Positions 1 to 64,000 of a DNA stretch of 64,000 nucleotides are shown piece after piece. Every line of letters starts with the position of its first letter. Within the stretch, counting starts at the first letter, position 1. The notes beneath the pieces are model-generated. The model saw nothing but the letters and a program-made list of their open reading frames with translations. It searched no databases and was not told where the DNA came from. Made by a program: the position numbers and the translations under genes. The stretch comes from Roseobacter sp. (GTDB taxonomy: Bacteria; Pseudomonadota; Alphaproteobacteria; Rhodobacterales; Rhodobacteraceae), in the NCBI GenBank assembly GCA_015665415.1, contig JADFAE010000013.1, positions 1-64,000 of the forward strand. Reading direction: 5' to 3'.

Positions 1-325
1 CGGTATTGCGCAGCCCGGCCCAGGTGTTCACCAGCATGAACACACAGTCTAGTGTCACCGCAGGCCAAACCATCCAGCGGCGAAACCTCCCGGATGTGGC
101 CAACCAATAGGACAGGCCGCCCAACAGGAAATAGGAGACCAAAGTGGCAAAGGCCAGGATCCATTGCAGGCGCAGGTAGGGCGCCTTTGCACCTTCGCCA
201 TGCACCAGAAACAGAAAAGCGGTCAGCAGGCAAAAGGCCACCCCGATCCGCAAGACCGCAATGATGCGCTCCACTTTCACTTCGGCCCGGTGCAGCAATT
301 GGGTGTCGAGCGATTGGGTCTTCAT
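1..325 (-). CDS. N-terminal part of an integral membrane protein (runs off window)
   Basis: An open frame starts with ATG at 325, overlaps the rmuC stop by 4 bp (ATGA) and stays open to the window edge, giving about 108 residues. A charged N-terminus (about 25 residues) is followed by at least three hydrophobic spans separated by short basic loops. The layout resembles the membrane sensor part of adenylate/guanylate-cyclase or other signalling proteins, but the catalytic part is outside the window, so function is not assigned. The overlap argues for translational coupling with rmuC. Confidence 0.6.
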   Translation of the reverse strand, partial: MKTQSLDTQLLHRAEVKVERIIAVLRIGVAFCLLTAFLFLVHGEGAKAPYLRLQWILAFATLVSYFLLGGLSYWLATSGRFRRWMVWPAVTLDCVFMLVNTWAGLRNT

Positions 326-1536
326 GGTGTCTTCTGCTCCAGCGGCACAATTCTGCTAGGCGGATCCGCCGCGAGATCCTCAAAATCAAAATTGTCCAAC
401 CGCTGAGCCCTGCGCCCGGCCTTTTCGGCGCTGATCTTGATCTCGGCGATGTCCTTGGCCGCCTGGCCAAAATGGCGATCCAGGTTGCCCACTCGTTCAC
501 CTAAGCGTTCCATATCGCGATACAAGTGCCCCAGCTCGGATCGGATGGCACCCGCCTGTTCGCGCATGCGAGCATCTTTCAGAATGGCCCGCATGGTATT
601 CAGCGTCGCCATGCAGGTGGTTGGTGAGACAATCCAGACCTTGGCGGCAAAGCCTTCACGCACCACGGCAGTGAAATTGGCATGTAGTTCCGCATAGACC
701 GCTTCTGAGGGCAAAAACATCAGCGCGCCCTCGGCGGTTTCGCCCTCGATGATATATTTTTCCGAGATCGCAGAGATATGCGCCCGCAATGCGGCCTTCA
801 TTTGCCGCACCGCATAGGCTTTTTCATCGCGGCTTTCGGCCCGGTGCAGGGCCTCATAGGGCTCCAGCGGGAATTTGCTGTCGATCACGATGGGGCCTGG
901 CGGATTGGGCAGATGCACCAGACAATCGGCCCGTTTGCCGTTGCTAAGGGTCGCCTGCAGGGTGAAACTGCCCGCCGGTAGCGCCTTGGAGACGATGTCA
1001 AACAGCTGAATTTCACCAAAAGCGCCACGGGTTTGCTTGTTCGACAGGATATCCTGCAGGCTCAACACATCGCCGGACAGTTTGGTGATATTGTCCTGCG
1101 CTCGGTCTATCACGGCCAGCCGTTCCTGCAGCTGCGTCAGCGAGGTTGCCGTACGTTTGCTGCTGCCATGCAAGCTTTGCTGCAAACGTTCTTGCATTTC
1201 GGCCATGGCCCGGGACTGGCGCAGCGCATTGTCGGCCAGCCGGTCATTCATATGCTGCTGCACATCCCCCAATCGCGCCTCGACGGTCTGCACCATCTGC
1301 ACCTGCGCCGTCGCCTGGGTATCAGAGACATGCTGCAAGCCGCCACGCAACTGCTGCACCGATTGGCCAAGCTGCGACATCTGTTGCAGCAAGGGCTGGC
1401 TCATCCGAGCGGCCCGCGCAGAGGCCCGCAAAGACAGGATCAACAAGATCGACAACAGCGCGCCAAATCCCCCTGCCAGCAAGATCAGCAGCCCGATCTC
1501 CTCCTTTGCCAGCACAGCCGCCCCCAGTGCCTCCAT
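322..1536 (-). CDS. rmuC: DNA recombination protein RmuC
   Basis: A 404-residue protein with one N-terminal membrane helix (about residues 14-36), a long Gln/Ala-rich coiled coil (about 45-145) and a C-terminal RmuC nuclease-like domain (about 150-370) containing the segments DSKFPLEPYEAL and VIVSPTTCMATL-like (seen as WIVSPTTCMATLN). RmuC family proteins limit DNA inversions and are thought to be membrane-tethered nucleases; that role is known for the family and not shown here. It lies 16 bp downstream of mutL on the same strand, so the two may be co-transcribed as a DNA-maintenance pair. Confidence 0.93.
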   Translation of the reverse strand: MEALGAAVLAKEEIGLLILLAGGFGALLSILLILSLRASARAARMSQPLLQQMSQLGQSVQQLRGGLQHVSDTQATAQVQMVQTVEARLGDVQQHMNDRLADNALRQSRAMAEMQERLQQSLHGSSKRTATSLTQLQERLAVIDRAQDNITKLSGDVLSLQDILSNKQTRGAFGEIQLFDIVSKALPAGSFTLQATLSNGKRADCLVHLPNPPGPIVIDSKFPLEPYEALHRAESRDEKAYAVRQMKAALRAHISAISEKYIIEGETAEGALMFLPSEAVYAELHANFTAVVREGFAAKVWIVSPTTCMATLNTMRAILKDARMREQAGAIRSELGHLYRDMERLGERVGNLDRHFGQAAKDIAEIKISAEKAGRRAQRLDNFDFEDLAADPPSRIVPLEQKTP

Positions 1537-1552
1537 TAGCTACTGCCCTCCA

Positions 1553-3466
1553 TCAACTGCGCCCGAAGAGCCGCTCGATATCGGCCAGCTTCAACTCGAC
1601 ATAGGTGGGGCGACCGTGGTTGCACTGGCCGGAATGGGGCGTGGCCTCCATTTCGCGCAACAGGGCGTTCATCTCCTCGCCGCGCATGCGCCGACCAGAG
1701 CGGATCGAGCCGTGACAGGCCACCCGGGAGAGGATCGCCTCCAGGCGCGCCTGCACCAGCTGGCTTTCGCCCTGATCGTCCAGCTCATCCAGGATATCCT
1801 TGACCATGGCCTCGGCATTGACCTCTCCCAGGATGGCAGGGGTTTCGCGCACGGCCACGGCACTGCCACCAAAGGCCTCCAACCCCAGTCCAAATTTATG
1901 CAGATCATCGGCAACCGAGAGCAGGCGGGCGCAATCATTGCTGCCCAGCTCGACAATCTCCGGGATCAACAGGGCCTGCGCCGCGACGCCATTCTCCGCC
2001 ATCTGCTGTTTCAGTTTCTCATAGACCAGCCGCTCATGGGCGGCGTGCTGATCAACAATCACCATCCCGTCGGCGGTCTGGGCGATAATGTAGTTTTCAT
2101 GCACCTGGCCCCGGGCCGCCCCCAATGGCAGGGCTTCGGCCCCGGGCGCGGTCCCCTCGGGCGCATCCGACAGAGGCCCCGGGGCTTCTGTCACCCGACC
2201 ACTATAGGCGCCCTGCAATTCAGCAAACCCTGTCGCTGGCGGCGCATGAAAGGCCCCCGCCTGCGACTGATCCGGGGCCTGCGCCGAATAGGACATGTTG
2301 CGAGCGCCCAGGGAGGGGCGATCCATCTGATAGATCCGCGCCGCACCGCTGGCGGTGGGGACCGCGGGACGCATCGCCCCCAAGGTGGCCCCGGCCACAG
2401 TGGTCGACGCCCGATGCCCGGCCTCTGCCAGGGCATGGCGCAGGGCCGAGACAATCAAACCGCGGGCAAGGCCGGGATCGCGAAACCGCACCTCCGATTT
2501 GGCCGGGTGCACGTTCACATCCACCAGGGTTGGATCGCAATCGATGAACAGGGCCGCTGCCGGATGACGATCGCGGCTGAGAAAATCGAAATAGGCCCCG
2601 CGCAGCGCCCCGGTCAGCATCTTGTCCTTCACCGGCCGCGAGTTCACAAACAGGAATTGCGCCACCGCCGCCCCGCGCGAATAGGTCGGCAATGCGGCAT
2701 AGCCAAACAGGCGGATGCCTTCGCGGGTGGCATCAATCTTGAGCGCATTTTCAGCGAACTCACGCCCCAGCACCGAAGCCAACCGCCCATGCAGCGCATC
2801 AAACAAATCGCCCGTCAACGGATCAGCGCGAAAGGTCACACGCCCCTCGCCACCGCCCGAGACATCGCGCAGGGTAAAACCCACTGCGGGCTCTGCCATG
2901 GCCAGACGCTTGATCACATCGCTGATCGCCTGAGATTCCGCGCGATCCGTGCGCATGAATTTCAACCGTGCAGGTGTGGCGTAGAACAGATCACTCAGCT
3001 CGACGATGGTGCCCGCGCGCAGAGCCGCCGGGCGCACCGGCTCCATCTTGCCACCCGAGACCTTGATCTGCGCTGCCTCATGGCCCGCCGCACGGCTGGT
3101 GATGGTGAGACGTCCAACCGCTCCCAAGGAGGGCAGCGCCTCGCCGCGAAAGCCAAAGGTATGGATGTTCAACAGATCAGATCCGTCGATCTTGGAGGTG
3201 GCATGTCGCGACAGCGCCAGCGGCAGATCTTCGGGTGTCATGCCGCAGCCATCATCGGTCACCCGGATCAGGGTCTTGCCACCATCGGCAATCTCGATGG
3301 TGATACGATGGGCACCAGCGTCGATGGCGTTTTCCACCAGCTCTTTCACCGCCGAGGCCGGACGTTCCACCACCTCTCCGGCGGCGATCCGATTGATGGC
3401 ACTGTCATCCAGCTGGCGAATGGTGGGGCGATGGGTGTCGCCGATATTGGGGTCTTGGCTGCTCAT
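1553..3466 (-). CDS. mutL: DNA mismatch repair protein MutL
   Basis: A GHKL ATPase with the motifs ELVENAIDAGA, DDGCGM and TFGFRGEAL in the first 120 residues, a transducer domain, a Pro/Ala-rich linker (about 340-440) and a C-terminal dimerisation/endonuclease domain. The endonuclease motif DQHAAHERLVYE and the late CNHGRP motif are visible, so this is the nicking type of MutL found in bacteria lacking MutH. The start is uncertain: ATG at 3466 (637 aa) or 3502 (649 aa); neither has a clear ribosome binding site. A 12-bp palindrome, GCTAAATTTAGC (3470-3481), lies between the two candidates and favours the inner start. Confidence 0.95.
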   Translation of the reverse strand: MSSQDPNIGDTHRPTIRQLDDSAINRIAAGEVVERPASAVKELVENAIDAGAHRITIEIADGGKTLIRVTDDGCGMTPEDLPLALSRHATSKIDGSDLLNIHTFGFRGEALPSLGAVGRLTITSRAAGHEAAQIKVSGGKMEPVRPAALRAGTIVELSDLFYATPARLKFMRTDRAESQAISDVIKRLAMAEPAVGFTLRDVSGGGEGRVTFRADPLTGDLFDALHGRLASVLGREFAENALKIDATREGIRLFGYAALPTYSRGAAVAQFLFVNSRPVKDKMLTGALRGAYFDFLSRDRHPAAALFIDCDPTLVDVNVHPAKSEVRFRDPGLARGLIVSALRHALAEAGHRASTTVAGATLGAMRPAVPTASGAARIYQMDRPSLGARNMSYSAQAPDQSQAGAFHAPPATGFAELQGAYSGRVTEAPGPLSDAPEGTAPGAEALPLGAARGQVHENYIIAQTADGMVIVDQHAAHERLVYEKLKQQMAENGVAAQALLIPEIVELGSNDCARLLSVADDLHKFGLGLEAFGGSAVAVRETPAILGEVNAEAMVKDILDELDDQGESQLVQARLEAILSRVACHGSIRSGRRMRGEEMNALLREMEATPHSGQCNHGRPTYVELKLADIERLFGRS

Positions 3467-3579
3467 ACCGCTAAATTTAGCAGGTTGATCCGATTCTGCC
3501 ATGGCAATTCGAACAAGAGGGGAACAAAGGTAAAGGGCCCCGCCTGCGCAGAGCCCCCTATTTGTCTAAAGATCCGGAC

Positions 3580-4512
3580 TTAAATCCCTGCCGGCGCCCC
3601 TGCACGGCTGCGGCAGGGACCGAATTTGGCGCTGATGGCCAGAATCACGCCCGAGACGGTGGCGATCATGCCCGCAGCGCTGACCGCATCGGAGCCCCCC
3701 ATCCACAACGGTCCATAGCCTGCCAGCACATAGCCCAAAACGGCTGAGACCATGGCAAAGCCGACGCTCCAGGCGATCTGCCCTTCCAGCCGGTTGGTCA
3801 TCATCCGCGCCGCAGCTGGCGGGCAGATGAACATGGCGATGACGATGATTGATCCCACCGCGTCAAAGGCCGCCACAGCGGCAACCGCAGCGGTGATCAC
3901 CAGACCCAGCCCCAGTGCATTGGTGCGAATGCCCATGGTGCGGGCAAAGCCCTCATCAAAGGTGGAAATCTTCAGCGCGCGCCAGAACAATGCGATGAAC
4001 AAGCATACGCCAACCAGCGTCAACGCCATACGGGGCAGCTCCACCGGCAGGTGCCGCAGGGCCTCTGGGTCCAGCAGCGATGACCAGCCCACCGCATCGA
4101 GCCAGATCAGGCTCTCGAGATTGCCGTAAAGCGCGTGTTCCACATCCAGATGCACGGTCGAGGTATCGGTCTGTTCCAGCAGCAGCACCCCACCGGCAAA
4201 CATGGTGGTAAAGACCACCCCCATGGCGGCACCCGGCTCAATCTTGCCGAGGCGGCGGATCGCCTCGATCAGCATCACGGCGACCACGGCGGCCCCAGCG
4301 GCCCCCAGCATCATCGGCCAGGCGGTAATTGCGCCCGAGATCAAAAAGGCAACCACGATGCCTGGCAGCACCACATGGCTGATGGCATCCCCGATCAGGG
4401 CCTGGCGGCGCAGCAGCAGAAAGTTTCCCGGCAGCGCGCAGGCAATCGCGGCAAAGATACCAATCAGCATTGGCGTCAGAGACAGGGGGACAAACTCTTC
4501 ACCATTCATCAT
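3580..4512 (-). CDS. sitD: Manganese/zinc ABC transporter permease (SitD/TroD-like)
   Basis: A 310-residue ABC-3 family permease with about eight or nine hydrophobic helices and the family segment GDAISHVVLPGIVVAF near the N-terminus. It is the last gene of a four-gene metal importer and its start overlaps the preceding permease stop by 4 bp, typical of stoichiometric translation. Family knowledge: two permeases, an ATPase dimer and a periplasmic binding protein import Mn2+ or Zn2+. The paired Fur/Mur-type palindromes upstream of the operon favour manganese. Confidence 0.88.
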   Translation of the reverse strand: MMNGEEFVPLSLTPMLIGIFAAIACALPGNFLLLRRQALIGDAISHVVLPGIVVAFLISGAITAWPMMLGAAGAAVVAVMLIEAIRRLGKIEPGAAMGVVFTTMFAGGVLLLEQTDTSTVHLDVEHALYGNLESLIWLDAVGWSSLLDPEALRHLPVELPRMALTLVGVCLFIALFWRALKISTFDEGFARTMGIRTNALGLGLVITAAVAAVAAFDAVGSIIVIAMFICPPAAARMMTNRLEGQIAWSVGFAMVSAVLGYVLAGYGPLWMGGSDAVSAAGMIATVSGVILAISAKFGPCRSRAGAPAGI

Positions 4513-5714
4513 GAGAGCACCTCGCGTGGGCCACCAATGCGGCGGTCGATTTCTACTATCTGATCCTGTGTCAGCACCGTTTCGATGTCGCGCAATCCGT
4601 CGTACAGGGCGGCAGCAGCCTCATGGGCCATGTCACCGCGCACGATTTCCCAGCGGCGTTCATCGCGCAGTGCCTTGGAGGCCCGCGCCTTGCCGCGTTC
4701 TGTGGCAACCCCATCGGCGCGCACCAGCCCAGCGCGGCGCAGCAGCCGCAGTGTGAGGCTTTCGTAGATCGCCTGCCCCTGCGCCAAGGCCAATAGCCCC
4801 TGCCGCAGATGCACCCGGCGCTGAAACCGCATGTGGCGCATTACGGCAGCCAGCACGCCGCGATTGGGGGCCAGGAAAAGCGAGAGCGCAAAGAAGCCAA
4901 AGCTCACCAGCACGATGATCGGCCCGGTGGGCAGATTGGGGGCAGAGGCCGAAAGCGCCGCCCCCACATAGGAGGCGAGCCCGCCAAAGAGCCCCGCCAG
5001 CAGCACCACATGGTCGGACCGTTCGGTCCAGAACCGGGCGGTGACCGCCGGAATGATCAACAAGGCCACGATCAGGATCAGCCCGACGATCTTGAGCCCA
5101 ACCACGGTTACAGCCATGACCAGGCCCATCATCAGCATGTCGATCCGCTCAACCGGCAGACCACGTGCGGCGGCATATTCCGGATCAAAGGCCACCAGGG
5201 TCATCGGACGCCGGGTCAGCAGGATCATCAAGAGCGACAGCGCACCGCCCCCGGCAATCACCAGCGCATCGCTATAGAGCATGCCTGCGGTGGAGCCGAG
5301 CAGGAAGCCTTCGAGCCCCGCTTGCCGTCCAACACCCAGGATCTGGATCACGGTGAGCAAGACGATACCAAAGCCAAAGAAAACCGACAGCACCGCGCCG
5401 ATGGCAGCGTCCTCGGCCAGGCGGGTGTTGCGGGTCAGCCAATTCATGCACCACAATCCGATCCCCGCCGAAACAGCTGAGCCCAGCAACAGCCCGGCCA
5501 GATTGCGACCATCCGCACCAAAGGCGGCCATCAGCAAAAAGGCAATACAGACGCCGGGCAGCGTGGCGTGGCTGACCGCATCAGAGACCAGGGCTCGTTT
5601 GCGCAGGAACAGAAAGGTTCCGGTGATACCGGCAGCAGTGCCCAACAGGGCAGCCCCGATGGCGACCAGCGTGGCGTTATAGCCCAGCTGGAGGAGAAGC
5701 GCATCCAAAAGCAT
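4509..5714 (-). CDS. sitC: Manganese/zinc ABC transporter permease with C-terminal DtxR-like domain (SitC-like)
   Basis: The ATG at 5714 follows a GAAGGA ribosome binding site and gives 401 residues. Residues 1-285 form an ABC-3 permease (VSDAVSHATLPGVCIAF motif, eight or nine helices). About 115 further residues follow, soluble and Arg-rich, resembling the winged-helix and dimerisation parts of DtxR/MntR (a LRLLRRAGLVRADGVATE-type wing followed by RWEIVRGDMAHEAAAALYDG). Such permease-DtxR fusions are known in this family, and the tail may gate transport by sensing cytoplasmic metal; that role is inferred. It lies 13 bp after the ATPase gene. Confidence 0.88.
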   Translation of the reverse strand: MLLDALLLQLGYNATLVAIGAALLGTAAGITGTFLFLRKRALVSDAVSHATLPGVCIAFLLMAAFGADGRNLAGLLLGSAVSAGIGLWCMNWLTRNTRLAEDAAIGAVLSVFFGFGIVLLTVIQILGVGRQAGLEGFLLGSTAGMLYSDALVIAGGGALSLLMILLTRRPMTLVAFDPEYAAARGLPVERIDMLMMGLVMAVTVVGLKIVGLILIVALLIIPAVTARFWTERSDHVVLLAGLFGGLASYVGAALSASAPNLPTGPIIVLVSFGFFALSLFLAPNRGVLAAVMRHMRFQRRVHLRQGLLALAQGQAIYESLTLRLLRRAGLVRADGVATERGKARASKALRDERRWEIVRGDMAHEAAAALYDGLRDIETVLTQDQIVEIDRRIGGPREVLS

Positions 5715-5727
5715 TTGTTGTTCCTTC

Positions 5728-6528
5728 TCAGGCTCTGGCCAGCTGATCCACCTGGGTGGTCGCCAGACGTCCGCCATAGGCCACTTGCAACGTGGCCTCG
5801 GTAAAGGCTTCGGCAACTGTTCCTTCGGCAACGCGGCGGGTATTGATCAGGAAGACATTGTCAAAATATTCCGTCACGGTGGCCAGATCGTGATGCACAA
5901 CAACGACGGTCTTGCCGGCCTCACGCAGGGATTTCAACACCGAGATGATGGCTTTTTCGGTGGCGGCATCCACCCCGGCAAAGGGCTCATCCAACAGGTA
6001 GAGATCAGCGCCTTGGGCCAGGGCACGGGCCAGAAAGACCCGCTGTTGCTGGCCGCCTGACAACTGACCGATCTGGCGTTCGGCAAAATCGCCCATGCCG
6101 ACACGATCAAGACAGTCCATCGCCTTGGCGCGGTGGGAGGCTTTGATCCGTCCCAACAGGCCCAGTTCGCGATAAAGCCCCATCAGGACCACATCGATCA
6201 CCCGGGTCGGGAAATCCCAATCCACGCTGGCGCGCTGCGGCACATAAGCGATACGGGCGCGTTGCTCATCCAGAGCGCGACCAAAGACCTGAACCCGACC
6301 TGACACTGGGGGCACAATGCCCAGCGCCGCCTTGAGCATGGTTGATTTACCCGCGCCATTTGGGCCAATGATCGCAGTCATCTGCCCCGGCTTTACGGTC
6401 ATATCGACCGAGAAAACCGCAGGTTTTTCACCATAGCTGACTGTGAGGCCGCGAATGGACAGCGGGCTTTGTGCGATCAGTGCATCCTGATCCTGCGTTT
6501 CGCAGGTGTTTGCGAGCTCTACGGTCAT
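5728..6528 (-). CDS. sitB: Manganese/zinc ABC transporter ATP-binding protein (SitB-like)
   Basis: A 266-residue ABC ATPase with Walker A (GPNGAGKST), Q-loop region (YVPQRASVDWDFP, typical of the TroB/SitB/ZnuC metal group), signature LSGGQQQR and Walker B (LYLLDEPFAGVD), then an H-loop (VVVHHD). It powers the two downstream permeases. The gene follows the binding-protein gene by 2 bp, so the operon order is binding protein, ATPase, permease, permease. Confidence 0.93.
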   Translation of the reverse strand: MTVELANTCETQDQDALIAQSPLSIRGLTVSYGEKPAVFSVDMTVKPGQMTAIIGPNGAGKSTMLKAALGIVPPVSGRVQVFGRALDEQRARIAYVPQRASVDWDFPTRVIDVVLMGLYRELGLLGRIKASHRAKAMDCLDRVGMGDFAERQIGQLSGGQQQRVFLARALAQGADLYLLDEPFAGVDAATEKAIISVLKSLREAGKTVVVVHHDLATVTEYFDNVFLINTRRVAEGTVAEAFTEATLQVAYGGRLATTQVDQLARA

Positions 6529-6530
6529 CG

Positions 6531-7496
6531 TTACAGCCCCGCCGACAGTTTACCGTCCATGCCGCGCGCAGGCACATCAGCCCCCAGCGCATTGGCAATG
6601 GTGGTCATATTATGGTCCAGCATCCCGAGATAGGTGCCTTCATAGGTGCCATCCGCCCCCATGGCGTCCGAGAACAGCTCACCGCCGATGGAGACCGCAT
6701 GGCCCTGGGCCTCAGCGCCTTCGATCAGTGCCCGGATCGAGCGATCTGAAACCGAGCTTTCGACAAAGACCGCTGTGATGCCACGCGCAACCAGCAGGTC
6801 GACAAGAGTGCTGATGCGGTTGAGGCCGGCCTCCGACTGGGTGGAAATTCCCTGAATGCCAAGAACGTCGAAATCATAGTCGCGGCCAAAATAGCCAAAT
6901 GCATCATGGGCCGAGACCAGCGCACGGTTGCTTTCTGGTACTTTGGCCAGAACTTTGGTCCCGTAGGCGATCAATCGATCGAGGTCGGCCAAATGCGCCT
7001 TGGCGTTGGCGGCAAACAGATCAGCGGCTTCGGGACGGGCCTCTGTCAGCGCCTTTTGCACCTCAACGACGACCAACTTCCATAACACAGGCGTCATCCA
7101 GACATGCGGGTCGTATTTATCGGCATAATCGTCATGACCGCGCAGCAGATCCTTGGGCAGGCCTTCGGCAACAGCCACCACCACGCGTTTGCGCTCCAGC
7201 TCGTGAAAGAACTCCTGCATCTGCGCCTCAAGATAGAGGCCATGCCACAGCACCAGATCGGCGCGGGTCATCGCCACGATATCCGACCGGGTCTGGCGAT
7301 AGGCATGCGGATCGACACCCGGCCCCATCAGCGCCTTAACCTCGACCTGGTCGCCGCCAATCTGGCGCGCCGCATCGGCAATCATCCCCGTGGTAGCCAC
7401 CAGTTTCAACGGCGCCTCTGCCAGGGCCCGGCCAGCCGCCATCGGCAGGACCAGAATCATCATCAACCCGAACAGGGCAAGATTTGCAAAACGCAT
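6531..7496 (-). CDS. sitA: Periplasmic Mn/Zn-binding protein (SitA/PsaA-like)
   Basis: A 321-residue cluster A-I solute-binding protein with a signal peptide (cleavage near ALA-EAP, residue about 27). The four expected metal ligands are visible: His in DPHAYR, His in DPHVW, Glu in VFVESS and Asp in LFSDAMG. The long His-rich loop typical of ZnuA is absent, so manganese (or Mn/Fe) is more likely than zinc. First gene of the importer operon; two Fur-family palindromes lie 39-84 bp upstream of its start. Confidence 0.92.
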   Translation of the reverse strand: MRFANLALFGLMMILVLPMAAGRALAEAPLKLVATTGMIADAARQIGGDQVEVKALMGPGVDPHAYRQTRSDIVAMTRADLVLWHGLYLEAQMQEFFHELERKRVVVAVAEGLPKDLLRGHDDYADKYDPHVWMTPVLWKLVVVEVQKALTEARPEAADLFAANAKAHLADLDRLIAYGTKVLAKVPESNRALVSAHDAFGYFGRDYDFDVLGIQGISTQSEAGLNRISTLVDLLVARGITAVFVESSVSDRSIRALIEGAEAQGHAVSIGGELFSDAMGADGTYEGTYLGMLDHNMTTIANALGADVPARGMDGKLSAGL

Positions 7497-7534
7497 GGGC
7501 CGCAGCCTCCTTGAATGTCATCTTGAGGGGAATA

Positions 7535-7549
7535 TGAGAATGATTCTCA
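7535..7549. promoter_or_regulatory. Fur/Mur-type operator 1
   Basis: A perfect 15-bp palindrome TGAGAATGATTCTCA, 39 bp upstream of the sitA ATG. Its GAGAATGATTCTC core matches the classical Fur half-site style. In alphaproteobacteria the Fur homologue Mur represses sit operons in response to Mn2+, so this is the likely repressor site. Confidence 0.75.
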
Positions 7550-7565
7550 AGACAGTCAATGTAAA

Positions 7566-7580
7566 TGCGAATTATTCGCA
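7566..7580. promoter_or_regulatory. Fur/Mur-type operator 2
   Basis: A second perfect 15-bp palindrome, TGCGAATTATTCGCA, whose centre lies 31 bp (about three helical turns) from the first. The shared pattern TGnGAATnATTCnCA and the spacing suggest cooperative binding of two dimers upstream of the metal importer. Confidence 0.72.
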
Positions 7581-7698
7581 AAAAAGATCAGCGTTTTTGT
7601 CCAAAAGGTCAAATTAGGGGCCATTCTGGCGCTGGTTTGCTTGCCAAGATGCCGCACCCGTGCGACTTTCGCGCAGAACTCTGCTGAGGATCCCCGGA

Positions 7699-8688
7699 AT
7701 GGAAAGCCAAACCTTGGAACACACAACGCCCCTGGCGCCGGTGCATGAGCCGCGCAACCCCGGCATGGCGCTCGACCTGGATTGGGTTGCAGCGGTGCAG
7801 GCCAATACCTCTGCGATCGAGCGCCGCTGTGCCGCGCTGCCCGCACGGCGCAGCGTCAAGAAGGACCATCAGGCTGCTTGGCTGCTCAAGGCTGTGACCT
7901 GCATCGACCTGACCACCCTGTCGGGGGATGACACCGAGGACCGCGTGCGCCGCCTTTGTGCCAAGGCCCGCCAGCCAATCCGCGCCGATATCATGCAGGC
8001 GCTGGAGATGCCGCCGCTCACCACCGGTGCGGTCTGTGTATATCACGAGATGATCCCGGCAGCCGTCAAGGCGCTGGAGGGCAGCGGCATTCCGGTCGCC
8101 GCAGTTTCGACCGGCTTTCCGGCTGGCCTGTCGCCCTTTCACCTGCGCGTCGCCGAGATCGAAGAAAGCGTCAAAGCCGGGGCCAAGGAGATCGACATCG
8201 TGATCTCGCGTCGCCATGTGCTCGCGGGAAATTGGCAGGCGCTTTATGATGAGATGAAGGCCTTTCGCGCCGCCTGCGGCGAGGCCCATGTCAAGGCGAT
8301 CCTGGCCACCGGCGAGCTAGGCTCTTTGCGCAATGTCGCGCGGGCTTCGCTCATCTGCATGATGGCGGGGGCCGATTTCATCAAGACCTCCACCGGCAAG
8401 GAAAGCGTCAACGCCACCCTGCCGGTCAGCCTGGTGATGATCCGCGCCATTCGCGACTATTATGACCGCACCGGGTTCCGGGTTGGCTACAAGCCCGCCG
8501 GCGGGATCTCCAAGGCCAAGGATTCGCTGGTCTACCTGTCGCTGATCAAAGAAGAGCTGGGGGATCGCTGGCTGCAGCCGGATCTGTTCCGCTTTGGGGC
8601 GTCCTCGCTGATGAACGATATCGAACGTCAGCTGGAACACCACGTCACCGGAGCCTACTCCGCAAGCTATCGCCACGCGTCGGCCTAA
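7699..8688 (+). CDS. deoC: Deoxyribose-phosphate aldolase DeoC
   Basis: Cleaves 2-deoxyribose 5-phosphate to glyceraldehyde 3-phosphate and acetaldehyde. The Schiff-base lysine lies in GADFIKTSTGK and the second catalytic lysine in VGYKPAGGI. The start at 7699 follows GAGGA at 8-bp spacing and gives 329 residues; an upstream in-frame ATG at 7660 lacks such a site. It is longer than the 259-residue E. coli enzyme, as usual for the long alphaproteobacterial/animal-like form. It forms an operon with the aldehyde dehydrogenase 12 bp downstream, which could oxidise the acetaldehyde. Confidence 0.93.
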   Translation: MESQTLEHTTPLAPVHEPRNPGMALDLDWVAAVQANTSAIERRCAALPARRSVKKDHQAAWLLKAVTCIDLTTLSGDDTEDRVRRLCAKARQPIRADIMQALEMPPLTTGAVCVYHEMIPAAVKALEGSGIPVAAVSTGFPAGLSPFHLRVAEIEESVKAGAKEIDIVISRRHVLAGNWQALYDEMKAFRAACGEAHVKAILATGELGSLRNVARASLICMMAGADFIKTSTGKESVNATLPVSLVMIRAIRDYYDRTGFRVGYKPAGGISKAKDSLVYLSLIKEELGDRWLQPDLFRFGASSLMNDIERQLEHHVTGAYSASYRHASA

Positions 8689-8700
8689 GGGAGATCTGAC

Positions 8701-11046
8701 ATGACAATCAAAGAGAAATTTGAATCCATGGATTATGGCCCCGCTCCCGAAAGCGCCGCCGAGGCCCTGGCCTGGCTGGTTGATCAAGGCGATCGCTTTG
8801 GCCATTTCATCAATGGTGAATTCACGGCCCCTCATGACGGCTTTGAGAGCCGCAACCCCGCCACCGGCGAAGTACTGGCCACCCTCAGCCAGGCCAGCCA
8901 GGCGGATGTGGACAGCGCCGTCGCTGCCGCCCGCAAAGCCCAGCCCAAATGGGAGAAACTGGGCGGGCCGGGTCGCGCACGGTTCCTCTATGCCATTGCC
9001 CGCCTGCTGCAGAAACATTCCCGCCTGTTTGCAGTGCTGGAGACCCTGGATAACGGCAAGCCGATCCGCGAAAGCCGCGACATCGACATCCCCCAGGTCC
9101 AGCGCCATTTCTACTATCACGCGGGCATGGCCCAACTGATGGAGAGCGAACTGCCCGACGCAGAGGCGCTGGGGGTTTGCGGTCAGATCGTGCCCTGGAA
9201 TTTCCCCCTGCTGATGCTGGCCTGGAAGATCGCGCCTGCGATTGCCATGGGCAATACCGTGGTGCTGAAGCCTGCGGAATATACCTCCCTTACCGCGCTG
9301 CTGTTTGCCGACATCTGCCAGCAGGCCGGCCTGCCCAAGGGCGTGGTCAATATCGTCACCGGCGATGGTGCGGTGGGTGAGATGATCGTCCATGCAGAGG
9401 TCGACAAGATTGCCTTTACCGGCTCAACCTCCGTGGGGCGGCGCATCCGCGAGGCCACCGCAGGGTCGGGCAAGGCGCTGACCCTCGAGCTGGGAGGCAA
9501 ATCCCCCTATATCGTTTTTGACGACGCCGATCTCGACTCGGCGGTCGAGGGCCTGGTCGATGCGATCTGGTTCAACCAGGGTCAGGTCTGCTGTGCCGGC
9601 TCGCGGCTTTTGGTGCAGGAAGGCATTGCCGATCGGTTCTATACCAAACTGAAGGCACGCATGGACAAGCTGCGCCTTGGCAGCCCGCTGGACAAATCCA
9701 TCGACATCGGTGCGCTGGTGGACCCGGTGCAGCTGCAAACGGTCTCAGCAATGGTGGCCGCCAATGAGGCGGGTGAGACCTATCAGCCCGCGCTGCGCCT
9801 GCCAGAAACCGGCTGCTACTTTCCACCAACGCTGATTCAGGGGCTCTCTCCGTCGGATCCCTTGATGCAGGAAGAGATCTTTGGCCCGGTGCTGGTCTCC
9901 TGCACCTTCCGCACCCCCGCCGAGGCGGTGGAGCTGGCCAACAACAGCCGCTACGGGCTGGCAGCCACGGTCTGGAGCGAGAACGTCAATCTGACACTGG
10001 ATATCGCCCCCAAACTGGTCGCCGGTGTGGTCTGGATCAATGGCACCAATATGTTTGACGCCTCCGCCGGTTTTGGCGGCATGCGTGAAAGCGGTTTTGG
10101 CCGCGAAGGCGGCTGGGAAGGGCTCAGCGCCTATACCCGCCCCAAGGGCAAAGCCAAGGCGCTTGCCCCTGTCACCGCCTTTGAAGGCAAATCCGGCGGT
10201 CCTGCCACGGATGCGGTGGACCGCACCGCCAAGATGTATATCGGCGGCAAGCAGGCGCGCCCCGACAGCGGTTATTCCAAGGCGGTCTTCAACAGCCACG
10301 GTGGGCTTTTGGGTCATGTGGGCCTGGCAAATCGCAAGGATATCCGCAACGCGGTCGAGGCCGCAGCCGGGGCCAAGGCCTGGTCCAAGACCACAGGCCA
10401 TCTGCGCGCGCAAATTCTGTATTACATCGGCGAGAACCTCTCTGCCCGCGCCGATGAATTTGCCCATCGCATCGATGCAATGACCGGCAAGAAAACAGGT
10501 ACCAAAGAGGTGGATCTGTCGATCCAGCGCCTCTTCACCGCCGCTGCCTGGGCCGACAAATACGATGGACAGGTGCACGGCGTGCCAATCCGTGCCGTCG
10601 CATTGGCGATGAAGGAACCCGTCGGGGTGATTGGCGCGCTCTGTGCCGATGAAACCCCGCTGCTGGGTCTGGTCTCGGTGATGGCGCCGGCTCTGGCGAT
10701 GGGCAACCGGCTGGTGCTGGCCGCCTCCTCGCCCTTCCCGCTGGCGGCAACTGATTTCTATCAGGTGCTGGAAACCTCGGATCTGCCTGCTGGCGTCGTC
10801 AATATCCTGACCGGCGAAGCCTCGGATCTGGCGCAACCTCTGGCCGCCCATATGAATGTCGATGCGGTCTGGAGCTTCTCTTCGTCTTCCGATCTGGCAG
10901 CAACCATCGAAAAGGCCTCAGCGCTCAACCTCAAGCGGACCTGGGTGGCTAACGCCACGTCGCTCGACTGGACTGTCGATCACAGCCGCAAGTTCTTGCT
11001 AGAGTCCACCGAGGTGAAAAACGTCTGGGTGCCCTATGGCGAATAA
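8701..11046 (+). CDS. Aldehyde dehydrogenase with a second, truncated ALDH domain
   Basis: A 781-residue protein. Residues about 30-480 are a complete ALDH: the NAD-binding segment IVPWNFPLLMLAWKIAPA, the general base Glu in TLELGGKSP and the nucleophile in GQVCCAGSR. Residues about 505-781 repeat only the N-terminal NAD-binding half (EPVGVIGALCADETPLLGLV) and stop before a catalytic cysteine. This two-part ALDH is a recurrent partner of deoC, so oxidation of acetaldehyde or a deoxyribose-derived aldehyde is the likely role. The ATG follows a GGGAGA site, 12 bp after deoC. Confidence 0.88.
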   Translation: MTIKEKFESMDYGPAPESAAEALAWLVDQGDRFGHFINGEFTAPHDGFESRNPATGEVLATLSQASQADVDSAVAAARKAQPKWEKLGGPGRARFLYAIARLLQKHSRLFAVLETLDNGKPIRESRDIDIPQVQRHFYYHAGMAQLMESELPDAEALGVCGQIVPWNFPLLMLAWKIAPAIAMGNTVVLKPAEYTSLTALLFADICQQAGLPKGVVNIVTGDGAVGEMIVHAEVDKIAFTGSTSVGRRIREATAGSGKALTLELGGKSPYIVFDDADLDSAVEGLVDAIWFNQGQVCCAGSRLLVQEGIADRFYTKLKARMDKLRLGSPLDKSIDIGALVDPVQLQTVSAMVAANEAGETYQPALRLPETGCYFPPTLIQGLSPSDPLMQEEIFGPVLVSCTFRTPAEAVELANNSRYGLAATVWSENVNLTLDIAPKLVAGVVWINGTNMFDASAGFGGMRESGFGREGGWEGLSAYTRPKGKAKALAPVTAFEGKSGGPATDAVDRTAKMYIGGKQARPDSGYSKAVFNSHGGLLGHVGLANRKDIRNAVEAAAGAKAWSKTTGHLRAQILYYIGENLSARADEFAHRIDAMTGKKTGTKEVDLSIQRLFTAAAWADKYDGQVHGVPIRAVALAMKEPVGVIGALCADETPLLGLVSVMAPALAMGNRLVLAASSPFPLAATDFYQVLETSDLPAGVVNILTGEASDLAQPLAAHMNVDAVWSFSSSSDLAATIEKASALNLKRTWVANATSLDWTVDHSRKFLLESTEVKNVWVPYGE

Positions 11047-11072
11047 CCCGCGCGACTGACAAGGAGAGTAAG

Positions 11073-11903
11073 ATGGCCACCGGATTTGATTTCAGCAACA
11101 AAACGGTGGCCGTCATTGGCGGCACCAGCGGCATCAACCGCAGAATAGCAGAGCGCTTTGCCGCCGCCGGTGCCAAGGTTGCAGTGGCCTCGCGCTCGCA
11201 GGACAAGGTAGATGACACGGTTTCTGCCCTCAAGGACCACGGCGCGGCGGCCGCGATGGGCCTCGCCTTTGACGTTCGCGACCCAGAGGCGGTAACTGCG
11301 GGATTTGCCCGGATCCACGAGGCATTTGGCGATCTTGATGTGTTGGTGTCCGGTGCAGCGGGCAATTTTCCGGCCTTGGCGGCCGATATGTCGATCAATG
11401 CCTTCAAGACCGTGATCGACATCGATCTGATGGGCACCATCCATGTGATGAAAGCGGCCTATCCCTATCTTGCCCGCCCCGGTGCCAGCATCATCAGCAT
11501 CTCTGCGCCACAATCCTACCTGCCCTATGAGGGCCAATCCCATGTCTGCGCCGCCAAGGCCGGGGTTGATCAGATCACCCGCACATTGAGCCTGGAATGG
11601 GGGCTGGAGGGCATCCGCATCAACTCGGTTGTGCCCGGCTTTATCGACGGCACCGAAGGCGCGCGGCGGGTTGCTCCCAGTCCAGAGGTCCTCAAGGGTC
11701 TGGTCCGCAGCATTCCGCTGGGACGCTTGGGCGAATGTGATGATGTCGCCAATGCCTGCTTGTTTCTGGGCTCGGACATGGCCAGCTATATCAGCGGCAC
11801 GGTGCTGGCTGTGGATGGTGCCTTGTATCAGCGCGGATCTGGCAGCACCGGCGAGATGATGGGCCACATGCTGCGTCAGGCCTCGGCGCAAAAGAAAGGC
11901 TAG
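11073..11903 (+). CDS. SDR-family oxidoreductase (2,4-dienoyl-CoA reductase-like)
   Basis: A 276-residue Rossmann protein with a nucleotide-binding motif (GGTSGINRRIA) and the DECR-type segment QSHVCAAKAGVDQITRTLSLEW, where the classical Tyr of YxxxK is replaced by His, as in the peroxisomal 2,4-dienoyl-CoA reductase subgroup. The C-terminal VNSVVPGFI and SGTVLAVDG motifs are normal. It begins 26 bp after the ALDH with an AAGGAGAG site, so it belongs to the deoC transcript. Its substrate cannot be told from sequence. Confidence 0.8.
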   Translation: MATGFDFSNKTVAVIGGTSGINRRIAERFAAAGAKVAVASRSQDKVDDTVSALKDHGAAAAMGLAFDVRDPEAVTAGFARIHEAFGDLDVLVSGAAGNFPALAADMSINAFKTVIDIDLMGTIHVMKAAYPYLARPGASIISISAPQSYLPYEGQSHVCAAKAGVDQITRTLSLEWGLEGIRINSVVPGFIDGTEGARRVAPSPEVLKGLVRSIPLGRLGECDDVANACLFLGSDMASYISGTVLAVDGALYQRGSGSTGEMMGHMLRQASAQKKG

Positions 11904-12242
11904 TGCCCGCTTTGGCCTCAATTCCCAAAACCAAAAAGGCCGGGGCTTTCCTGACCCCTGTTGATAAACGTTGAAGCCTTCATGCCTCGCCCAGATCTGG
12001 CGGGGCATTCACTTGTATAAGGGTTCCTTTTCATGTTTGAGAGTGACCATCGTCGTTGACGTGAATGGATCTCTTGACATCCTCGTTAGACCTCGCCACG
12101 TTCAAGGTGGTTGACGTCCAGAGTTCTTGCTGACTCAAAAAGTTGAAATCATGAACTATGGTTTTCTTGACAACGCAGTCTTTTCGAATGCGCATCTCGT
12201 TAAACGGCAAGGGGAAACGCGCGTTTAAGAAAGGGCTTTGTC
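11904..12242. other. Intergenic stretch with one stem-loop
   Basis: No convincing reading frame. The inverted repeat ATGCCTCGCC / GGCGGGGCAT (11982-12008) could form a 10-bp stem and may end the deoC transcript, although no T-run follows. The remainder is relatively AT-rich and probably holds the promoter of the next gene. Confidence 0.4.
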
Positions 12243-13043
12243 ATGCTCGCCATCTTTATCACTTTACCACAGATCAAGGCCGTAAAACGTGATCTCCTGT
12301 ATTGCGGCCAGGGCCTCGAACTCGTTTCGTCGTCGCATCTCACGGAAGCCCTCGCCTTTGCGTTTGGCTTTAATACGAACGCCGCCATGCTCACAGGATT
12401 CAAAAACGCAAAGGCCACGCAATGCATGGGGTTTTGCGCTGAGCGGTTTTGGTGTCGTCTCTCGGAACTTACTGGCACCTCGGTTTCAAGAATGCAGAGC
12501 GTCCTCAAAATCGACCTCCCCGAAAGTGTCTCCCGAGCTGTGGCAATTCGAGACCTACGTGAGAAAATCGCATTGCCATCGGTTTTCAAAAACCACCTGG
12601 ATAAGTTCTTCGAACTGATGGCAGATCACGGGGCAGACTACTTCACATTGGAGGGGGGACGCCCTTCGCCAAATTACTTTGGGTTAGGGGGAAGCTATTC
12701 TCGGGGCCGTCAGGCGATGCGTCCGTGTTGCACTCCGGCCAAGCCTTCGCTTTTGTGGCAATGGGATGATTCCGGCTGGAGTGCTCTGTTGGCGGATGAC
12801 TTTCTTGAAGACCACACCAGTAGGGATTGCGATCTAGCGCGTTGGGCAATGGACGCTTGGGATTTTCTGGAACCCGACCTTCGCCTAGGAAAGGCCGTCT
12901 TCAGCGCCCGATTCGGACTTGTTGTGCATCACGAAGAGATACAGGGCTGCACTGCCTCCATTCTCTATCAACGGCCGGGCCAACTGGAACAGATCAGAAT
13001 TGCAGATGCACAGCAGGCGAAGTTGAGATTGCTATCGGCATAG
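12243..13043 (+). CDS. Hypothetical protein (266 aa)
   Basis: Not assigned to a family. The N-terminal third contains HLTEALAFAFGFNTNAAMLTG, which recalls short helical modules seen in glyoxalase-superfamily or plasmid/replication-associated hypothetical proteins. The middle is Cys- and Trp-rich (CCTPAKPSLLWQWDDSGW). No signal peptide or membrane helix is seen. The coding strand is less GC-rich than its neighbours, hinting at acquisition. The start is supported only by a weak AAGGG upstream. Confidence 0.55.
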   Translation: MLAIFITLPQIKAVKRDLLYCGQGLELVSSSHLTEALAFAFGFNTNAAMLTGFKNAKATQCMGFCAERFWCRLSELTGTSVSRMQSVLKIDLPESVSRAVAIRDLREKIALPSVFKNHLDKFFELMADHGADYFTLEGGRPSPNYFGLGGSYSRGRQAMRPCCTPAKPSLLWQWDDSGWSALLADDFLEDHTSRDCDLARWAMDAWDFLEPDLRLGKAVFSARFGLVVHHEEIQGCTASILYQRPGQLEQIRIADAQQAKLRLLSA

Positions 13044-13129
13044 GTTCGGCACTGTTGGGAGGCCGTTACTCAAAAGGTGGACCCCAAAATCCAAAAGCGG
13101 GTGAGCCGCTTCAAATAGCAGTTCCCGAT

Positions 13130-13166
13130 ATTCATACCCCGCCCAATCCACGGGCGGGGTATGAAT
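13130..13166. terminator. Bidirectional stem-loop between convergent genes
   Basis: A perfect 15-bp inverted repeat, ATTCATACCCCGCCC / GGGCGGGGTATGAAT, with a 7-nt loop. It lies between the ends of two convergent genes, so it probably stops transcription from both sides; the A/T-rich outer arms act as the U-tract in either direction. Confidence 0.65.
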
Positions 13167-13233
13167 TGTCACCAGTTTTAGACAGGGTTTTGGGTCTCTC
13201 CAGCCCTTTTTCTTGGATGCCCAAGCCATCCGA

Positions 13234-14559
13234 TCAATCGGTCGCAACCAGCCCCTCGGGACGTCCAACCACAGTGAAATGCAGCGCCTGCGGCATCAGC
13301 ACTTCGCCGGCAACCCGGTTGATCTCTTCCAAAGTGACGGCGTTGATCTTGTCGTTGCGGGTCTTCACATAGTCGATTGGCAGGTCATCCATCTGCATCC
13401 CCACCAGGATCGAGGCAATGCGGCCGTTGCCGTCAAACCGTAAGGGGTAGGCCCCGGTGAGATAGGTCTTGGCGTCCTGCAATTCTTTTTCGGTGACGCC
13501 TTCGCTTGCCAGGCGCTGCCATTCTCCTTGAATCACCTCAACCGCCTCGGCCATCTTGGCATTCGCAGAACCCAACTGCCCCATGTAGATCGCGGCCAGA
13601 TCCTGCGGCAGCAGGAAGGAGTAAACCCCATAGGTAAGGCCCCGCTTTTCGCGCACCTCTTTCATCAACCGGCTGTCAAAAGAGCCACCGCCCAGGATTT
13701 GGTTCATGATATAGGCGGCAAAGAATCGCGGATCATCGCGCTCGATCCCCTGGTGTCCAAACAGGGCCACCGATTGCGGCGTGTCATAGTCAACGATGCT
13801 GACGCCGCCAGGGATGGTCACCTTTGCCGGGCCGGGCAAAGGCGCGCCGGTTTCAGTCAGATCCCCCAACAGACTGTCAAGCAGCACACCCAGCTCCGCC
13901 GCAGTGATATCGCCCACGGCACTGACATAGAGCCGGTCACGAGCAAAAATCGCCTCCTGCGCATCAAAAATATCCTGGCGGCTCAGCTCAGAGACGCTCT
14001 CGATGGTGCCTTTGCCGACGCTGCCGTAGGGATGATCGCCATAGGCCATCTGCGCAAAAGCCTGGCTTGCGATCTTGTTGGGGTCCTTCAGATCAGAGCG
14101 CAACCCAGCCAGAACCTGCGCCCGCACCCGGTCCAGCGCATCCTGATCAAAACGCGGTTCAAACAGGGTCTGACGCAGCAGGGCGACCGCCTCCTCGCGA
14201 TTTTCACTCAGAAACCGCGCCGAGATCGACAGGCTGTCACGATCCGTATCATAGCCAAAGCTGGCCGCCAGGTTTTCCAGCGCACGGGCATATTCCTGTG
14301 CCCGCATCTCGCCAGAGCCTTCCTCCAGCAAACCTGCCATCAGATAGGTGGCCCCGCGTTTCCCCGGCGCATCCAGCGAGGTGCCTCCGCGAAAGCGCAG
14401 CTCAAGCGCGGTAAAGGGGATCGAGTGGTCCTCCACCAGCCAGGCGGTGATGCCCCCCGGCGAGGTGATCTCATCGATCTTGATTTCGGCCCGAGCCGGC
14501 AGGGCCAGCGTGACGGCGCAGACGAACAATGTCGCCGCAAGTGCTGTGAGACGCATCAT
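13234..14559 (-). CDS. M16 family peptidase-like protein, non-catalytic subunit
   Basis: A 441-residue secreted protein (signal peptide ending near ARA-EIK) with the pitrilysin/MPP fold. The zinc motif HxxEH is absent: the corresponding place reads YLMAGLLEEGS. The C-terminal R/Y substrate-binding region (EKRGLTYGVYS) is kept. Such inactive M16 proteins pair with an active partner, here the gene immediately upstream, whose stop it overlaps by 4 bp. Confidence 0.87.
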   Translation of the reverse strand: MMRLTALAATLFVCAVTLALPARAEIKIDEITSPGGITAWLVEDHSIPFTALELRFRGGTSLDAPGKRGATYLMAGLLEEGSGEMRAQEYARALENLAASFGYDTDRDSLSISARFLSENREEAVALLRQTLFEPRFDQDALDRVRAQVLAGLRSDLKDPNKIASQAFAQMAYGDHPYGSVGKGTIESVSELSRQDIFDAQEAIFARDRLYVSAVGDITAAELGVLLDSLLGDLTETGAPLPGPAKVTIPGGVSIVDYDTPQSVALFGHQGIERDDPRFFAAYIMNQILGGGSFDSRLMKEVREKRGLTYGVYSFLLPQDLAAIYMGQLGSANAKMAEAVEVIQGEWQRLASEGVTEKELQDAKTYLTGAYPLRFDGNGRIASILVGMQMDDLPIDYVKTRNDKINAVTLEEINRVAGEVLMPQALHFTVVGRPEGLVATD

Positions 14560-15920
14560 TCGCCTTCCTCCTGTCGCATCATCCAGCCAGTGACCGAAAC
14601 CTCGGGGCGCAGAACTTCATGGGCGGCAGCAATGATTTCGTCCGGTGTGACCGATTGCAGGATCTGCGGCCAGACCTGCACATCCGCGATTGTCAGACCT
14701 GAGGTCAAAGCGCGGCCATAGCGATTTGCAATACCGTCGACATTGTCGCGGGCATAGATCTCAGAGGCGCGCAATTGCAGTTTGATCCGCTCCAGCTGGT
14801 CTGGATCGACCCCCTCCTCCAGAAACTGAGTGACACTGGCATCCAGCGCCGCTTCGGCATCCTCCATGCTGACGCCATCAGCCGGAACAATCAGAAAATC
14901 AAAGCTGGTCGCATCCAGCGAAACCCCATTGTAAAACGCACCACTATAGACCGCCACCTGCTGATCAAACTGCAATGCATTGGCAAGATAAGAGGTGGTG
15001 CCACCGCCCAGAAGCTCAGCCAGCAGATACAGGGCCGCCGCCTTTTCCTGGGCACCGGCATCGCGTTCAGGTGCCAGATAGGAGCGCTGCACATAGGGCT
15101 GGGCGACGCGGGGATCCTTGTAGATCAGGCGGCGCTCGGCGTTTTGCGGCGGCTCTTTGCTGCGCTGGCGAACAACGGGCAGATCCGGATTGGCCGGAAT
15201 GACCCCATAATAGGTTTCGGCAAGTGTCTTGACCTCAGCCGGGTCCACATCGCCCGATACCACAAGAATGGCGTTATTGGGCGCATAATAGGTGCCGTAA
15301 AAGGACAGCGCATCCGCCATGTCCAACTCTTCCATCTCGTGACGCCAGCCAATCACGGGTTGGCCGTAGCGATGGTTGAGGTATTGCGCCGCGTTCAACT
15401 GCTCGCCAAACAAGGCACGAGGGTTGTTATCGGTGCGCTGGTTGCGCTCTTCCAGGATCACTTCGCGCTCGGTGACGATATCGCCTTCAGAGAGACGCAG
15501 ATTGACCATGCGATCGCTCTCCATCTTCATCATAAGCTCCAGCCGGTCCGATGCCACCCGCTGGAAATAGGCGGTGTAATCATAGCTGGTAAAGGCATTG
15601 TCGCGACCACCGTTGGCTGCCACGGTCGCCGACAACTCGCCTGGGGCCAGAGTATCGGTGCCCTTGAACAGCAGATGTTCGAGAAAATGCGCTACCCCGG
15701 ACTGGCCAACGGGCTCATCCGCGGATCCGGCACGATACCAGACCATATGCTGCACCACCGGCACCCGGTGATCCTCGACCACCACCACTTCCATGCCGTT
15801 GTCCAGGGCGAAGCTGGTGACCAGATCATCAGGACCTGATGCGCCATGCTGCGTTTTGGCCACCGCGCCGCTCAGGCTGGCCCCCAATACGGCTGCCGCC
15901 AATGCAATCCTTGGGATCAT
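14556..15920 (-). CDS. M16 family zinc peptidase, catalytic subunit
   Basis: A 454-residue protein with a signal peptide (cleavage near AVA-KTQ) and the inverted zinc motif in HFLEHLLFKGT. The N-terminal segment GMEVVVVEDHRVPVVQHMVWY is typical of M16B. It should form a clam-shell peptidase with the downstream inactive homologue and degrade short peptides in the periplasm; its substrates are not known. Confidence 0.9.
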   Translation of the reverse strand: MIPRIALAAAVLGASLSGAVAKTQHGASGPDDLVTSFALDNGMEVVVVEDHRVPVVQHMVWYRAGSADEPVGQSGVAHFLEHLLFKGTDTLAPGELSATVAANGGRDNAFTSYDYTAYFQRVASDRLELMMKMESDRMVNLRLSEGDIVTEREVILEERNQRTDNNPRALFGEQLNAAQYLNHRYGQPVIGWRHEMEELDMADALSFYGTYYAPNNAILVVSGDVDPAEVKTLAETYYGVIPANPDLPVVRQRSKEPPQNAERRLIYKDPRVAQPYVQRSYLAPERDAGAQEKAAALYLLAELLGGGTTSYLANALQFDQQVAVYSGAFYNGVSLDATSFDFLIVPADGVSMEDAEAALDASVTQFLEEGVDPDQLERIKLQLRASEIYARDNVDGIANRYGRALTSGLTIADVQVWPQILQSVTPDEIIAAAHEVLRPEVSVTGWMMRQEEGE

Positions 15921-16307
15921 TCGGCATTCTCCTCATTGTCAACGCCTGCCACCTGTTCCGGGGTCAGACGAGTTTCTGCTCTGTCTTTGGCCTGCCAACT
16001 GCGCGTTTGCTTGCCAGCAACGCCAGACGGTCAGCCGCAACCAAATCTCGGGCGAATTTGCCTCAGGCTGATCTGCCGCTGTCGGGGGAACCGGCTGGGC
16101 TAGGCTCAACCTACGCCGAAAGATCGCCGGTGCAAGCGTCACTGTCGTAAAGGTGAAGATGGGAAGACCTCCCCCTCCTGCCAAGGGGCAATGCAAAAAC
16201 ACTGCTGCTGTGCAACGACCTGCAAGCGAGAGATGAAAATCGCCAAGCCAAATCAGACCCGGACTAACAACCCCGGTCCGCCTGGTGCTCAGCAAAAATC
16301 AAAACGC
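15921..16307. other. Intergenic stretch of about 390 bp
   Basis: No supported gene. Short frames here have poor codon use and no ribosome binding site. It separates the M16 pair from the upstream lipoprotein gene and may contain the M16 promoter. Confidence 0.35.
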
Positions 16308-16829
16308 TCACTCTTCCCGGAGCGGGGGGGCAGAGGGTGTGGCAACCCCGGCCTGGCGGAAAGCCGCATTGACCGCAAAGGGATCCAGCGTCTGCTTTTC
16401 GTAGATCTGTTCATAACGGTCCACGGGAGCGATCTTGATTCGGCCGCCGCGACGGCGACGTTTGAGAAAGGCGGCATCTTCTGCGGCCAGGACCTGACGC
16501 ACGTCCTGCTGAACCCCATAGCGGCTGGAGGCGGTAACCAGACCGGCATCACCCGTGGGGATCGATTGCCCTGGCACCAGCGCTTCGGGCTTGCCACCCA
16601 AAGCCGCAACAGCCTCGGCCTGCGGGTTGGAATCGGTCAGATTGCTGCCACCCGGCGTTGGTACCGGCAAGGCCGCATAATCCGCAGGTTCGCTCAGCGG
16701 TTTGGGCGGCAGGATCAGGAACTCATCCGGCCCCGTTCCAGTCGACCGAATATCGCGCAGCTCTTTTTGTGAGCAGCCAGACACTGCCACTGCCCCGATC
16801 AGACCAATAATCGCCAGAGGAATTCGCAT
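16308..16829 (-). CDS. DUF3035 family lipoprotein
   Basis: A 173-residue protein with a lipoprotein signal (lipobox AVSGC, lipidated Cys at about residue 19) and a Pro-rich extended region (ILPPKPLSEP) followed by a basic, mostly helical stretch. The family is conserved in Rhodobacteraceae next to lspA and M16 peptidases; its function is unknown. The neighbouring lspA would process its own prolipoprotein. Confidence 0.82.
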   Translation of the reverse strand: MRIPLAIIGLIGAVAVSGCSQKELRDIRSTGTGPDEFLILPPKPLSEPADYAALPVPTPGGSNLTDSNPQAEAVAALGGKPEALVPGQSIPTGDAGLVTASSRYGVQQDVRQVLAAEDAAFLKRRRRGGRIKIAPVDRYEQIYEKQTLDPFAVNAAFRQAGVATPSAPPLREE

Positions 16830-16884
16830 TTCCCCAATACTCCCGCCAGTTTCAACGCGGTTTTAGCCTATTTCCAAAGGCAGG

Positions 16885-17370
16885 TCACGCAGGCTTTTTC
16901 ACCCGGCCCTCAAACAGGATCAAACCCGCTGCTCCACCAAAGATGAAGACATCCGCGAGGTTGAACACATAGGGATTGTTCAAGCCGCAACAGGACATGT
17001 TGAGAAAGTCGAGCACATAGCCATAGAGCAGGCGATCCGCCACATTTCCCAGCGCGCCGCCAATGACCAGCCCGGCAGAGATCTGCATCACCGGGCCTTT
17101 GCTTTCGCCGCGCCCGACCCAGATCATCAGGGCCAGACAGATCACCAGCGACAGACCAATAAGGGCCCAGCGCGCGACATCATCGCCGCCACCAAAAAGA
17201 CCAAAGTTGATGCCGGTATTCTCGCCGTAGCGGAAATTCAGCAAAGGCGGCAGCACATCGATACTCAGCCGCTGCGACAGGCCCATCCAGTGGATCACCA
17301 GATACTTGCTGGCTTGATCCAGGAGAAAGGCCCAGAAGGCGCCCCAGAATATCATACGTGCTGCTGCCAT
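16885..17370 (-). CDS. lspA: Lipoprotein signal peptidase (signal peptidase II)
   Basis: Cleaves signal peptides of diacylated prolipoproteins. Four membrane helices are visible and the two catalytic aspartates lie in GNVADRLLYG and FNLADVFIF. The start MAAARMIFWG at 17370 (161 aa) fits the family length and avoids overlap with purH, which ends at 17390; the frame is open further upstream, but those residues are shadow coding of purH. Confidence 0.93.
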   Translation of the reverse strand: MAAARMIFWGAFWAFLLDQASKYLVIHWMGLSQRLSIDVLPPLLNFRYGENTGINFGLFGGGDDVARWALIGLSLVICLALMIWVGRGESKGPVMQISAGLVIGGALGNVADRLLYGYVLDFLNMSCCGLNNPYVFNLADVFIFGGAAGLILFEGRVKKPA

Positions 17371-17389
17371 GTTCTTATCCGTGTCCTGG

Positions 17390-18979
17390 TTAGTGGCGGA
17401 AGTGGCGCATGCCGGTAAAGACCATGGCAATGCCCTGCTCATTCGCCGCCGCGATCACCTCATCGTCACGCATAGATCCACCGGGCTGGATCACGCAGGT
17501 GGCCCCTGCCGCTGCCGCTTCCAGCAGACCGTCGGCAAAGGGGAAGAAGGCATCCGAGGCCACGGCTGAGCCCTTGGCCAGGCTGGCCTCCAGCCCCAGC
17601 TCATCTGCCATGCGCTGCGCCTTGGAGGCTGCAACATTGGCGCTGTCGAGGCGGCTCATCTGGCCGGCACCGACACCCACGGTGGCATTGCCTTTGACAT
17701 AGACGATGGCATTGGATTTCACATGTTTTGCCACTTTCCAGGCAAACAGAAGGTCCTGCATCTGTTCCTCTGTGGGGGCTTTCTCGGTCACCACCTTCAG
17801 ATCATCCATGCCAACGTAACCGACGTCCTTGTCCTGTACCAGAACACCGCCGCCCACCTGTTTGTAGGCGGTGATGGATTCGCGGGTGTCGGGCAGCCCG
17901 TCTGTCAGCAACAGACGCAGGTTCTTTTTGGCGGCAAAGATCGCCTTGGCCTCATCCGAGGCACCGGGGGCAATCACCACTTCGGTGAAGATCTCGACGA
18001 TCTTGCTGGCGGTTTCGGCGTCCAGCGGCTGATTCAGCGCCACGATGCCCCCAAAGGCCGAAGTGCGGTCGCAATCAAAGGCCTTTTGGTAGGCCTCGGT
18101 CAGGGTTGCACCCTTGGCCACACCGCAGGGATTGGCGTGTTTGATAATGGCAACAGCTGCGGTCTCTGCCGGATCAAACTCTGCCACCAGCTCATAGGCG
18201 GCGTCGGTGTCGTTGATATTGTTGTAGCTCAGCTCCTTGCCCTGCAGCTGGGTGGCCGTGGCCACACCGGGGCGGTTTGAGCCATCGGTGTAAAAGGCCG
18301 CCTGCTGGTGGCTGTTCTCGCCATAGCGCAGGGTCTGCTTCAGCTCACCGGCAAAGGCGCGGCGGCGCGGGGTCGGCTCTTCGATCGCTCCGGCCATCCA
18401 GGTCGAGACCGCCGCGTCATAGGCGGCGGTGCGGGCATAGGCAATCTGAGACAGGCGCTGACGGAAGCCATAAGAAGTCTGGTCCTCGTTGGCATCCAGC
18501 TCTGCCAGCAGCGCATCGTAGTCCTGTACATCGGTCACCACGTTCACAAAGAGGTGGTTCTTGGAGGCCGCGCGGATCATGGCCGGGCCGCCGATATCGA
18601 TGTTTTCGATCATCTCGTCATAACCGGCACCCCGCGCCAGCGCCGCTTCAAAGGGGTAGAGGTTCACGACCAGCAGGTCGATGGCACCGATGCCGTGCTC
18701 CGTCATTGCAGCGACATGGGTGTCATTGTCACGCAGAGCCAGCAGCCCGCCATGCACCATCGGGTGCAGGGTCTTGACGCGGCCATCCATCATCTCCGGA
18801 AAGCCGGTCACCTCTGCGACGTCTTTCACGGCAAGCCCGGCGTCACGCAATGTCTTGGCGGATCCGCCGGTGGACAACAGTTCAACTCCGCGCGCAGCCA
18901 GCGCCTTGCCCAGCTCAATCAGGCCGGTCTTGTCGGATACGGAAAGCAGTGCACGGCGTACAGGGTGAAGGTCGGTCAT
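17390..18979 (-). CDS. purH: Bifunctional AICAR formyltransferase / IMP cyclohydrolase PurH
   Basis: Carries out the last two steps of de novo IMP synthesis. A 529-residue protein with an N-terminal MGS-like cyclohydrolase domain ([28 protein letters not shown]) and a C-terminal AICAR transformylase domain with KHANPCG, the catalytic Lys-His pair. Full length. Confidence 0.96.
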
Positions 18980-19024
18980 GGCAGGGCGGTCCTTTTACGG
19001 GCTCAGTACGGGCAGCGTACAGGC

Positions 19025-20779
19025 TTAGTCAAAAATCTCGGGGTCATCCCGATTCAGGTCACGCACGGCAATGGCAGTCTCCTGCGCCTTGCTGAGCGTC
19101 CACCGGACGCGTGTCGCATACTCGATTGCGCGCCCAGTTAAAACGATCTGCTTTGCCGCACGTGGCTTTAATCGCGTTTTTTCCAGATAAACACTGGGTT
19201 CCAGCTTCAATTCGCAGCTTCCGTCGTGCCGGAACACCCAGATTTCACCGCTTTTGAGCGCCATGGAAACCGCCGCCCCGCCCAAATCAAGCGCAGAATC
19301 GACCTCCGGATGCAGGTGCAGCCGCAGTTCAAACCCGATGCCTTGGGTGCCAGAGCGGTCCAGCATCTTCGAAAAGACCTTCTTGGCCGGATCTTCGATG
19401 GCCACCAAAAGGTCCTCGCCGGCCAACCCGCGGCCATCATCCGACAGCTCCAGGGTGCGCGCATGGGTCAGCCCAAAGTCAGGCAGATAGCCGTCATGCC
19501 CGCCTTGGAAACGATGGCCGTCGCTGACCTCCGCAAGCACCGCCTGGACCCGTGTTGGCGCACCCACCAACAATTCCTGCCCCGTAGTGCGATCCGCAGA
19601 GGCCAGCCGGGCACTTGAGTGCCCCGCCAGAGACAGCGTCGAATGCGATGGCGTCGCCCGTCCAGCGCGCCGCCACTCCAGCCCAAAGGTCTCTCCAGAG
19701 CCGCAATTGACAATCAAAGGTCGTCGTCCCGAGGTCAGTTCAAAGGCCAAAGTGGAGGCATGACCGTTGCTCGACGCCGCGCCCTTGGGTGGCACCGCAG
19801 CATCAATCACCACCGAGGTGCGCCGCGCCGACAACCGCGCATAGCCCATGGCCAGCCCATCATGATGGCTGCCCGCGACATGACTGGCGGCCAGCGCATG
19901 ATCCAGCCAGCCCTCCAGACCACGCCCCCCCCCATGAAACCGGGCCAGCCCGCCATCAGCGTGGCGCAAAGTGCGCAGGGCCGGGGCAATACGTTCAATC
20001 GCTGCGACCTGTGCTGCGGGCACTGTCCGTCCGGCCTCGTGCAGGGCGGCAGCGGCCCAGGTCAGCAGGGTAAAGACTTCCAGCAGCTCTTCGGGGTTGC
20101 GGGTCGGCACGCCGCCCTCCGCATCGATCTGGCTGTCACATTCTGCCGCCAGCGCCCGAATGGCCGGATCCGCCAGCTCTTCGCGCCCCTGCAGCGCCAG
20201 CCCTGCATAGACCAGGCCTGTCAGAGCCTCAAAGCGCGGCAACCCCGGCGAGGCTCCTTGCCAGCGCTGCGACAGGAACCAGGTCTGCTGCGAGAGGGAC
20301 TGGTAAAAGGCCTCCGTTTCGGTGCGATCCTTGCTGCTGAGCAGAAACAGAGCATGGTTGATCCAGCGGATCACCCGGCGACCAGTCAGATCCGGCGACC
20401 AGGCCAATGCCGACCCCAGCCCAGCTCCGGCCCCATGGCTTTCGATCCAGCCCCAGACCCATTTCTGTGCCTTGACGCGGGCCTTTATATCGCCAACCGC
20501 GGCCAGGTCGTCGAGCCAGGCAAAGCCCTGACGTTCGGCATCAAAGGCGGCATCCGGGGCATTCACCTCCCACAGGCCGGTGGTCTCTGATTCGACCAGA
20601 AAGCCGGCAAACAGCAGGTTTCCGGCGACCAGCTGCCGCCCCCGGGCAAAACTGCCGATGGTGCGCGGCTCTGGCTGCGAAACAAATCCGGTTGCAGCTG
20701 GCTGCTTGCGGGCGCGCCAGGCATAAAACCGGTTCATCAGACGGGTGCTGCGCCCCGCCACTCTATCGTATCTGGACAT
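19025..20779 (-). CDS. Heparinase II/III-like protein
   Basis: A 584-residue protein with an (alpha/alpha) toroid N-terminal half and a C-terminal beta-sandwich heparinase II/III domain (ARFHGGGRG, HSTLSLAGHSSARL, GHRFQGGHDGYLPDFG). There is no obvious signal peptide, which is common for this roseobacter orthologue. It always appears near purH and rsmB in related genomes as far as I know, suggesting a conserved cell-envelope or polysaccharide role, but the substrate is not established. Confidence 0.85.
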   Translation of the reverse strand: MSRYDRVAGRSTRLMNRFYAWRARKQPAATGFVSQPEPRTIGSFARGRQLVAGNLLFAGFLVESETTGLWEVNAPDAAFDAERQGFAWLDDLAAVGDIKARVKAQKWVWGWIESHGAGAGLGSALAWSPDLTGRRVIRWINHALFLLSSKDRTETEAFYQSLSQQTWFLSQRWQGASPGLPRFEALTGLVYAGLALQGREELADPAIRALAAECDSQIDAEGGVPTRNPEELLEVFTLLTWAAAALHEAGRTVPAAQVAAIERIAPALRTLRHADGGLARFHGGGRGLEGWLDHALAASHVAGSHHDGLAMGYARLSARRTSVVIDAAVPPKGAASSNGHASTLAFELTSGRRPLIVNCGSGETFGLEWRRAGRATPSHSTLSLAGHSSARLASADRTTGQELLVGAPTRVQAVLAEVSDGHRFQGGHDGYLPDFGLTHARTLELSDDGRGLAGEDLLVAIEDPAKKVFSKMLDRSGTQGIGFELRLHLHPEVDSALDLGGAAVSMALKSGEIWVFRHDGSCELKLEPSVYLEKTRLKPRAAKQIVLTGRAIEYATRVRWTLSKAQETAIAVRDLNRDDPEIFD

Positions 20780-20884
20780 GCTCTCTGCCTCACGCCTTCT
20801 GTGCTGTAGGTTGCAGGCGTTTTGGCAAAAATATAGCCGCCTTGGCGCGTCAAGTCACCGGCGAATGCAATCTCGAGTGAATCC

Positions 20885-22147
20885 TCAGGCGGATTTGCGC
20901 AACAGCGCCATATAAAACCCGTCCATGCCGCCGGTCTCAGGCCAGTAATCCGGACGCAGACGCAGCCCGCCTTCTTCGGTGATCCAGGCAGGATCAATCC
21001 CCGGACGGTCCAGCGCGGCGCGATCCGCCGACATATCCGGGAACATCTCCAGCGCTTCTTCCACTTGGCATTCGCCCTCATCCGGCAACAAGGAACAGGT
21101 GCAAAACACCATGCGTCCACCAGGTTTGACCAGGCTCCAGGCATGCACCAACATCTGCGCCTGCAGCTCGATCAACTCGCCAAAGGCACTGCCGTCCTTG
21201 GCATGGGGCAGATCGGGATGGCGACGAATGGTGCCGGTGGCCGAACAGGGCGCATCCAGCAAGACCGCATCAAACTGGCCGCTTTGCTCCAGCGCGTCAC
21301 CGACGACCAGATCCGCCGCAAGAGCAGTTCGGGTCAGGTTTTCCTGCAGCCGCTCCATCCGCGTTGCCGAGGTATCCACAGCGGTGACACTGGCACCACT
21401 GGCGGCCATCTGCATGGTTTTGCCCCCTGGTGCGGCACAAAGATCCAGCACCCGTTCGCCCGGTTGGGCCTGCAATATCTGTGCAGGCAGCGCGGCCGCC
21501 GCATCCTGCACCCACCAGTCCCCGGCCTCATACCCGGCCAGCGCCGAAACCTGGCCAGCCTCTGTCAGACGTCGCGAGCCCGTTGCCACAGCGGTTCCGC
21601 CTAAAGCCGTCAGATCCGCGCCGGGCTTGCCGGTGATGTCCAAGGGTGCACCTGCATAATGCGCCGCCTCAATCGCCAACATCACCTCAGCGCCCCAGGC
21701 CTGTACCAGGGGTTTTCGCAGCCATTTAGGCAGGCGCGGCAGGCGCAGTTTGGCCCATTCCTGCGGTCCCTGTTCCGCCACTTTGCGCAACACCGCATTG
21801 ACCAGGCCTTTGAGTTTTCCGTGGCGGCGGTGCTTGGAAACGATGGCAACCATGTCGTTCACCACCCCATGCGCGGCGGCCCCGTGACACAGCTCCACCG
21901 TGCCCAGACGTAGGGCATTCTGCACCGTCAGCGGCGTCGATTTCTTCAAATGTTTTTGCAGGATACGGTCGACACGCTCCAGCGAGCGCAGGGTTTGCAA
22001 CGTCAGGCGTTGGGTGCGGGCGCGATCCTCGGGCGTCAATCGTTCCAGCGCGCCTGCAGCGTAGCATTCCGCCAGGAGTCGCCCTTCGCCGAGAACCTGA
22101 TCCAGCAGGTAGATCACCGTGCGGCGGGCCTGGGTTCCATCGGACAT
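20885..22147 (-). CDS. rsmB: RsmB-type 16S rRNA (cytosine-C5) methyltransferase
   Basis: A 420-residue SAM-dependent RNA m5C methyltransferase. Residues 1-130 form a NusB-like RNA-binding domain; the C-terminal Rossmann domain has the SAM motif DLCAAPGGKTMQMA, the DAPCSATGTIRRHPD motif and the catalytic cysteine in CTCSLLPDEGE. The start MSDGTQARR at 22147 is preceded by AAGGAGAG, better than the open frame upstream. It probably methylates C967-equivalent cytosine. Confidence 0.9.
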   Translation of the reverse strand: MSDGTQARRTVIYLLDQVLGEGRLLAECYAAGALERLTPEDRARTQRLTLQTLRSLERVDRILQKHLKKSTPLTVQNALRLGTVELCHGAAAHGVVNDMVAIVSKHRRHGKLKGLVNAVLRKVAEQGPQEWAKLRLPRLPKWLRKPLVQAWGAEVMLAIEAAHYAGAPLDITGKPGADLTALGGTAVATGSRRLTEAGQVSALAGYEAGDWWVQDAAAALPAQILQAQPGERVLDLCAAPGGKTMQMAASGASVTAVDTSATRMERLQENLTRTALAADLVVGDALEQSGQFDAVLLDAPCSATGTIRRHPDLPHAKDGSAFGELIELQAQMLVHAWSLVKPGGRMVFCTCSLLPDEGECQVEEALEMFPDMSADRAALDRPGIDPAWITEEGGLRLRPDYWPETGGMDGFYMALLRKSA

Positions 22148-22258
22148 TTCTGCTCTCCTTAGCATGACGCCTGCGGCTGGCAGGGGTCCAGACGCAGGGG
22201 TGGCTTGCTCCCACCAAGGAGGGGCGTATACCATGGCCGCAGCATAAAGGAACCCGCC

Positions 22259-22483
22259 ATGAGCGATGCCCCCCTCGCCCCCAATGACGATGCAGCTGAA
22301 GCAACGCCAGCCATCGACCCGAATTTGCCCCCGGCAGCACAGCGGGCCCTCGCGGAGGCCGCCGAACGCCGCAAGCAGGCCGAGGCCAAAGCCCCGCCAC
22401 CAACCGAACTGGGCGGACGCGACGGGTTGGACCCCGCGCGCTATGGCGATTGGGAAAAAAAGGGCATCGCCATCGATTTTTGA
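22259..22483 (+). CDS. DUF1674 protein, succinate dehydrogenase assembly factor 4-like
   Basis: A 74-residue protein ending in ELGGRDGLDPARYGDWEKKG, the conserved SDHAF4/DUF1674 signature. The N-terminal half is Ala/Pro/Glu-rich and probably disordered. Eukaryotic SDHAF4 binds flavinylated SdhA during complex II assembly, so an equivalent role is likely. The start at 22259 follows AAAGGAA. Confidence 0.88.
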   Translation: MSDAPLAPNDDAAEATPAIDPNLPPAAQRALAEAAERRKQAEAKAPPPTELGGRDGLDPARYGDWEKKGIAIDF

Positions 22484-22493
22484 TCAGCCGGTT

Positions 22494-22552
22494 CAGGGGG
22501 CTCCGCCCCCGGTCCTGCGGACCTCCCCCGGGATATTTCCAGCCAAATGAAG
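22494..22552. repeat. Roseobacter intergenic repeat with GC-rich hairpin
   Basis: A GGGGGCTCCGCCCCC hairpin (22496-22510) followed by a CTGCGGACCTCCCCCGGGATATTT-like unit and AAATGAAG. I recognise this composite as a very common dispersed intergenic element of Rhodobacteraceae. It lies between the convergent DUF1674 and dapB genes and may double as a terminator. Confidence 0.65.
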
Positions 22553-22651
22553 AAAGCAAGGCGAATGTCGCCGGTCTTCATTTGCCCATAGCGATCCAGC
22601 TTCGCCACGCAGGCATGTTGCGGCCCAAAGGCGCGTTTGCATTTCGCAGGT

Positions 22652-23461
22652 TTAGAGGCCGAGCACATCCATCATATCGTATTCACCTGGCGACTGACCT
22701 TGCCCCCAAAGGGCTGCCTTTAGTGCACCGCGGGCAAAAATGGCGCGATCGGTGGCCATGTGGCGCAGCACGATCCGCTCTCCGGCGGCTGCAAAGAGCA
22801 CATCATGTTCGCCAACGATGTCGCCACCGCGGATGGCACTGAAGCCGATGTCGCCGCGCTTGCGCGCACCGGTGATGCCGTCGCGGCCCGAATCAGAGAC
22901 CTCTGACAGAGTCACCCCGCGCCCCTCGGCGGCGGCCTCTCCCAGCATCAAGGCAGTGCCAGAGGGCGCATCCACCTTGTGGTGGTGATGGGCCTCGATC
23001 ACTTCGATGTCAAAATCCTCATCCAGGGCAGCAGCCACCTTTTTGGTCAATTGCACCAGCAGGTTCACACCGAGGCTCATGTTGCCGGCCCGCACCAGTA
23101 CCGCATGACGCGCGGCAGGCTCCAGCTGGGCTATCTGCGCCTCTGTCATGCCGGTGGTGCCGATGACATGCACCGCGCGAGCCTGGGCTGCAAGTTTGGA
23201 AAAGGCCAATGTTGCCTCGGGGGAGGTGAAATCGATCACCGCCTGGGCCTTGGCAAAGGCCTCTAGTGGATCATCGGTGACGATGACGCCAAGTGCCGCC
23301 CCGCCCATGGCCCGGCCGAGATCCTGGCCAATCCAGGCATGACCTTCGCGTTCCACCGCGCCAACAAGACGCGCCTTGTCGCTGTGCTGGACCGTGTTGA
23401 TCAGCATCTGCCCCATGCGGCCCGAGGCCCCTGTAATCACGATACCCGGTGTCTCGCTCAT
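22652..23461 (-). CDS. dapB: 4-hydroxy-tetrahydrodipicolinate reductase
   Basis: Lysine/diaminopimelate pathway enzyme. The NAD(P)-binding motif is [10 protein letters not shown] and the catalytic/substrate segment is [15 protein letters not shown]. The 269-residue length is normal. The start MSETPGIV at 23461 fits the family N-terminus. Confidence 0.95.
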
Positions 23462-23572
23462 CGTCCTGATCCTTGCCTGGTGCAAATCCTGTTTGCAGAG
23501 TTTTCGCTGGTTTTCTCCTACCCGGTTGGCGATGACTTGGCAAAGGGCTGGTTTCGGCTTAGATCAAAAAGC

Positions 23573-23968
23573 ATGGCTAAGAACAATTCTCCTGAGGGGC
23601 GCGGCCCCTCCCAACGACAGCTGCGCGTCGGCGAGCTGATCCGACGGACCCTGTCCGAAGTGCTGATGCGCGGCGATCTGCATGATCCCGAGCTCAATCG
23701 TATGTCGATCACCGTCGGCGAGGTCCGCGTCACTCCGGATCTGCGCATTGCCACCGCCTATGTGCTACCGCTTGGCGGTAAGGGGCAGGACGAGCTTTTG
23801 AAGCTTTTGGCCCGCAACAAGGGCGAGTTGCGCCGGATCGCTGGCAAGAAGCTGGGCATGAAATACACCCCCGATCTGCGCTTTCAGCTTGATCTGACCT
23901 TTGACCAGATGGATGCCACCCGTGCCATGCTGGCCCAGGACGCGGTGCGCCGCGATCTCGAGGATTGA
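23573..23968 (+). CDS. rbfA: 30S ribosome-binding factor RbfA
   Basis: A 131-residue KH-domain protein ([42 protein letters not shown]-like segment) needed for late 30S maturation and cold growth. The start MAKNNSPEG at 23573 is chosen because the upstream frame extension lies inside dapB antisense sequence. truB follows about 830 bp downstream, the usual rbfA-truB neighbourhood, with one inserted gene. Confidence 0.93.
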
Positions 23969-24705
23969 TCCGTCGCGCCCTGATCCTGCTGGCGGCCCTT
24001 TGGGCTGCGCCCGTGGCCGGGGCAGTGGAATGTGGCGATATCACCTATGACGGCAATCGCTACACCCTCTGCGAAGTCGATGCCGCACAGGAACAGCTGC
24101 AGCTGTTCCTGCGCGATGACAAAGATCAGGTCTTTGGCCATTTCTCCAACATCGAAGAGGCGCTTGCGGCTGAGGGCAAAGAGCTGATCTTTGCCACCAA
24201 TGCCGGAATGTACCACGCCAATCGCGCCCCGGTCGGGTTGTACATCGAAGACGGCAAAGAAGAAATGCGGCTGATCCCCAACGCAGGACCCGGCAATTTC
24301 GGGCTCTTGCCCAATGGGGTCTTTTGCCTGCGCGAGGGGCGGGCTGATGTCTTTGAAACCCTGCGTTTTCGCGACAGTGGCACCAGCTGCACCTCTGCCA
24401 CCCAATCGGGGCCGATGCTGGTGATCGACGGCGCGCTGCATCCCCGCTTTCTGCCCGACTCGACCTCCTCTTACATTCGCAACGGAGTTGGCACCTCAAC
24501 GGATGGCACCCGGGTGGTTTTTGCCATCTCGCGCAATGCGGTGACGTTCCATCAATTCGGCAGCCTGTTTCGCGATCATCTGGAATTGCCCAATGCGCTG
24601 TATTTCGACGGCAATATCTCGCGCCTGCATGCGCCGCAGGTCGGGCGCTCTGATGCGGGTTTCATGATGGGGCCGGTGGTTGGGGTGATCTCAGACAAGC
24701 CCTGA
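23965..24705 (+). CDS. Phosphodiester glycosidase-like (DUF2233) exported protein
   Basis: A 246-residue protein with a signal peptide ([16 protein letters not shown]) and a NAGPA-type domain: [36 protein letters not shown] and [12 protein letters not shown]. It starts with TTG inside the rbfA stop (overlap 4 bp), implying translational coupling. Relatives cleave GlcNAc-1-phosphodiester links or act in cell-envelope glycan processing; the substrate here is unknown. Confidence 0.82.
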
Positions 24706-24801
24706 CACGCCCAAAACCAGGGCAACAGCAGTCCCGGCGGCAATTGACAGGGCATCTGCCTTGGGCTAGTCGGCGCGCCTCACTTGAATGTAGGAAATGA
24801 C

Positions 24802-25710
24802 ATGGCACGCAAACGCAAAGGGCGCGATATTTCTGGCTGGCTGGTGGTGGACAAACCCGCCGGGCTGACCTCCACCGCGGTCGTGAACAAGGTGCGTTGG
24901 GCGCTGGAGGCCAAGAAGGCCGGCCATGCGGGCACTTTGGATCCCGAGGCTACGGGCGTTCTGGCCATTGCCCTGGGCGAGGCCACCAAGACCGTTCCCT
25001 ATATCACCGACGCGCTCAAAGCCTATACGTTTACCGTGCGCCTGGGTCAGGCCACCAATACCGACGACGCCGAAGGTGAAATCATCGCCCAAAGTGAGGC
25101 CCGCCCCTCGGATGACGAAATCAAAGAGGCTCTTGCGCCTTTCATCGGCGATATCCAGCAGGTGCCGCCCAAATTCTCGGCGGTGAAGATCGACGGCCAG
25201 CGCGCCTATAAACTGGCCCGCGACGGCGACGAAGACTTTGAGATCGCAGCCCGGCCCCTATGGGTCGAAGAGCTGGTTCTGGTCGACCGTCCCGACCCGG
25301 ACCATGTGGTGCTGGAGATGACCTGTGGCAAGGGCGGCTATGTGCGCTCTATCGCCCGTGATCTTGGTGCTGCCCTGGGCTGCCACGGCCATGTCAAAGA
25401 GCTGCGCCGCATCTGGTCCGGGCCGTTCGACGCGGCCGATGGGCTGACCCTGGAGGAGGTCCTGCGGATGGAACGCACGCCGGAGCTGGACACCCACCTG
25501 CGCCCCCTAGAAGTGGGGCTGGCGGATCTGCCCGAGTTGAAATGCACCCCAGAAGGCGCCGTGCGCCTGCGCAATGGCAACCCCGGCATGGTCCTGGCGT
25601 CAACGCTGGAATATGGCGAAGAAGCCTGGGTTTCCTTTGAGGGCAAAGCGGTGGCTGTTGGCATCTACAAGGCTGGTGAACTGCACCCCAGCCGGGTTTT
25701 TGTGCAATAG
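24802..25710 (+). CDS. truB: tRNA pseudouridine(55) synthase TruB
   Basis: A 302-residue pseudouridine synthase. The catalytic Asp lies in [13 protein letters not shown], with the KP motif in [11 protein letters not shown] and the later [13 protein letters not shown]. It modifies U55 in the T-loop of tRNAs. The ATG at 24802 has AGGA 8 bp upstream; a TTG at 24784 is an alternative. Confidence 0.95.
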
Positions 25711-25776
25711 CGCAGGCCCACTGCTGAGAACGGGTGGGGCTTGCTCTGCCCGCCAAGCACTGGCAGGACTGGGCGC

Positions 25777-26283
25777 ATGATTACCCGCAGCCATACCAAG
25801 GGCGATGCGCCCTCTACCGCCGTCTATTCCGATTGCGAGACCTATCGCTATAGTCTCACCCGGGTCTGGAATCCGGCCGGGACACGGGTGACGTTTGTGA
25901 TGCTCAACCCCTCAAAGGCGACTGAGGTGCAGAACGATCCCACCATCGAGCGCTGTGAGCGGCGGGCGCGGGCCCTGGGCTTTGGCGGCTTTCAGGCCAC
26001 CAATATCTTTGCCCTTCGCGCCACCGATCCACGGGTCATGCGCGCTGCCAGCGATCCGGAAGGCCCCGACAACCAGGCTGCGATCCTGGCCGGGCTGGAC
26101 TGGGCCGATACGGTGATCTGTGCCTGGGGCACCCATGGCGCCCACCGCAATCAGGGCCCTTTGATCGAAACCCTGCTGCGCCAGCGGAACAAACCCCTGC
26201 ATCACCTGGGCCTCAGCAAGCACGGTCACCCCAAACATCCGCTCTATATCGCCTATAGCCAAGCGCCTCTGCCGTGGCATTGA
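25777..26283 (+). CDS. DUF1643 domain protein
   Basis: A 168-residue protein with the DUF1643 core: VTFVMLNPSKATEVQNDPTI, then ATNIFALRATDP and CAWGTHG. The family is widespread and of unknown biochemical function. It follows truB by 66 bp on the same strand and may be read through from it. Confidence 0.85.
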   Translation: MITRSHTKGDAPSTAVYSDCETYRYSLTRVWNPAGTRVTFVMLNPSKATEVQNDPTIERCERRARALGFGGFQATNIFALRATDPRVMRAASDPEGPDNQAAILAGLDWADTVICAWGTHGAHRNQGPLIETLLRQRNKPLHHLGLSKHGHPKHPLYIAYSQAPLPWH

Positions 26284-26460
26284 CGACGTTTTAACGCGGT
26301 GGTTTTGGCCAATTCGCCGCAAGTCCTTGAACTGGGTCCACAAAGTCGGCTCTCGTGATGTTCTCGATTTGTTTGGGGACAATTAAGGGAAATATGGCAC
26401 ACTCAGCTTGGGTCAGACTGACATCCTTATCCTGATCCAGACCTGTTTTGGAGTGATGCC

Positions 26461-27549
26461 ATGTTATGGTTGGCGGGCCTGCTGGGCCTCATTGGAGTTG
26501 GCGGTGCGGCCCTGCTGGATTTCAGCGATGACAGCTCTGCGGAAGATGAGACTGACAATCAAGCCTCTGGCACCAACCCCCCGGTGACGCCCGCGGATGA
26601 GCTGTTGGGCGGTGGGGGCGAGACCGACGAGGAGCCCTCTGACAGCGGCACCGAAGAAGGGCTGAGCATCTGTGACTTTATCGATGAGAGCGGCGGAAGC
26701 GAGACCGCAGGCGGCACCGAAGATCCGACCCTGTTTGATGGCGATCATCTCACTGGCACAGGTGCTAGCGACATTATTGGCGGCACAGAGATTGGTGACC
26801 AGATCAGTGGATTAGGCGGCAACGACCAGCTGAACGGCTATGCGGGCAGTGACTCTATCGATGGCGGCACTGGCGACGACAGCCTGCTTGGTGCGGATGG
26901 TGATGACACGCTCATGGGCGGTGACGGCTCTGATCTGTTGCACGGCGAATACGGCGATGATGCCCTGGGCGGTGGCGACGGCGATGACAGCCTCTTTGGC
27001 CATTTTGGCAACGACAGCCTGCTGGGCGGCAGCGGCGATGATTCCGGTCATGGCGGCCAGGGAGATGACAGCCTGAACGGCGAGGATGGAAATGACGCCC
27101 TGCACGGCAATGACGGGGCGGACACATTGCAGGGCGGTGCTGGTCAGGACAGCCTGTTCGGCGGCCTGGGCAATGACTTCGTCTGGGGCGCAGATGACGG
27201 CAGCGAGACAGATTACCTCAATGGCGGCAGCGGCGATGACACCCTGGTCGCAGGGGCCGGCGACATCGTCACGGCGGGGGCAGGCGCTGACGAGATCTGG
27301 GCTGAGGACCTTGGCGGCAGTGGCGCCACAATCCAGCTGATGGATTTTGACCCTTCGGAGGATCAGCTGGTGGTGTTCTGGAACGCCGACAGCGAGGCCG
27401 AGCCAGAGATCGAAATCGAACCGGATAGCACAGATCCCAGCCAGCAGATCATTCGCGTCAATGGCACAGAGGTTCTGCGCCTTAGCGGCGCCGAAGGGCT
27501 GAGCCCTGAGGATATTGCCCTGGTAGACGGCCAATCCACCTCTCTTTAG
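26461..27549 (+). CDS. RTX calcium-binding repeat protein
   Basis: A 362-residue, strongly acidic protein. Residues 2-20 are hydrophobic (membrane anchor or atypical signal), followed by an acidic Ser/Glu linker to about 90. Then about nine to ten tandem GGxGxDxLx nonapeptide-type repeats (about 100-275) form a Ca2+ beta-roll. The C-terminal part (FDPSEDQLVVFW, LRLSGAEGL) resembles the non-repetitive tail recognised by type I secretion. The cargo function is unknown; adhesion or surface-layer use is possible. Confidence 0.82.
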   Translation: MLWLAGLLGLIGVGGAALLDFSDDSSAEDETDNQASGTNPPVTPADELLGGGGETDEEPSDSGTEEGLSICDFIDESGGSETAGGTEDPTLFDGDHLTGTGASDIIGGTEIGDQISGLGGNDQLNGYAGSDSIDGGTGDDSLLGADGDDTLMGGDGSDLLHGEYGDDALGGGDGDDSLFGHFGNDSLLGGSGDDSGHGGQGDDSLNGEDGNDALHGNDGADTLQGGAGQDSLFGGLGNDFVWGADDGSETDYLNGGSGDDTLVAGAGDIVTAGAGADEIWAEDLGGSGATIQLMDFDPSEDQLVVFWNADSEAEPEIEIEPDSTDPSQQIIRVNGTEVLRLSGAEGLSPEDIALVDGQSTSL

Positions 27550-27745
27550 GGGCGGTCTCTGACCACCAGCCTTGCGGTTTTGTGCAGCCGATACCGCCGC
27601 AACAGCAGAACCCCTTTGCCTTTTGCGCCGTTTCCGCCTATATGCCGCCATCTGTCGTGGATTCGCGACAGGACTTACTCCATGGGCCTGCGCTGGACGA
27701 CATCCCGGCCTGCGCCATCACCCTAACCTTTTAAAGGAGACCCCG

Positions 27746-28015
27746 ATGTCGATCACTGCTGAAGAAAAAGCACGCCTGATGAAAGAATTCGCAACCAAAG
27801 AAGGCGACACCGGTTCGCCCGAAGTTCAGGTTGCTGTTCTCACCTCGCGCATCAATACCCTGACCGAGCATTTCAAAACCCACAAGAAAGACAACCACGG
27901 TCGTCGTGGCCTTTTGAAGATGGTTGCTCTGCGTCGTAAGCTGCTGGACTACACCAAAGGCAAAGATGAGGCCCGTTACCAGGACCTGATCAAACGTCTG
28001 GGCATCCGCCGCTAA
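27746..28015 (+). CDS. rpsO: 30S ribosomal protein S15
   Basis: An 89-residue S15 with the family segments [17 protein letters not shown] and [22 protein letters not shown]. The start follows AAAGGAGA. A strong terminator lies 26 bp downstream. In most proteobacteria pnp follows directly, but here it is 4.4 kb away. Confidence 0.97.
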
Positions 28016-28040
28016 GAATACCGGTCCTTTGCGATCAACT

Positions 28041-28072
28041 GCGCCCGTTCGGTCTCCGAGCGGGCGCTTTTC
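28041..28072 (+). terminator. Rho-independent terminator of rpsO
   Basis: GCGCCCGTTCGG / CCGAGCGGGCGC stem with a short TCT loop, followed by TTTTCGTCTTT. Confidence 0.85.
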
Positions 28073-28121
28073 GTCTTTGCAGTGCAGTATGCCTTCCCTC
28101 TTGCAATCTGGATGTCAGCCT

Positions 28122-28140
28122 CGTATCAAATATTGATACG
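28122..28140. promoter_or_regulatory. Inverted-repeat operator upstream of DUF6525 gene
   Basis: CGTATCAA-ATA-TTGATACG, perfect 8-bp arms with 3-bp spacing, 21 bp before the ATG of the next gene. It has the geometry of a dimeric HTH repressor site; the regulator is unknown. Confidence 0.5.
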
Positions 28141-28161
28141 TTATCACATCACAGAATTCCC

Positions 28162-28437
28162 ATGCCCTCGACTTTCCCTCGCCTGCGCGCCAACAGAAAT
28201 CTGGGCGAAACCCGCCTCAAGCGCCGCAAGCGCTGCGAAGACCCGATGCAGACCTATGATCTGCTGCCACGGGAGCTGCGTCTCTGGATGCAAAGCGCCA
28301 AACTGCCCTGGTCGCCAGCCTCTTGCCGGGCGGTTTGGCGCAAGGCCCAGATCAGAGGCGACAGTCTGGGACAAATTCTGGCCAGCCTCGATCGGGCAGA
28401 AGCGGCCACTCTGGCACGGGTTTCCAAGCGGAACTGA
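28162..28437 (+). CDS. DUF6525 family protein
   Basis: A 91-residue basic protein with the core YDLLPRELRLWMQSAKLPWSP followed by SCRAVWRKAQ. I recognise this as a small conserved Rhodobacteraceae family of unknown function. The high Arg/Lys content and length suggest nucleic-acid binding, but that is a guess. Confidence 0.75.
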   Translation: MPSTFPRLRANRNLGETRLKRRKRCEDPMQTYDLLPRELRLWMQSAKLPWSPASCRAVWRKAQIRGDSLGQILASLDRAEAATLARVSKRN

Positions 28438-28576
28438 AGACAGCCCGCGTTGTGTCCAGACAATAGCCGCAAACTTGCCTTCATATGTCGCCCGTTGTTC
28501 AGATTGCATGGTTGGCATCCGCAAAATCAAAGGATCACGCAACACCCCACCCGGCGGGGCACTCCCGGAGTTTAAA

Positions 28577-29890
28577 ATGACAGAGCACACAGACAGTGCA
28601 ACGGATGTTCTCATCATCGGCGGCGGCACCGCCGGATTTGGCGCTGCGGTTGCCGCAGGACGGCTGGGATTAAAAACCTGTCTATTGGAGGCTGGCAACA
28701 AAGTCGGTGGCGTCATGGCCTTTTGCCCCGGCATGCCCTGGGGCGGCGCTTACCCGCTGGATACAATCATTGGCGGCTTGATAGAGGAACTCTCTGACCG
28801 CCTGGCCACGATGTCACCTCCGGCGGCGGAAAAACGCAACTGCACACTGGAAAACTTTGGCGCCGAAATCCAATACGACCACGACATCGCAACGCTGACA
28901 CTGTTTGAAATGCTCGAAGAGGCCGGGGTTGAAACCCGGCTGAATACCACCGCCACTGCCCCGGTGATGGAGGGTAACCGGATCGTTGCGGTCGAATATT
29001 TTGACCGTCACGGGGCCCATGTCATCCGGCCCAAGATCGTCATCGATTGTTCCGGCGATGGCGACATCTCTGCCAAGGCTGGCGTTCCCTACACACTGGG
29101 CGACGACAGCGGCAACATGATGGGGGTCACGCTCACCTTTTCCATGGAAGGCGCGGATTGGGACAGGGTCTTTGCCGAGGGCGACCCCTATTTCCAACGC
29201 TACACCGCCAAGGGCATTGCCGAGGGTCGCTTGCATCAGGACCTCGGCAAGCTCTACCTGATGAAGGGCTTTCACCCAAACTCGGTCTTCTGCAACTCCG
29301 TGGTGATCCGGGGTGTGGATGGCACCAACCCAACCGACGTTGGCCGCGCAACGCAAGAGGGCCGTCGCCGTTGCCTGCAGATGGCCCAGTTCCTGCGCTC
29401 GGATGTTCCCGGATTTGAGAGGGCCCGCATGTCAAACCTAGGCCCGACAGTTGGCGTACGTGAAACCCGCAAACTGGAGGGCCTGCTGCAGATCAGCGGT
29501 GCCGATCTGGCCGCAGGCACCAAATACCCCGACGGCATTGTCTGCTGCGACAACCCGATTGACGATGTGATGCGCGCATCGGACGAGATGACCCATGACG
29601 CCATTGTCGAAGCGGGCAGCTACTACACCCTGCCTTTCCGCGCACTGGTCCCTAAACGGATAGAAAACCTGATGTTTGCGGGCCGCATTCTGTCAGCGGA
29701 CCCGGTGGCCTTTGCCTCGGTGCGGGGCATGCCGCAATGCATGGCGATGGGTCAGGCCTGCGGCACCGCAGCGGCGCAGGCCATTGCAACGGACCGCCCC
29801 GTGCAGCAGATCGACTCCAACCAGCTGATCAAAGCACTCCAGGATCAAGGCGTGCATGGGCTGGGCCATGACCCATTGGCGGCAGTGTAA
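28577..29890 (+). CDS. FAD-dependent oxidoreductase (FAD_oxidored family)
   Basis: A 437-residue flavoprotein with N-terminal dinucleotide-binding motif VLIIGGGTAGFGAAVAAGRLG, a second FAD contact IDCSGDGDISAKAG and the C-terminal NLMFAGRILSADPVAFASVRGMPQ. The ATG at 28577 follows GGAG; the frame is open upstream but overlaps the DUF6525 gene. It converges on a PLP decarboxylase gene; shared substrate chemistry (an amine or amino acid) is possible but unproven. Confidence 0.85.
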   Translation: MTEHTDSATDVLIIGGGTAGFGAAVAAGRLGLKTCLLEAGNKVGGVMAFCPGMPWGGAYPLDTIIGGLIEELSDRLATMSPPAAEKRNCTLENFGAEIQYDHDIATLTLFEMLEEAGVETRLNTTATAPVMEGNRIVAVEYFDRHGAHVIRPKIVIDCSGDGDISAKAGVPYTLGDDSGNMMGVTLTFSMEGADWDRVFAEGDPYFQRYTAKGIAEGRLHQDLGKLYLMKGFHPNSVFCNSVVIRGVDGTNPTDVGRATQEGRRRCLQMAQFLRSDVPGFERARMSNLGPTVGVRETRKLEGLLQISGADLAAGTKYPDGIVCCDNPIDDVMRASDEMTHDAIVEAGSYYTLPFRALVPKRIENLMFAGRILSADPVAFASVRGMPQCMAMGQACGTAAAQAIATDRPVQQIDSNQLIKALQDQGVHGLGHDPLAAV

Positions 29891-29902
29891 CGAGGAAACC
29901 CG

Positions 29903-31252
29903 TCAGCCCTTGGGTCCGATCTGGCGCAGCAGCGCGATCAGCTGATCCACATGCCTGTCTTCGGTGCGAAACGAGGACAGGCTGATGCGAAAGGCAGGCC
30001 GCCCCTGCCAGACACTGCCGCCAAACCAAGAAGTGCCGCTGTCTTGTACCTGCTGCAGGATCGAATGCGTCGCGGCATCATCCACACCGCGCACCAATAC
30101 CTGATTGAGCACCACACGGTTCAGCACTTCGAACCCCTCTTCGCGTAAAGCCGCGCCGATGCGCTGCGCCTGAAGGTGATGGCGGGTGACCATCTCTGCC
30201 ACCCCCTGCCGTCCCAATGTCCGCAGCGCCGCCCAGATCGGAATGCCACGGGCGCGACGGGAGAACTCCAGCGTCAGGTTCTTTTGCGCATCAGCCGAGG
30301 CGGTGGAATAGGCCGCGTCACTGTTCATCACCCGCGCCAGGGCCTGTGGGTTACGACAGATCGCCATCGCCCCGTCATAAGGCGTGTTCAACCATTTGTG
30401 GCCATCGGTGGTCCAACTGTCTGCCCCCTCGATCCCTTGGGTCAGCGGCTGCAATTCCGGGGCGGCGCGGGCCCAAAGACCAAAGGCCCCATCCACATGC
30501 ACCCATGCGCCTGCCGCCTTGGCGCGGGGGATGATGTCAGCAAACAGATCGAATTCGCCGGTGTTGACCTCGCCCGCCTGCAACACCAGCAGCGTATTGG
30601 CATCCATCTGCGGCAGCTGATCCGGCAAAATCCGGCCCTTGTCGTCCACCGGTGCCTTGGTAACCCGGTTCCAGCCAAAGCCCAGCACCTGCAAGGCCTT
30701 GCGGACAGTGACATGGGTGCTGGCCGGCACCACGACCTTGACCTCAGGGGCCCCTTGCAGCCCGTCATTGACCACGTCCCAGCCTTGGCGCGCCAGGATA
30801 TCTGCACGCGCGGCCGCCAGCGCGCTGAGACCGCAGGCCGTGGCCGATGTGCCAAAGGCCACCGCGCTGTTGCGCGGCAGGTCCAAGATCTCCAGCAACC
30901 AGCGGCCAGCCTGACGTTCAATTGCATAGGCCGCCGGGCTGCCATCCTGGGTGGAGGCACATTGATCCCAGGCTATGGCCAAACGCTCCGCTGCGGCCGC
31001 CACCGGCAGACTGGCCCCAATGACAAAGCCAAAATAATTGGGCCCATTGCTGGCAACCGTCGCCGGCGACCCCAAGTCATCCATCAGCGCCAGGGTTTCC
31101 GCACCGGGCCTGCCCTGATCTGGCAGATCTTCGGCAAACCCAGTGAGGGCCGCAATCTGCTCAGCCGCAGGAAACACCCGGCGCTGCTCCACCTCGGCCA
31201 CATAGCGCCGGGCCCGGCTGTCAGCTTGCTCTAGCAACTCAAGCTCTTTCAT
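29903..31252 (-). CDS. PLP-dependent group II (aromatic amino acid type) decarboxylase
   Basis: A 449-residue fold-type I enzyme. The PLP lysine lies in TDGHKWLNTPYDG; HVDGAFGLWA contains the aspartate that contacts the pyridine nitrogen. The family decarboxylates aromatic amino acids, glutamate or related compounds; the substrate is not inferable from sequence alone. Divergent from an ArsR-type regulator gene with an operator in the 57-bp gap, so it is probably controlled by it. Confidence 0.87.
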   Translation of the reverse strand: MKELELLEQADSRARRYVAEVEQRRVFPAAEQIAALTGFAEDLPDQGRPGAETLALMDDLGSPATVASNGPNYFGFVIGASLPVAAAAERLAIAWDQCASTQDGSPAAYAIERQAGRWLLEILDLPRNSAVAFGTSATACGLSALAAARADILARQGWDVVNDGLQGAPEVKVVVPASTHVTVRKALQVLGFGWNRVTKAPVDDKGRILPDQLPQMDANTLLVLQAGEVNTGEFDLFADIIPRAKAAGAWVHVDGAFGLWARAAPELQPLTQGIEGADSWTTDGHKWLNTPYDGAMAICRNPQALARVMNSDAAYSTASADAQKNLTLEFSRRARGIPIWAALRTLGRQGVAEMVTRHHLQAQRIGAALREEGFEVLNRVVLNQVLVRGVDDAATHSILQQVQDSGTSWFGGSVWQGRPAFRISLSSFRTEDRHVDQLIALLRQIGPKG

Positions 31253-31284
31253 GGCAATCTCCCTCCCACTGACCTGTATCGAAA

Positions 31285-31311
31285 ATTATCTATATAGAAG
31301 ATTATCTATAT
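31285..31311. promoter_or_regulatory. Tandem operator of the ArsR-type regulator
   Basis: The 11-mer ATTATCTATAT occurs at 31285-31295 and 31301-31311, centre spacing 16 bp, and a TCTATATAGA palindrome lies within it. The second copy includes the regulator start codon, so bound protein would block its own initiation region and the divergent promoter. Confidence 0.6.
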
Positions 31312-31630
31312 GAACAAGCCACTTCCCTCCTTGCTGCCCGCATTGCGCGCCATGGCCAACCCCCATCGGGTGCAGATCCTGGAGTGGTTGCTGGACCCTG
31401 AGGCCCATTTCCCACCGCAACAGGATGGAGATCTGGTGCGCGACGGTGTCTGTGTCGGCTTTGTCACCGACAAGACCGGCCTGAGCCAACCAACGGTCAC
31501 CAGCCATATGAAAGAGCTGGAAAGCGCGGGCCTGGTCACCTCCAAGAAGATCAAGAACTGGGTGTTCTACAAGGCAAATCTCGACGCATTGCAACAGATC
31601 TCGCAGAGCTTTCAGGCCGCGGCAGGCTAG
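31310..31630 (+). CDS. ArsR-family winged-helix transcriptional regulator
   Basis: A 106-residue protein with the winged-helix core PHRVQILEWLL and recognition helix region TGLSQPTVTSHMKELESAGLV. It lacks the classical CVC metal motif. No ribosome binding site precedes the ATG, which sits in the operator repeat, so the transcript may be leaderless. Probably autoregulated and controlling the divergent decarboxylase. Confidence 0.85.
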   Translation: MNKPLPSLLPALRAMANPHRVQILEWLLDPEAHFPPQQDGDLVRDGVCVGFVTDKTGLSQPTVTSHMKELESAGLVTSKKIKNWVFYKANLDALQQISQSFQAAAG

Positions 31631-31716
31631 TCGCGCGCAGGCATTTGTGACTCGCAGCGCCACCGTTTCAAACGCCGCCCAGCCGCAAGATCGCAACGCC
31701 TAGCTGCCTACTTTGG

Positions 31717-32145
31717 CTAGTCAGCAACCACTTCGATCGGAATCGGAAAGATCAAATCATAGGCCCAGTTAAAGACAAAGGCATAGACAAGATAGAAACC
31801 TGCAAAGCCGAGATCCATGACCAGGGCGGTCCAGAGGCCGATCTGCAGGTACCAGGCGATAAAGGGCAATAAGACGGCCAAAAGGCCAACTTCAAAGAGA
31901 ACCGCGTGACCGACCCGCAGCATGGGCCATTTGCGGGTATGACCAACCCAGCGCATCATCATACGGTCAAAGCCCAGATTGAACACATAGTTCCACAGGG
32001 TAGCCAGGGTCGCGCTGACCAATGCAACAACACCAATTGCATGCATTTCCAGCCCAAAGACCCAGGACCCAAGTGGTATGACTGCCAAAAGCCCGATCAC
32101 TTCGAAACTGACCGCGTGACGAATCCGATCTGCTGTGCTTCGCAT
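31717..32145 (-). CDS. PACE-family efflux transporter
   Basis: A 142-residue protein with four membrane helices in two tandem repeats (RIRHAVSFEVIGLLAVIPLG and RVGHAVLFEVGLLAVLLPF), the hallmark of the PACE (AceI, chlorhexidine) family; the conserved intramembrane Glu is present in each repeat. The start at 32145 follows GAGAGGA. It probably exports a cationic biocide or polyamine. Confidence 0.88.
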   Translation of the reverse strand: MRSTADRIRHAVSFEVIGLLAVIPLGSWVFGLEMHAIGVVALVSATLATLWNYVFNLGFDRMMMRWVGHTRKWPMLRVGHAVLFEVGLLAVLLPFIAWYLQIGLWTALVMDLGFAGFYLVYAFVFNWAYDLIFPIPIEVVAD

Positions 32146-32446
32146 GCGTTTTCCTCTCTTCAAAGAGTATATCCAATCGGGCCGTCCCGCATGCTGTCCC
32201 ACTATCGGGGAGAGGTCGTCCTCTCGTCTAAGCAATATATCGCCCCCTTGCGCGGCTACAAGATCCGCAAGCAGCGCGCTTTTGCTTTCTTTTGGCGTCA
32301 TTCTGCTGTATGGGCGGCCTATCTGAGACACGTGCCATGGCCCAGGCGCGCGAAAGTAAAGATGGAATGGGCCGGCGGCAATGGGGCCGCTATATCAACG
32401 GGAGACCCGGGATCCGCCTGGGAGTGCTCCCATTTAGGATGCTGAC
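32146..32446. other. Intergenic/leader region of pnp
   Basis: About 300 bp between divergent PACE and pnp genes. No gene is supported. It should hold both promoters and the pnp leader, which in many bacteria is a target for PNPase autoregulation; I see no decisive hairpin. Confidence 0.35.
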
Positions 32447-34579
32447 ATGTTCAACGTGACAAAGAAATCAATGCAGTGGGGCGAAGAAACGCTGACACTG
32501 GAAACGGGCAAAGTTGCCCGTCAGGCAGATGGCTCCGTCATCGCCACCCTGGGTGAAACCAGCGTTATGGCCAACGTGACTTTTGCCCGCAAGCAAAAGC
32601 CTGGTCAGGACTTCTTCCCTCTGACAGTCCACTACCAAGAGAAATACTATGCCGCGGGTAAAGTGCCCGGCGGTTTCTTCAAGCGCGAAGCGCGTCCCAC
32701 CGAAAAAGAAACACTGACTGCGCGCCTGATCGACCGTCCGATCCGCCCGCTGTTCGTGCCCGGCTTCAAAAACGAAGTTCTGGTGATGTGCACCGTGCTG
32801 AGCCACGACCTGGTCAACGACCCCGACATGGTTGCAATGATCGCTGCATCCGCCGCGCTGACCCTGTCTGGTGCGCCGTTCATGGGCCCAATCGCCTGTG
32901 CCCGCGTTGGCTTTGAGGATGGTGAATACATCCTGAACCCAACCGTTGACGACATGCAGGACCTGCGCCTGAACCCCGAACAGCGCCTGGACCTGGTTGT
33001 TGCCGGTACCAAAGACGCGGTGATGATGGTTGAATCCGAAGCCTATGAGCTGTCGGAAGCAGAAATGCTGGGCGCGGTGAAATTCGCCCATGACGCCTTC
33101 CAGCCCGTGATCGACCTGATCATCTCGCTGGCCGAAGAAGCTGCAAAAGAGCCCTTCGACTTCCAGGCACCTGACTACAGCGACCTGTTTGAGGCCGTCA
33201 AAGCCGCCGGTGACGCCGAGATGCGCGCTGCCTTTGCGATCAGCGACAAGCAAGAGCGCACCGCCGCTGTTGCCGCCGCCCGCGAAACCATCAAGGCCGC
33301 CCTGTCCGAAGAGCAGCTGGACGATGCAAACCTTGGCTCCGCCCTGAAAAAGCTCGAAGCTGGCATTCTGCGTGGCGATGTTGTCAAAACCGGCAAGCGT
33401 ATCGATGGCCGTGCAACCGATGAGATCCGCGACATCGTGTCCGAGACCGGCATGCTGCCACGGACCCATGGTTCCGCCCTGTTCACCCGTGGTGAAACCC
33501 AGGGTCTGGTTGTGACCACATTGGGCACCGGTGACGATGAGCAGTTCATCGACGCGCTGCATGGCAACTTCAAATCCAACTTCCTGCTGCACTATAACTT
33601 CCCTCCCTATTCGGTTGGTGAAGTTGGTCGTGTGGGCGGCCCCGGCCGTCGTGAAATTGGTCACGGTAAACTGGCATGGCGCGCGCTTCAGGCGGTTCTG
33701 CCTGCGGCAACCGACTTCCCCTACACCATCCGCGTGGTCTCCGAGATCACCGAATCGAACGGCTCCTCCTCGATGGCTTCGGTCTGCGGTGGCTCCCTGT
33801 CGATGATGGACGCTGGCGTGCCTCTGAAAGCACCGGTTGCCGGTGTGGCCATGGGTCTGATCCTGGAAGACGACGGCTCCTACGCGATCCTCTCCGACAT
33901 CCTTGGCGACGAAGATCACCTCGGCGACATGGATTTCAAAGTGGCGGGTACCGAAGCAGGTATCACCTCGCTGCAGATGGACATCAAGGTTGCAGGCATC
34001 ACGCCCGAGATCATGGAGAAAGCCCTGGAGCAGGCCAAAGCCGGCCGTATCCACATCCTGGGTGAGATGAACAAAGCGCTGTCTGGTGCGGCGGACTTCT
34101 CGATCCACGCGCCCCGCATCGAAACCATGCAGGTGCCCACCGACAAGATCCGTGAAGTTATCGGCTCCGGCGGCAAGGTCATCCGCGAGATCGTCGAAGT
34201 TTCCGGCGCCAAGGTCGACATCAACGACGACGGCATCATCAAGATCGCATCGCCCAACGGTGACTCGATCAAAAAGGCCTATGACATGATCCACTCGATC
34301 GTGGCAGAGCCAGAAGAAGGCGCAATCTACACCGGCAAAGTCGTCAAAATCGTCGACTTTGGGGCCTTTGTGAACTTCTTTGGCAAGCGCGATGGCCTGG
34401 TCCACGTGTCCCAGATCGAAAACCGCCGCCTGAACCACCCTTCGGATGTTCTGAAGGAAGGCCAGGAAGTGAAAGTGAAGCTCTTGGGCTTTGACGATCG
34501 CGGCAAGGTGCGCCTGTCGATGAAAATGATCGACCAGGAAACCGGCGAAGAGATGGTTGCTGAGAAAAAAGAAGACTAA
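32447..34579 (+). CDS. pnp: Polynucleotide phosphorylase
   Basis: A 710-residue exoribonuclease with two RNase PH-like domains ([38 protein letters not shown]), a KH domain ([17 protein letters not shown]) and a C-terminal S1 domain ([21 protein letters not shown]). It degrades RNA 3' to 5' and is part of degradosome-type complexes. Full length. Confidence 0.97.
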
Positions 34580-34604
34580 TTTTGTCTTCTGAGTAATCAA
34601 AAGG

Positions 34605-34632
34605 CCCCGGAGTTCTGCTCCGGGGTCTTTTT
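34605..34632 (+). terminator. Rho-independent terminator of pnp
   Basis: CCCCGGAG-TTCTG-CTCCGGGG stem followed by TCTTTTTG, 26 bp after the pnp stop. Confidence 0.9.
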
Positions 34633-34661
34633 GTATCCGCTGTCCGGTCTCGCCTGTGCCC

Positions 34662-34820
34662 CTAGCAGAGACAATCCGGCGAGGCGGCAACGCCAGCATC
34701 AATCACCACCCCATTCTCTTCGATCAGCGGCAAACAGGCGCAATCATTTGGCCAATTGGCCCAAACAGCGACACCCCCGGCACAGAGCAACACCGCCACC
34801 AAAACAACGCTCCAACGCAT
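34662..34820 (-). CDS. Small exported Cys-containing peptide (52 aa)
   Basis: A short frame starting MRWSVVLVAVLLCAGG. A hydrophobic N-terminal segment of about 19 residues ends near VWA and is followed by a short tail with four cysteines in two CxC pairs (DCACL and DCLC). GAGAGG stands 8 bp before the ATG. It converges on pnp. Possibly an envelope micro-protein or metal-binding peptide; function unknown. Confidence 0.55.
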   Translation of the reverse strand: MRWSVVLVAVLLCAGGVAVWANWPNDCACLPLIEENGVVIDAGVAASPDCLC

Positions 34821-34950
34821 GTCTCATTCCTCTCCAGCTGGCCGTATTGGATCAAATCTAGCCCATCATCTGCGCTGCGATCCACCGAATTTCCCACCGG
34901 GGTGCCTGGTGCCAACCTGAATGCTTTTCCCAATGGTCATTCTGGGTTAG

Positions 34951-35673
34951 ATGCAGATCATGCAGTCGTTGATCATTCACATGCCGGGCAGCACCAATCG
35001 TGCGGCTAATGTAGAGCATCTGCTCTACACTCTGCCGCAGGCAGAGGTTGTTGAGGCCGTAAATGGCCGCGATGTGGTAGCGCAGAATGGGCAGCCCCTG
35101 CGTGACGGCGATCTGCATCAGCCGCATTATCCCTTCCCGCTGTCACCGGGTGAGGTCGGCTGTTTCTTGTCCCATCGCCGTTGCTGGCAGCATATTGTCG
35201 ACGCGGGCTGGGACCATGGTTTGATCGTCGAAGATGACCTGGCGCTCGATGCCCCTGGCTGGGGCGATACCCTGGCGCTGCTGGCAGAGCACGCCGATGC
35301 AGAAAGTTTCATCCGCCTGCCCGCCAAACGCCGCGAGGTCCCGCGTGACGTGATCGCTGAGCAGGGACAGAGCAAACTGTTCCTGCCCAAGGTCATTGGC
35401 TTGCAGACGGTGGCGCAGGTGGTGGGGCGGGAGGCCGCCAAGCGCCTGTTGGCGGTGACCGAAGTGCTGGACCGCCCCGTGGATACTTTCCTGCAAATGC
35501 ATTGGGTCCACGGCCAGCGGATCCAGACCATCCTGCCCAATGGCGTGTCAGAGCTGACCCAGGAATTGGGCGGCTCCACCATTCAGAAACGCAAAAGCGG
35601 CAACAAGATTTCTCGTGAGTTCAAACGAGCGCTGTACCGCGCCCAGGTGTCAGCGCGACCGCAGAAGAGATAG
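34951..35673 (+). CDS. Glycosyltransferase family 25 (LPS biosynthesis type)
   Basis: A 240-residue protein with the GT25 pattern: SLIIHMPGSTNRAANVEHLL at the N-terminus, PGEVGCFLSHRRCWQHI, then the metal-binding LIVEDDLALD. The family transfers galactose or glucose to lipooligosaccharide. The C-terminal tail is very basic. Not in an operon with other glycan genes here. Confidence 0.85.
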   Translation: MQIMQSLIIHMPGSTNRAANVEHLLYTLPQAEVVEAVNGRDVVAQNGQPLRDGDLHQPHYPFPLSPGEVGCFLSHRRCWQHIVDAGWDHGLIVEDDLALDAPGWGDTLALLAEHADAESFIRLPAKRREVPRDVIAEQGQSKLFLPKVIGLQTVAQVVGREAAKRLLAVTEVLDRPVDTFLQMHWVHGQRIQTILPNGVSELTQELGGSTIQKRKSGNKISREFKRALYRAQVSARPQKR

Positions 35674-35741
35674 CTGTCAGCTTCAGCGAGACTGACATAG
35701 TCCTGTTGTTTCAATGCTATACAATGATTGGAGCATTTTGC

Positions 35742-36248
35742 TCACGGTCCATCCGGCAGTTCAACTTCAGAAATACGGTCCGAACTGACATATTGGATCC
35801 TTACACCATTCTCATCACGCCAAGTTTCCATGAAATGCCCTAAAAACACCATATCGCTATAGAACTTCGAGTGGCCTTCTAGTTGCTCGCCTTCGGGCAC
35901 ACCCTTAAGGCAAATTGCGCCTGGCATCGGGCCAATCTTCAAAGGATCAACAGAAATGCTGAAACACCCCCCCTGCCCTTCGTGAACAACGTAGGCACCT
36001 GAACTGTGGCGATACAGGTTCGACCCTCGCCACCATCCGGTATCCGACATCAGTTCTTTGGAGAGTGTCTGCCCCTGGAAGCTGACCTCAACGCTTCGGT
36101 GCCAGTCGCTATGAATACCGAACATGGGCGAAATTACCAAAGTGATCTCTAATCCCTGTTCGGGCCGCGCAGTAGCCCTAAGTGTTTCCGGGTTCAGAAA
36201 CCACAGAACGGCTATGGCAGTTGCAGCCAGAAAAATTAGCGTCTTCAT
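35742..36248 (-). CDS. Hypothetical exported protein (168 aa)
   Basis: An N-terminal signal/anchor (MKTLIFLAATAIAVLWFL) followed by a beta-rich domain without recognised motif. The AT content is higher than in flanking genes, suggesting a recent acquisition. A bidirectional terminator-like hairpin separates it from the peroxiredoxin gene upstream. Confidence 0.6.
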   Translation of the reverse strand: MKTLIFLAATAIAVLWFLNPETLRATARPEQGLEITLVISPMFGIHSDWHRSVEVSFQGQTLSKELMSDTGWWRGSNLYRHSSGAYVVHEGQGGCFSISVDPLKIGPMPGAICLKGVPEGEQLEGHSKFYSDMVFLGHFMETWRDENGVRIQYVSSDRISEVELPDGP

Positions 36249-36265
36249 TTCTTAGGCCCTTCAAT

Positions 36266-36289
36266 AAAAAAGGGGCCAATGGCCCCTTT
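36266..36289. terminator. Stem-loop downstream of the peroxiredoxin gene
   Basis: AAAGGGGCC-AAT-GGCCCCTTT, flanked by an A-run on the left (a T-run on the minus strand), so it terminates the minus-strand peroxiredoxin transcript. Confidence 0.8.
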
Positions 36290-36315
36290 GCTCAGATCTC
36301 TAATGATCCTCTGCC

Positions 36316-36966
36316 TTACTCCGGCGCTTTGGTTTTGCGCAGATAGGGGAAGATGGTCTCGAACTCGCCAAACTTGGCCTTGGCGTCCTCATTGGACACG
36401 GTGGGCGGGATGATCACATCTTCGCCGGGCACCCAGTTTGCCGGGGTAGCCACGCCCTTGCCGGACATCTGCAGCCCGTCCAATGCGCGCAGGATCTCGG
36501 CAAAGTTGCGGCCCACGGTCATCGGGTAGGTCATCGACAGTTTCAGCTGCTTGTCGGGCCCAATGATAAAGACAGAGCGCACGGTGGCGCTGTCAGCGGG
36601 GGTGCGGCCATCGGGCAAATAGGCCTCGGCGGGCAGCATGTCAAAGGCCTTGGACACGGCCAGACCTTCATCGGCGATGATCGGGAAACCGGCGGCGGCA
36701 TTGCCGTATTTCTCGATGTCGCCTTTCCATTTCTTGTGGTCCTCGACGCCATCTACGGAGACACCAATCACCTTGCAGCCGCGTTTGGCCCATTCGTCGT
36801 TCAACTGTGCCACAGCCGAAAACTCGGTGGTGCAGACCGGGGTGAAATCCTTGGGGTGGGAGAACAGAATCGCCCAGCTATCGCCAATCCAGTCGTGAAA
36901 GCTGATTTCTCCCTGGTCGGTATCGGCGGTGAAATTTGGAACTACATCATTAATACGCAAACCCAT
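36316..36966 (-). CDS. 1-Cys peroxiredoxin (Prx6 subfamily)
   Basis: A 216-residue protein with the peroxidatic motif PVCTTEF and the Prx6 C-terminal domain (TVSNEDAKAKF, FPYLRKT). Reduces hydrogen and alkyl peroxides. The start follows AGGAGA. It is divergent from an aldehyde dehydrogenase gene with a 22-bp palindrome in the shared upstream region. Confidence 0.93.
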   Translation of the reverse strand: MGLRINDVVPNFTADTDQGEISFHDWIGDSWAILFSHPKDFTPVCTTEFSAVAQLNDEWAKRGCKVIGVSVDGVEDHKKWKGDIEKYGNAAAGFPIIADEGLAVSKAFDMLPAEAYLPDGRTPADSATVRSVFIIGPDKQLKLSMTYPMTVGRNFAEILRALDGLQMSGKGVATPANWVPGEDVIIPPTVSNEDAKAKFGEFETIFPYLRKTKAPE

Positions 36967-37126
36967 GACGGTCTCCTCTCATGTCAATCTCGGGCCACCA
37001 ACGGGCCCGATACGTGCTATGCCGCAACGTTACAGCCCAGCAGCGGATTGGCCAGTCAAAATCACAAGGTCCTTGCCTTAGAGGCAGGAACGTCGCGGGA
37101 TTTTGCCTCTTGCTGGCGCAATGCAT

Positions 37127-37148
37127 CCATAATTTGATCAAATTATGG
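37127..37148. promoter_or_regulatory. 22-bp perfect palindrome between peroxiredoxin and ALDH genes
   Basis: CCATAATTTGA/TCAAATTATGG is a perfect 22-bp dyad, 96 bp upstream of the ALDH start and 161 bp upstream of the peroxiredoxin start. Its size and symmetry suggest a dimeric (GntR- or Rrf2-like) regulator site; the cognate regulator is not in the window. Confidence 0.65.
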
Positions 37149-37243
37149 AGCAAGGTCTCTTGCCCCCCGGAGTGTGGGGTGCAAGACTATGGCCAACATC
37201 CGGCTGAAGGCCGGATTCTGCGTCTGACTTAGGAGCCCCAGAT

Positions 37244-38683
37244 ATGATCGAGAAACGCGACTTTTACATCAATGGCCAGTGGGTGGCCCCTACGCAGGCC
37301 AATGATTTTGAGGTGATCGACCCTTCGACAGAAGAGGCCTGCGCCGTCATTACGATTGGCTCTGAGGCCGACACAAATGCGGCCGTTGCAGCCGCCAAGG
37401 CTGCTCTTCCGGGTTGGATTGCAACTCCTGTGCAAGAGCGCATCGCATTGGTCGAGAAGCTGGTCGAGATCTATTCCAAACGCGGTGAAGACATGGCGCA
37501 GGCCATGTCCCTCGAGATGGGCGCGCCCATCGACATGGCCCGCAGTCAGCAGGTTGGCGCTGGCAGCTACCATCTGCAGAACTTCATCCGCGCCGCCAAA
37601 GCCTATGAATTCGACGCGCCGCTGGGCGATCACGCCCCCAATGATCGCATCATTCACGAAGCCGTTGGCGTAGCCGGGTTGATCACCCCCTGGAACTGGC
37701 CAATGAACCAGGTCACGCTGAAGGTTGGCGCCGCCGCCATTGCCGGCTGCACCATGGTGCTGAAACCCTCAGAACAAAGCCCGCTCAACGCGATGCTCTT
37801 TGCCGAGATGATGGATGAAGCCGGCTTCCCGGCAGGCGTCTTCAACCTGGTCAATGGCGATGGTGTCGGCGTTGGCTCGCAGCTGACTGCGCATCCTGAC
37901 GTCGACATGATCTCCTTTACGGGCTCAACCCGTGCCGGCATCGCAATCTCGAAATCCGCAGCCGAAACCCTGAAAAAGGTACATCTGGAGCTTGGCGGCA
38001 AAGGCGCCAATGTGATCTTTGACGATGCCGATGAAAAGGCGGTGAAACGCGGCGTGCTGCATATGATGAACAACACCGGCCAAAGCTGCAATGCGCCCAG
38101 CCGGATGCTGGTTCAGAAGGGCATTTACGACCAGGCCGTAGCCACGGCTGCCGAAGTTGCGTCCAAAATCACTGTTGGCCCCGCCTCGGCTGAGGGCCGC
38201 CACATTGGTCCTGTCGTGAATGAGCTGCAGTGGACCAAGATCCAGGACCTGATTCAGCAGGGTATCGACGAAGGCGCCAAGCTGGTTGCCGGTGGCACCG
38301 GCCGTCCCGAGGGGCTGAACAAAGGCTTCTATGTGAAACCAACGGTCTTTGCGGATGTAAACAACCAGATGGTTGTTGCCCGCGAAGAGATCTTTGGACC
38401 GGTTCTGTCGATCATTCCGTTTGAAACCGAAGAAGAAGCCGTTCAGATCGCCAACGACACACCTTATGGGCTGACCAACTATGTGCAGACCCAGGACGGA
38501 TCCCGGGCCAACCGCATGGCTCGCGTGTTGCGCTCTGGCATGGTGGAAATGAACGGCAAATCCCGCAGTGCCGGTTCGCCCTTTGGCGGCATGAAGCAAT
38601 CCGGCAATGGTCGTGAAGGCGGCAGCTGGGGCCTCGAGGACTTCCTTGAGGTCAAGGCCGTAGGCGGCTGGGCTGCTGAGTAA
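37244..38683 (+). CDS. Aldehyde dehydrogenase family protein
   Basis: A 479-residue complete ALDH: ITPWNWPMNQVTLKVGAA, the general base Glu in LELGGKGAN and the nucleophilic Cys in TGQSCNAPSRM. The GQSCNAP sequence is typical of a broad bacterial subgroup without firmly known substrate. The start follows AGGAGCCCC. A strong terminator follows. Confidence 0.92.
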   Translation: MIEKRDFYINGQWVAPTQANDFEVIDPSTEEACAVITIGSEADTNAAVAAAKAALPGWIATPVQERIALVEKLVEIYSKRGEDMAQAMSLEMGAPIDMARSQQVGAGSYHLQNFIRAAKAYEFDAPLGDHAPNDRIIHEAVGVAGLITPWNWPMNQVTLKVGAAAIAGCTMVLKPSEQSPLNAMLFAEMMDEAGFPAGVFNLVNGDGVGVGSQLTAHPDVDMISFTGSTRAGIAISKSAAETLKKVHLELGGKGANVIFDDADEKAVKRGVLHMMNNTGQSCNAPSRMLVQKGIYDQAVATAAEVASKITVGPASAEGRHIGPVVNELQWTKIQDLIQQGIDEGAKLVAGGTGRPEGLNKGFYVKPTVFADVNNQMVVAREEIFGPVLSIIPFETEEEAVQIANDTPYGLTNYVQTQDGSRANRMARVLRSGMVEMNGKSRSAGSPFGGMKQSGNGREGGSWGLEDFLEVKAVGGWAAE

Positions 38684-38730
38684 TTCCGACTGCACCAAAG
38701 CGCCGACTTTGACAGACAGCAGGCTTTGAA

Positions 38731-38770
38731 AACAAGAAACGCCATCGGTTTTCCGGTGGCGTTTCTTGTT
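38731..38770 (+). terminator. Long bidirectional terminator after ALDH
   Basis: AACAAGAAACGCCA-(TCGGTTTTCCGG)-TGGCGTTTCTTGTT, 14-bp arms that can end transcription on both strands. Confidence 0.85.
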
Positions 38771-39181
38771 GGAAACTGCCTGGGGCCGCGTTTTGCCCGC
38801 AGAGCAAGCGCCCTCAACACCTCTCTCCTTGGTCGTTCTATATGAAGGTTCTAACAGGTGGCTTTAGGCCAGCGTTCGATGCAACCGCAACCGCTGGATC
38901 GTCTTGCCTGCACCGCCCCCCTGTTTGCGCGGCGGGAATTTTGGCAGCACATCAGCGGCTCCCGCGCCCCAAACTTGCCCTGGCCTACGCCAGAGCCACC
39001 TCGGGTCTTGGGCCGGGCAGCGCGCATCCGCGCGCTGCCCGGCCCAAGGGGCAAAGGATTTCGCAAGAAAGCCATTGCTGCGCGGGAGCCCCCCCCTGCC
39101 TGTCCTCGCCGACCTGCAGGTCTATCCCTCCAATCGACAGCCGGAACCTCTCAGCCCTGAACATGAAACAGCCCCAGGACC
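38771..39181. other. Intergenic stretch with a GC-rich extragenic palindrome
   Basis: No supported gene. At 39008-39047 a perfect 17-bp inverted repeat (TTGGGCCGGGCAGCGCG and its complement, 6-nt loop) stands out. It looks like a dispersed extragenic palindrome of roseobacters and not a terminator (no T-run). Confidence 0.5.
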
Positions 39182-39625
39182 TTAACCGGGCATCCGCGCG
39201 TCTATGATCAGCTGCGGCACCCCATCCGATGTCTTGCGGGCGGAACAGCCATCCCAGCCAATCATGCCTGTCACTCGCTGACGCAAGGCCGAGAAACTCT
39301 CGAAACGCACCACATCCACCGGCTGGTCGAAATGCAGGGTGATCTGGCGTTGTGCCCCATCCCCCATCACAGAAAGCCCGCGCACCTCACCCGTAAACGA
39401 CTGGCCGAGGTAGCGCCCACGCACGTGATCCCCAACCCGCAGGTGGAGCCGGTTGCCTGCCAGGGCCTGCAGGGTGTTCCAATCCCGCGCGCCATATTGC
39501 TGCGCCACCAGTTCCAGTGATTTGGAATGGCCAACCGCAACGCCGCTGTTTTTCAATTGTTGTCGCAGGCGCTTTGCCTGCTGCTTCAACGCATCCGTCG
39601 AAGGCAAGTTTGAAAGCTGTGTCAT
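39182..39625 (-). CDS. Glyoxalase-superfamily-associated small protein
   Basis: About 147 residues from MTQLSNLPS. The N-terminal module (DALKQQAKRLRQQLKNSG then HSKSLELVAQQYGARDWNTL) is the helical domain annotated in proteobacteria as glyoxalase superfamily protein; the C-terminal half is beta-rich (HFDQPVDVVRFESFSALRQRV). Function unknown. In-frame ATGs at 39640 and 39691 are alternative starts. Confidence 0.65.
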   Translation of the reverse strand: MTQLSNLPSTDALKQQAKRLRQQLKNSGVAVGHSKSLELVAQQYGARDWNTLQALAGNRLHLRVGDHVRGRYLGQSFTGEVRGLSVMGDGAQRQITLHFDQPVDVVRFESFSALRQRVTGMIGWDGCSARKTSDGVPQLIIDARMPG

Positions 39626-39894
39626 CTGTTCTCGTCCCATTGGGGCACGCAGGTCACGATGGGCACCGCATTGCCATCCAGCGCGCCACAATCTGAGCGA
39701 TAGATGAAAAGTCCTCTCAGGGTTTCACCATGGCCCTCACGGAGAGCTGCGGCAGGCAGGAGACCCAAACCTGCTCCCCGCATAGGGCACTGCCCCCGCA
39801 TTCGTCAAGCCCGCAGCCCCGCGTAAAGAAATGCTTGACCTCAAGTTGGGTTGAGAAAGCATGCTCCACGGATCAGGTTTTGAAAGGAATGCAG

Positions 39895-40413
39895 ATGCAA
39901 GCTACGGACAGGCGCGTACCCAGCTCCGAAAACGGTCAGACCGCCGCGCCCATCGCAAGCCAGATTACCGGTCTCTATGAGACCCATATCCCGGTCGCCA
40001 ACCTGGCGCGGGCCAAAGCGTTTTATCAGGATGTCCTTGGCCTCACCCTGGCACGAGAGCTGCCGGAACGGCGGGTGGCCTTCTATTGGGTTGGCGATCC
40101 GAACAGCGCCATGCTGGGCCTCTGGGAAACCGGCTCCGCCCCCTTTGGCATGCGCCTGCATTTTGCTTTTCGCATGCCCACGCAGGCGCTATTGCGGCTT
40201 TGCGATCAGCTGACCGAGGTCGGTGTGCAACCTCTCGGTTTTACTGGCGAAGAGGTGACTGAGCCCATTGTCATTGGCTGGATGCCGGCACTTTCGCTCT
40301 ATTGCAAAGATCCTGATGGGCATTCGGTTGAATTCATTAGCAAATTACCTGACCCACCAGAGCCGGATTTTGGCCATGGCCCCTATAGCGCCTGGACAGC
40401 ACGCCAAGGGTAA
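39895..40413 (+). CDS. VOC family protein (glyoxalase/dioxygenase fold)
   Basis: 172 residues. One or two beta-alpha-beta-beta-beta modules: ETHIPVANLARAKAFYQDVLG, then ALSLYCKDPDGHSVEFI with the expected metal ligand Glu. The substrate is unknown. AAGGA 6 bp before the ATG at 39895 decides the start; an in-frame ATG lies 6 bp earlier. Confidence 0.82.
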   Translation: MQATDRRVPSSENGQTAAPIASQITGLYETHIPVANLARAKAFYQDVLGLTLARELPERRVAFYWVGDPNSAMLGLWETGSAPFGMRLHFAFRMPTQALLRLCDQLTEVGVQPLGFTGEEVTEPIVIGWMPALSLYCKDPDGHSVEFISKLPDPPEPDFGHGPYSAWTARQG

Positions 40414-40515
40414 CACCGCCAAGCCCCAGATCCCATGGCAACTGGTCATGACGCCCAATCCACTCTATTTAGGGCCGCAAGCCCGCGTTGCGCGCCCCAG
40501 TTCGAGGACCCCGTC

Positions 40516-41361
40516 ATGATCACAGCCCGCCTGCACGGCCGCCTGGGCAACCAGATGTTCCAATATGCCGCTGCCCGGGCCCTGGCCCATCGCCTGCAAA
40601 CCAGCACCGCTCTGGACAGTCGCGGCGCAGAGCGGCGCGGCGAAGGGGTGCTGACCCGGGTATTTGATCTGCCTCTCAGCCCGCCCGAGCAGCTGCCGCA
40701 GCTCAAGCAAGATGCGCCGCTGCGCTACGCGGCCTGGCGTGGCCTGGGCCTGGCCCCCCGATTTCGCCGCGAACGGGGATTGGGCTATAATTCCGATTTT
40801 GAAAACTGGGGCGATGGCAGCTATCTGCACGGCTATTGGCAAAGCGAAAAATATTTCGCCGCGATCAGCGATCAAATACGGCGGGATTTCACCTTTCCCG
40901 AGTTCAGCAACACCCAGAACGCCGAAATGGCTGCACGGATTCGCGAAGACGCCGCGATTTCACTGCATGTGCGGCGCGGCGATTATGTGGCGCTGGCCGC
41001 CCATGTGCTGTGCGATCAGGCCTATTATGAGGCCGCCCTTGCCCCGGTGCTCGACGGGTTTGCGGACAATGCCACCGTCTATGTATTTTCCGATGATCCC
41101 GACTGGGCCAAAGCCAATCTGCCGCTGCCCTGCACCAAGGTGGTGGTGGATTTCAATGGCCCGGACACCGATTTTGAGGACATGCGCCTGATGAGCCTGT
41201 GTCAGCACAATATCATCGCCAACAGCTCGTTTTCCTGGTGGGCGGCCTGGCTCAATGCCAATCCGCACAAACGCGTGGCGGGCCCGACCAGCTGGTTTGG
41301 CGATCCAAAACTGAGCAATCCAGATATCCTGCCCGAGTCCTGGCTGAAGATCTCGCCCTGA
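40516..41361 (+). CDS. Alpha-1,2-fucosyltransferase-like GT11 protein
   Basis: 281 residues with GT11 motifs: RLHGRLGNQMFQYAAARALA, the donor-binding HVRRGDYV and the late IIANSSFSWWAAWLN. Family enzymes transfer fucose (or a related sugar) from GDP-sugar to a surface glycan. It follows the VOC gene by about 100 bp on the same strand. Confidence 0.88.
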   Translation: MITARLHGRLGNQMFQYAAARALAHRLQTSTALDSRGAERRGEGVLTRVFDLPLSPPEQLPQLKQDAPLRYAAWRGLGLAPRFRRERGLGYNSDFENWGDGSYLHGYWQSEKYFAAISDQIRRDFTFPEFSNTQNAEMAARIREDAAISLHVRRGDYVALAAHVLCDQAYYEAALAPVLDGFADNATVYVFSDDPDWAKANLPLPCTKVVVDFNGPDTDFEDMRLMSLCQHNIIANSSFSWWAAWLNANPHKRVAGPTSWFGDPKLSNPDILPESWLKISP

Positions 41362-41395
41362 AACCGCCTGCCACTAGGGGGCTGATTTTCTGTGA

Positions 41396-42049
41396 TCAGA
41401 AACGCGCCTTGGCGCGGAACTTCAGCGATTCCGCGCTGTCAGGGTGCTTGATCCGCAATTCCTCGGAATGCAGCATCATCCGCGCGTGTTCACGCGCCGC
41501 CCCTTCGGCATAGAGCGGATCCCCCAGAATCGCGTGGCCCAGCGCCAGCATATGCACCCGCAGCTGATGGGTACGGCCGGTTTTTGGCGTCAGACGCACC
41601 CGGGTTTCGCCCTCTCCATATTTCACCACCCGATACTCCGTCAGCGCAGGCTTGCCAGTCTCGTGGCAGACCATTTGCCGGGGCCGATTTGGCCAATCAA
41701 CGATCAAGGGCAGATCCACCTCGCCCACGCGCGGCTCCAGCTTGCCCCCCAGGCGGGCAACATAGGCTTTCTTGGTTGTCCGCTTTTCGAATTGCATCGA
41801 CAGGTGGCGCTGCGCATGCGGGGTCAGCGCAAAAACCAGAATGCCCGAGGTATCTCGATCAAGCCGGTGCACCAGCAGGGCCTCGGGAAAGACGGCCTGC
41901 ACCCGGGTCAGCAAGCAGTCAGCAAGATGCGCGCCGCGACCAGGCACGCTCAGCAGGCCCGCAGGCTTGTTCACCACCAGGATTTGGGCGTCATGATGCA
42001 GGATCTCCAATGGGTCCTGCGGCGGGGTATATTCACTAGAAACTGCCAT
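41396..42049 (-). CDS. RluA-family RNA pseudouridine synthase
   Basis: 217 residues with the catalytic aspartate in VHRLDRDTSGILVF and the RTHQLRVHMLALGH motif. There is no S4 domain, so it belongs to the short RluA type acting on 23S rRNA U746 and/or tRNA U32. The start MAVSSEYTPP is the third choice upstream; the region before it is not coding-like. Confidence 0.88.
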   Translation of the reverse strand: MAVSSEYTPPQDPLEILHHDAQILVVNKPAGLLSVPGRGAHLADCLLTRVQAVFPEALLVHRLDRDTSGILVFALTPHAQRHLSMQFEKRTTKKAYVARLGGKLEPRVGEVDLPLIVDWPNRPRQMVCHETGKPALTEYRVVKYGEGETRVRLTPKTGRTHQLRVHMLALGHAILGDPLYAEGAAREHARMMLHSEELRIKHPDSAESLKFRAKARF

Positions 42050-42162
42050 GACGGCCTGCCTACTGCGCCTTCCCCCCCAGGGCAAGTTCCCGCGACGTCG
42101 TGCTTGCCGTGATTGGCTTTGCCCCGCAGGCTCAACGCAACAGAGACACAGGGAGAACGATC

Positions 42163-42573
42163 ATGCATCCAACCATCACACGCATCCAGGAGGTCGTGGC
42201 CAAAGGGGACGAAGCTGCAATCGCCGAGCTATTGGCCGAAGATGTGACCTTCATGCCGCCGACCTATTGGAAGACCTGGACCGGTCGTGCCCCGGTCGCG
42301 GCTGTTCTGGGCCATGTCGGGCAGATCTTTTCCGAATTCCGCTATCGTCGCATCATGGGCGAGGGCCAGGACTGGGCGCTGGAATTTCAATGCAAGGTTG
42401 GCGATCTGGACACGGTTGGTGTCGATCTGTTGACCCTGAACGATGCGGGTCTGATCCAGAATTTCGAAGTGGTGATGCGTCCCTACAAAACGATTGGTGC
42501 CCTGCGCGAAGCGATCAATGCCCGCGTAATGACGGATGCGCGTTTCCTCGAATTCCGCAAATCGCTAAGCTGA
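42163..42573 (+). CDS. NTF2-like/SnoaL-fold protein
   Basis: 136 residues: an N-terminal helix pair (ITRIQEVVAKGDEAAIAELLAE), then the curved beta sheet (DVTFMPPTYWKTW, FSEFRYRRIMGEG). No catalytic Asp-His set is recognised, so its function is open. The ATG follows GGGAGA. Confidence 0.72.
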   Translation: MHPTITRIQEVVAKGDEAAIAELLAEDVTFMPPTYWKTWTGRAPVAAVLGHVGQIFSEFRYRRIMGEGQDWALEFQCKVGDLDTVGVDLLTLNDAGLIQNFEVVMRPYKTIGALREAINARVMTDARFLEFRKSLS

Positions 42574-42615
42574 CCCGCAATATTGACTTAGTCTGTCGGA
42601 AAACCATGCCCTGAC

Positions 42616-43383
42616 ATGCTCGCCTTGGACCAAATTTTGCGCGTGCTACTTCTGCCTCTGTTGATCCTGCAGGGCCTTGGTGTGCGCCGCCGTGCTCTGA
42701 TTTTGCAAGAACCTGCAGGGCTGCGCCGAGGGCGCCAGGGCAAGGGGCCTCAGCTGCGGATCCTGATCGCCGGCGACAGCTCTGCCGCCGGTGTCGGCGT
42801 AAACCACCAGACTGAGGGGTTGAGCGGGCAACTCAGCGCCCAGCTGGGATCACAGTTTGAGGTGTTGTGGCAGCTGGAGGCCAGCACCGGCCATCGCACC
42901 CGCGACACGCTTGCGCGGCTTCAGACCCTGCCCAAACAGCAGTTTGACGTGGTGGTATTGGCGCTGGGTGTGAATGACGTGACCCATGGCACATCTCGGC
43001 GCAAATTTCACGGAGAGCAAACCCTATTGATGCAGCTGTTGGAAGACAAGTTCGCGCCGCATCTGATCCTGGTCTGCGGCGTGCCACAGATGCAGCATTT
43101 CCCTGCGCTGCCGCAGCCGCTTGCCTGGGTTTTGGGGCAGCAATCCGCCCGGCTTGATCAAGTCTTCGCAAGACTGGCAGGGGCACGGCCGACTGTTGTC
43201 CACCTACCCTTTCAACTGCCGCAAGATCCGGCCTTGGCAGCCGCAGATGGTTATCACCCCAGTGCCAAGGCCTATCAGCTTTGGGCCGAAATCCTGGCGC
43301 AAAAAATTCTCAGCCAGCTTGCCCCGCACCGGGCCGGACGATCCGGCTCCGGCTCCGGAACAGGCGCACAGGAACAGCTTTGA
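42616..43383 (+). CDS. SGNH/GDSL hydrolase
   Basis: 255 residues with block I GDSSAAGVGV (nucleophile Ser), block III GVNDVTHG and block V DGYHPS (Asp-His). Probably an esterase or lipase-like acyl hydrolase. N-terminal hydrophobic segment (residues 6-20) may be a membrane anchor. Convergent with rarD. Confidence 0.87.
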   Translation: MLALDQILRVLLLPLLILQGLGVRRRALILQEPAGLRRGRQGKGPQLRILIAGDSSAAGVGVNHQTEGLSGQLSAQLGSQFEVLWQLEASTGHRTRDTLARLQTLPKQQFDVVVLALGVNDVTHGTSRRKFHGEQTLLMQLLEDKFAPHLILVCGVPQMQHFPALPQPLAWVLGQQSARLDQVFARLAGARPTVVHLPFQLPQDPALAAADGYHPSAKAYQLWAEILAQKILSQLAPHRAGRSGSGSGTGAQEQL

Positions 43384-43400
43384 GAAACGCGCCTGTTGTC

Positions 43401-44312
43401 TCAGCTCTGCGAGGCGCTGCGGCTTTGCCCTCGCAATTGACGGATCAGCGGAATTGAATAAATCACCAATGCCGCCCAAATCATCGGAAAGGCGATCATT
43501 CTGGCCCCTCCGAACTCTTCCCCAAAGACAAAGACCGCACAGAGAAAGATCATCGTCGGCGCGATATATTGCAGGATCCCGATGGTAGAGAGCCGCAGCA
43601 GTTTTGCGCCATTGGCATAGACAATCAACGGCACCGCCGTCACGACGCCACAGCCCATCAGCAAGGCCACGTCAGATCCTGAAAAATGGGTACCTCCTTG
43701 GGAGGAGAGATAGGCCAGATACCCGAGCGCGGGCGGTGTCAGGATCAGCACTTCCAGCATGAAACCCTGATTGGGCCCCACCGGAAGTTTCTTTTTGAAG
43801 AAGGCATAAAATCCCCAGGACAGGGTCAAACCGACGGCGGCCCAGGGCAAACGACCGGCCTCGAGGGTCAGAACCACAACCGCTGCGGCGGCTAGCGCAA
43901 TGGCGGCCAACTGTGCCCGGGTCAGGCTTTCGCGCAGCAGCACAGCCCCTAGTGCGACACTGAACAAAGGATTGATGTAGTAGCCCAAGGCGGCATCCAG
44001 CGCATGACCGCTGGCGATGGACCAGACGTAGATCCCCCAATTTACCGAAATCAGCGCTGCGGTGACACAGGCCATGGCCAATGTGGCCGGGCTTTTGAGG
44101 GCCGCCCGCAGATCCTTGGTCCGCCCCGCAATCACCAGCAGCAACCCGGCAATCGGCAGCGACCACAACACCCGATGCGCGACAACCTCAGCCGGTGGGA
44201 TATGCGCAACCAGCTTCATGTACAGCGGCAGGAACCCCCACAAGACATAGGCAGAAATGGCAAAGGCCAGGCCCTGCGGGGTATCAGTATCTTCACGGCC
44301 AGGCTGGGACAT
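43401..44312 (-). CDS. rarD: RarD-type EamA transporter
   Basis: 303 residues, ten membrane helices in two EamA repeats; the N-terminal AYVLWGFLPLYMKLV is typical for RarD. Members export small amphipathic molecules or amino acids. It lies on the same strand 156 bp downstream of the halogenase operon, behind an interleaved inverted repeat, so it could serve as product exporter; that link is inference. Confidence 0.88.
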   Translation of the reverse strand: MSQPGREDTDTPQGLAFAISAYVLWGFLPLYMKLVAHIPPAEVVAHRVLWSLPIAGLLLVIAGRTKDLRAALKSPATLAMACVTAALISVNWGIYVWSIASGHALDAALGYYINPLFSVALGAVLLRESLTRAQLAAIALAAAAVVVLTLEAGRLPWAAVGLTLSWGFYAFFKKKLPVGPNQGFMLEVLILTPPALGYLAYLSSQGGTHFSGSDVALLMGCGVVTAVPLIVYANGAKLLRLSTIGILQYIAPTMIFLCAVFVFGEEFGGARMIAFPMIWAALVIYSIPLIRQLRGQSRSASQS

Positions 44313-44402
44313 ATCAGGCTCCTTCACGGTGCCTTTATCGCAGCTCAACCAGAAAGGAAAAGCGCAGTTTCTGTGCGCTCCCCTATCACCAGAATTGATC
44401 AA

Positions 44403-44454
44403 TGCCCAAGGGTCTGTTTCACCCCCTGCCTCCTTGGGCAGCAGACGGCAGGGG
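44403..44454 (-). promoter_or_regulatory. Interleaved inverted repeats between halogenase operon and rarD
   Basis: TGCCCAAGG (44403-44411) pairs with CCTTGGGCA (44432-44440), and CCCCTGCC (44423-44430) pairs with GGCAGGGG (44447-44454). The arms interleave, so they are either two mutually exclusive hairpins or an H-type pseudoknot. Position suggests operon termination or control of rarD readthrough. Confidence 0.5.
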
Positions 44455-44468
44455 TCAAAGCGGTGACG

Positions 44469-46307
44469 CTACAGGTGCTTTTCAAACCAGAAATGCGCAT
44501 AGGGCTCTGCGTTGAAGGCCTCAACCTCCGCATAGCCCAAGCCCCGATACAACGCCTGTGCCTCCGCCAGGGACCGATTGGTCTCCAGCTGCAGCGTCCC
44601 ATAGCCCAGCTCTGCGGCAACCGCTTCCAGTTTGTGCAAAATCTTGCGTGCCAAACCCTGTCTGCGCAGATCCGGATCGGTCCACATGCGCTTGATTTCA
44701 GCCACATCGGGTCCTTTGCCCTTGAGCGCGCCGCAGCCCACTGGCCGGCCGTTCAATTCGGCCAAAACAAAACAGCCGGTGGGGGAAATCAGATCGTCGT
44801 CCTCCGCAGGGTTGCTGCTGGCGGGATCAAAGCCGGTGTCAAACCGCGTCGACAATTCCTGAAAATACTGCTGCACACACCAGCGCGCGTTGGCACTGTC
44901 TGGCCGCACCACTTTGACCGATACATTGGCCTTGGCAGCGGTGACATCAGCCCCTGCGGAACCCGCATACCGGCTGCGGCGGAACGGCAGGTGCAGGCGG
45001 TCGCGCAGGGTGGCTCCCTGTGACTGGGGTTGCGGCTGGTGGTAGCCGCGATCCTCTAGAATGGGCAGAACATGGGCGACAAAGTCATCCAGCCCAAATC
45101 CCAGCACCGGAAACCCCAGCATAAAGCCATCCGCCGCCCCCTCCTCGCGCCAGCGGATCAGCTCATCGGCGATGTCACCCGCCGCGCCGATAAAGCCTTG
45201 CGAGGTGCCGATATGCGCGCGCAAGATTGCTGTCTCAAAGGCGACCTCTCGCAGGGTCTGCCCCTGTTCGCAGGCGATGCGCTTGATCTCTTCGGTGGTC
45301 GAGCGAAAGCCGTCCTTGCCAAGATCCGCCAGATCAGGAAAGGGCGCATCCAGCGGGTAGAGGCTGAAATCGTGCTGGTTAAAGAAATGGCTCAGATAGT
45401 TGAGCGCATCTTCCACGCTTAGCAGATCGCGCAGCTCACGACATTTTTGCTCCGCCTCCTGCGCCGTGGCCCCCACAATCGGGCCGATCCCCGGAAACAC
45501 CTTGATGTCATCAGGATTGCGGCCATGGGCGCGGGCACTGTCCTTCACCTGGCGGTAAAAGCGCTGGGCCTGTTCAAAACTGCCACCATTGGTAAAGACG
45601 GCATCGGCCCATTTTCCCGCCAGCTCAATACCATCTGCAGAGGCCCCGGCCTGAAAGATCACCGGCTGCCCCTGGGGTGAGCGGCCAATGCTCAGCGGAC
45701 CTTCAACGCTGAAGAAATCGCCCTGATGATTGGCCCGGTGCATTTTACTGGGGTCAAAATACCGGCCCGAAACCGGATCGCGGATGAAGGCATCATCCTC
45801 CCAGCTGTCCCAGAGCTTGCTGATTGCATCGATGTAATCCTCTGCCATCTGATAGCGCAGCGCGTGTTCAGGATGGGCGCGCCCGTAGTTGCGGCCCGAG
45901 CCTTTCAGCGGCGAGGTGACGGCATTCCAGCCCGCCCGCCCGCCACTCAGCGCGTCAATGCTGCCAATCTGCCGGGCCACCGTGAAGGGGTCGCTGTAAG
46001 AGGTCGAGACCGTACCTACCAGGCCAATCCCACTTGTCGCCGCCGCCAAAGCCGACAGCAAGGCCACCGGCTCAAACCGGTTGAGAAAATGCGGAAAGGA
46101 TTTTTCATGGATATGCAGCCCATCGGCGATAAAGACAAAATCCATACCTGCCGCCTCGGCCTTGAGCGCGCGGTCGCAGTAAAAGTTGAAATTGCTGCTG
46201 GCATCGACGGGCACACTGGGATGACGCCAGGCGTTCATGTTCACGCCTGCCCCTTGCAGCATGACGCCAAAATGAATCTTGGGCGTGCCCCGCTCACGCC
46301 GACTCAT
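44469..46307 (-). CDS. Luciferase-like flavin monooxygenase fused to a GNAT acetyltransferase
   Basis: A 612-residue fusion. Residues about 10-440 form an NtaA/SnaA/DszA-type FMNH2-dependent monooxygenase (WRHPSVPVDASSNFNFYCDRA, DALSGGRAGWNAVTSPLKG, GRSPQGQPVIFQAGAS). After a short linker, residues about 460-612 are a GNAT domain with the acetyl-CoA loop RRQGLARKIL (about 548) and a late ALYRGLGYAEV. Last gene of the halogenase operon; its start overlaps the LeuA-homologue stop by 4 bp. The monooxygenase may oxidise the amino acid (for example at nitrogen) and the GNAT may acetylate the product for self-protection; both are inferred. Such fusions are unusual. Confidence 0.85.
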   Translation of the reverse strand: MSRRERGTPKIHFGVMLQGAGVNMNAWRHPSVPVDASSNFNFYCDRALKAEAAGMDFVFIADGLHIHEKSFPHFLNRFEPVALLSALAAATSGIGLVGTVSTSYSDPFTVARQIGSIDALSGGRAGWNAVTSPLKGSGRNYGRAHPEHALRYQMAEDYIDAISKLWDSWEDDAFIRDPVSGRYFDPSKMHRANHQGDFFSVEGPLSIGRSPQGQPVIFQAGASADGIELAGKWADAVFTNGGSFEQAQRFYRQVKDSARAHGRNPDDIKVFPGIGPIVGATAQEAEQKCRELRDLLSVEDALNYLSHFFNQHDFSLYPLDAPFPDLADLGKDGFRSTTEEIKRIACEQGQTLREVAFETAILRAHIGTSQGFIGAAGDIADELIRWREEGAADGFMLGFPVLGFGLDDFVAHVLPILEDRGYHQPQPQSQGATLRDRLHLPFRRSRYAGSAGADVTAAKANVSVKVVRPDSANARWCVQQYFQELSTRFDTGFDPASSNPAEDDDLISPTGCFVLAELNGRPVGCGALKGKGPDVAEIKRMWTDPDLRRQGLARKILHKLEAVAAELGYGTLQLETNRSLAEAQALYRGLGYAEVEAFNAEPYAHFWFEKHL

Positions 46308-47560
46308 TGCGCCGGCTCCTCGCAGGGCCGCACAAGGTCGGCGCAGAGCGCATGCAATTGGAGGTCACTGACCGTTTTATGCTTGTCTGCCAGGGATTTG
46401 AAACGGGCAAAGGTCTCTGCCAATTCGGCATCATTCAGGCTGTAGCCCAATGCCCGCAGGCGGGCGCGCAGGGCGTTGCGACCACTGTGTTTGCCCAGGA
46501 CCAAGCGACTCTCGCGCAGCCCCAGGGCAGCGACATCCATAATTTCATAGGTCTGCCGATGCTTGAGGATCCCATCCTGATGAATACCTGATTCATGCGA
46601 AAAGGCATTGGCACCCACAATCGCCTTGTTGGGGGGCACCACAAGCCCCGTCAGCTCTCTGACCAAGGCGCTGGACGGCAGGATCTCAAGCGGATCAATC
46701 GCCGTTTCCAGCTGAAACAGGGATTTGCGCGTGCGCAGCGCCATGATGACCTCCTCCAGACAGGCATTGCCGGCCCGCTCACCAATCCCGTTGATGGTGA
46801 CTTCGATCTGGCGACAACCATTTTCGAGACCGGCCAATGTATTTGCCGTGGCCAGCCCCAGATCATCATGACAATGGCAACTGATCACCACCTCGGGACG
46901 AGCCAGAAACTGGTCAGACACCTTTTTGATCAGCACCCCGTATTCGGCGGGCGTGGCATAGCCTACGGTATCGGGGATATTGAGGGTTTCCGCCCCCATT
47001 TCCGCTGCAATTTCGAGCACGTCGAGCAGAAAACCCGGATCACTGCGGGTCGCGTCCTCCGGGCTGAACTCAACATTGCCACACAGGGCATAGGCCATGC
47101 CCACCGTTTGCCGGGCGATCTCCAGAACCTCAGCATGCGACTTGCCCAATTTATGTTTCAGGTGGATATCGCTGGCGGGCAGCACGATGTGAATGCAGGG
47201 CGACTTTGCGGCCTGCACCCCCTGCCAGGCCAGATCAATATCTTGCCGATTGGCCCGCGCCATGGCGGCAATGGCAGGGGGCGCAGAACCATGACCTCCA
47301 GGCACGGCATTGCGGTCTACTGCGCCCACCTGCTGTGAAATCTGCTGCACCGCCTTCAGATCATCCAGGCTCGACGCTGGAAACCCTGCTTCGATGACAT
47401 CCACCCCAAGCCGGGACAACTGCCTGGCAATCAGTAGCTTTTCGCGCGAATTCAATGTCGCCCCCGGGCTCTGCTCTCCATCCCGCAGAGTGGTGTCAAA
47501 AACCCTGATCCCTTTATAGGTGGTCGACCTGGTCCTTGGAGAATGCGTGTCCTTGGTCAT
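46304..47560 (-). CDS. 2-Isopropylmalate synthase homologue lacking the regulatory domain
   Basis: 418 residues of the DRE-TIM metallolyase family: the metal/keto-acid motif FDTTLRDGEQSPG, the HCHDDLGLATAN ligand pair and NGIGERAGN, then the subdomain-linker region ANAFSHESGIHQDGIL. Sequence ends near residue 418, so the roughly 120-residue leucine-binding allosteric domain of ordinary LeuA is missing. Known chemistry is condensation of acetyl-CoA with a 2-oxo acid. In this cluster it could extend a (chlorinated) 2-oxoisovalerate or make unregulated leucine precursor. The ATG at 47560 follows AGGAG and overlaps the upstream thioesterase gene by 47 bp. Confidence 0.87.
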   Translation of the reverse strand: MTKDTHSPRTRSTTYKGIRVFDTTLRDGEQSPGATLNSREKLLIARQLSRLGVDVIEAGFPASSLDDLKAVQQISQQVGAVDRNAVPGGHGSAPPAIAAMARANRQDIDLAWQGVQAAKSPCIHIVLPASDIHLKHKLGKSHAEVLEIARQTVGMAYALCGNVEFSPEDATRSDPGFLLDVLEIAAEMGAETLNIPDTVGYATPAEYGVLIKKVSDQFLARPEVVISCHCHDDLGLATANTLAGLENGCRQIEVTINGIGERAGNACLEEVIMALRTRKSLFQLETAIDPLEILPSSALVRELTGLVVPPNKAIVGANAFSHESGIHQDGILKHRQTYEIMDVAALGLRESRLVLGKHSGRNALRARLRALGYSLNDAELAETFARFKSLADKHKTVSDLQLHALCADLVRPCEEPAQ

Positions 47561-48371
47561 GATGATCTCCTGTCTGGTCAAGCAATTGGTTCAGCTCAAT
47601 GGTCACTTCACGTAAAAGATCCTGCTCTGAGTGCTGCAGGAAGAAATGATCCCCCGCCAACATAACCCTGCGTATCCGGTGGCTTGTCTGGCGCTGCCAG
47701 CCTGCCAGGCCTGCGGAGTGAACAAGGCGATCCCGCGCCCCACTGAGCACCAGGATCGGGCAGGTCAGCGGCCTCTGGTCCTGATGCAAATAATCCGCCG
47801 AAATGGTCAGGTCTGCCCGCAGGCGCGGCAGCCACAGCTCCCACAGATCCGGATCCTGCAGCAGAGTTTCGGGGACCCCGTAATATTTGCGCACAGCGGC
47901 AACAAACTCTGCGTCCGGCAGCAATTCCATGCCCCGATCGACCCATTGAAACTGCGGCGCATTTCGGCCCGAAACAATCAACCGGTCGGGTTGCGGCAAA
48001 CCCAATCTGCGCAGCTCTCGAATGGTGTTGAACCCGATGAGACTGCCCATGCTGTGGCCAAAAAAGGCAAAGGGCCTGTCCAGCAACGGGGCAAGCGCGG
48101 CAGCAATGGCGCCAGAGATCTCCCCCATATCGGTCAGCAGCGGCTCCGAAAACCGGTAGCCACGCCCCGGCAGCTGGACCGCCCATAGCTCTGCCTCAGC
48201 CATCAGCCTGTCCGGCCAAAGGCGAAACATCGCAGCATCGGCACCGGCATGGTGAAAGCAGAACAGCCGTGCCTTGGCCGGAACCGCAGCGCTGTGACGG
48301 ATCAGCCAAGGGGAGTGATTTGGTTGGCTGTGATCCATCATGCTGCCCAACCCATACGGCAGCCAAGGCAC
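47514..48371 (-). CDS. Type II thioesterase 1 (alpha/beta hydrolase)
   Basis: 285 residues, NRPS/PKS-associated thioesterase: LFCFHHAGADAAMF, nucleophile in FFGHSMGS, Asp in LSGARDRL and His in AGDHFFL. The GTG at 48371 has AGGA 6 bp before it; ATGs at 48341/48338 are alternatives. It may release the modified amino acid from the carrier protein, like CytC4 in dichloroaminobutyrate synthesis (known precedent), or clear misloaded carriers. A second paralogue lies two genes upstream. Confidence 0.88.
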   Translation of the reverse strand: MPWLPYGLGSMMDHSQPNHSPWLIRHSAAVPAKARLFCFHHAGADAAMFRLWPDRLMAEAELWAVQLPGRGYRFSEPLLTDMGEISGAIAAALAPLLDRPFAFFGHSMGSLIGFNTIRELRRLGLPQPDRLIVSGRNAPQFQWVDRGMELLPDAEFVAAVRKYYGVPETLLQDPDLWELWLPRLRADLTISADYLHQDQRPLTCPILVLSGARDRLVHSAGLAGWQRQTSHRIRRVMLAGDHFFLQHSEQDLLREVTIELNQLLDQTGDHHDQGHAFSKDQVDHL

Positions 48372-48477
48372 AACAGATCCTGCTGCAAGCGTGGACTGTG
48401 GCCAGAAGGCCGAGCCCTGCTCCTACAGCGCCAACCAAAGCGTTCCGGTTGCACGCTCTTTTGTGTAGCTACCGCCA

Positions 48478-49161
48478 TTACATGACCGAGAACTTGTTGA
48501 AGGCCTCAACCACACTCGCGCCGCCCTCGATCGCCTCTCGCACCTGTTTTTCCAAATTGTTCTTGGCCAGAGCGCGGGTGATGATCTCCTCTTCGGCTTC
48601 GTGGGGAACCACGCAGACGCCATCGCTATCGCCGATGATCAGATCACCGGGGCGCACCCGCACTTTGCCAACGGTGATCGAACAGCGATAATCCACCACA
48701 TTGTGCCGCCCCTGCAATCCATAGGCATAAGAGCCATGCGCATAGACCGGGATGTTCAGCGCCTTGATGCCTTCGGCATCGCGGATATTGCCATTGATCA
48801 CCAGACCCGCAGCCCCCAAGGCCTTGGCACGGGTAATCAGCATATCGCCCAGACGGGCGGCATATGTTGGCGCACCAGTCGAGATATATACCTCGTGGGG
48901 ACGCAGGGCCTCGACCGATTCAAACAACAGGCCAAAGGGCTTGGCATCAAACCGTTTTGGCGTGCCATGTGGCACCGGCACATCGTCCTGCACCGGCATC
49001 GCCCGCCCAACCATGATCTTGTCCGGGCGCAGCGGCTGGATCTGATGCGGCAGCATCGGGGTAAGGAAGCCAAGCTGCTCCATCACATCACTTACCGGAC
49101 AGGTGGAAAGCTCCGTCCGGATCAGCTCAAAGAATTCATCATCTGAATGCCAGGTTGTCAT
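48478..49161 (-). CDS. RraA-fold aldolase/decarboxylase-like protein
   Basis: 227 residues of the RraA / 4-hydroxy-4-methyl-2-oxoglutarate aldolase family: CPVSDVMEQLG, ARLGDMLITRAKALGAAGLVI, the conserved Arg-Asp in NGNIRDAEGI and GDLIIGDSDGVCVVP. Family enzymes cleave or decarboxylate 2-oxo acids such as oxaloacetate and HMG, which fits a pathway with a LeuA-type condensing enzyme. Start at 49161 follows AAAGGA and overlaps the second thioesterase stop by 23 bp. Confidence 0.82.
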   Translation of the reverse strand: MTTWHSDDEFFELIRTELSTCPVSDVMEQLGFLTPMLPHQIQPLRPDKIMVGRAMPVQDDVPVPHGTPKRFDAKPFGLLFESVEALRPHEVYISTGAPTYAARLGDMLITRAKALGAAGLVINGNIRDAEGIKALNIPVYAHGSYAYGLQGRHNVVDYRCSITVGKVRVRPGDLIIGDSDGVCVVPHEAEEEIITRALAKNNLEKQVREAIEGGASVVEAFNKFSVM

Positions 49162-49942
49162 CTGTATGTCCTTTGCGTTTGGATGCTTGGGCTGGCAACA
49201 GCCGTGCCAGCTCATCGGTTACGTGCCCGGCCAGCTGTTGCTCTGCCTCGTGCAGAAAGAAGTGGCCGCCAGGGAGCCCGTCATAGCAATGAAAGCTCGC
49301 CCGTGTTTCGCTCTCCCACCCGCGTGCGCCCGCGCCGCTGGCCATGCTGTCCTGCAGACCAAAGAACACTGCAATCCGGCACGTCAACGGGGGCAGTCTC
49401 CTGTAGTCATAGGTCTCGTAGATGGCCCCATCCGCCCGAATGCGCGGCAACAAAAGCTGCAGCAGCTCAGGGCTCTGCAACACCAGATCAGGGGTGCCGT
49501 CACAGGCGCGCAGAACCTCGGTGAATTCGGCATCATTCAACTGATGCCGCAGGGTCGAGGGCCTTTGCCGCGGTGTGTTCTGCGCCGACAGCATCAACAG
49601 CTGCGGCATCGGCAGACTGCGCCGCCGCAGCTCTCGCGCCAGCGCAAAGCAGATCATGGCGCCGGTGCTGTGACCAAAAAAGGCAAAGGGCCGGTCAAGC
49701 AGCGGTGCGATAGCCTCTGCCAAATCCGCAGTGACCTGCTCCATCCTGGTGATCAGGGGCTCATGCAAGCGCCCCTCGCGACCGGGCAGCTGTACCGCCG
49801 CCAGGTCAACGTGATCAGGCAGCCAGCTGCGCCAGGACCGGTAGATTGAGGCACCGGCCCCGGCATAGGGAAAACAAAACAGCCTGCAGGATGCCGCCTG
49901 GTTGCCAGGGCTCTCGGCAAGCTCAAACCAGGGCGTCTTCAT
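49139..49942 (-). CDS. Type II thioesterase 2 (alpha/beta hydrolase)
   Basis: 267 residues, paralogue of the other thioesterase in this operon. Nucleophile in FFGHSTGA, Asp in FFGLQDSM and His in PGGHFFLHE; the N-terminal FCFPYAGAGASIY is typical of NRPS type II thioesterases. The start MKTPWFEL at 49942 overlaps the halogenase stop by 20 bp. Two thioesterases for a single carrier protein suggest a division of labour between product release and editing or acyl transfer. Confidence 0.88.
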   Translation of the reverse strand: MKTPWFELAESPGNQAASCRLFCFPYAGAGASIYRSWRSWLPDHVDLAAVQLPGREGRLHEPLITRMEQVTADLAEAIAPLLDRPFAFFGHSTGAMICFALARELRRRSLPMPQLLMLSAQNTPRQRPSTLRHQLNDAEFTEVLRACDGTPDLVLQSPELLQLLLPRIRADGAIYETYDYRRLPPLTCRIAVFFGLQDSMASGAGARGWESETRASFHCYDGLPGGHFFLHEAEQQLAGHVTDELARLLPAQASKRKGHTDDNLAFR

Positions 49943-50867
49943 CTTTAAGCACCGCCTGGCCATTGCTGCCCTGCTGCTCGCCTGTTTGCATCGGCAGGCG
50001 CACGCGATTGTGCTTGTAGCTGTCTTTGCCCTTGACCAGAACGGTCGAGTAACGGTCCAGGTTCAGGGTTTCGCCAAAGTGCTGGAAACTGTCCTGATTG
50101 GCATAGACCTTCACATGGGTCGGCACAAACCGGGTGGCCCAGCCAAATCGCGTGGAATCGGTGGTGCTGTTTGGATTGGACCCATGCATGCAGCGCGAGG
50201 TGAACAGGAAGAATTGCCCCGCCTTGACCTCCATATGCACGGCCTTTTCCTCATCTGGGACCCAGGTTTCATCCAGTTTCAGCCGGTCCCAATCATAGCC
50301 AAAGAACCCGGATTTCTTGCCAACCGTGTTCAGCTGATTGATGTTCTCAGGCTCAAAGGGAATGTTGCGCTTTTCGTCAAAATACCAGGTGTGATGAGTC
50401 CCCGGCATCACTTTCAGGCAGCCATTGGCGCGGGTGGCATCGGACATCGCAATCCAGGCTGTCAGCTCCCAGGGCTTGCCTTCCTCGGCCGCCGTCGGCT
50501 CGATTTTCTCAGTGCCTTCGAATTCGACAAAACTTTCGGCCTGATGCCAATCGGTTGCCTCATCGCCGGGGTATTTCGGGAACCACTCGCTGCGCCATCC
50601 CAGCACATCGGGGCCGAGGATACTGGCGACGCGATCCGTCAGCTTTGGATTGGTGAAGATCTGGTTCAGCTGCAGCAAATCAAGATGCCGGTCGTAGTTC
50701 AGTTTGCTGTTGGGAAAAGGCGCTGCATCCGTATCCAAGATATCCATACGGATCTGCTGCCAAATTTCAGTCATTTCCTCAGGCTCAAAAAGCGTAAAGG
50801 GGCCAACATAGCCATTTTCTTCAAAAAATTTCATTTCTGCGTCGGAGAGTTGAAAGCTCATAGTCAT
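49923..50867 (-). CDS. SyrB2/CytC3-type non-haem Fe(II)/2-oxoglutarate halogenase
   Basis: 314 residues of the PhyH superfamily. The facial triad reads His108-Gln109-Ala110 (in GDEATDWHQAESF) with distal His228 (RCMHGSN) and 2-oxoglutarate Arg246 (FGWATRFVP). Ala replaces the carboxylate of hydroxylases, the known hallmark of halogenases of the SyrB2, CytC3 and BarB type, which leaves a site for chloride. From memory the protein also matches SyrB2 around FPKYPGDE, ANGCL and GFFGYDW. Known members halogenate amino acids bound to a carrier protein, and a stand-alone carrier is encoded 31 bp upstream. GAGG lies 8 bp before the ATG. Confidence 0.9.
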   Translation of the reverse strand: MTMSFQLSDAEMKFFEENGYVGPFTLFEPEEMTEIWQQIRMDILDTDAAPFPNSKLNYDRHLDLLQLNQIFTNPKLTDRVASILGPDVLGWRSEWFPKYPGDEATDWHQAESFVEFEGTEKIEPTAAEEGKPWELTAWIAMSDATRANGCLKVMPGTHHTWYFDEKRNIPFEPENINQLNTVGKKSGFFGYDWDRLKLDETWVPDEEKAVHMEVKAGQFFLFTSRCMHGSNPNSTTDSTRFGWATRFVPTHVKVYANQDSFQHFGETLNLDRYSTVLVKGKDSYKHNRVRLPMQTGEQQGSNGQAVLKDEDALV

Positions 50868-50898
50868 GGAATGCCTCGCGCGTTTGAGGAAAGGAAAT

Positions 50899-51132
50899 CT
50901 ACTGGGTGACCAACTCTTTCTGAGAAAGCTTGGCAGCGATCTGGGAATCGATTTCAGCGCTGATTGCCGAAATGCTGGAACCGGTCTTGTGAAAGAACAT
51001 CCGCGGCGACGGGGTTGTTCCGGTCTCTTGCTTCACTTGTTTCAGGATTTCGACGAGATTCAGGGAATTGCCGCCGATATCCAGAAAGCGCGCCTCAGCG
51101 GAAAGCCCGCTGAGGCCAATCACACGTTCCAT
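50899..51132 (-). CDS. Stand-alone peptidyl carrier protein
   Basis: The ATG frame gives 77 residues with the phosphopantetheine site in FLDIGGNSLNLVEIL (Ser23). The ATG cuts into helix I: the same frame continues upstream as STEAKLTQI with a GGAGG eight bases before an ATC codon at 51162. The natural protein may therefore start at that near-cognate codon (87 residues). First gene of the minus-strand operon; likely partner of the adenylation protein encoded on the other strand and substrate carrier of the halogenase. The phosphopantetheinyl transferase must be elsewhere. Confidence 0.87.
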   Translation of the reverse strand: MERVIGLSGLSAEARFLDIGGNSLNLVEILKQVKQETGTTPSPRMFFHKTGSSISAISAEIDSQIAAKLSQKELVTQ

Positions 51133-51162
51133 AATCTGGGTAAGTTTGGCCTCGGTACTGAT

Positions 51163-51791
51163 AGCTATACCCTCCGGTCTAGAGTTTCATAGGAAAGCAA
51201 ATACCGCCGTCGGTCTGTCGCGGTGGCATCCGGTCTGCAGGCGATTGGCCGCCCTCAACCCAAATGGGCGGGAGCGGAAATGACTGTTCCTGTGGGGGAG
51301 CTCAGAACCACCCGGGCAGGCGGAAATGAAACAGCTTTAAACTGACCAATCACCAATGTGATCAGGACCTTTGTGGGAGACGCCCCCAAGAGAATCACCA
51401 ATCACATCTTGAGATTATTTATACCCGCATAACGTGTCAAATGCGTTTGTGCCGAAGATTGGGAATACAAGGCCTGAAATGGCACGATAATGAAAATGTA
51501 ATAAATTACCACAATTTCCTCATTTTGAGTTGATTAAGCCAATTTCGCTGATACCGTTTCCCGGCAGGAGGCTCTAAACACCCCTCTGCCGCGCATCCGC
51601 ATTGCTTGCGGCAACCGGCGATCAAGACACTGCTTCAGCATTGCCCAAGGGACGTTTTTTAGCGCAGACACTGCGCCTGAGCTTCCCAATAAATCGAGGC
51701 ACTACTGTCGTCAAAGTTGCGGTTGCCAAACCCGGCATGACGACATGCATGTGCGCCCGAAACACCAACAAAATAGAAGGGAGGTGAAATT
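51163..51791. promoter_or_regulatory. Divergent promoter region of the halogenase cluster
   Basis: About 630 bp without a supported gene, clearly AT-richer (51400-51560) than its surroundings. AATCACCAAT occurs at 51348-51357 and 51393-51402, the first within ATCAC-CAAT-GTGAT (51349-51362); these are candidate regulator sites for the minus-strand operon. No lux-type box or clear sigma-70 pair could be assigned by eye. Confidence 0.4.
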
Positions 51792-51989
51792 GTGGTAGAT
51801 ATGACAGATCACCGTGCCGTATTGGCGCTGGCATCAAAAGATCCAGTGAAACCAGCGACGATACCAGCGGAAGTTGCGGCCAAAATTGGCGAATCTGACC
51901 CCGAGCCAGCGAAGGCTCCACTCGAAGCGTCAGGCCCAGCTGCCGATGCTGCTCCACGCGTAGCAAGTGCCTTGGAAGCTGTTGCATAA
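51792..51989 (+). CDS. Small cluster-encoded protein (65 aa)
   Basis: A GTG start preceded at ideal distance by AAGGGAGGTG, one of the best ribosome binding sites in the window. The product is rich in Ala, Pro, Glu and Asp (SDPEPAKAPLEASGPAADAAP), has no Cys or Trp, no signal peptide, and ends in ALEAVA. It lies between the divergent operons. It could be a scaffold or precursor peptide, a regulator, or a short protein of another kind; no family is recognised. Confidence 0.6.
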   Translation: MVDMTDHRAVLALASKDPVKPATIPAEVAAKIGESDPEPAKAPLEASGPAADAAPRVASALEAVA

Positions 51990-52023
51990 CAGCTGAAGGA
52001 TTGCCGCGCTAAGCAACACGATG

Positions 52024-52063
52024 GATGCCCTGGATAGATGCCCTGGATAGATGCCCTCAGATA
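52024..52063 (+). repeat. Triple 13-bp tandem repeat
   Basis: GATGCCCTGGATA occurs twice in perfect tandem (52024-52036, 52037-52049), followed by a third degenerate copy (GATGCCCTCAGATA). It sits just after the small gene and may be polymorphic between strains. Confidence 0.7.
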
Positions 52064-52065
52064 AC

Positions 52066-52100
52066 GGCAGCCCCCCTCCACGATTGGGCGGGGGGGGCCA
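52066..52100 (+). terminator. GC-rich hairpin before the LeuRS paralogue
   Basis: GGCAGCCCCCC ... GGGGGGGGCC can form a strong stem with a loop of about 13 nt. No T-run follows, so it may be an attenuating structure between the small gene and the synthetase gene. Confidence 0.4.
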
Positions 52101-52235
52101 CTTAACGATAATGTAAAATACCCAATCAAAACCTGCATCAAATCACAATTGACTATCCCAATTTTACAACCTAAGGTATTAATGAGAAAAGGTTAACCCG
52201 TCCAAATTCGCACAGCCTTCAAGAGAGGGATCGAA

Positions 52236-54530
52236 TTGAATATCAGCCACATTCCTCCCAATGACCTCTCCCTCAAGTGGCAGCATATCTGGCGCGAAAG
52301 TGGCGTATTCTCCACCAGAACCTCTCCCGAAAAGCCCCGATATTACGGATATGAATACCCCCCTTTCCCAAGCGGGTCCTTGCATATGGGCCACGTTCGC
52401 AATTACGTCATCGGCGACACGCTCGCCCGATACAAGCGGTTGCGCGGCTACAATATCCTCTACACGCAGGCCTTTGATTCCCTCGGCCTGCCCGTCGAAG
52501 ATGCCGCGCGGAAGTCAGGGATGACACCCGCCCAGTGGCTAGAGAACTGCATTGCGGACATGACGGCTGAGTTGCTGCAATTGGGGCTGAGCTATGATCA
52601 GGCCAAGATCTATTCCTACCATGATCCAGACTACTACAAATGGACTCAGTGGATCTTTCTCAAGCTGCACGAGGCGGGGGCAATCTATCGCGCCCAAAGC
52701 TGGTCGGACTGGTGTGACAGCTGCAAAACCGCCCTGGCTTTTGAACAGGTGGAAGAGGGCTGCTGCTGGCGCTGCGGCACCCAGACCACCAAGACGCGGC
52801 AGCCACAATGGTATATTGACGTGCAAAGTATTGCGCCGGACCTGCTTGCCGGGCTGGAGCATTACAATTTCCCCAAAGCCGCCAAGACCCTGCAGCGCAA
52901 CTGGATTGGTCGCCTCCCCGGCCTCTTTGTCGACTTCCAGCTCGAAGGGCAGGCGCAAGCGCTCAAGGTGTTTACCACCCGGCCAGACCTGATCTATGGC
53001 ACCAGCTTTCTGGGCCTGGCCCCGGAACACCCCGCCATCCCTACGCTGATCAAAGGCGCCCCGGATGAGGCCCGCCTTCTGGCTACGGTGCAGGACATGT
53101 GCACCCTGCCCCGGGTTGAACGGATGAAAGCGCCAGAGCGCGAGGGCCTGTTCCTGAATCAGCACGCCATCCACCCGCTGACTGGAGAGCTGGTCCCGCT
53201 TTACGTCACCCCCTTTGTGCAACAGGACCTGGGCACCGGGGCCATCCTTGGCTGCCCCAGCCATGACACCAACAGTTTCCGGTTTGCCAAAACAATGGGA
53301 ATTGTACCAAAGCCGGTCCTCGCATTGACGGACGGGACCGCGCCGCCGCCTGACCACCCCTATTGTGACGACGGCATATTGGTCGACAGCGGCCCATACA
53401 GCGATATGAGCTCAGCCGCAGCAAGGGCGGCCATCACTCAGGACCTGATCCAAAGCGGCACCGCCCGCACCGGAGAGACCTTCAGGGTGCGCGATTGGTG
53501 CATTTCGCGGCAGCGCTACTGGTCCTGCCCGATCCCCATCGTTCATTGCCCCCAATGTGGCCCGGTTCCGGTTGCGACCAGCGACCTGCCGGTCACGCTG
53601 CCGACAGAGGGCGTGGATCTGAATTGCAATGGCAACCCCTTGGAGCATCACGCTGAATTCCTGGCTGCGGACTGTCCGGCCTGCGGGGCAACCGCCCGTC
53701 GCGAGGCCAGCACGCTGGATACCTTTGTCAACAGCTCCTGGTCCTATATGCGCAACTGCAACCCGGATCATCACACCGGTTTTTGTGACACCGCCGCAGT
53801 GGAGTATTGGGTGCCCAGCGATCTGGACATCGGCGGAACTGAGAATATCACCGTTGCCAATTTCTATTTCCGCGTCGTGCTGCAATGGCTGCACCGGCTG
53901 GGGTTGACCAGCGCCAGCGAACCTTTCAAGTCCTCGATTTTTCACGGCATGGTGCTGATGGATGGGCGCAAGATGTCCAAATCGGTCGGCAATACCATCC
54001 GCCCTCAGGATCTGATCCGGGACTATGGCGTCGACGCGGTGCGGTTTCACAGCATGTGGGCGGCGCGCCCGGAAAACGACTACAATTGGTCCGATGAAAA
54101 GGCTGCCGCCGCACAGCGGTTCTTATCCGGTGTCTGGCAAACCTCAATTGACATCATCCAGCTGCTAGAGCGCCCAGTGTCGCAAGGCTCAGCCGGGACG
54201 GTGCGCACCAAGGCCGAAAAAAGCTTTGCCAGGCAGTTTGACGTGGGCCGCACCAAGATTGAAAGATCCTACGACACCGCTGAGCTGCAGGCCGCTTGTA
54301 ACGCGCTGATCCTGCTGCAGGACAAGGTCAAAAAATACCTGGGCAAACTGCAGACCCAGACGCAGGTGACTGCGCAGCAGTCCGAGCTGTTGCGCCAGGC
54401 CTTGCGGGGAATGCTGATCATGCTCAACCCCATTGCCCCCCATCTCACCGAAGAGCTGTGGCTGCGCATGGGCAACAGCAAAATGCTGGCCGAACATGAC
54501 CATTGGGAGGATATGATCCATGCTGGTTAA
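52236..54530 (+). CDS. Divergent leucyl-tRNA synthetase paralogue
   Basis: 764 residues, class Ia. HMGH (50-53) and KMSKS (579-583) are intact, as are two zinc-type Cys clusters (C160/C163/C177/C180 and C438/C441/C480/C483). Differences from housekeeping LeuRS: the GGxEHAxxHLLY block in the amino-acid site reads GGTENITVANFY (533-544), losing both histidines; Leu252 replaces the editing-site Thr of TTRPDT; Ser347 replaces the universally conserved editing Asp (GHDQRD becomes SHDTNS); the leucine-specific insert before KMSKS and the C-terminal tRNA-binding domain are absent. TTG start with GAGAGGG. It overlaps the adenylation gene by 11 bp. Either an immunity enzyme against a leucine mimic or a synthetase for a special tRNA. 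Confidence 0.9.
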   Translation: MNISHIPPNDLSLKWQHIWRESGVFSTRTSPEKPRYYGYEYPPFPSGSLHMGHVRNYVIGDTLARYKRLRGYNILYTQAFDSLGLPVEDAARKSGMTPAQWLENCIADMTAELLQLGLSYDQAKIYSYHDPDYYKWTQWIFLKLHEAGAIYRAQSWSDWCDSCKTALAFEQVEEGCCWRCGTQTTKTRQPQWYIDVQSIAPDLLAGLEHYNFPKAAKTLQRNWIGRLPGLFVDFQLEGQAQALKVFTTRPDLIYGTSFLGLAPEHPAIPTLIKGAPDEARLLATVQDMCTLPRVERMKAPEREGLFLNQHAIHPLTGELVPLYVTPFVQQDLGTGAILGCPSHDTNSFRFAKTMGIVPKPVLALTDGTAPPPDHPYCDDGILVDSGPYSDMSSAAARAAITQDLIQSGTARTGETFRVRDWCISRQRYWSCPIPIVHCPQCGPVPVATSDLPVTLPTEGVDLNCNGNPLEHHAEFLAADCPACGATARREASTLDTFVNSSWSYMRNCNPDHHTGFCDTAAVEYWVPSDLDIGGTENITVANFYFRVVLQWLHRLGLTSASEPFKSSIFHGMVLMDGRKMSKSVGNTIRPQDLIRDYGVDAVRFHSMWAARPENDYNWSDEKAAAAQRFLSGVWQTSIDIIQLLERPVSQGSAGTVRTKAEKSFARQFDVGRTKIERSYDTAELQAACNALILLQDKVKKYLGKLQTQTQVTAQQSELLRQALRGMLIMLNPIAPHLTEELWLRMGNSKMLAEHDHWEDMIHAG

Positions 54531-56142
54531 GGCCCTATTTAACCCATCCCCGCAATGCACGGTGCAGACCCTGGCTGGTGCCATCCGACAACATGCCAGC
54601 GAGATCCCCGACACCTGCGCCATCGCGGATTCGCATCGCCAGATCGACTACAGAACGCTGGATCGCTTTGGCACCAGATTTGCCCTGCAGCTGGCAGAGA
54701 TGGGCTGCAAACCCGGGGATCGGGTTGTTGTCCTGGCAAACCGTTGCGCCGTTGTTCTGGCCGCCATTGTTGGAACCTTCAAATCCCCTTTCATTCACGT
54801 GCCGCTGGATCCGCAAATGCCCCCCAACCGGCTGGCCTATATCCTTGCGGATATTGCCCCGGCCGTGGTTGTCACCGATACCGAATATCACGACAGTGTC
54901 GCAGGCCTGCTGCCGCCTGAAGCGCATGTTTTTCTGCGACGTGATCTGGAGGCCATGCTGGCCAAAGTGAGCAAAGAGGATCACACGGAATCAGAGCCAA
55001 CCACCTTGGCCGATTGTGATCCCGATGCCCCAGCCTATTGCATCTATACCTCCGGTTCCACCGGCCGCCCCAAAGGCGTCATCATCCCACATCGCAGCAT
55101 CGCCCCCTTCTTTGATGGCAGCCGCGCTGTCTATGATGTTCGCCGCCACTCGGTCTGCGCCAGCTTTTCACCACTGCATTTCGACGTCTTTCTCATGGAT
55201 ATGCTGTTTCCGCTGTCCCAGGGGGCCACCCTGCATGTCTTTGACGATGTGGTCGCCCCCGACTTCCTGTTTGACCTGATCTGCGATAACAAAATCACCC
55301 ATTTTTCCGCCTGGGGCATGATGCTGGGGCTCATCGCCCAGGCCGAGGCCTTTGACTCCACCAGGCTGCCAGCGCTGCAAACAATCCTGACAGGCACCGA
55401 TGTCCCCGACATCAAGACGGTGCAAAACTGGCTTGCCAAGAACACCGGTGTCACCGTGCTCAACGCCTATGGCCCGACGGAGGCGACCTGCGCCTCGACG
55501 GCGCATGTCATCCGCGAGATCGAGCCTGAGCGCAAAGCCCTTTACCCGATCGGCAAGCCGCTGAAACACGTGCAGATCCTGGTGGTAGACGATGACGACC
55601 AGCCGGTTGATACAGCGGATACCCCCGGTGAGCTGCTGGTAGGCGGCATTCAGGTGATGCAGGCCTATTGGAACCGCCCGCAAGAGACAGAGGCGCGGCT
55701 GATCTCACACAGAGGTATCCGTTACTATCGAACTGGTGACATCTGCTCCTATCTGCCGGATGGCAGCCTGTTCTACCACGGTCGGCGCGACAACGAGGTG
55801 AATATCGGTGGACGCCGCGTGCATCTGAATGAGGTGCAAAGAGTAATCTGTAGCGTGCCCGGTGTGCACAGCGCCGAGGTGGTCACCTTTGAAACCGCCC
55901 ACGCAGAGCAGATTCTTGCGGCGGCGATTTTGCTCGACGGTGGACGTTGCACCCATGTCGACACTGAACTTACGGCAATACGGCAAAGCCTGAGCGACGA
56001 GCTGCCGGCCTATATGGTCCCGCGCCACATAAAGATCTGCGGCAGTTTCCCATTGCTGTCCTCGGGCAAGCCCGACCGGCGGGCGCTCTTGTCGCAACTG
56101 CGTGCAGAACATCTGGCCAAAACAGGAGAGATTGCCATGTAA
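54520..56142 (+). CDS. Stand-alone NRPS adenylation domain
   Basis: 540 residues: A3 TSGSTGRPKG (177-186), A5 NAYGPTE (315-321), A7 YRTGD (403-407), A8 GRRDNEVNIGGRRV and A10 Lys517 in SSGKPDRR. No carrier or condensation domain is attached. My hand-read of the substrate-code positions is D-V-M-S-L-G-A-C-A-K, compatible with an aliphatic amino acid but not matching a code I know. It should activate an amino acid and load the carrier protein encoded on the other strand, as CytC1/CytC2 do. Translationally coupled to the LeuRS paralogue. Confidence 0.9.
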   Translation: MLVKALFNPSPQCTVQTLAGAIRQHASEIPDTCAIADSHRQIDYRTLDRFGTRFALQLAEMGCKPGDRVVVLANRCAVVLAAIVGTFKSPFIHVPLDPQMPPNRLAYILADIAPAVVVTDTEYHDSVAGLLPPEAHVFLRRDLEAMLAKVSKEDHTESEPTTLADCDPDAPAYCIYTSGSTGRPKGVIIPHRSIAPFFDGSRAVYDVRRHSVCASFSPLHFDVFLMDMLFPLSQGATLHVFDDVVAPDFLFDLICDNKITHFSAWGMMLGLIAQAEAFDSTRLPALQTILTGTDVPDIKTVQNWLAKNTGVTVLNAYGPTEATCASTAHVIREIEPERKALYPIGKPLKHVQILVVDDDDQPVDTADTPGELLVGGIQVMQAYWNRPQETEARLISHRGIRYYRTGDICSYLPDGSLFYHGRRDNEVNIGGRRVHLNEVQRVICSVPGVHSAEVVTFETAHAEQILAAAILLDGGRCTHVDTELTAIRQSLSDELPAYMVPRHIKICGSFPLLSSGKPDRRALLSQLRAEHLAKTGEIAM

Positions 56143-56234
56143 CCTTATCAAAATACTCACTCACGCCCCATGGGGCATGCAACAGACACCACCAAATCCC
56201 AAATAGAATGCGATCCTACGACCGCATTTCTCAT
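56143..56234. other. Spacer with two inverted repeats between adenylation gene and tRNA
   Basis: GCCCCATGGGGC (56165-56176) is a self-palindrome and AATGCG / CGCATT (56207-56228) a 6-bp stem with 10-nt loop ending 6 bp before the tRNA. They may be processing or termination structures; no clear tRNA promoter was found. Confidence 0.4.
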
Positions 56235-56423
56235 GCACCTATAGCTTAACTGGCAAGAGGCAGCCTCAGCAGAAGACTCGGAAACCTTGGCAAAGAAACA
56301 GATGGTTACCCAGGGCATCGCTGTCAGCGGACGGGCCATTGCGGAAAGGTTGGAGCGACGCTGCCCAAAAGCACCGGCTTTGGAGGCCGGAGACTACGGG
56401 TTCAAATCCCGTTAGGTGCTCCA
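56235..56423 (+). tRNA. tRNA-like gene (anticodon UGG) with about 113-nt insertion in the D-loop
   Basis: Acceptor GCACCTA (56235-56241) pairs perfectly with TAGGTGC (56413-56419), followed by U73 and encoded CCA. T8, A9 and D-stem GCTT (56244-56247) pair with AAGC (56369-56372), and the D-loop holds the conserved GG. Anticodon arm CCGGC-TTTGGAG-GCCGG (56374-56390), variable loop AGACT and T arm ACGGG-TTCAAAT-CCCGT are canonical. About 113 nt lie inside the D-loop, closed by GGCAGC (56259-56264) / GCTGCC (56360-56365), with AACCTT/AAGGTT and further internal stems. G1-C72 and U73 differ from bacterial tRNA-Pro (C1-G72, A73), so prolyl-tRNA synthetase is unlikely to charge it. Possibly a dedicated tRNA of the cluster, or a broken tRNA. 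Confidence 0.7.
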
Positions 56424-56571
56424 CTCTCTCATTAACTGCGCCGCCACTCTTGCCCGCGGCCAGCTCCCGTCCCGTGGGCCGCTTCTGCGGCGCTGCCCCT
56501 GGAGAGCCACGCGCGCAGAGGTGATTTCCGCTCAGTCTCTCAGCCCCGTTTTTGCAGCCGACAACCGCGCA

Positions 56572-57117
56572 TCACTCAGCGCTTTTCCATTTCTCTGGAG
56601 TAACGTAAACGATGCCGTCATCAACGCTGACCATCACTTCTCCATCCTGGATATTGACCTGCAGCTTCATCGCACGGCTTGCCAGTTTTGCCAGCGCGGT
56701 TGTGTCGGCCTCGGAAAAGCTTGTCACCTGGAGATTGTCAAAACGGGTGGTCTTGGTTTGGATCTTGTCCCACCACATCTCGGCAGTCTTGCCCCCATAG
56801 GGATAGACGAACACTTTGTCGGCTTTGCCGCAGGATTGACGGATCACCTTTTCGCTTGGCAGCCCCAGGGCAACCCAGAGATCAAGCTCTCCGCTCAGGC
56901 TTTTCTGCCAGATATCGGGCTCGTCATCCGTTGAAAGGCCCTTTGTCATTTCCAAATTCTCATGAGCATTCAGAGCAAACGCGACAATGCGCACCATCAG
57001 CCGTTCATCCGTCTCTGAAGGATGCTTGGCCACGGTCAGTTTATGGGTCTCATAATAATGACGATCCATATCGGAAACTGAGAGTTCAACTTTATAAATG
57101 GTGGCTTTCTGCGCCAT
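56572..57117 (-). CDS. yaeQ: YaeQ family protein
   Basis: 181 residues from MAQKATIYKVELSVSDMDR, the classical YaeQ start; DEPDIWQKSLSGELDLWVALGLP and KVFVYPYGGKTAEMWWDK are conserved blocks. The fold is a PD-(D/E)xK nuclease-like variant; the cellular role is poorly known. Marks the end of the biosynthetic region. Confidence 0.92.
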   Translation of the reverse strand: MAQKATIYKVELSVSDMDRHYYETHKLTVAKHPSETDERLMVRIVAFALNAHENLEMTKGLSTDDEPDIWQKSLSGELDLWVALGLPSEKVIRQSCGKADKVFVYPYGGKTAEMWWDKIQTKTTRFDNLQVTSFSEADTTALAKLASRAMKLQVNIQDGEVMVSVDDGIVYVTPEKWKSAE

Positions 57118-58168
57118 GACTTGCCTCAAATCCTCAAAGATTTCGATGCTTACTCCGTCTGGGGACCTTTGGAAAGCAAATAGAAAAGCAGCATCTCATG
57201 GCGGTGCAGAGCTACTGCCAAGTGGCATGAACTTGCTTGACCTCACAGACCACAGCCCCCAAAAATCCAGCACCCAGCCGGGGGCGGTTGCGATGCCTGA
57301 CCCGTTCAACCCTCTGTTTCAAAAACCATATCTCGACATGCTACAGAGTCTTCGGGCCGCGGAACTTATCATGCGGATTGAGCCGCGTGGCACTCTCCCA
57401 CGTCGGCATCATGCAGCGCGAGATCGCCGAACCCAAGACGGGAGATAACGAAGTCAACCATCCCGCCCCCCTCCGCAGAACCATGGGCAACGTGAATTTA
57501 TGGCTTGCCCAAAGTGCTAAGGGAAAAGCTACATGATGCCGCCCGAGTGCAAAGTTATGCCCGAACCTACAAAGGCGTGTAGGACGTCGCGAACGCGTTC
57601 GCGGCAGCTTCCGTATTACTAACAAAATTTCCGCAGAAGGCGCCCAAAGCAGTTCGCACTGAATTCCCAAAAGAATTCGCGAAGATCTCATAATCGTTCG
57701 TTCGGATAGCCTTCCAAAAAGGCATTTCTCGACTCGGCGAAACGAACCCATGTCCTAAGATTTTGATAGCAAAATCAGTGACTTTTGGGAAGCGCGAATT
57801 TCGGGCTCAAAATCGAGAATTTCGGCGCAATTCTTACCTGGCGGGAAGGCGTGATCGGCAGATTCCGGTGTCAGCGATGCTCTCATTGCCACTTTTCTGT
57901 CCTTCGTAAGCAAGCGCAGGGCAACTTCTTACCCCACAAAGTATTTGTTGTGGGATAGGGAACTTCCTGTCGATGCGCACGAAGTTGACCTTCGCTCATC
58001 TCAGCATAGATCATGTCGTCAAATAGGCAGGCGCAGGCTGCGCCGAACTCAAATGCACGCAAGTTTCTCCTTCAAGCATGAACTGTCAGAGTTTGCGATT
58101 TCTGGCGCTGGATCCTTCAAGAAGGTAGTATGGTGCCGTCTCATGGCTTCAAAGTGGAGTGCGTCTAA
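57118..58168. other. About 1 kb without a convincing gene
   Basis: Several short frames exist but have weak composition and no ribosome binding sites. A 16-bp palindrome CGCGAACGCGTTCGCG lies at 57588-57603. The segment looks like degenerate accessory DNA and shares short motifs (GCGAATTTCGGG) with the gap upstream of gyrB. Confidence 0.4.
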
Positions 58169-58432
58169 ATGGTAGATACGAGAAAGCGGAATACCAATCT
58201 GCCTGTTGTTGCTGAATTACTTGATCGAGCGAGCGATCTGGGAGTCAATGTGCCCGAAGTGAATGAGACGAATTTGACGAAGGCGGCTGCCGAGGCTCGA
58301 TGCCAGAAATGGCTTGATGAAAACGCCAAGGCTTTTTCGGAACAGTCCGACTGGCACGAGCGCAATGGCCACCCGCTTGTCGACATCATTGAGGCGCCAG
58401 GAGGTTCCACGTGGTCCACTGACCTGCCATGA
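58169..58432 (+). CDS. CcdA-like antitoxin-type protein
   Basis: 87 residues. The segment AAAEARCQKWLDENAKAFSEQ and the following WHERNGHPL resemble the toxin-binding C-terminal part of CcdA antitoxins (AxxRxQxWxxEN...). The N-terminus (TRKRNTNLPVVAELLDRASDLG) fits a ribbon-helix-helix DNA-binding region. No CcdB toxin gene follows; the next gene converges with a 2-bp gap. Probably an orphan antitoxin. Confidence 0.6.
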   Translation: MVDTRKRNTNLPVVAELLDRASDLGVNVPEVNETNLTKAAAEARCQKWLDENAKAFSEQSDWHERNGHPLVDIIEAPGGSTWSTDLP

Positions 58433-58434
58433 GC

Positions 58435-58635
58435 CTACGTCTTCTCGTTTCCTGGGGCTTTGGTGCCGTGTTCTCGAAGACGATGGTAGGGGGCGTTTTC
58501 CAGAAATCTCTTTACGCGCTCAGGGTCGTCGATTGGGTCGCTCCCTGAAGATCTGATCAGGTGGCGCAAATATTGGAGAACAACCGCTGTGATGAGCAGC
58601 ACACATACGCTGAATGCGATTTCGAAGCCTGTCAT
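58435..58635 (-). CDS. Small membrane protein 2 (66 aa)
   Basis: One N-terminal membrane helix (IAFSVCVLLITAVVLQYL), then a soluble tail ending RFLENAPYHRLREHG. GGAGG precedes the ATG, which overlaps the previous stop by 4 bp. Its APYHxLxE motif is shared with the adjacent small protein, so the two are diverged paralogues. No known family. Confidence 0.65.
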   Translation of the reverse strand: MTGFEIAFSVCVLLITAVVLQYLRHLIRSSGSDPIDDPERVKRFLENAPYHRLREHGTKAPGNEKT

Positions 58636-58805
58636 TTCCCGGCCTCCTGCAGTAAATGATAGGGCGCACCTTTGACGATCTCGCTGACGTCAGGCTCTGG
58701 CTTCGGGCGTGATTTCCACCAAAGGATGGCACCGCCAGCAACCCCGGCGATCCCGGCGATCCCGGAACTCACACACACGACAATAAGCGCTGTCTCTATG
58801 CTCAT
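58632..58805 (-). CDS. Small membrane protein 1 (57 aa)
   Basis: Starts MSIETALIVVCVSSGIAG; one Gly/Ala-rich helix followed by WWKSRPKPEP and a tail with GAPYHLLQEAG. Its start overlaps the exonuclease stop by 4 bp and its stop overlaps the next start by 4 bp: a tight three-gene operon. Too short to have been called by length alone, but the coupling supports it. Confidence 0.62.
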   Translation of the reverse strand: MSIETALIVVCVSSGIAGIAGVAGGAILWWKSRPKPEPDVSEIVKGAPYHLLQEAGK

Positions 58806-59438
58806 TTGCCTAATCCTGCGCGCCAAGCGTAACACAGCCCAGCGGCGTCATCGCCGGCCCGGTGGATCGTCTGGCGAGTGAGCCTGTTTTTGTATGCTTT
58901 GTTCAATCTCCCAGGAGCGATTGTCCCATCTTCATGCGAGAACGCCATCCAGAGCACTCTGTCGAAATCATCAATCTGCGGCCCTGGACCGCCGAGGAGG
59001 CGATCGAGCCAGCGCTGATCGAATTCAGGAGCATCGGAAACCAACGTCCGACCCGCGATAGCCTCCAGCAGCCATGATACCACATCATCAGCTGAATTCG
59101 CTCCATCGAGATCTGCCCTGGGAATGCCATGAACCTCTTCGCTGACGGGGTTCCAATCATCCTCAGGCCATTCTGGGCGAGGGTGGATCAGTTTGCTTTC
59201 ACTGACCACACGCTTGCCTTCAAGCCAAGCAATGCCCACTTCGATTGGCCATGAAAATTGGGAGAGACTTGATGCTTCGAAGTCAATGAAAACGGGCTTT
59301 TTTTGCCTCACGAGTTCGTCGCCATCATCCAGTCCAACACCTAAGCCAAGTGCGCGACGTCGGTCAAAAAAACGCCAGTTCACTTGGGTTGGGGAACGCC
59401 AACTTTGATTTGAGCTCTTCCAATTCCGTTTCATCCAT
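58802..59438 (-). CDS. DEDDh 3'-5' exonuclease with an apparent N-terminal frameshift
   Basis: DnaQ-type fold: ExoI motif VFIDFEASSLSQFSWP (Asp-Glu), ExoII in SDAPEFDQRWL (Asp) and ExoIII HRAGDDAAGL (His and Asp), so all catalytic residues are there. The natural N-terminus appears to be MDETELEELKSKLAFPNP from 59438, but a run of seven A (59366-59372; T on the coding strand) throws it out of frame; six would restore AFFDRRRALG. An alternative in-frame start at 59458 gives 218 residues. Heads an operon with two small membrane proteins. Confidence 0.72.
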
Positions 59439-59641
59439 AGTCGATCTATATCACACAATGAATGTTTATGAAATGTTCTCGCCGAGACATTCCAATTCCG
59501 CAGAGAGGCCGGAGCCGGTGAGAACCTTTGTTCTCAGGTAGTTCCACGGCGGTCGCCGGGAATTTCCTGCAAAGATTTCAGCCAGTTGTCAGCGATTGGC
59601 CGGTCCCTTTCTTTCGGGCCAGCTCTCTCACCAAAGTAGGC

Positions 59642-59872
59642 TTATTCCGCTGCCACCTTCGGTTCAGCCAAGCTCAGGACATAGGTGCGGAATTCTGCGA
59701 CCTCTGTGAAGCATCGGAAGCCGGCCGCACTGGCCATTGAGATCAGCTCGGCACTCTCATCAATGAGCACGCAGACGGGATCAGAAAGCTCAAACTGAAG
59801 GCCTTGAGGCCAAGCCAGGTCCAAAATTGCACGTTGCTCGTTGGTGGTTGGATCAACGAAGTCATACTGCAT
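59642..59872 (-). CDS. Hypothetical protein (76 aa)
   Basis: Starts MQYDFVDPTTNEQRAILDLAWP; a compact alpha/beta composition without signal peptide or membrane helix. Weak AGGCG upstream. No family recognised; could be a regulator or immunity-type small protein. Confidence 0.5.
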   Translation of the reverse strand: MQYDFVDPTTNEQRAILDLAWPQGLQFELSDPVCVLIDESAELISMASAAGFRCFTEVAEFRTYVLSLAEPKVAAE

Positions 59873-60192
59873 TTCGCCTGGTGAATAAACGGCGGCTCAC
59901 GGTCATTCACGCAGACTGGCGTTTTAGACGCCAACGTCATGAATAGAAAACCTGGTGCCATTTCGCGAATCCATCAGAGGAAGACACCCCCAACAAACCC
60001 AGCTCAGAAGGTGAAAATGGCAGAGCCAACAATGCTGACGTCCGCCTTCGTCAATTCTTCAGATTTTGGCGAATTTCGGGACATTTTCGTGCCAGTCCCG
60101 AAACTCGCCAAAATTCAGAAAACCGAACGACTTTGGGTGTCTCGCGAAAACTTATGGGTATCGCGAACGATTATGGGGAATCCTACAAGGCG
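59873..60192. other. Gap with a long imperfect inverted repeat downstream of gyrB
   Basis: TTTTGGCGAATTTCGGGAC (60064-60082) and its near-perfect complement (60095-60113, one mismatch) form a 19-bp stem with a 12-nt loop. It follows the gyrB end on the minus strand and could terminate gyrB or mark a small mobile (MITE-like) remnant. No gene is seen. Confidence 0.5.
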
Positions 60193-62730
<2,538 letters not shown>

Positions 62731-62755
62731 TCACCGCCCTCATCAGGACCCACGA

Positions 62756-63376
62756 TCAGGTAAAGGGCAACATCACACCTACGCCTATCAACAGGCTGCC
62801 AGAGGTCAGATTAAGCCGCCGCATCGCCCGGGAGGAGGAGATCATGCTGCGCAATTGATGCACCAGCCCGGCCATGACCAGATTGCCAATCAGCGGCACC
62901 GCAAAGGAGAGGCAGATGATCGCAACGACATCCTCCCAGCTGATTGCGCTCAGGTCAAAAAAGCCCGGCAACAGCCCCATGTAGAACAGGATCGCCTTGG
63001 GGTTTCCAAGGATCACCGCCACCCCGGCGACAAAGCCCGCCCAGGCCCCTGGACGGGTCAAGGCCCGGTTTTCTTCGACCCGGCGATCGGCATTGCGGAT
63101 CACCAAGGCTCCCATGATGACAAACATCAGGCAAGCCCCCCAGCGCAGCACCAGCATCACCTCGCCCAGACTGGAGGCCAGCCAGGACATGCCGCCGATA
63201 GCCAGCAAGGGCCAGAACAGATCACCACAGGCCACCCCCAGCGCCAGCGGCCAGGCCGCATGAAACCCGCCCGAAACCGCGCGCGCCATCAAGGCGAGCC
63301 AGACCGGCCCCGGCGTCAGGAACAGCACAAACAAGGCACCGGCATAGAGCGCCAGATCCCAAAACGAGAGGGTCAT
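62756..63376 (-). CDS. LysE/RhtB-family amino-acid exporter
   Basis: 206 residues with five to six helices; LFLTPGPVWLALMARAVSGG near the N-terminus and the LGNPKAILFYMGLLPGFF motif are family hallmarks. The ATG at 63376 overlaps the recF stop (ATGA). Exports a basic or neutral amino acid or related metabolite. Confidence 0.9.
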   Translation of the reverse strand: MTLSFWDLALYAGALFVLFLTPGPVWLALMARAVSGGFHAAWPLALGVACGDLFWPLLAIGGMSWLASSLGEVMLVLRWGACLMFVIMGALVIRNADRRVEENRALTRPGAWAGFVAGVAVILGNPKAILFYMGLLPGFFDLSAISWEDVVAIICLSFAVPLIGNLVMAGLVHQLRSMISSSRAMRRLNLTSGSLLIGVGVMLPFT

Positions 63377-64000
63377 GACAGGCGCAGCTCCGAAATACCC
63401 CCGGACTCGGTGACCTCCAACATCTGAGCGCGACCGCCCAGCTCGGCAAACAGCTCCGCCCCGGTGCCGGTCATCCAGGCCTGCGCACCAAGGGCACAAA
63501 TTTCATCATAAAGCGCGGCGCGACGACCTGCATCCAAATGCGCCGCCACCTCATCCAGAAGCAGAATCGGAGGGGCCCCTTCGCTGGCAGCCAGAGCTCT
63601 TGCATTGGCCAGAATCAGCGACACCAAAAGCGCCTTCTGCTCGCCGGTGGAACAGTCCTTGGCAGCGATCCCCTTGGCCGCGTAGTGGCCAACAAGATCG
63701 CTGCGATGCGGTCCGATCAAAGTCCGCCCCGCCGCCAGATCCCGCCCCCGCCCCGCCGCCAGAGCCGCGATATATTCGACTTCGCTTGCAGGCATGTCGC
63801 CTTCGGACTGCACCAGCTCCAACTGCGCCGTGGGAAAGGCGGTCTCTGCCCCCTCCTGCGCTGCAGCCAGCCGCTGCACGGTCTCAGCCCGCGCCGCATG
63901 GATGCGATGCCCTGCCGCGCCCATCTGCGCCTCCAGAACCCGATACCAGGCCGCATCCCGGATCTGCTCTTTCAGCAACCGGTTGCGCTCGCGCATGGCC
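63373..64000 (-). CDS. recF: RecF, C-terminal part (runs off window)
   Basis: The 3' part of the recombination mediator RecF, an SMC-like ABC ATPase: signature DCSTGEQKALLVSLILANA and Walker B region PILLLDEVAAHLDAGRR. Loads RecA at gapped DNA with RecO/RecR. The upstream part, and presumably dnaN/dnaA, lie beyond 64000. Confidence 0.95.
   Translation of the reverse strand, partial: AMRERNRLLKEQIRDAAWYRVLEAQMGAAGHRIHAARAETVQRLAAAQEGAETAFPTAQLELVQSEGDMPASEVEYIAALAAGRGRDLAAGRTLIGPHRSDLVGHYAAKGIAAKDCSTGEQKALLVSLILANARALAASEGAPPILLLDEVAAHLDAGRRAALYDEICALGAQAWMTGTGAELFAELGGRAQMLEVTESGGISELRLS

Follow-up and report, generated by a model that had tools for sequence, protein, structure and literature searches.

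Why a LeuRS paralogue should stand among the genes of an amino acid halogenation pathway is the question raised by this locus, which lies in a window of 64,000 nt (the whole stretch of DNA that was analysed). A sequence-only reading had described here a stand-alone adenylation protein, a stand-alone carrier protein, an Ala-triad non-haem iron halogenase and thioesterases, joined by a LeuA homologue without feedback domain, an RraA-type enzyme, a flavin monooxygenase–GNAT fusion and the LeuRS paralogue, with no condensation domain. This observation is confirmed, since all the named genes are present (Table 1) and no condensation domain was matched in the nine cluster proteins scanned. Comparison with the neighbourhoods in other genomes, a check which that reading had itself put forward, showed that the set is conserved elsewhere, so it is not a chance assembly. 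However, the most telling parts of the cluster had been missed: a small ORF, a repeat array behind it, and a tRNA-like gene lying just beyond the end coordinate of the earlier description.

The LeuRS paralogue, the tRNA, the CCA-rich ORF and the repeats occur together in four alphaproteobacterial halogenase clusters—the window, loci L004 and L005 from MAGs, and L006 from Breoghania corrubedonensis DSM 23382—and once in a Ramlibacter MAG (L069), beside different tailoring genes. Only these five loci are known, and L006 is the only one from a named isolate. L069 has no halogenase match within its 19.9 kb, and the Ramlibacter halogenase cluster is on another contig. Further halogenase clusters used for comparison are L007, L008, L010 and L013, together with a Moorena locus (L009).

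Table 1. Features of the halogenase cluster and the adjoining RNA elements, with positions in the window.
Position	Strand	Feature	Supporting observations
44469..46307	-	NtaA/DmoA-type FMN monooxygenase (LLM) fused to a GNAT N-acetyltransferase	TIGR03860 486 bits; PF00296 and PF00583; in L005, L006 and L010 only the monooxygenase part matched, in L007 only the GNAT part
46304..47581	-	2-isopropylmalate synthase (LeuA) homologue without regulatory domain	NF002086 566 bits; PF00682 and PF22617 only (HMGL and post-HMGL domains)
47514..48371	-	Type II thioesterase 1	PF00975
48478..49215	-	RraA/HMG-aldolase-like enzyme	PF03737; 63-76% identical in L004, L005, L006, L007, L008, L010
49139..49963	-	Type II thioesterase 2	PF00975
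49923..50867	-	SyrB2/BarB-type Fe(II)/2OG halogenase	TIGR01762 425 bits, cut-off 226; His-X-Ala motif (DWHQA) aligned with CytC3 and SyrB2
50899..51132	-	Stand-alone carrier protein	PF00550
51792..51989	+	Small ORF, proposed recoded product	65 codons, GTG start, strong Shine-Dalgarno GGGAGGTG; 7 CCA and 1 CCC proline codons; orthologues in L004, L005, L006 and an analogue in L069
52024..52057	+	Three GATGCCCT repeats (two of them GATGCCCTGG) in the 3' UTR of the small ORF, proposed tRNA-tethering array	13-nt spacing; arrays of 3, 5, 3 and 4 copies in the four alphaproteobacterial loci
52066..52099	+	GC-rich hairpin following the repeats, possible end of the small-ORF transcript	No T-run; seen by eye, as were similar hairpins after the repeats in L004, L005, L006; not folded
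52236..54530	+	LeuRS paralogue, 764 aa	Rebuilt leucine pocket; editing domain kept but its key residues changed; no C-terminal domain
54520..56142	+	Stand-alone amino-acid adenylation protein	TIGR01733 342 bits; PDB matches mostly NRPS adenylation domains, CytC1 among them
56235..56423	+	D-loop-extended tRNA (~190 nt, D-loop extension ~110 nt), CCA-ended	Anticodon UGG at 56381-56383; anti-repeat CCAGGGCATC at 56310-56319; Rfam tRNA hit 56360-56412; conserved in loci L029, L030, L006 and L069; covariance model built for it (R1) 213.9 bits; ARAGORN calls no tRNA here

The interpretation given by the sequence-only reading, a set following the CytC1-C4 logic that makes a free chlorinated amino acid acting as a leucine mimic, is only partly supported. 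A carrier-protein-bound aliphatic halogenation set is well supported. The halogenase scores above the family cut-off and has the His-X-Ala motif in place of the His-X-Asp/Glu facial triad, although chlorination of an aminoacyl-carrier protein was not assayed. Its nearest relatives, besides the sister clusters, are not CytC1-C4 but the Moorena locus L009, which holds a carrier protein, two tandem halogenases (64 and 67% identical to the halogenase of the window), a thioesterase and an adenylation protein. This resembles the gene order of barbamide BarA-D and points to leucine as substrate, since the trichloroleucyl unit of barbamide is made by BarB1/BarB2 (PMC3252866). The ten-position code of the adenylation protein, DVMSLGACAK against DAMALGGCAK in L009, with positions assigned by motif, leaves the choice of leucine undecided. 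A free amino acid as the end product, although not excluded chemically, is not supported, as it does not account for the tRNA, the small ORF and the repeats, whose association with a LeuRS of altered pocket in the five loci points to ribosomal use of the amino acid.

The proline codons of the small ORFs are CCA in 7/8, 7/8, 10/11, 7/8 and 8/9 cases (39 of 44), against 38/293, 7/136, 2/102, 2/125 and 5/115 in chosen neighbouring genes. In the alignment of the four orthologous ORFs, the one non-CCA proline column is CCC in 4 of 4, and no CCA column uses another proline codon. Codon identity for proline pairs is 40/40, against 52/136 for pairs of other identical residues. In CCA columns that vary, the orthologues have M, V, A, S and, in one N-terminal column, H/R. 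When CCA is read as leucine, the peptide is predicted by AlphaFold as a helical hairpin (pLDDT 90.8, pTM 0.72), with helices 4-32 and 37-64 and the CCC proline at the start of helix 2, whereas the standard reading gives 58.1 and 0.24. However, the standard reading was also drawn as helices, at low confidence, and raised confidence would follow from replacing proline by many residues, so this prediction does not identify the residue. A test for a hydrophobic face is clear for helix 1 but weak for helix 2 (mean cosine 0.19-0.31). The recoded peptides gave no convincing match in Pfam or NCBIfam (best TIGR00996 at 20 bits, cut-off 140.5) and no PDB fold at E <= 0.001.

The tRNA has the anticodon UGG, which reads CCA, in 5 of 5 loci—a match established by sequence only—and ordinary tRNAs fit its model end to end with the insert deleted. 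Nevertheless, the free fold of the window's tRNA-like RNA is not unusually stable (z -0.39), and its anti-repeat is predicted mostly paired there (mean unpaired probability 0.23, against 0.78, 0.77, 0.48 and 0.65 in the others); a constrained refolding did not enforce the cloverleaf, and only its arm read-outs and free-ensemble probabilities are used. With the four sequences alone, covariation is modest, with 5 pairs changed on both sides and 28 of 500 shuffles as high. A normal tRNA-Pro(UGG), which would compete, was not looked for. The D-loop extension carries CCAGGGCAUC, the exact complement of the GATGCCCTGG repeats just downstream of the small ORF. Breoghania has UCAGGGCAUC with GATGCCCTGA in 3 of its 4 repeats, while the other three have CCAGGGCAUC with mainly GATGCCCTGG (2/3, 5/5 and 2/3 copies). 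The anti-repeat is otherwise invariant, so only one compensating change is seen, and single 10-nt matches arise in 8-43 of 1000 shuffles. The Ramlibacter pair, on the other hand, has 14 complementary nt, reached in 0 of 1000 shuffles. The array was found once per genome, at this locus only, in each of the five genomes, an arrangement that would suit an element confining recoding to one message, but its function was not examined and the sequence pattern leaves that role unsettled.

The five LeuRS paralogues depart from a pocket that, but for F/L at position 41, is identical in the 12 other LeuRS compared, including AgnB2, the immunity LeuRS of agrocin 84. At 13 pocket and editing positions, the alphaproteobacterial paralogues share only the residues at 80, 342, 496 and 532 with canonical enzymes (252 is kept in L005 only), and all four have lost the editing aspartate. 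A changed pocket in 5 of 5 loci is compatible with a dedicated synthetase without deciding that it is one. The C-terminal domain that the window's paralogue lacks helps to bind tRNA in known LeuRS, a point against the explanation proposed below. The genomes of the core clusters L007, L008 and L013 gave only one LeuRS each, so halogenation and recoding are separable.

The halogenase (E <= 1e-50) was found in 1 of 12 genomes of the genus, 2 of 394 of the family, 1 of 390 of the order and 2 of 385 of the class, own genome included each time. The LeuRS paralogue at E <= 1e-150 matched in 70 of 398 genomes of the phylum sample, but apart from the window itself (1824 bits) none exceeded 580 bits and all were 36-42% identical, which are taken for ordinary LeuRS (three of them, when checked, have the canonical pocket); the three alphaproteobacterial orthologues score 993-1034 bits by tblastn. 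The R1 model matched 381 of 385 class genomes, although in the best-first list only two genomes (G000 and G748) exceed 72 bits, the others listed being ~78 nt long and the ten that were typed being tRNA-Arg. Among plasmids, 27 records hold a halogenase relative, none at 60% identity or more, and there is no DNA match to the tRNA; seven LeuRS neighbourhoods (L070-L076, from 67 records) showed no R1 match, the other records of the LeuRS searches not having been examined. Viral contigs gave one repeat-pattern hit (L059) with no R1 or cluster-protein match, and five tRNA-pattern hits and one LeuRS hit without R1. Among 25 Ramlibacter-genus genomes the array is present in one (G1037) only, while single two-copy hits in two others (G1378 and G1387) had no R1 nearby.

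Taken together, these data are best explained, and we consider it likely, by a self-contained natural expansion of the genetic code attached to an amino acid halogenation pathway. In this model, leucine, supplied in part by the extra LeuA, would be adenylated, loaded on the carrier protein, chlorinated by the BarB-like halogenase and released by a thioesterase, whereas RraA and the monooxygenase–GNAT may modify or detoxify it (their role is unknown). The LeuRS paralogue would charge the amino acid onto the dedicated UGG tRNA, and the tip of the enlarged D-loop would pair with the 3'-UTR repeats, concentrating the charged tRNA on that message. CCA codons of this one mRNA would then be read as the chlorinated leucine instead of proline, while CCC stays proline, giving a two-helix peptide with 7-10 such residues. 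The sequences themselves establish the parts and their linkage, the exclusive use of CCA, the complementarity with its one compensating change, and the alterations of the pocket, whereas charging, tethering, decoding, the identity of the amino acid and the function of the peptide are inferred, as nothing was tested at the bench and neither a product nor a non-canonical residue was measured. The whole platform recurs in L069. In a broader proposal, somewhat more likely than not, bacteria have evolved a modular, portable way of adding amino acids to the code: a LeuRS-derived synthetase and a D-loop-extended UGG tRNA decode CCA as a non-proteinogenic amino acid (a chlorinated leucine here, a different one in Ramlibacter), and direct pairing of the D-loop with a 3'-UTR repeat array, an RNA-only counterpart of SECIS/SelB, provides the specificity for a single mRNA.

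Among the alternatives, recoding could be real but insert ordinary leucine, charged by the LeuRS paralogue onto the UGG tRNA. This would need only a LeuRS-like enzyme and agrees with the well-folded hairpin predicted for the leucine reading, but it is unlikely, because leucine codons were available, CCA is kept in 4 of 4 at four columns while normal Leu codons occur elsewhere in the same ORFs, the leucine pocket is rebuilt, and a chlorinating pathway sits in the same cluster.

Slightly less probable is self-resistance, in which the cluster makes a free chlorinated leucine analogue and the LeuRS paralogue and regulation-free LeuA are immune copies of its targets, as AgnB2 is for agrocin 84. The lack of a LeuA regulatory domain, the existence of AgnB2-type immunity genes and the LysE-like exporters (named by eye) in the LeuRS-free clusters L008 and L010 favour it. 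However, AgnB2 keeps the canonical leucine pocket, which the five paralogues have changed, and an enzyme that must replace housekeeping LeuRS should not lose its C-terminal domain; charging of tRNA-Leu was not assayed. Neither does it explain the dedicated UGG tRNA, the CCA-only codons, the repeats or L069.

A regulatory antisense RNA that binds the 3'-UTR repeats to control the small-ORF mRNA, with CCA read as proline, is also improbable. The complementarity to multi-copy repeats would fit, and the tRNA-like shape could be a stability device, but the invariant UGG anticodon, the exclusive CCA with one conserved CCC, the residues seen in CCA columns and the linkage with a LeuRS paralogue would be unexplained. 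Finally, a PEARL-like extension of a scaffold peptide, with the charged tRNA donating its amino acid to the C-terminus, is very unlikely despite the combination of small peptide, aaRS and tRNA and the alanine that ends four of the five peptides (the L069 one ends in isoleucine), as no LanB-like ligase was matched among the nine cluster proteins scanned against Pfam, the CCA codons are internal and the anticodon-codon match would be unexplained.

Only selenocysteine and pyrrolysine are established additions to the genetic code. A third case would be, to our knowledge, the first to reassign a sense codon on one message only, the first with a halogenated residue, and the first where a tRNA finds its mRNA by base pairing. 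It would explain why a LeuRS paralogue sits with a halogenase, give a ready-made synthetase/tRNA pair with mRNA-restricted decoding for protein engineering, and open ribosomal peptides to amino acids so far thought to need NRPS.

The selenocysteine system (SelA-D, tRNA-Sec, SelB, SECIS) likewise has a dedicated unusual tRNA and an mRNA element that confines recoding to chosen messages. Here, however, the codon is the sense codon CCA and not UGA, there is an own aaRS, and recruitment is apparently by direct tRNA-mRNA pairing; no SelB-like factor was found among the nine cluster proteins scanned, the rest of the genome not having been searched for one. A further comparison is offered by the pyrrolysine system, PylRS/tRNA-Pyl (PMC3941956). 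There too, biosynthesis genes, a dedicated synthetase and a dedicated tRNA share one cassette, but it uses the stop codon UAG and a class II PylRS, in contrast to a sense codon and a class I LeuRS-derived enzyme, and has no multi-copy 3'-UTR array.

AgnB2 (PDB 5ah5) is also a second LeuRS within a biosynthetic locus, with 34% identity, but it keeps the canonical residues at all 13 positions examined, and no tRNA or CCA-rich ORF, although not searched for, is known to go with it. CytC1-C4 and SyrB1-SyrB2 share a His-X-Ala halogenase acting with a carrier protein, and CytC3 and SyrB2 are the best PDB hits, but they are more distant than the Moorena enzymes; the 20 plasmid-borne relatives listed of the 27 records are about 42-47% identical. 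The BarA-BarD leucine chlorination module (Moorena/Lyngbya) likewise has a carrier protein, a BarB-type halogenase, a thioesterase and a stand-alone adenylation protein. L009, however, feeds an NRPS/PKS protein, whereas the present cluster holds one halogenase, no condensation or PKS domain, the extra RraA, LeuA and monooxygenase–GNAT, and a tRNA/LeuRS/small-ORF module.

The genes named by the sequence-only reading are present and open, and its observation of a halogenase cluster holds. The halogenase has the His-X-Ala motif, aligned with CytC3 and SyrB2, and scores 425 bits against TIGR01762 (cut-off 226), while the adenylation and carrier proteins stand alone, and the LeuA homologue has only the HMGL and post-HMGL domains. 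Three features, however, had been overlooked: a small ORF behind a strong Shine-Dalgarno, a run of GATGCCCT repeats just downstream of it, and a tRNA-like gene, for which Rfam gives a partial tRNA hit (30.5 bits against a gathering score of 29), whereas ARAGORN calls nothing. The DNA between the divergent operons, which was not analysed, probably holds promoters or regulators. Directly downstream of the monooxygenase-GNAT gene lies a transporter gene that could encode an exporter, although it has no match in the loci L004–L016 recovered with the halogenase.

Coordinates of the features found in the window and in related loci
Source	Coordinates	Strand	Feature
Window	43401-44402	-	EamA transporter gene (RarD-like by visual inspection)
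Window	51160-51790		About 630 bp without a listed cluster gene, between the divergent operons
Window	51792-51989	+	65-codon ORF
Window	52024-52057		Run of GATGCCCT repeats
Window	56235-56423	+	tRNA-like gene
Window	56360-56412		Partial Rfam tRNA hit
L007, acidobacterial (Candidatus Angelobacter)	8061-20869		Halogenation core, followed by further AMP-binding enzymes
L013, Breoghania sp. MAG	9723-10853		Carrier protein and a halogenase matching in three separate pieces
L069, Ramlibacter MAG (G1037:C49)	8515-17400		Second recoding platform (proposed)

A search of genome contigs with the halogenase, which had been proposed from the sequence alone as a way of testing the cluster, returned 13 loci. 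Three of them, L004 (an alphaproteobacterial MAG), L005 (a Rhodobacter sp. MAG), and L006 (Breoghania corrubedonensis), hold the whole set: carrier protein, halogenase, two thioesterases, RraA, LeuA, monooxygenase, small ORF, LeuRS paralogue (61–65% identical), and adenylation protein, the last being cut by the end of the locus in L004 and L005. L005 and L006 add a branched-chain aminotransferase-like protein, named by visual inspection of its sequence. On the other hand, L007, L008, and L010 have the halogenation core without LeuRS, small ORF, or tRNA in the 18–21 kb examined. L008 and L010, both from Ramlibacter MAGs, are variants in which DmpG-type aldolase, acetaldehyde-dehydrogenase-like, LysE-like exporter, flavin-reductase-like, ATP-grasp-like, and (in L010) aminotransferase-like genes, mostly named by visual inspection, stand in place of LeuA. 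In L013 no other cluster gene was matched beside the carrier protein and the fragmentary halogenase, and this locus is probably a decayed remnant. When the genomes behind L007, L008, and L013 were searched with the LeuRS paralogue, one LeuRS was found in each, with the canonical pocket.

The same RNA of ~190 nt lies downstream of the adenylation gene in the window and in L005, L004, and L006 (85, 78, and 75% identity), L005 and L004 having been extended for this purpose by the stretches L029 and L030. It reads as a cloverleaf with a 7-bp acceptor stem, a D-stem GCTT/AAGC, an anticodon arm with the loop NTTGGNG and so the anticodon UGG in all, a 5-nt variable loop, a 5-bp T-arm, and a CCA end with discriminator U or G, and the extra ~110 nt sit in the D-loop. 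A covariance model built from the four sequences (R1) finds only these four at high score among 17 sources. In the class sample, only the genomes G000 and G748 exceed 72 bits in the best-first list for 385 genomes, while ordinary tRNAs (~78 nt) fit the model from end to end with the insert deleted; the ten that were typed by ARAGORN are tRNA-Arg. So the scaffold is that of a real tRNA. With the four sequences, the structure has 96.3% paired cells and 5 pairs changed on both sides (28 of 500 shuffles as high). Against this, the free fold of the window copy is not exceptional (z -0.39), and its anti-repeat is mostly paired in the free ensemble (0.23 unpaired). When the Ramlibacter copy described below is included, in an alignment that was fitted to the structure, there are 94.1% paired cells and 12 such pairs (0 of 500 shuffles; at most 6 when slid).

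The four small ORFs use CCA for proline almost exclusively (7/8, 7/8, 10/11, and 7/8), whereas neighbouring genes use it in 38 of 293 proline codons in the window (13 genes) and in 7/136, 2/102, and 2/125 in L004, L005, and L006 (5, 4, and 5 genes, respectively). The single non-CCA proline codon is CCC in the same alignment column in all four, within SDPE, ENPE, SDPE, and SDPD, and no CCA column shows another proline codon. Codons agree in 40 of 40 proline pairs, but in 52 of 136 pairs of other identical residues. In the CCA columns that vary, orthologues have M, A, A/S, S, V, A, V/A, and, in one N-terminal column, H/R, which are mostly hydrophobic or small helix-friendly residues, and never proline by another codon.

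Read with CCA as leucine, the peptide is predicted by AlphaFold2 to form a helical hairpin, with a mean pLDDT of 90.8 and a pTM of 0.72, in which the CCC proline begins helix 2. The same alignment read by the standard code gives 58.1 and 0.24, although helices are still drawn, at low confidence. The hydrophobic-moment test agrees for helix 1 and only weakly for helix 2. These results do not identify the residue, but they indicate that proline is unlikely and that a leucine-like residue fits.

The tip of the D-loop arm of the tRNA reads CCAGGGCAUC in three genomes and UCAGGGCAUC in Breoghania. The 3'-UTR arrays, in turn, read GATGCCCTGG in 2 of 3, 5 of 5, and 2 of 3 copies in the three, and GATGCCCTGA in 3 of 4 copies in Breoghania, which represents one compensating change. 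The copies number 3, 5, 3, and 4, at a spacing of 13–14 nt. A single 10-nt match alone would not be striking, since it arises in 8 to 43 of 1000 shuffles. In the four whole genomes the array pattern occurs at this place only, with no hit of the reversed control, and the predicted duplexes are of -18.6 to -20.7 kcal/mol.

An independent recurrence was found by searching the genomes behind L007, L008, L010, and L013 with the LeuRS paralogue (the genome of L009, a Moorena locus, was not included), which revealed a second LeuRS-like gene on another contig of the L010 genome, a Ramlibacter MAG. This stretch, L069, contains a 719-aa LeuRS paralogue, a full-length D-loop-extended tRNA (R1 77.7 bits) with anticodon UGG and the same CCAGGGCAUC, and, 38 nt further on, an 81-codon ORF behind AGAAAGGAGGTGAT, with 8 of 9 proline codons CCA (5 of 115 in four neighbours), followed by four GATGCCCTGG repeats. 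Its tRNA loop and repeats share 14 complementary nucleotides (0 of 1000 shuffles), and the array occurs nowhere else in that genome. Only the LeuRS was used to find this locus; the tRNA, ORF, and repeats were then there. The neighbouring genes differ, and comprise an AurF-like oxygenase, a TauD-like dioxygenase, a class V PLP enzyme, a methyltransferase, and an ATP-grasp-like protein recognised by visual inspection (no Pfam match in the frame scanned), so that a different amino acid is probably involved. The platform therefore seems portable between amino acids.

At 13 pocket and editing positions (E. coli numbering), the 12 other LeuRS compared, including AgnB2, are identical but for F/L at 41. 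These 12 were only a part of those recovered, namely the LeuRS of the host, the best match in each of the four genomes searched with the paralogue, 3 of 5 loci from the phylum sample, 3 of 7 plasmid loci, and AgnB2. Contrary to them, the four alphaproteobacterial paralogues share Y40, P41, F43, S499, D527, N533, and A537, and have S or A for D345, whereas the Ramlibacter enzyme has a third pocket (L, P, F, ... Y, M, D, Q, C), and Pfam finds no editing domain in it. The five paralogues form one side of a branch (100/99), but with long branches, so a common origin is not shown. All five lack the C-terminal domain and an insert before KMSKS that the LeuRS of the host has. In bacterial LeuRS this C-terminal domain touches the tRNA elbow, just where the tRNA described here has its insert. 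Among the plasmid loci, L072, from a Xenorhabdus bovienii megaplasmid, holds an extra leuS beside genes for an aaRS-related protein, asparagine synthetase A, a methyltransferase, and an LD-carboxypeptidase, and could be an unrelated natural-product locus; it has no R1 match and a canonical pocket, while L070 and L071, from conjugative Nostoc and Aulosira plasmids, hold short LeuRS-like proteins (about 590–600 aa) of unknown function.

Taken together, the cluster most likely makes a chlorinated leucine and inserts it at CCA codons of one dedicated mRNA, with the special tRNA tethered through its D-loop. In this model, the charging of the tRNA, the decoding, the identity of the residue, and what the peptide does are inferences. 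No description of such a system was found among the papers returned by full-text searches of the PMC literature on LeuRS paralogues, unusual tRNAs, halogenated amino acids, and natural expansion of the genetic code (PMC7609411 and PMC3252866 among them), although a previous report elsewhere cannot be excluded, since preprints on bioRxiv and most subscription papers were outside these searches.

The choice of leucine as the likely substrate comes from the comparison with L009 from Moorena, which has a carrier protein, two tandem halogenases (64 and 67% identity), a thioesterase, and an adenylation protein, followed by an A-PCP-KS-AT-DH protein. The adenylation code of the cluster is similar to that of L009, but not identical. 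From its gene order, L009 is read as barbamide-like, and BarB1 and BarB2 are described as making the trichloroleucyl unit of barbamide (PMC3252866).
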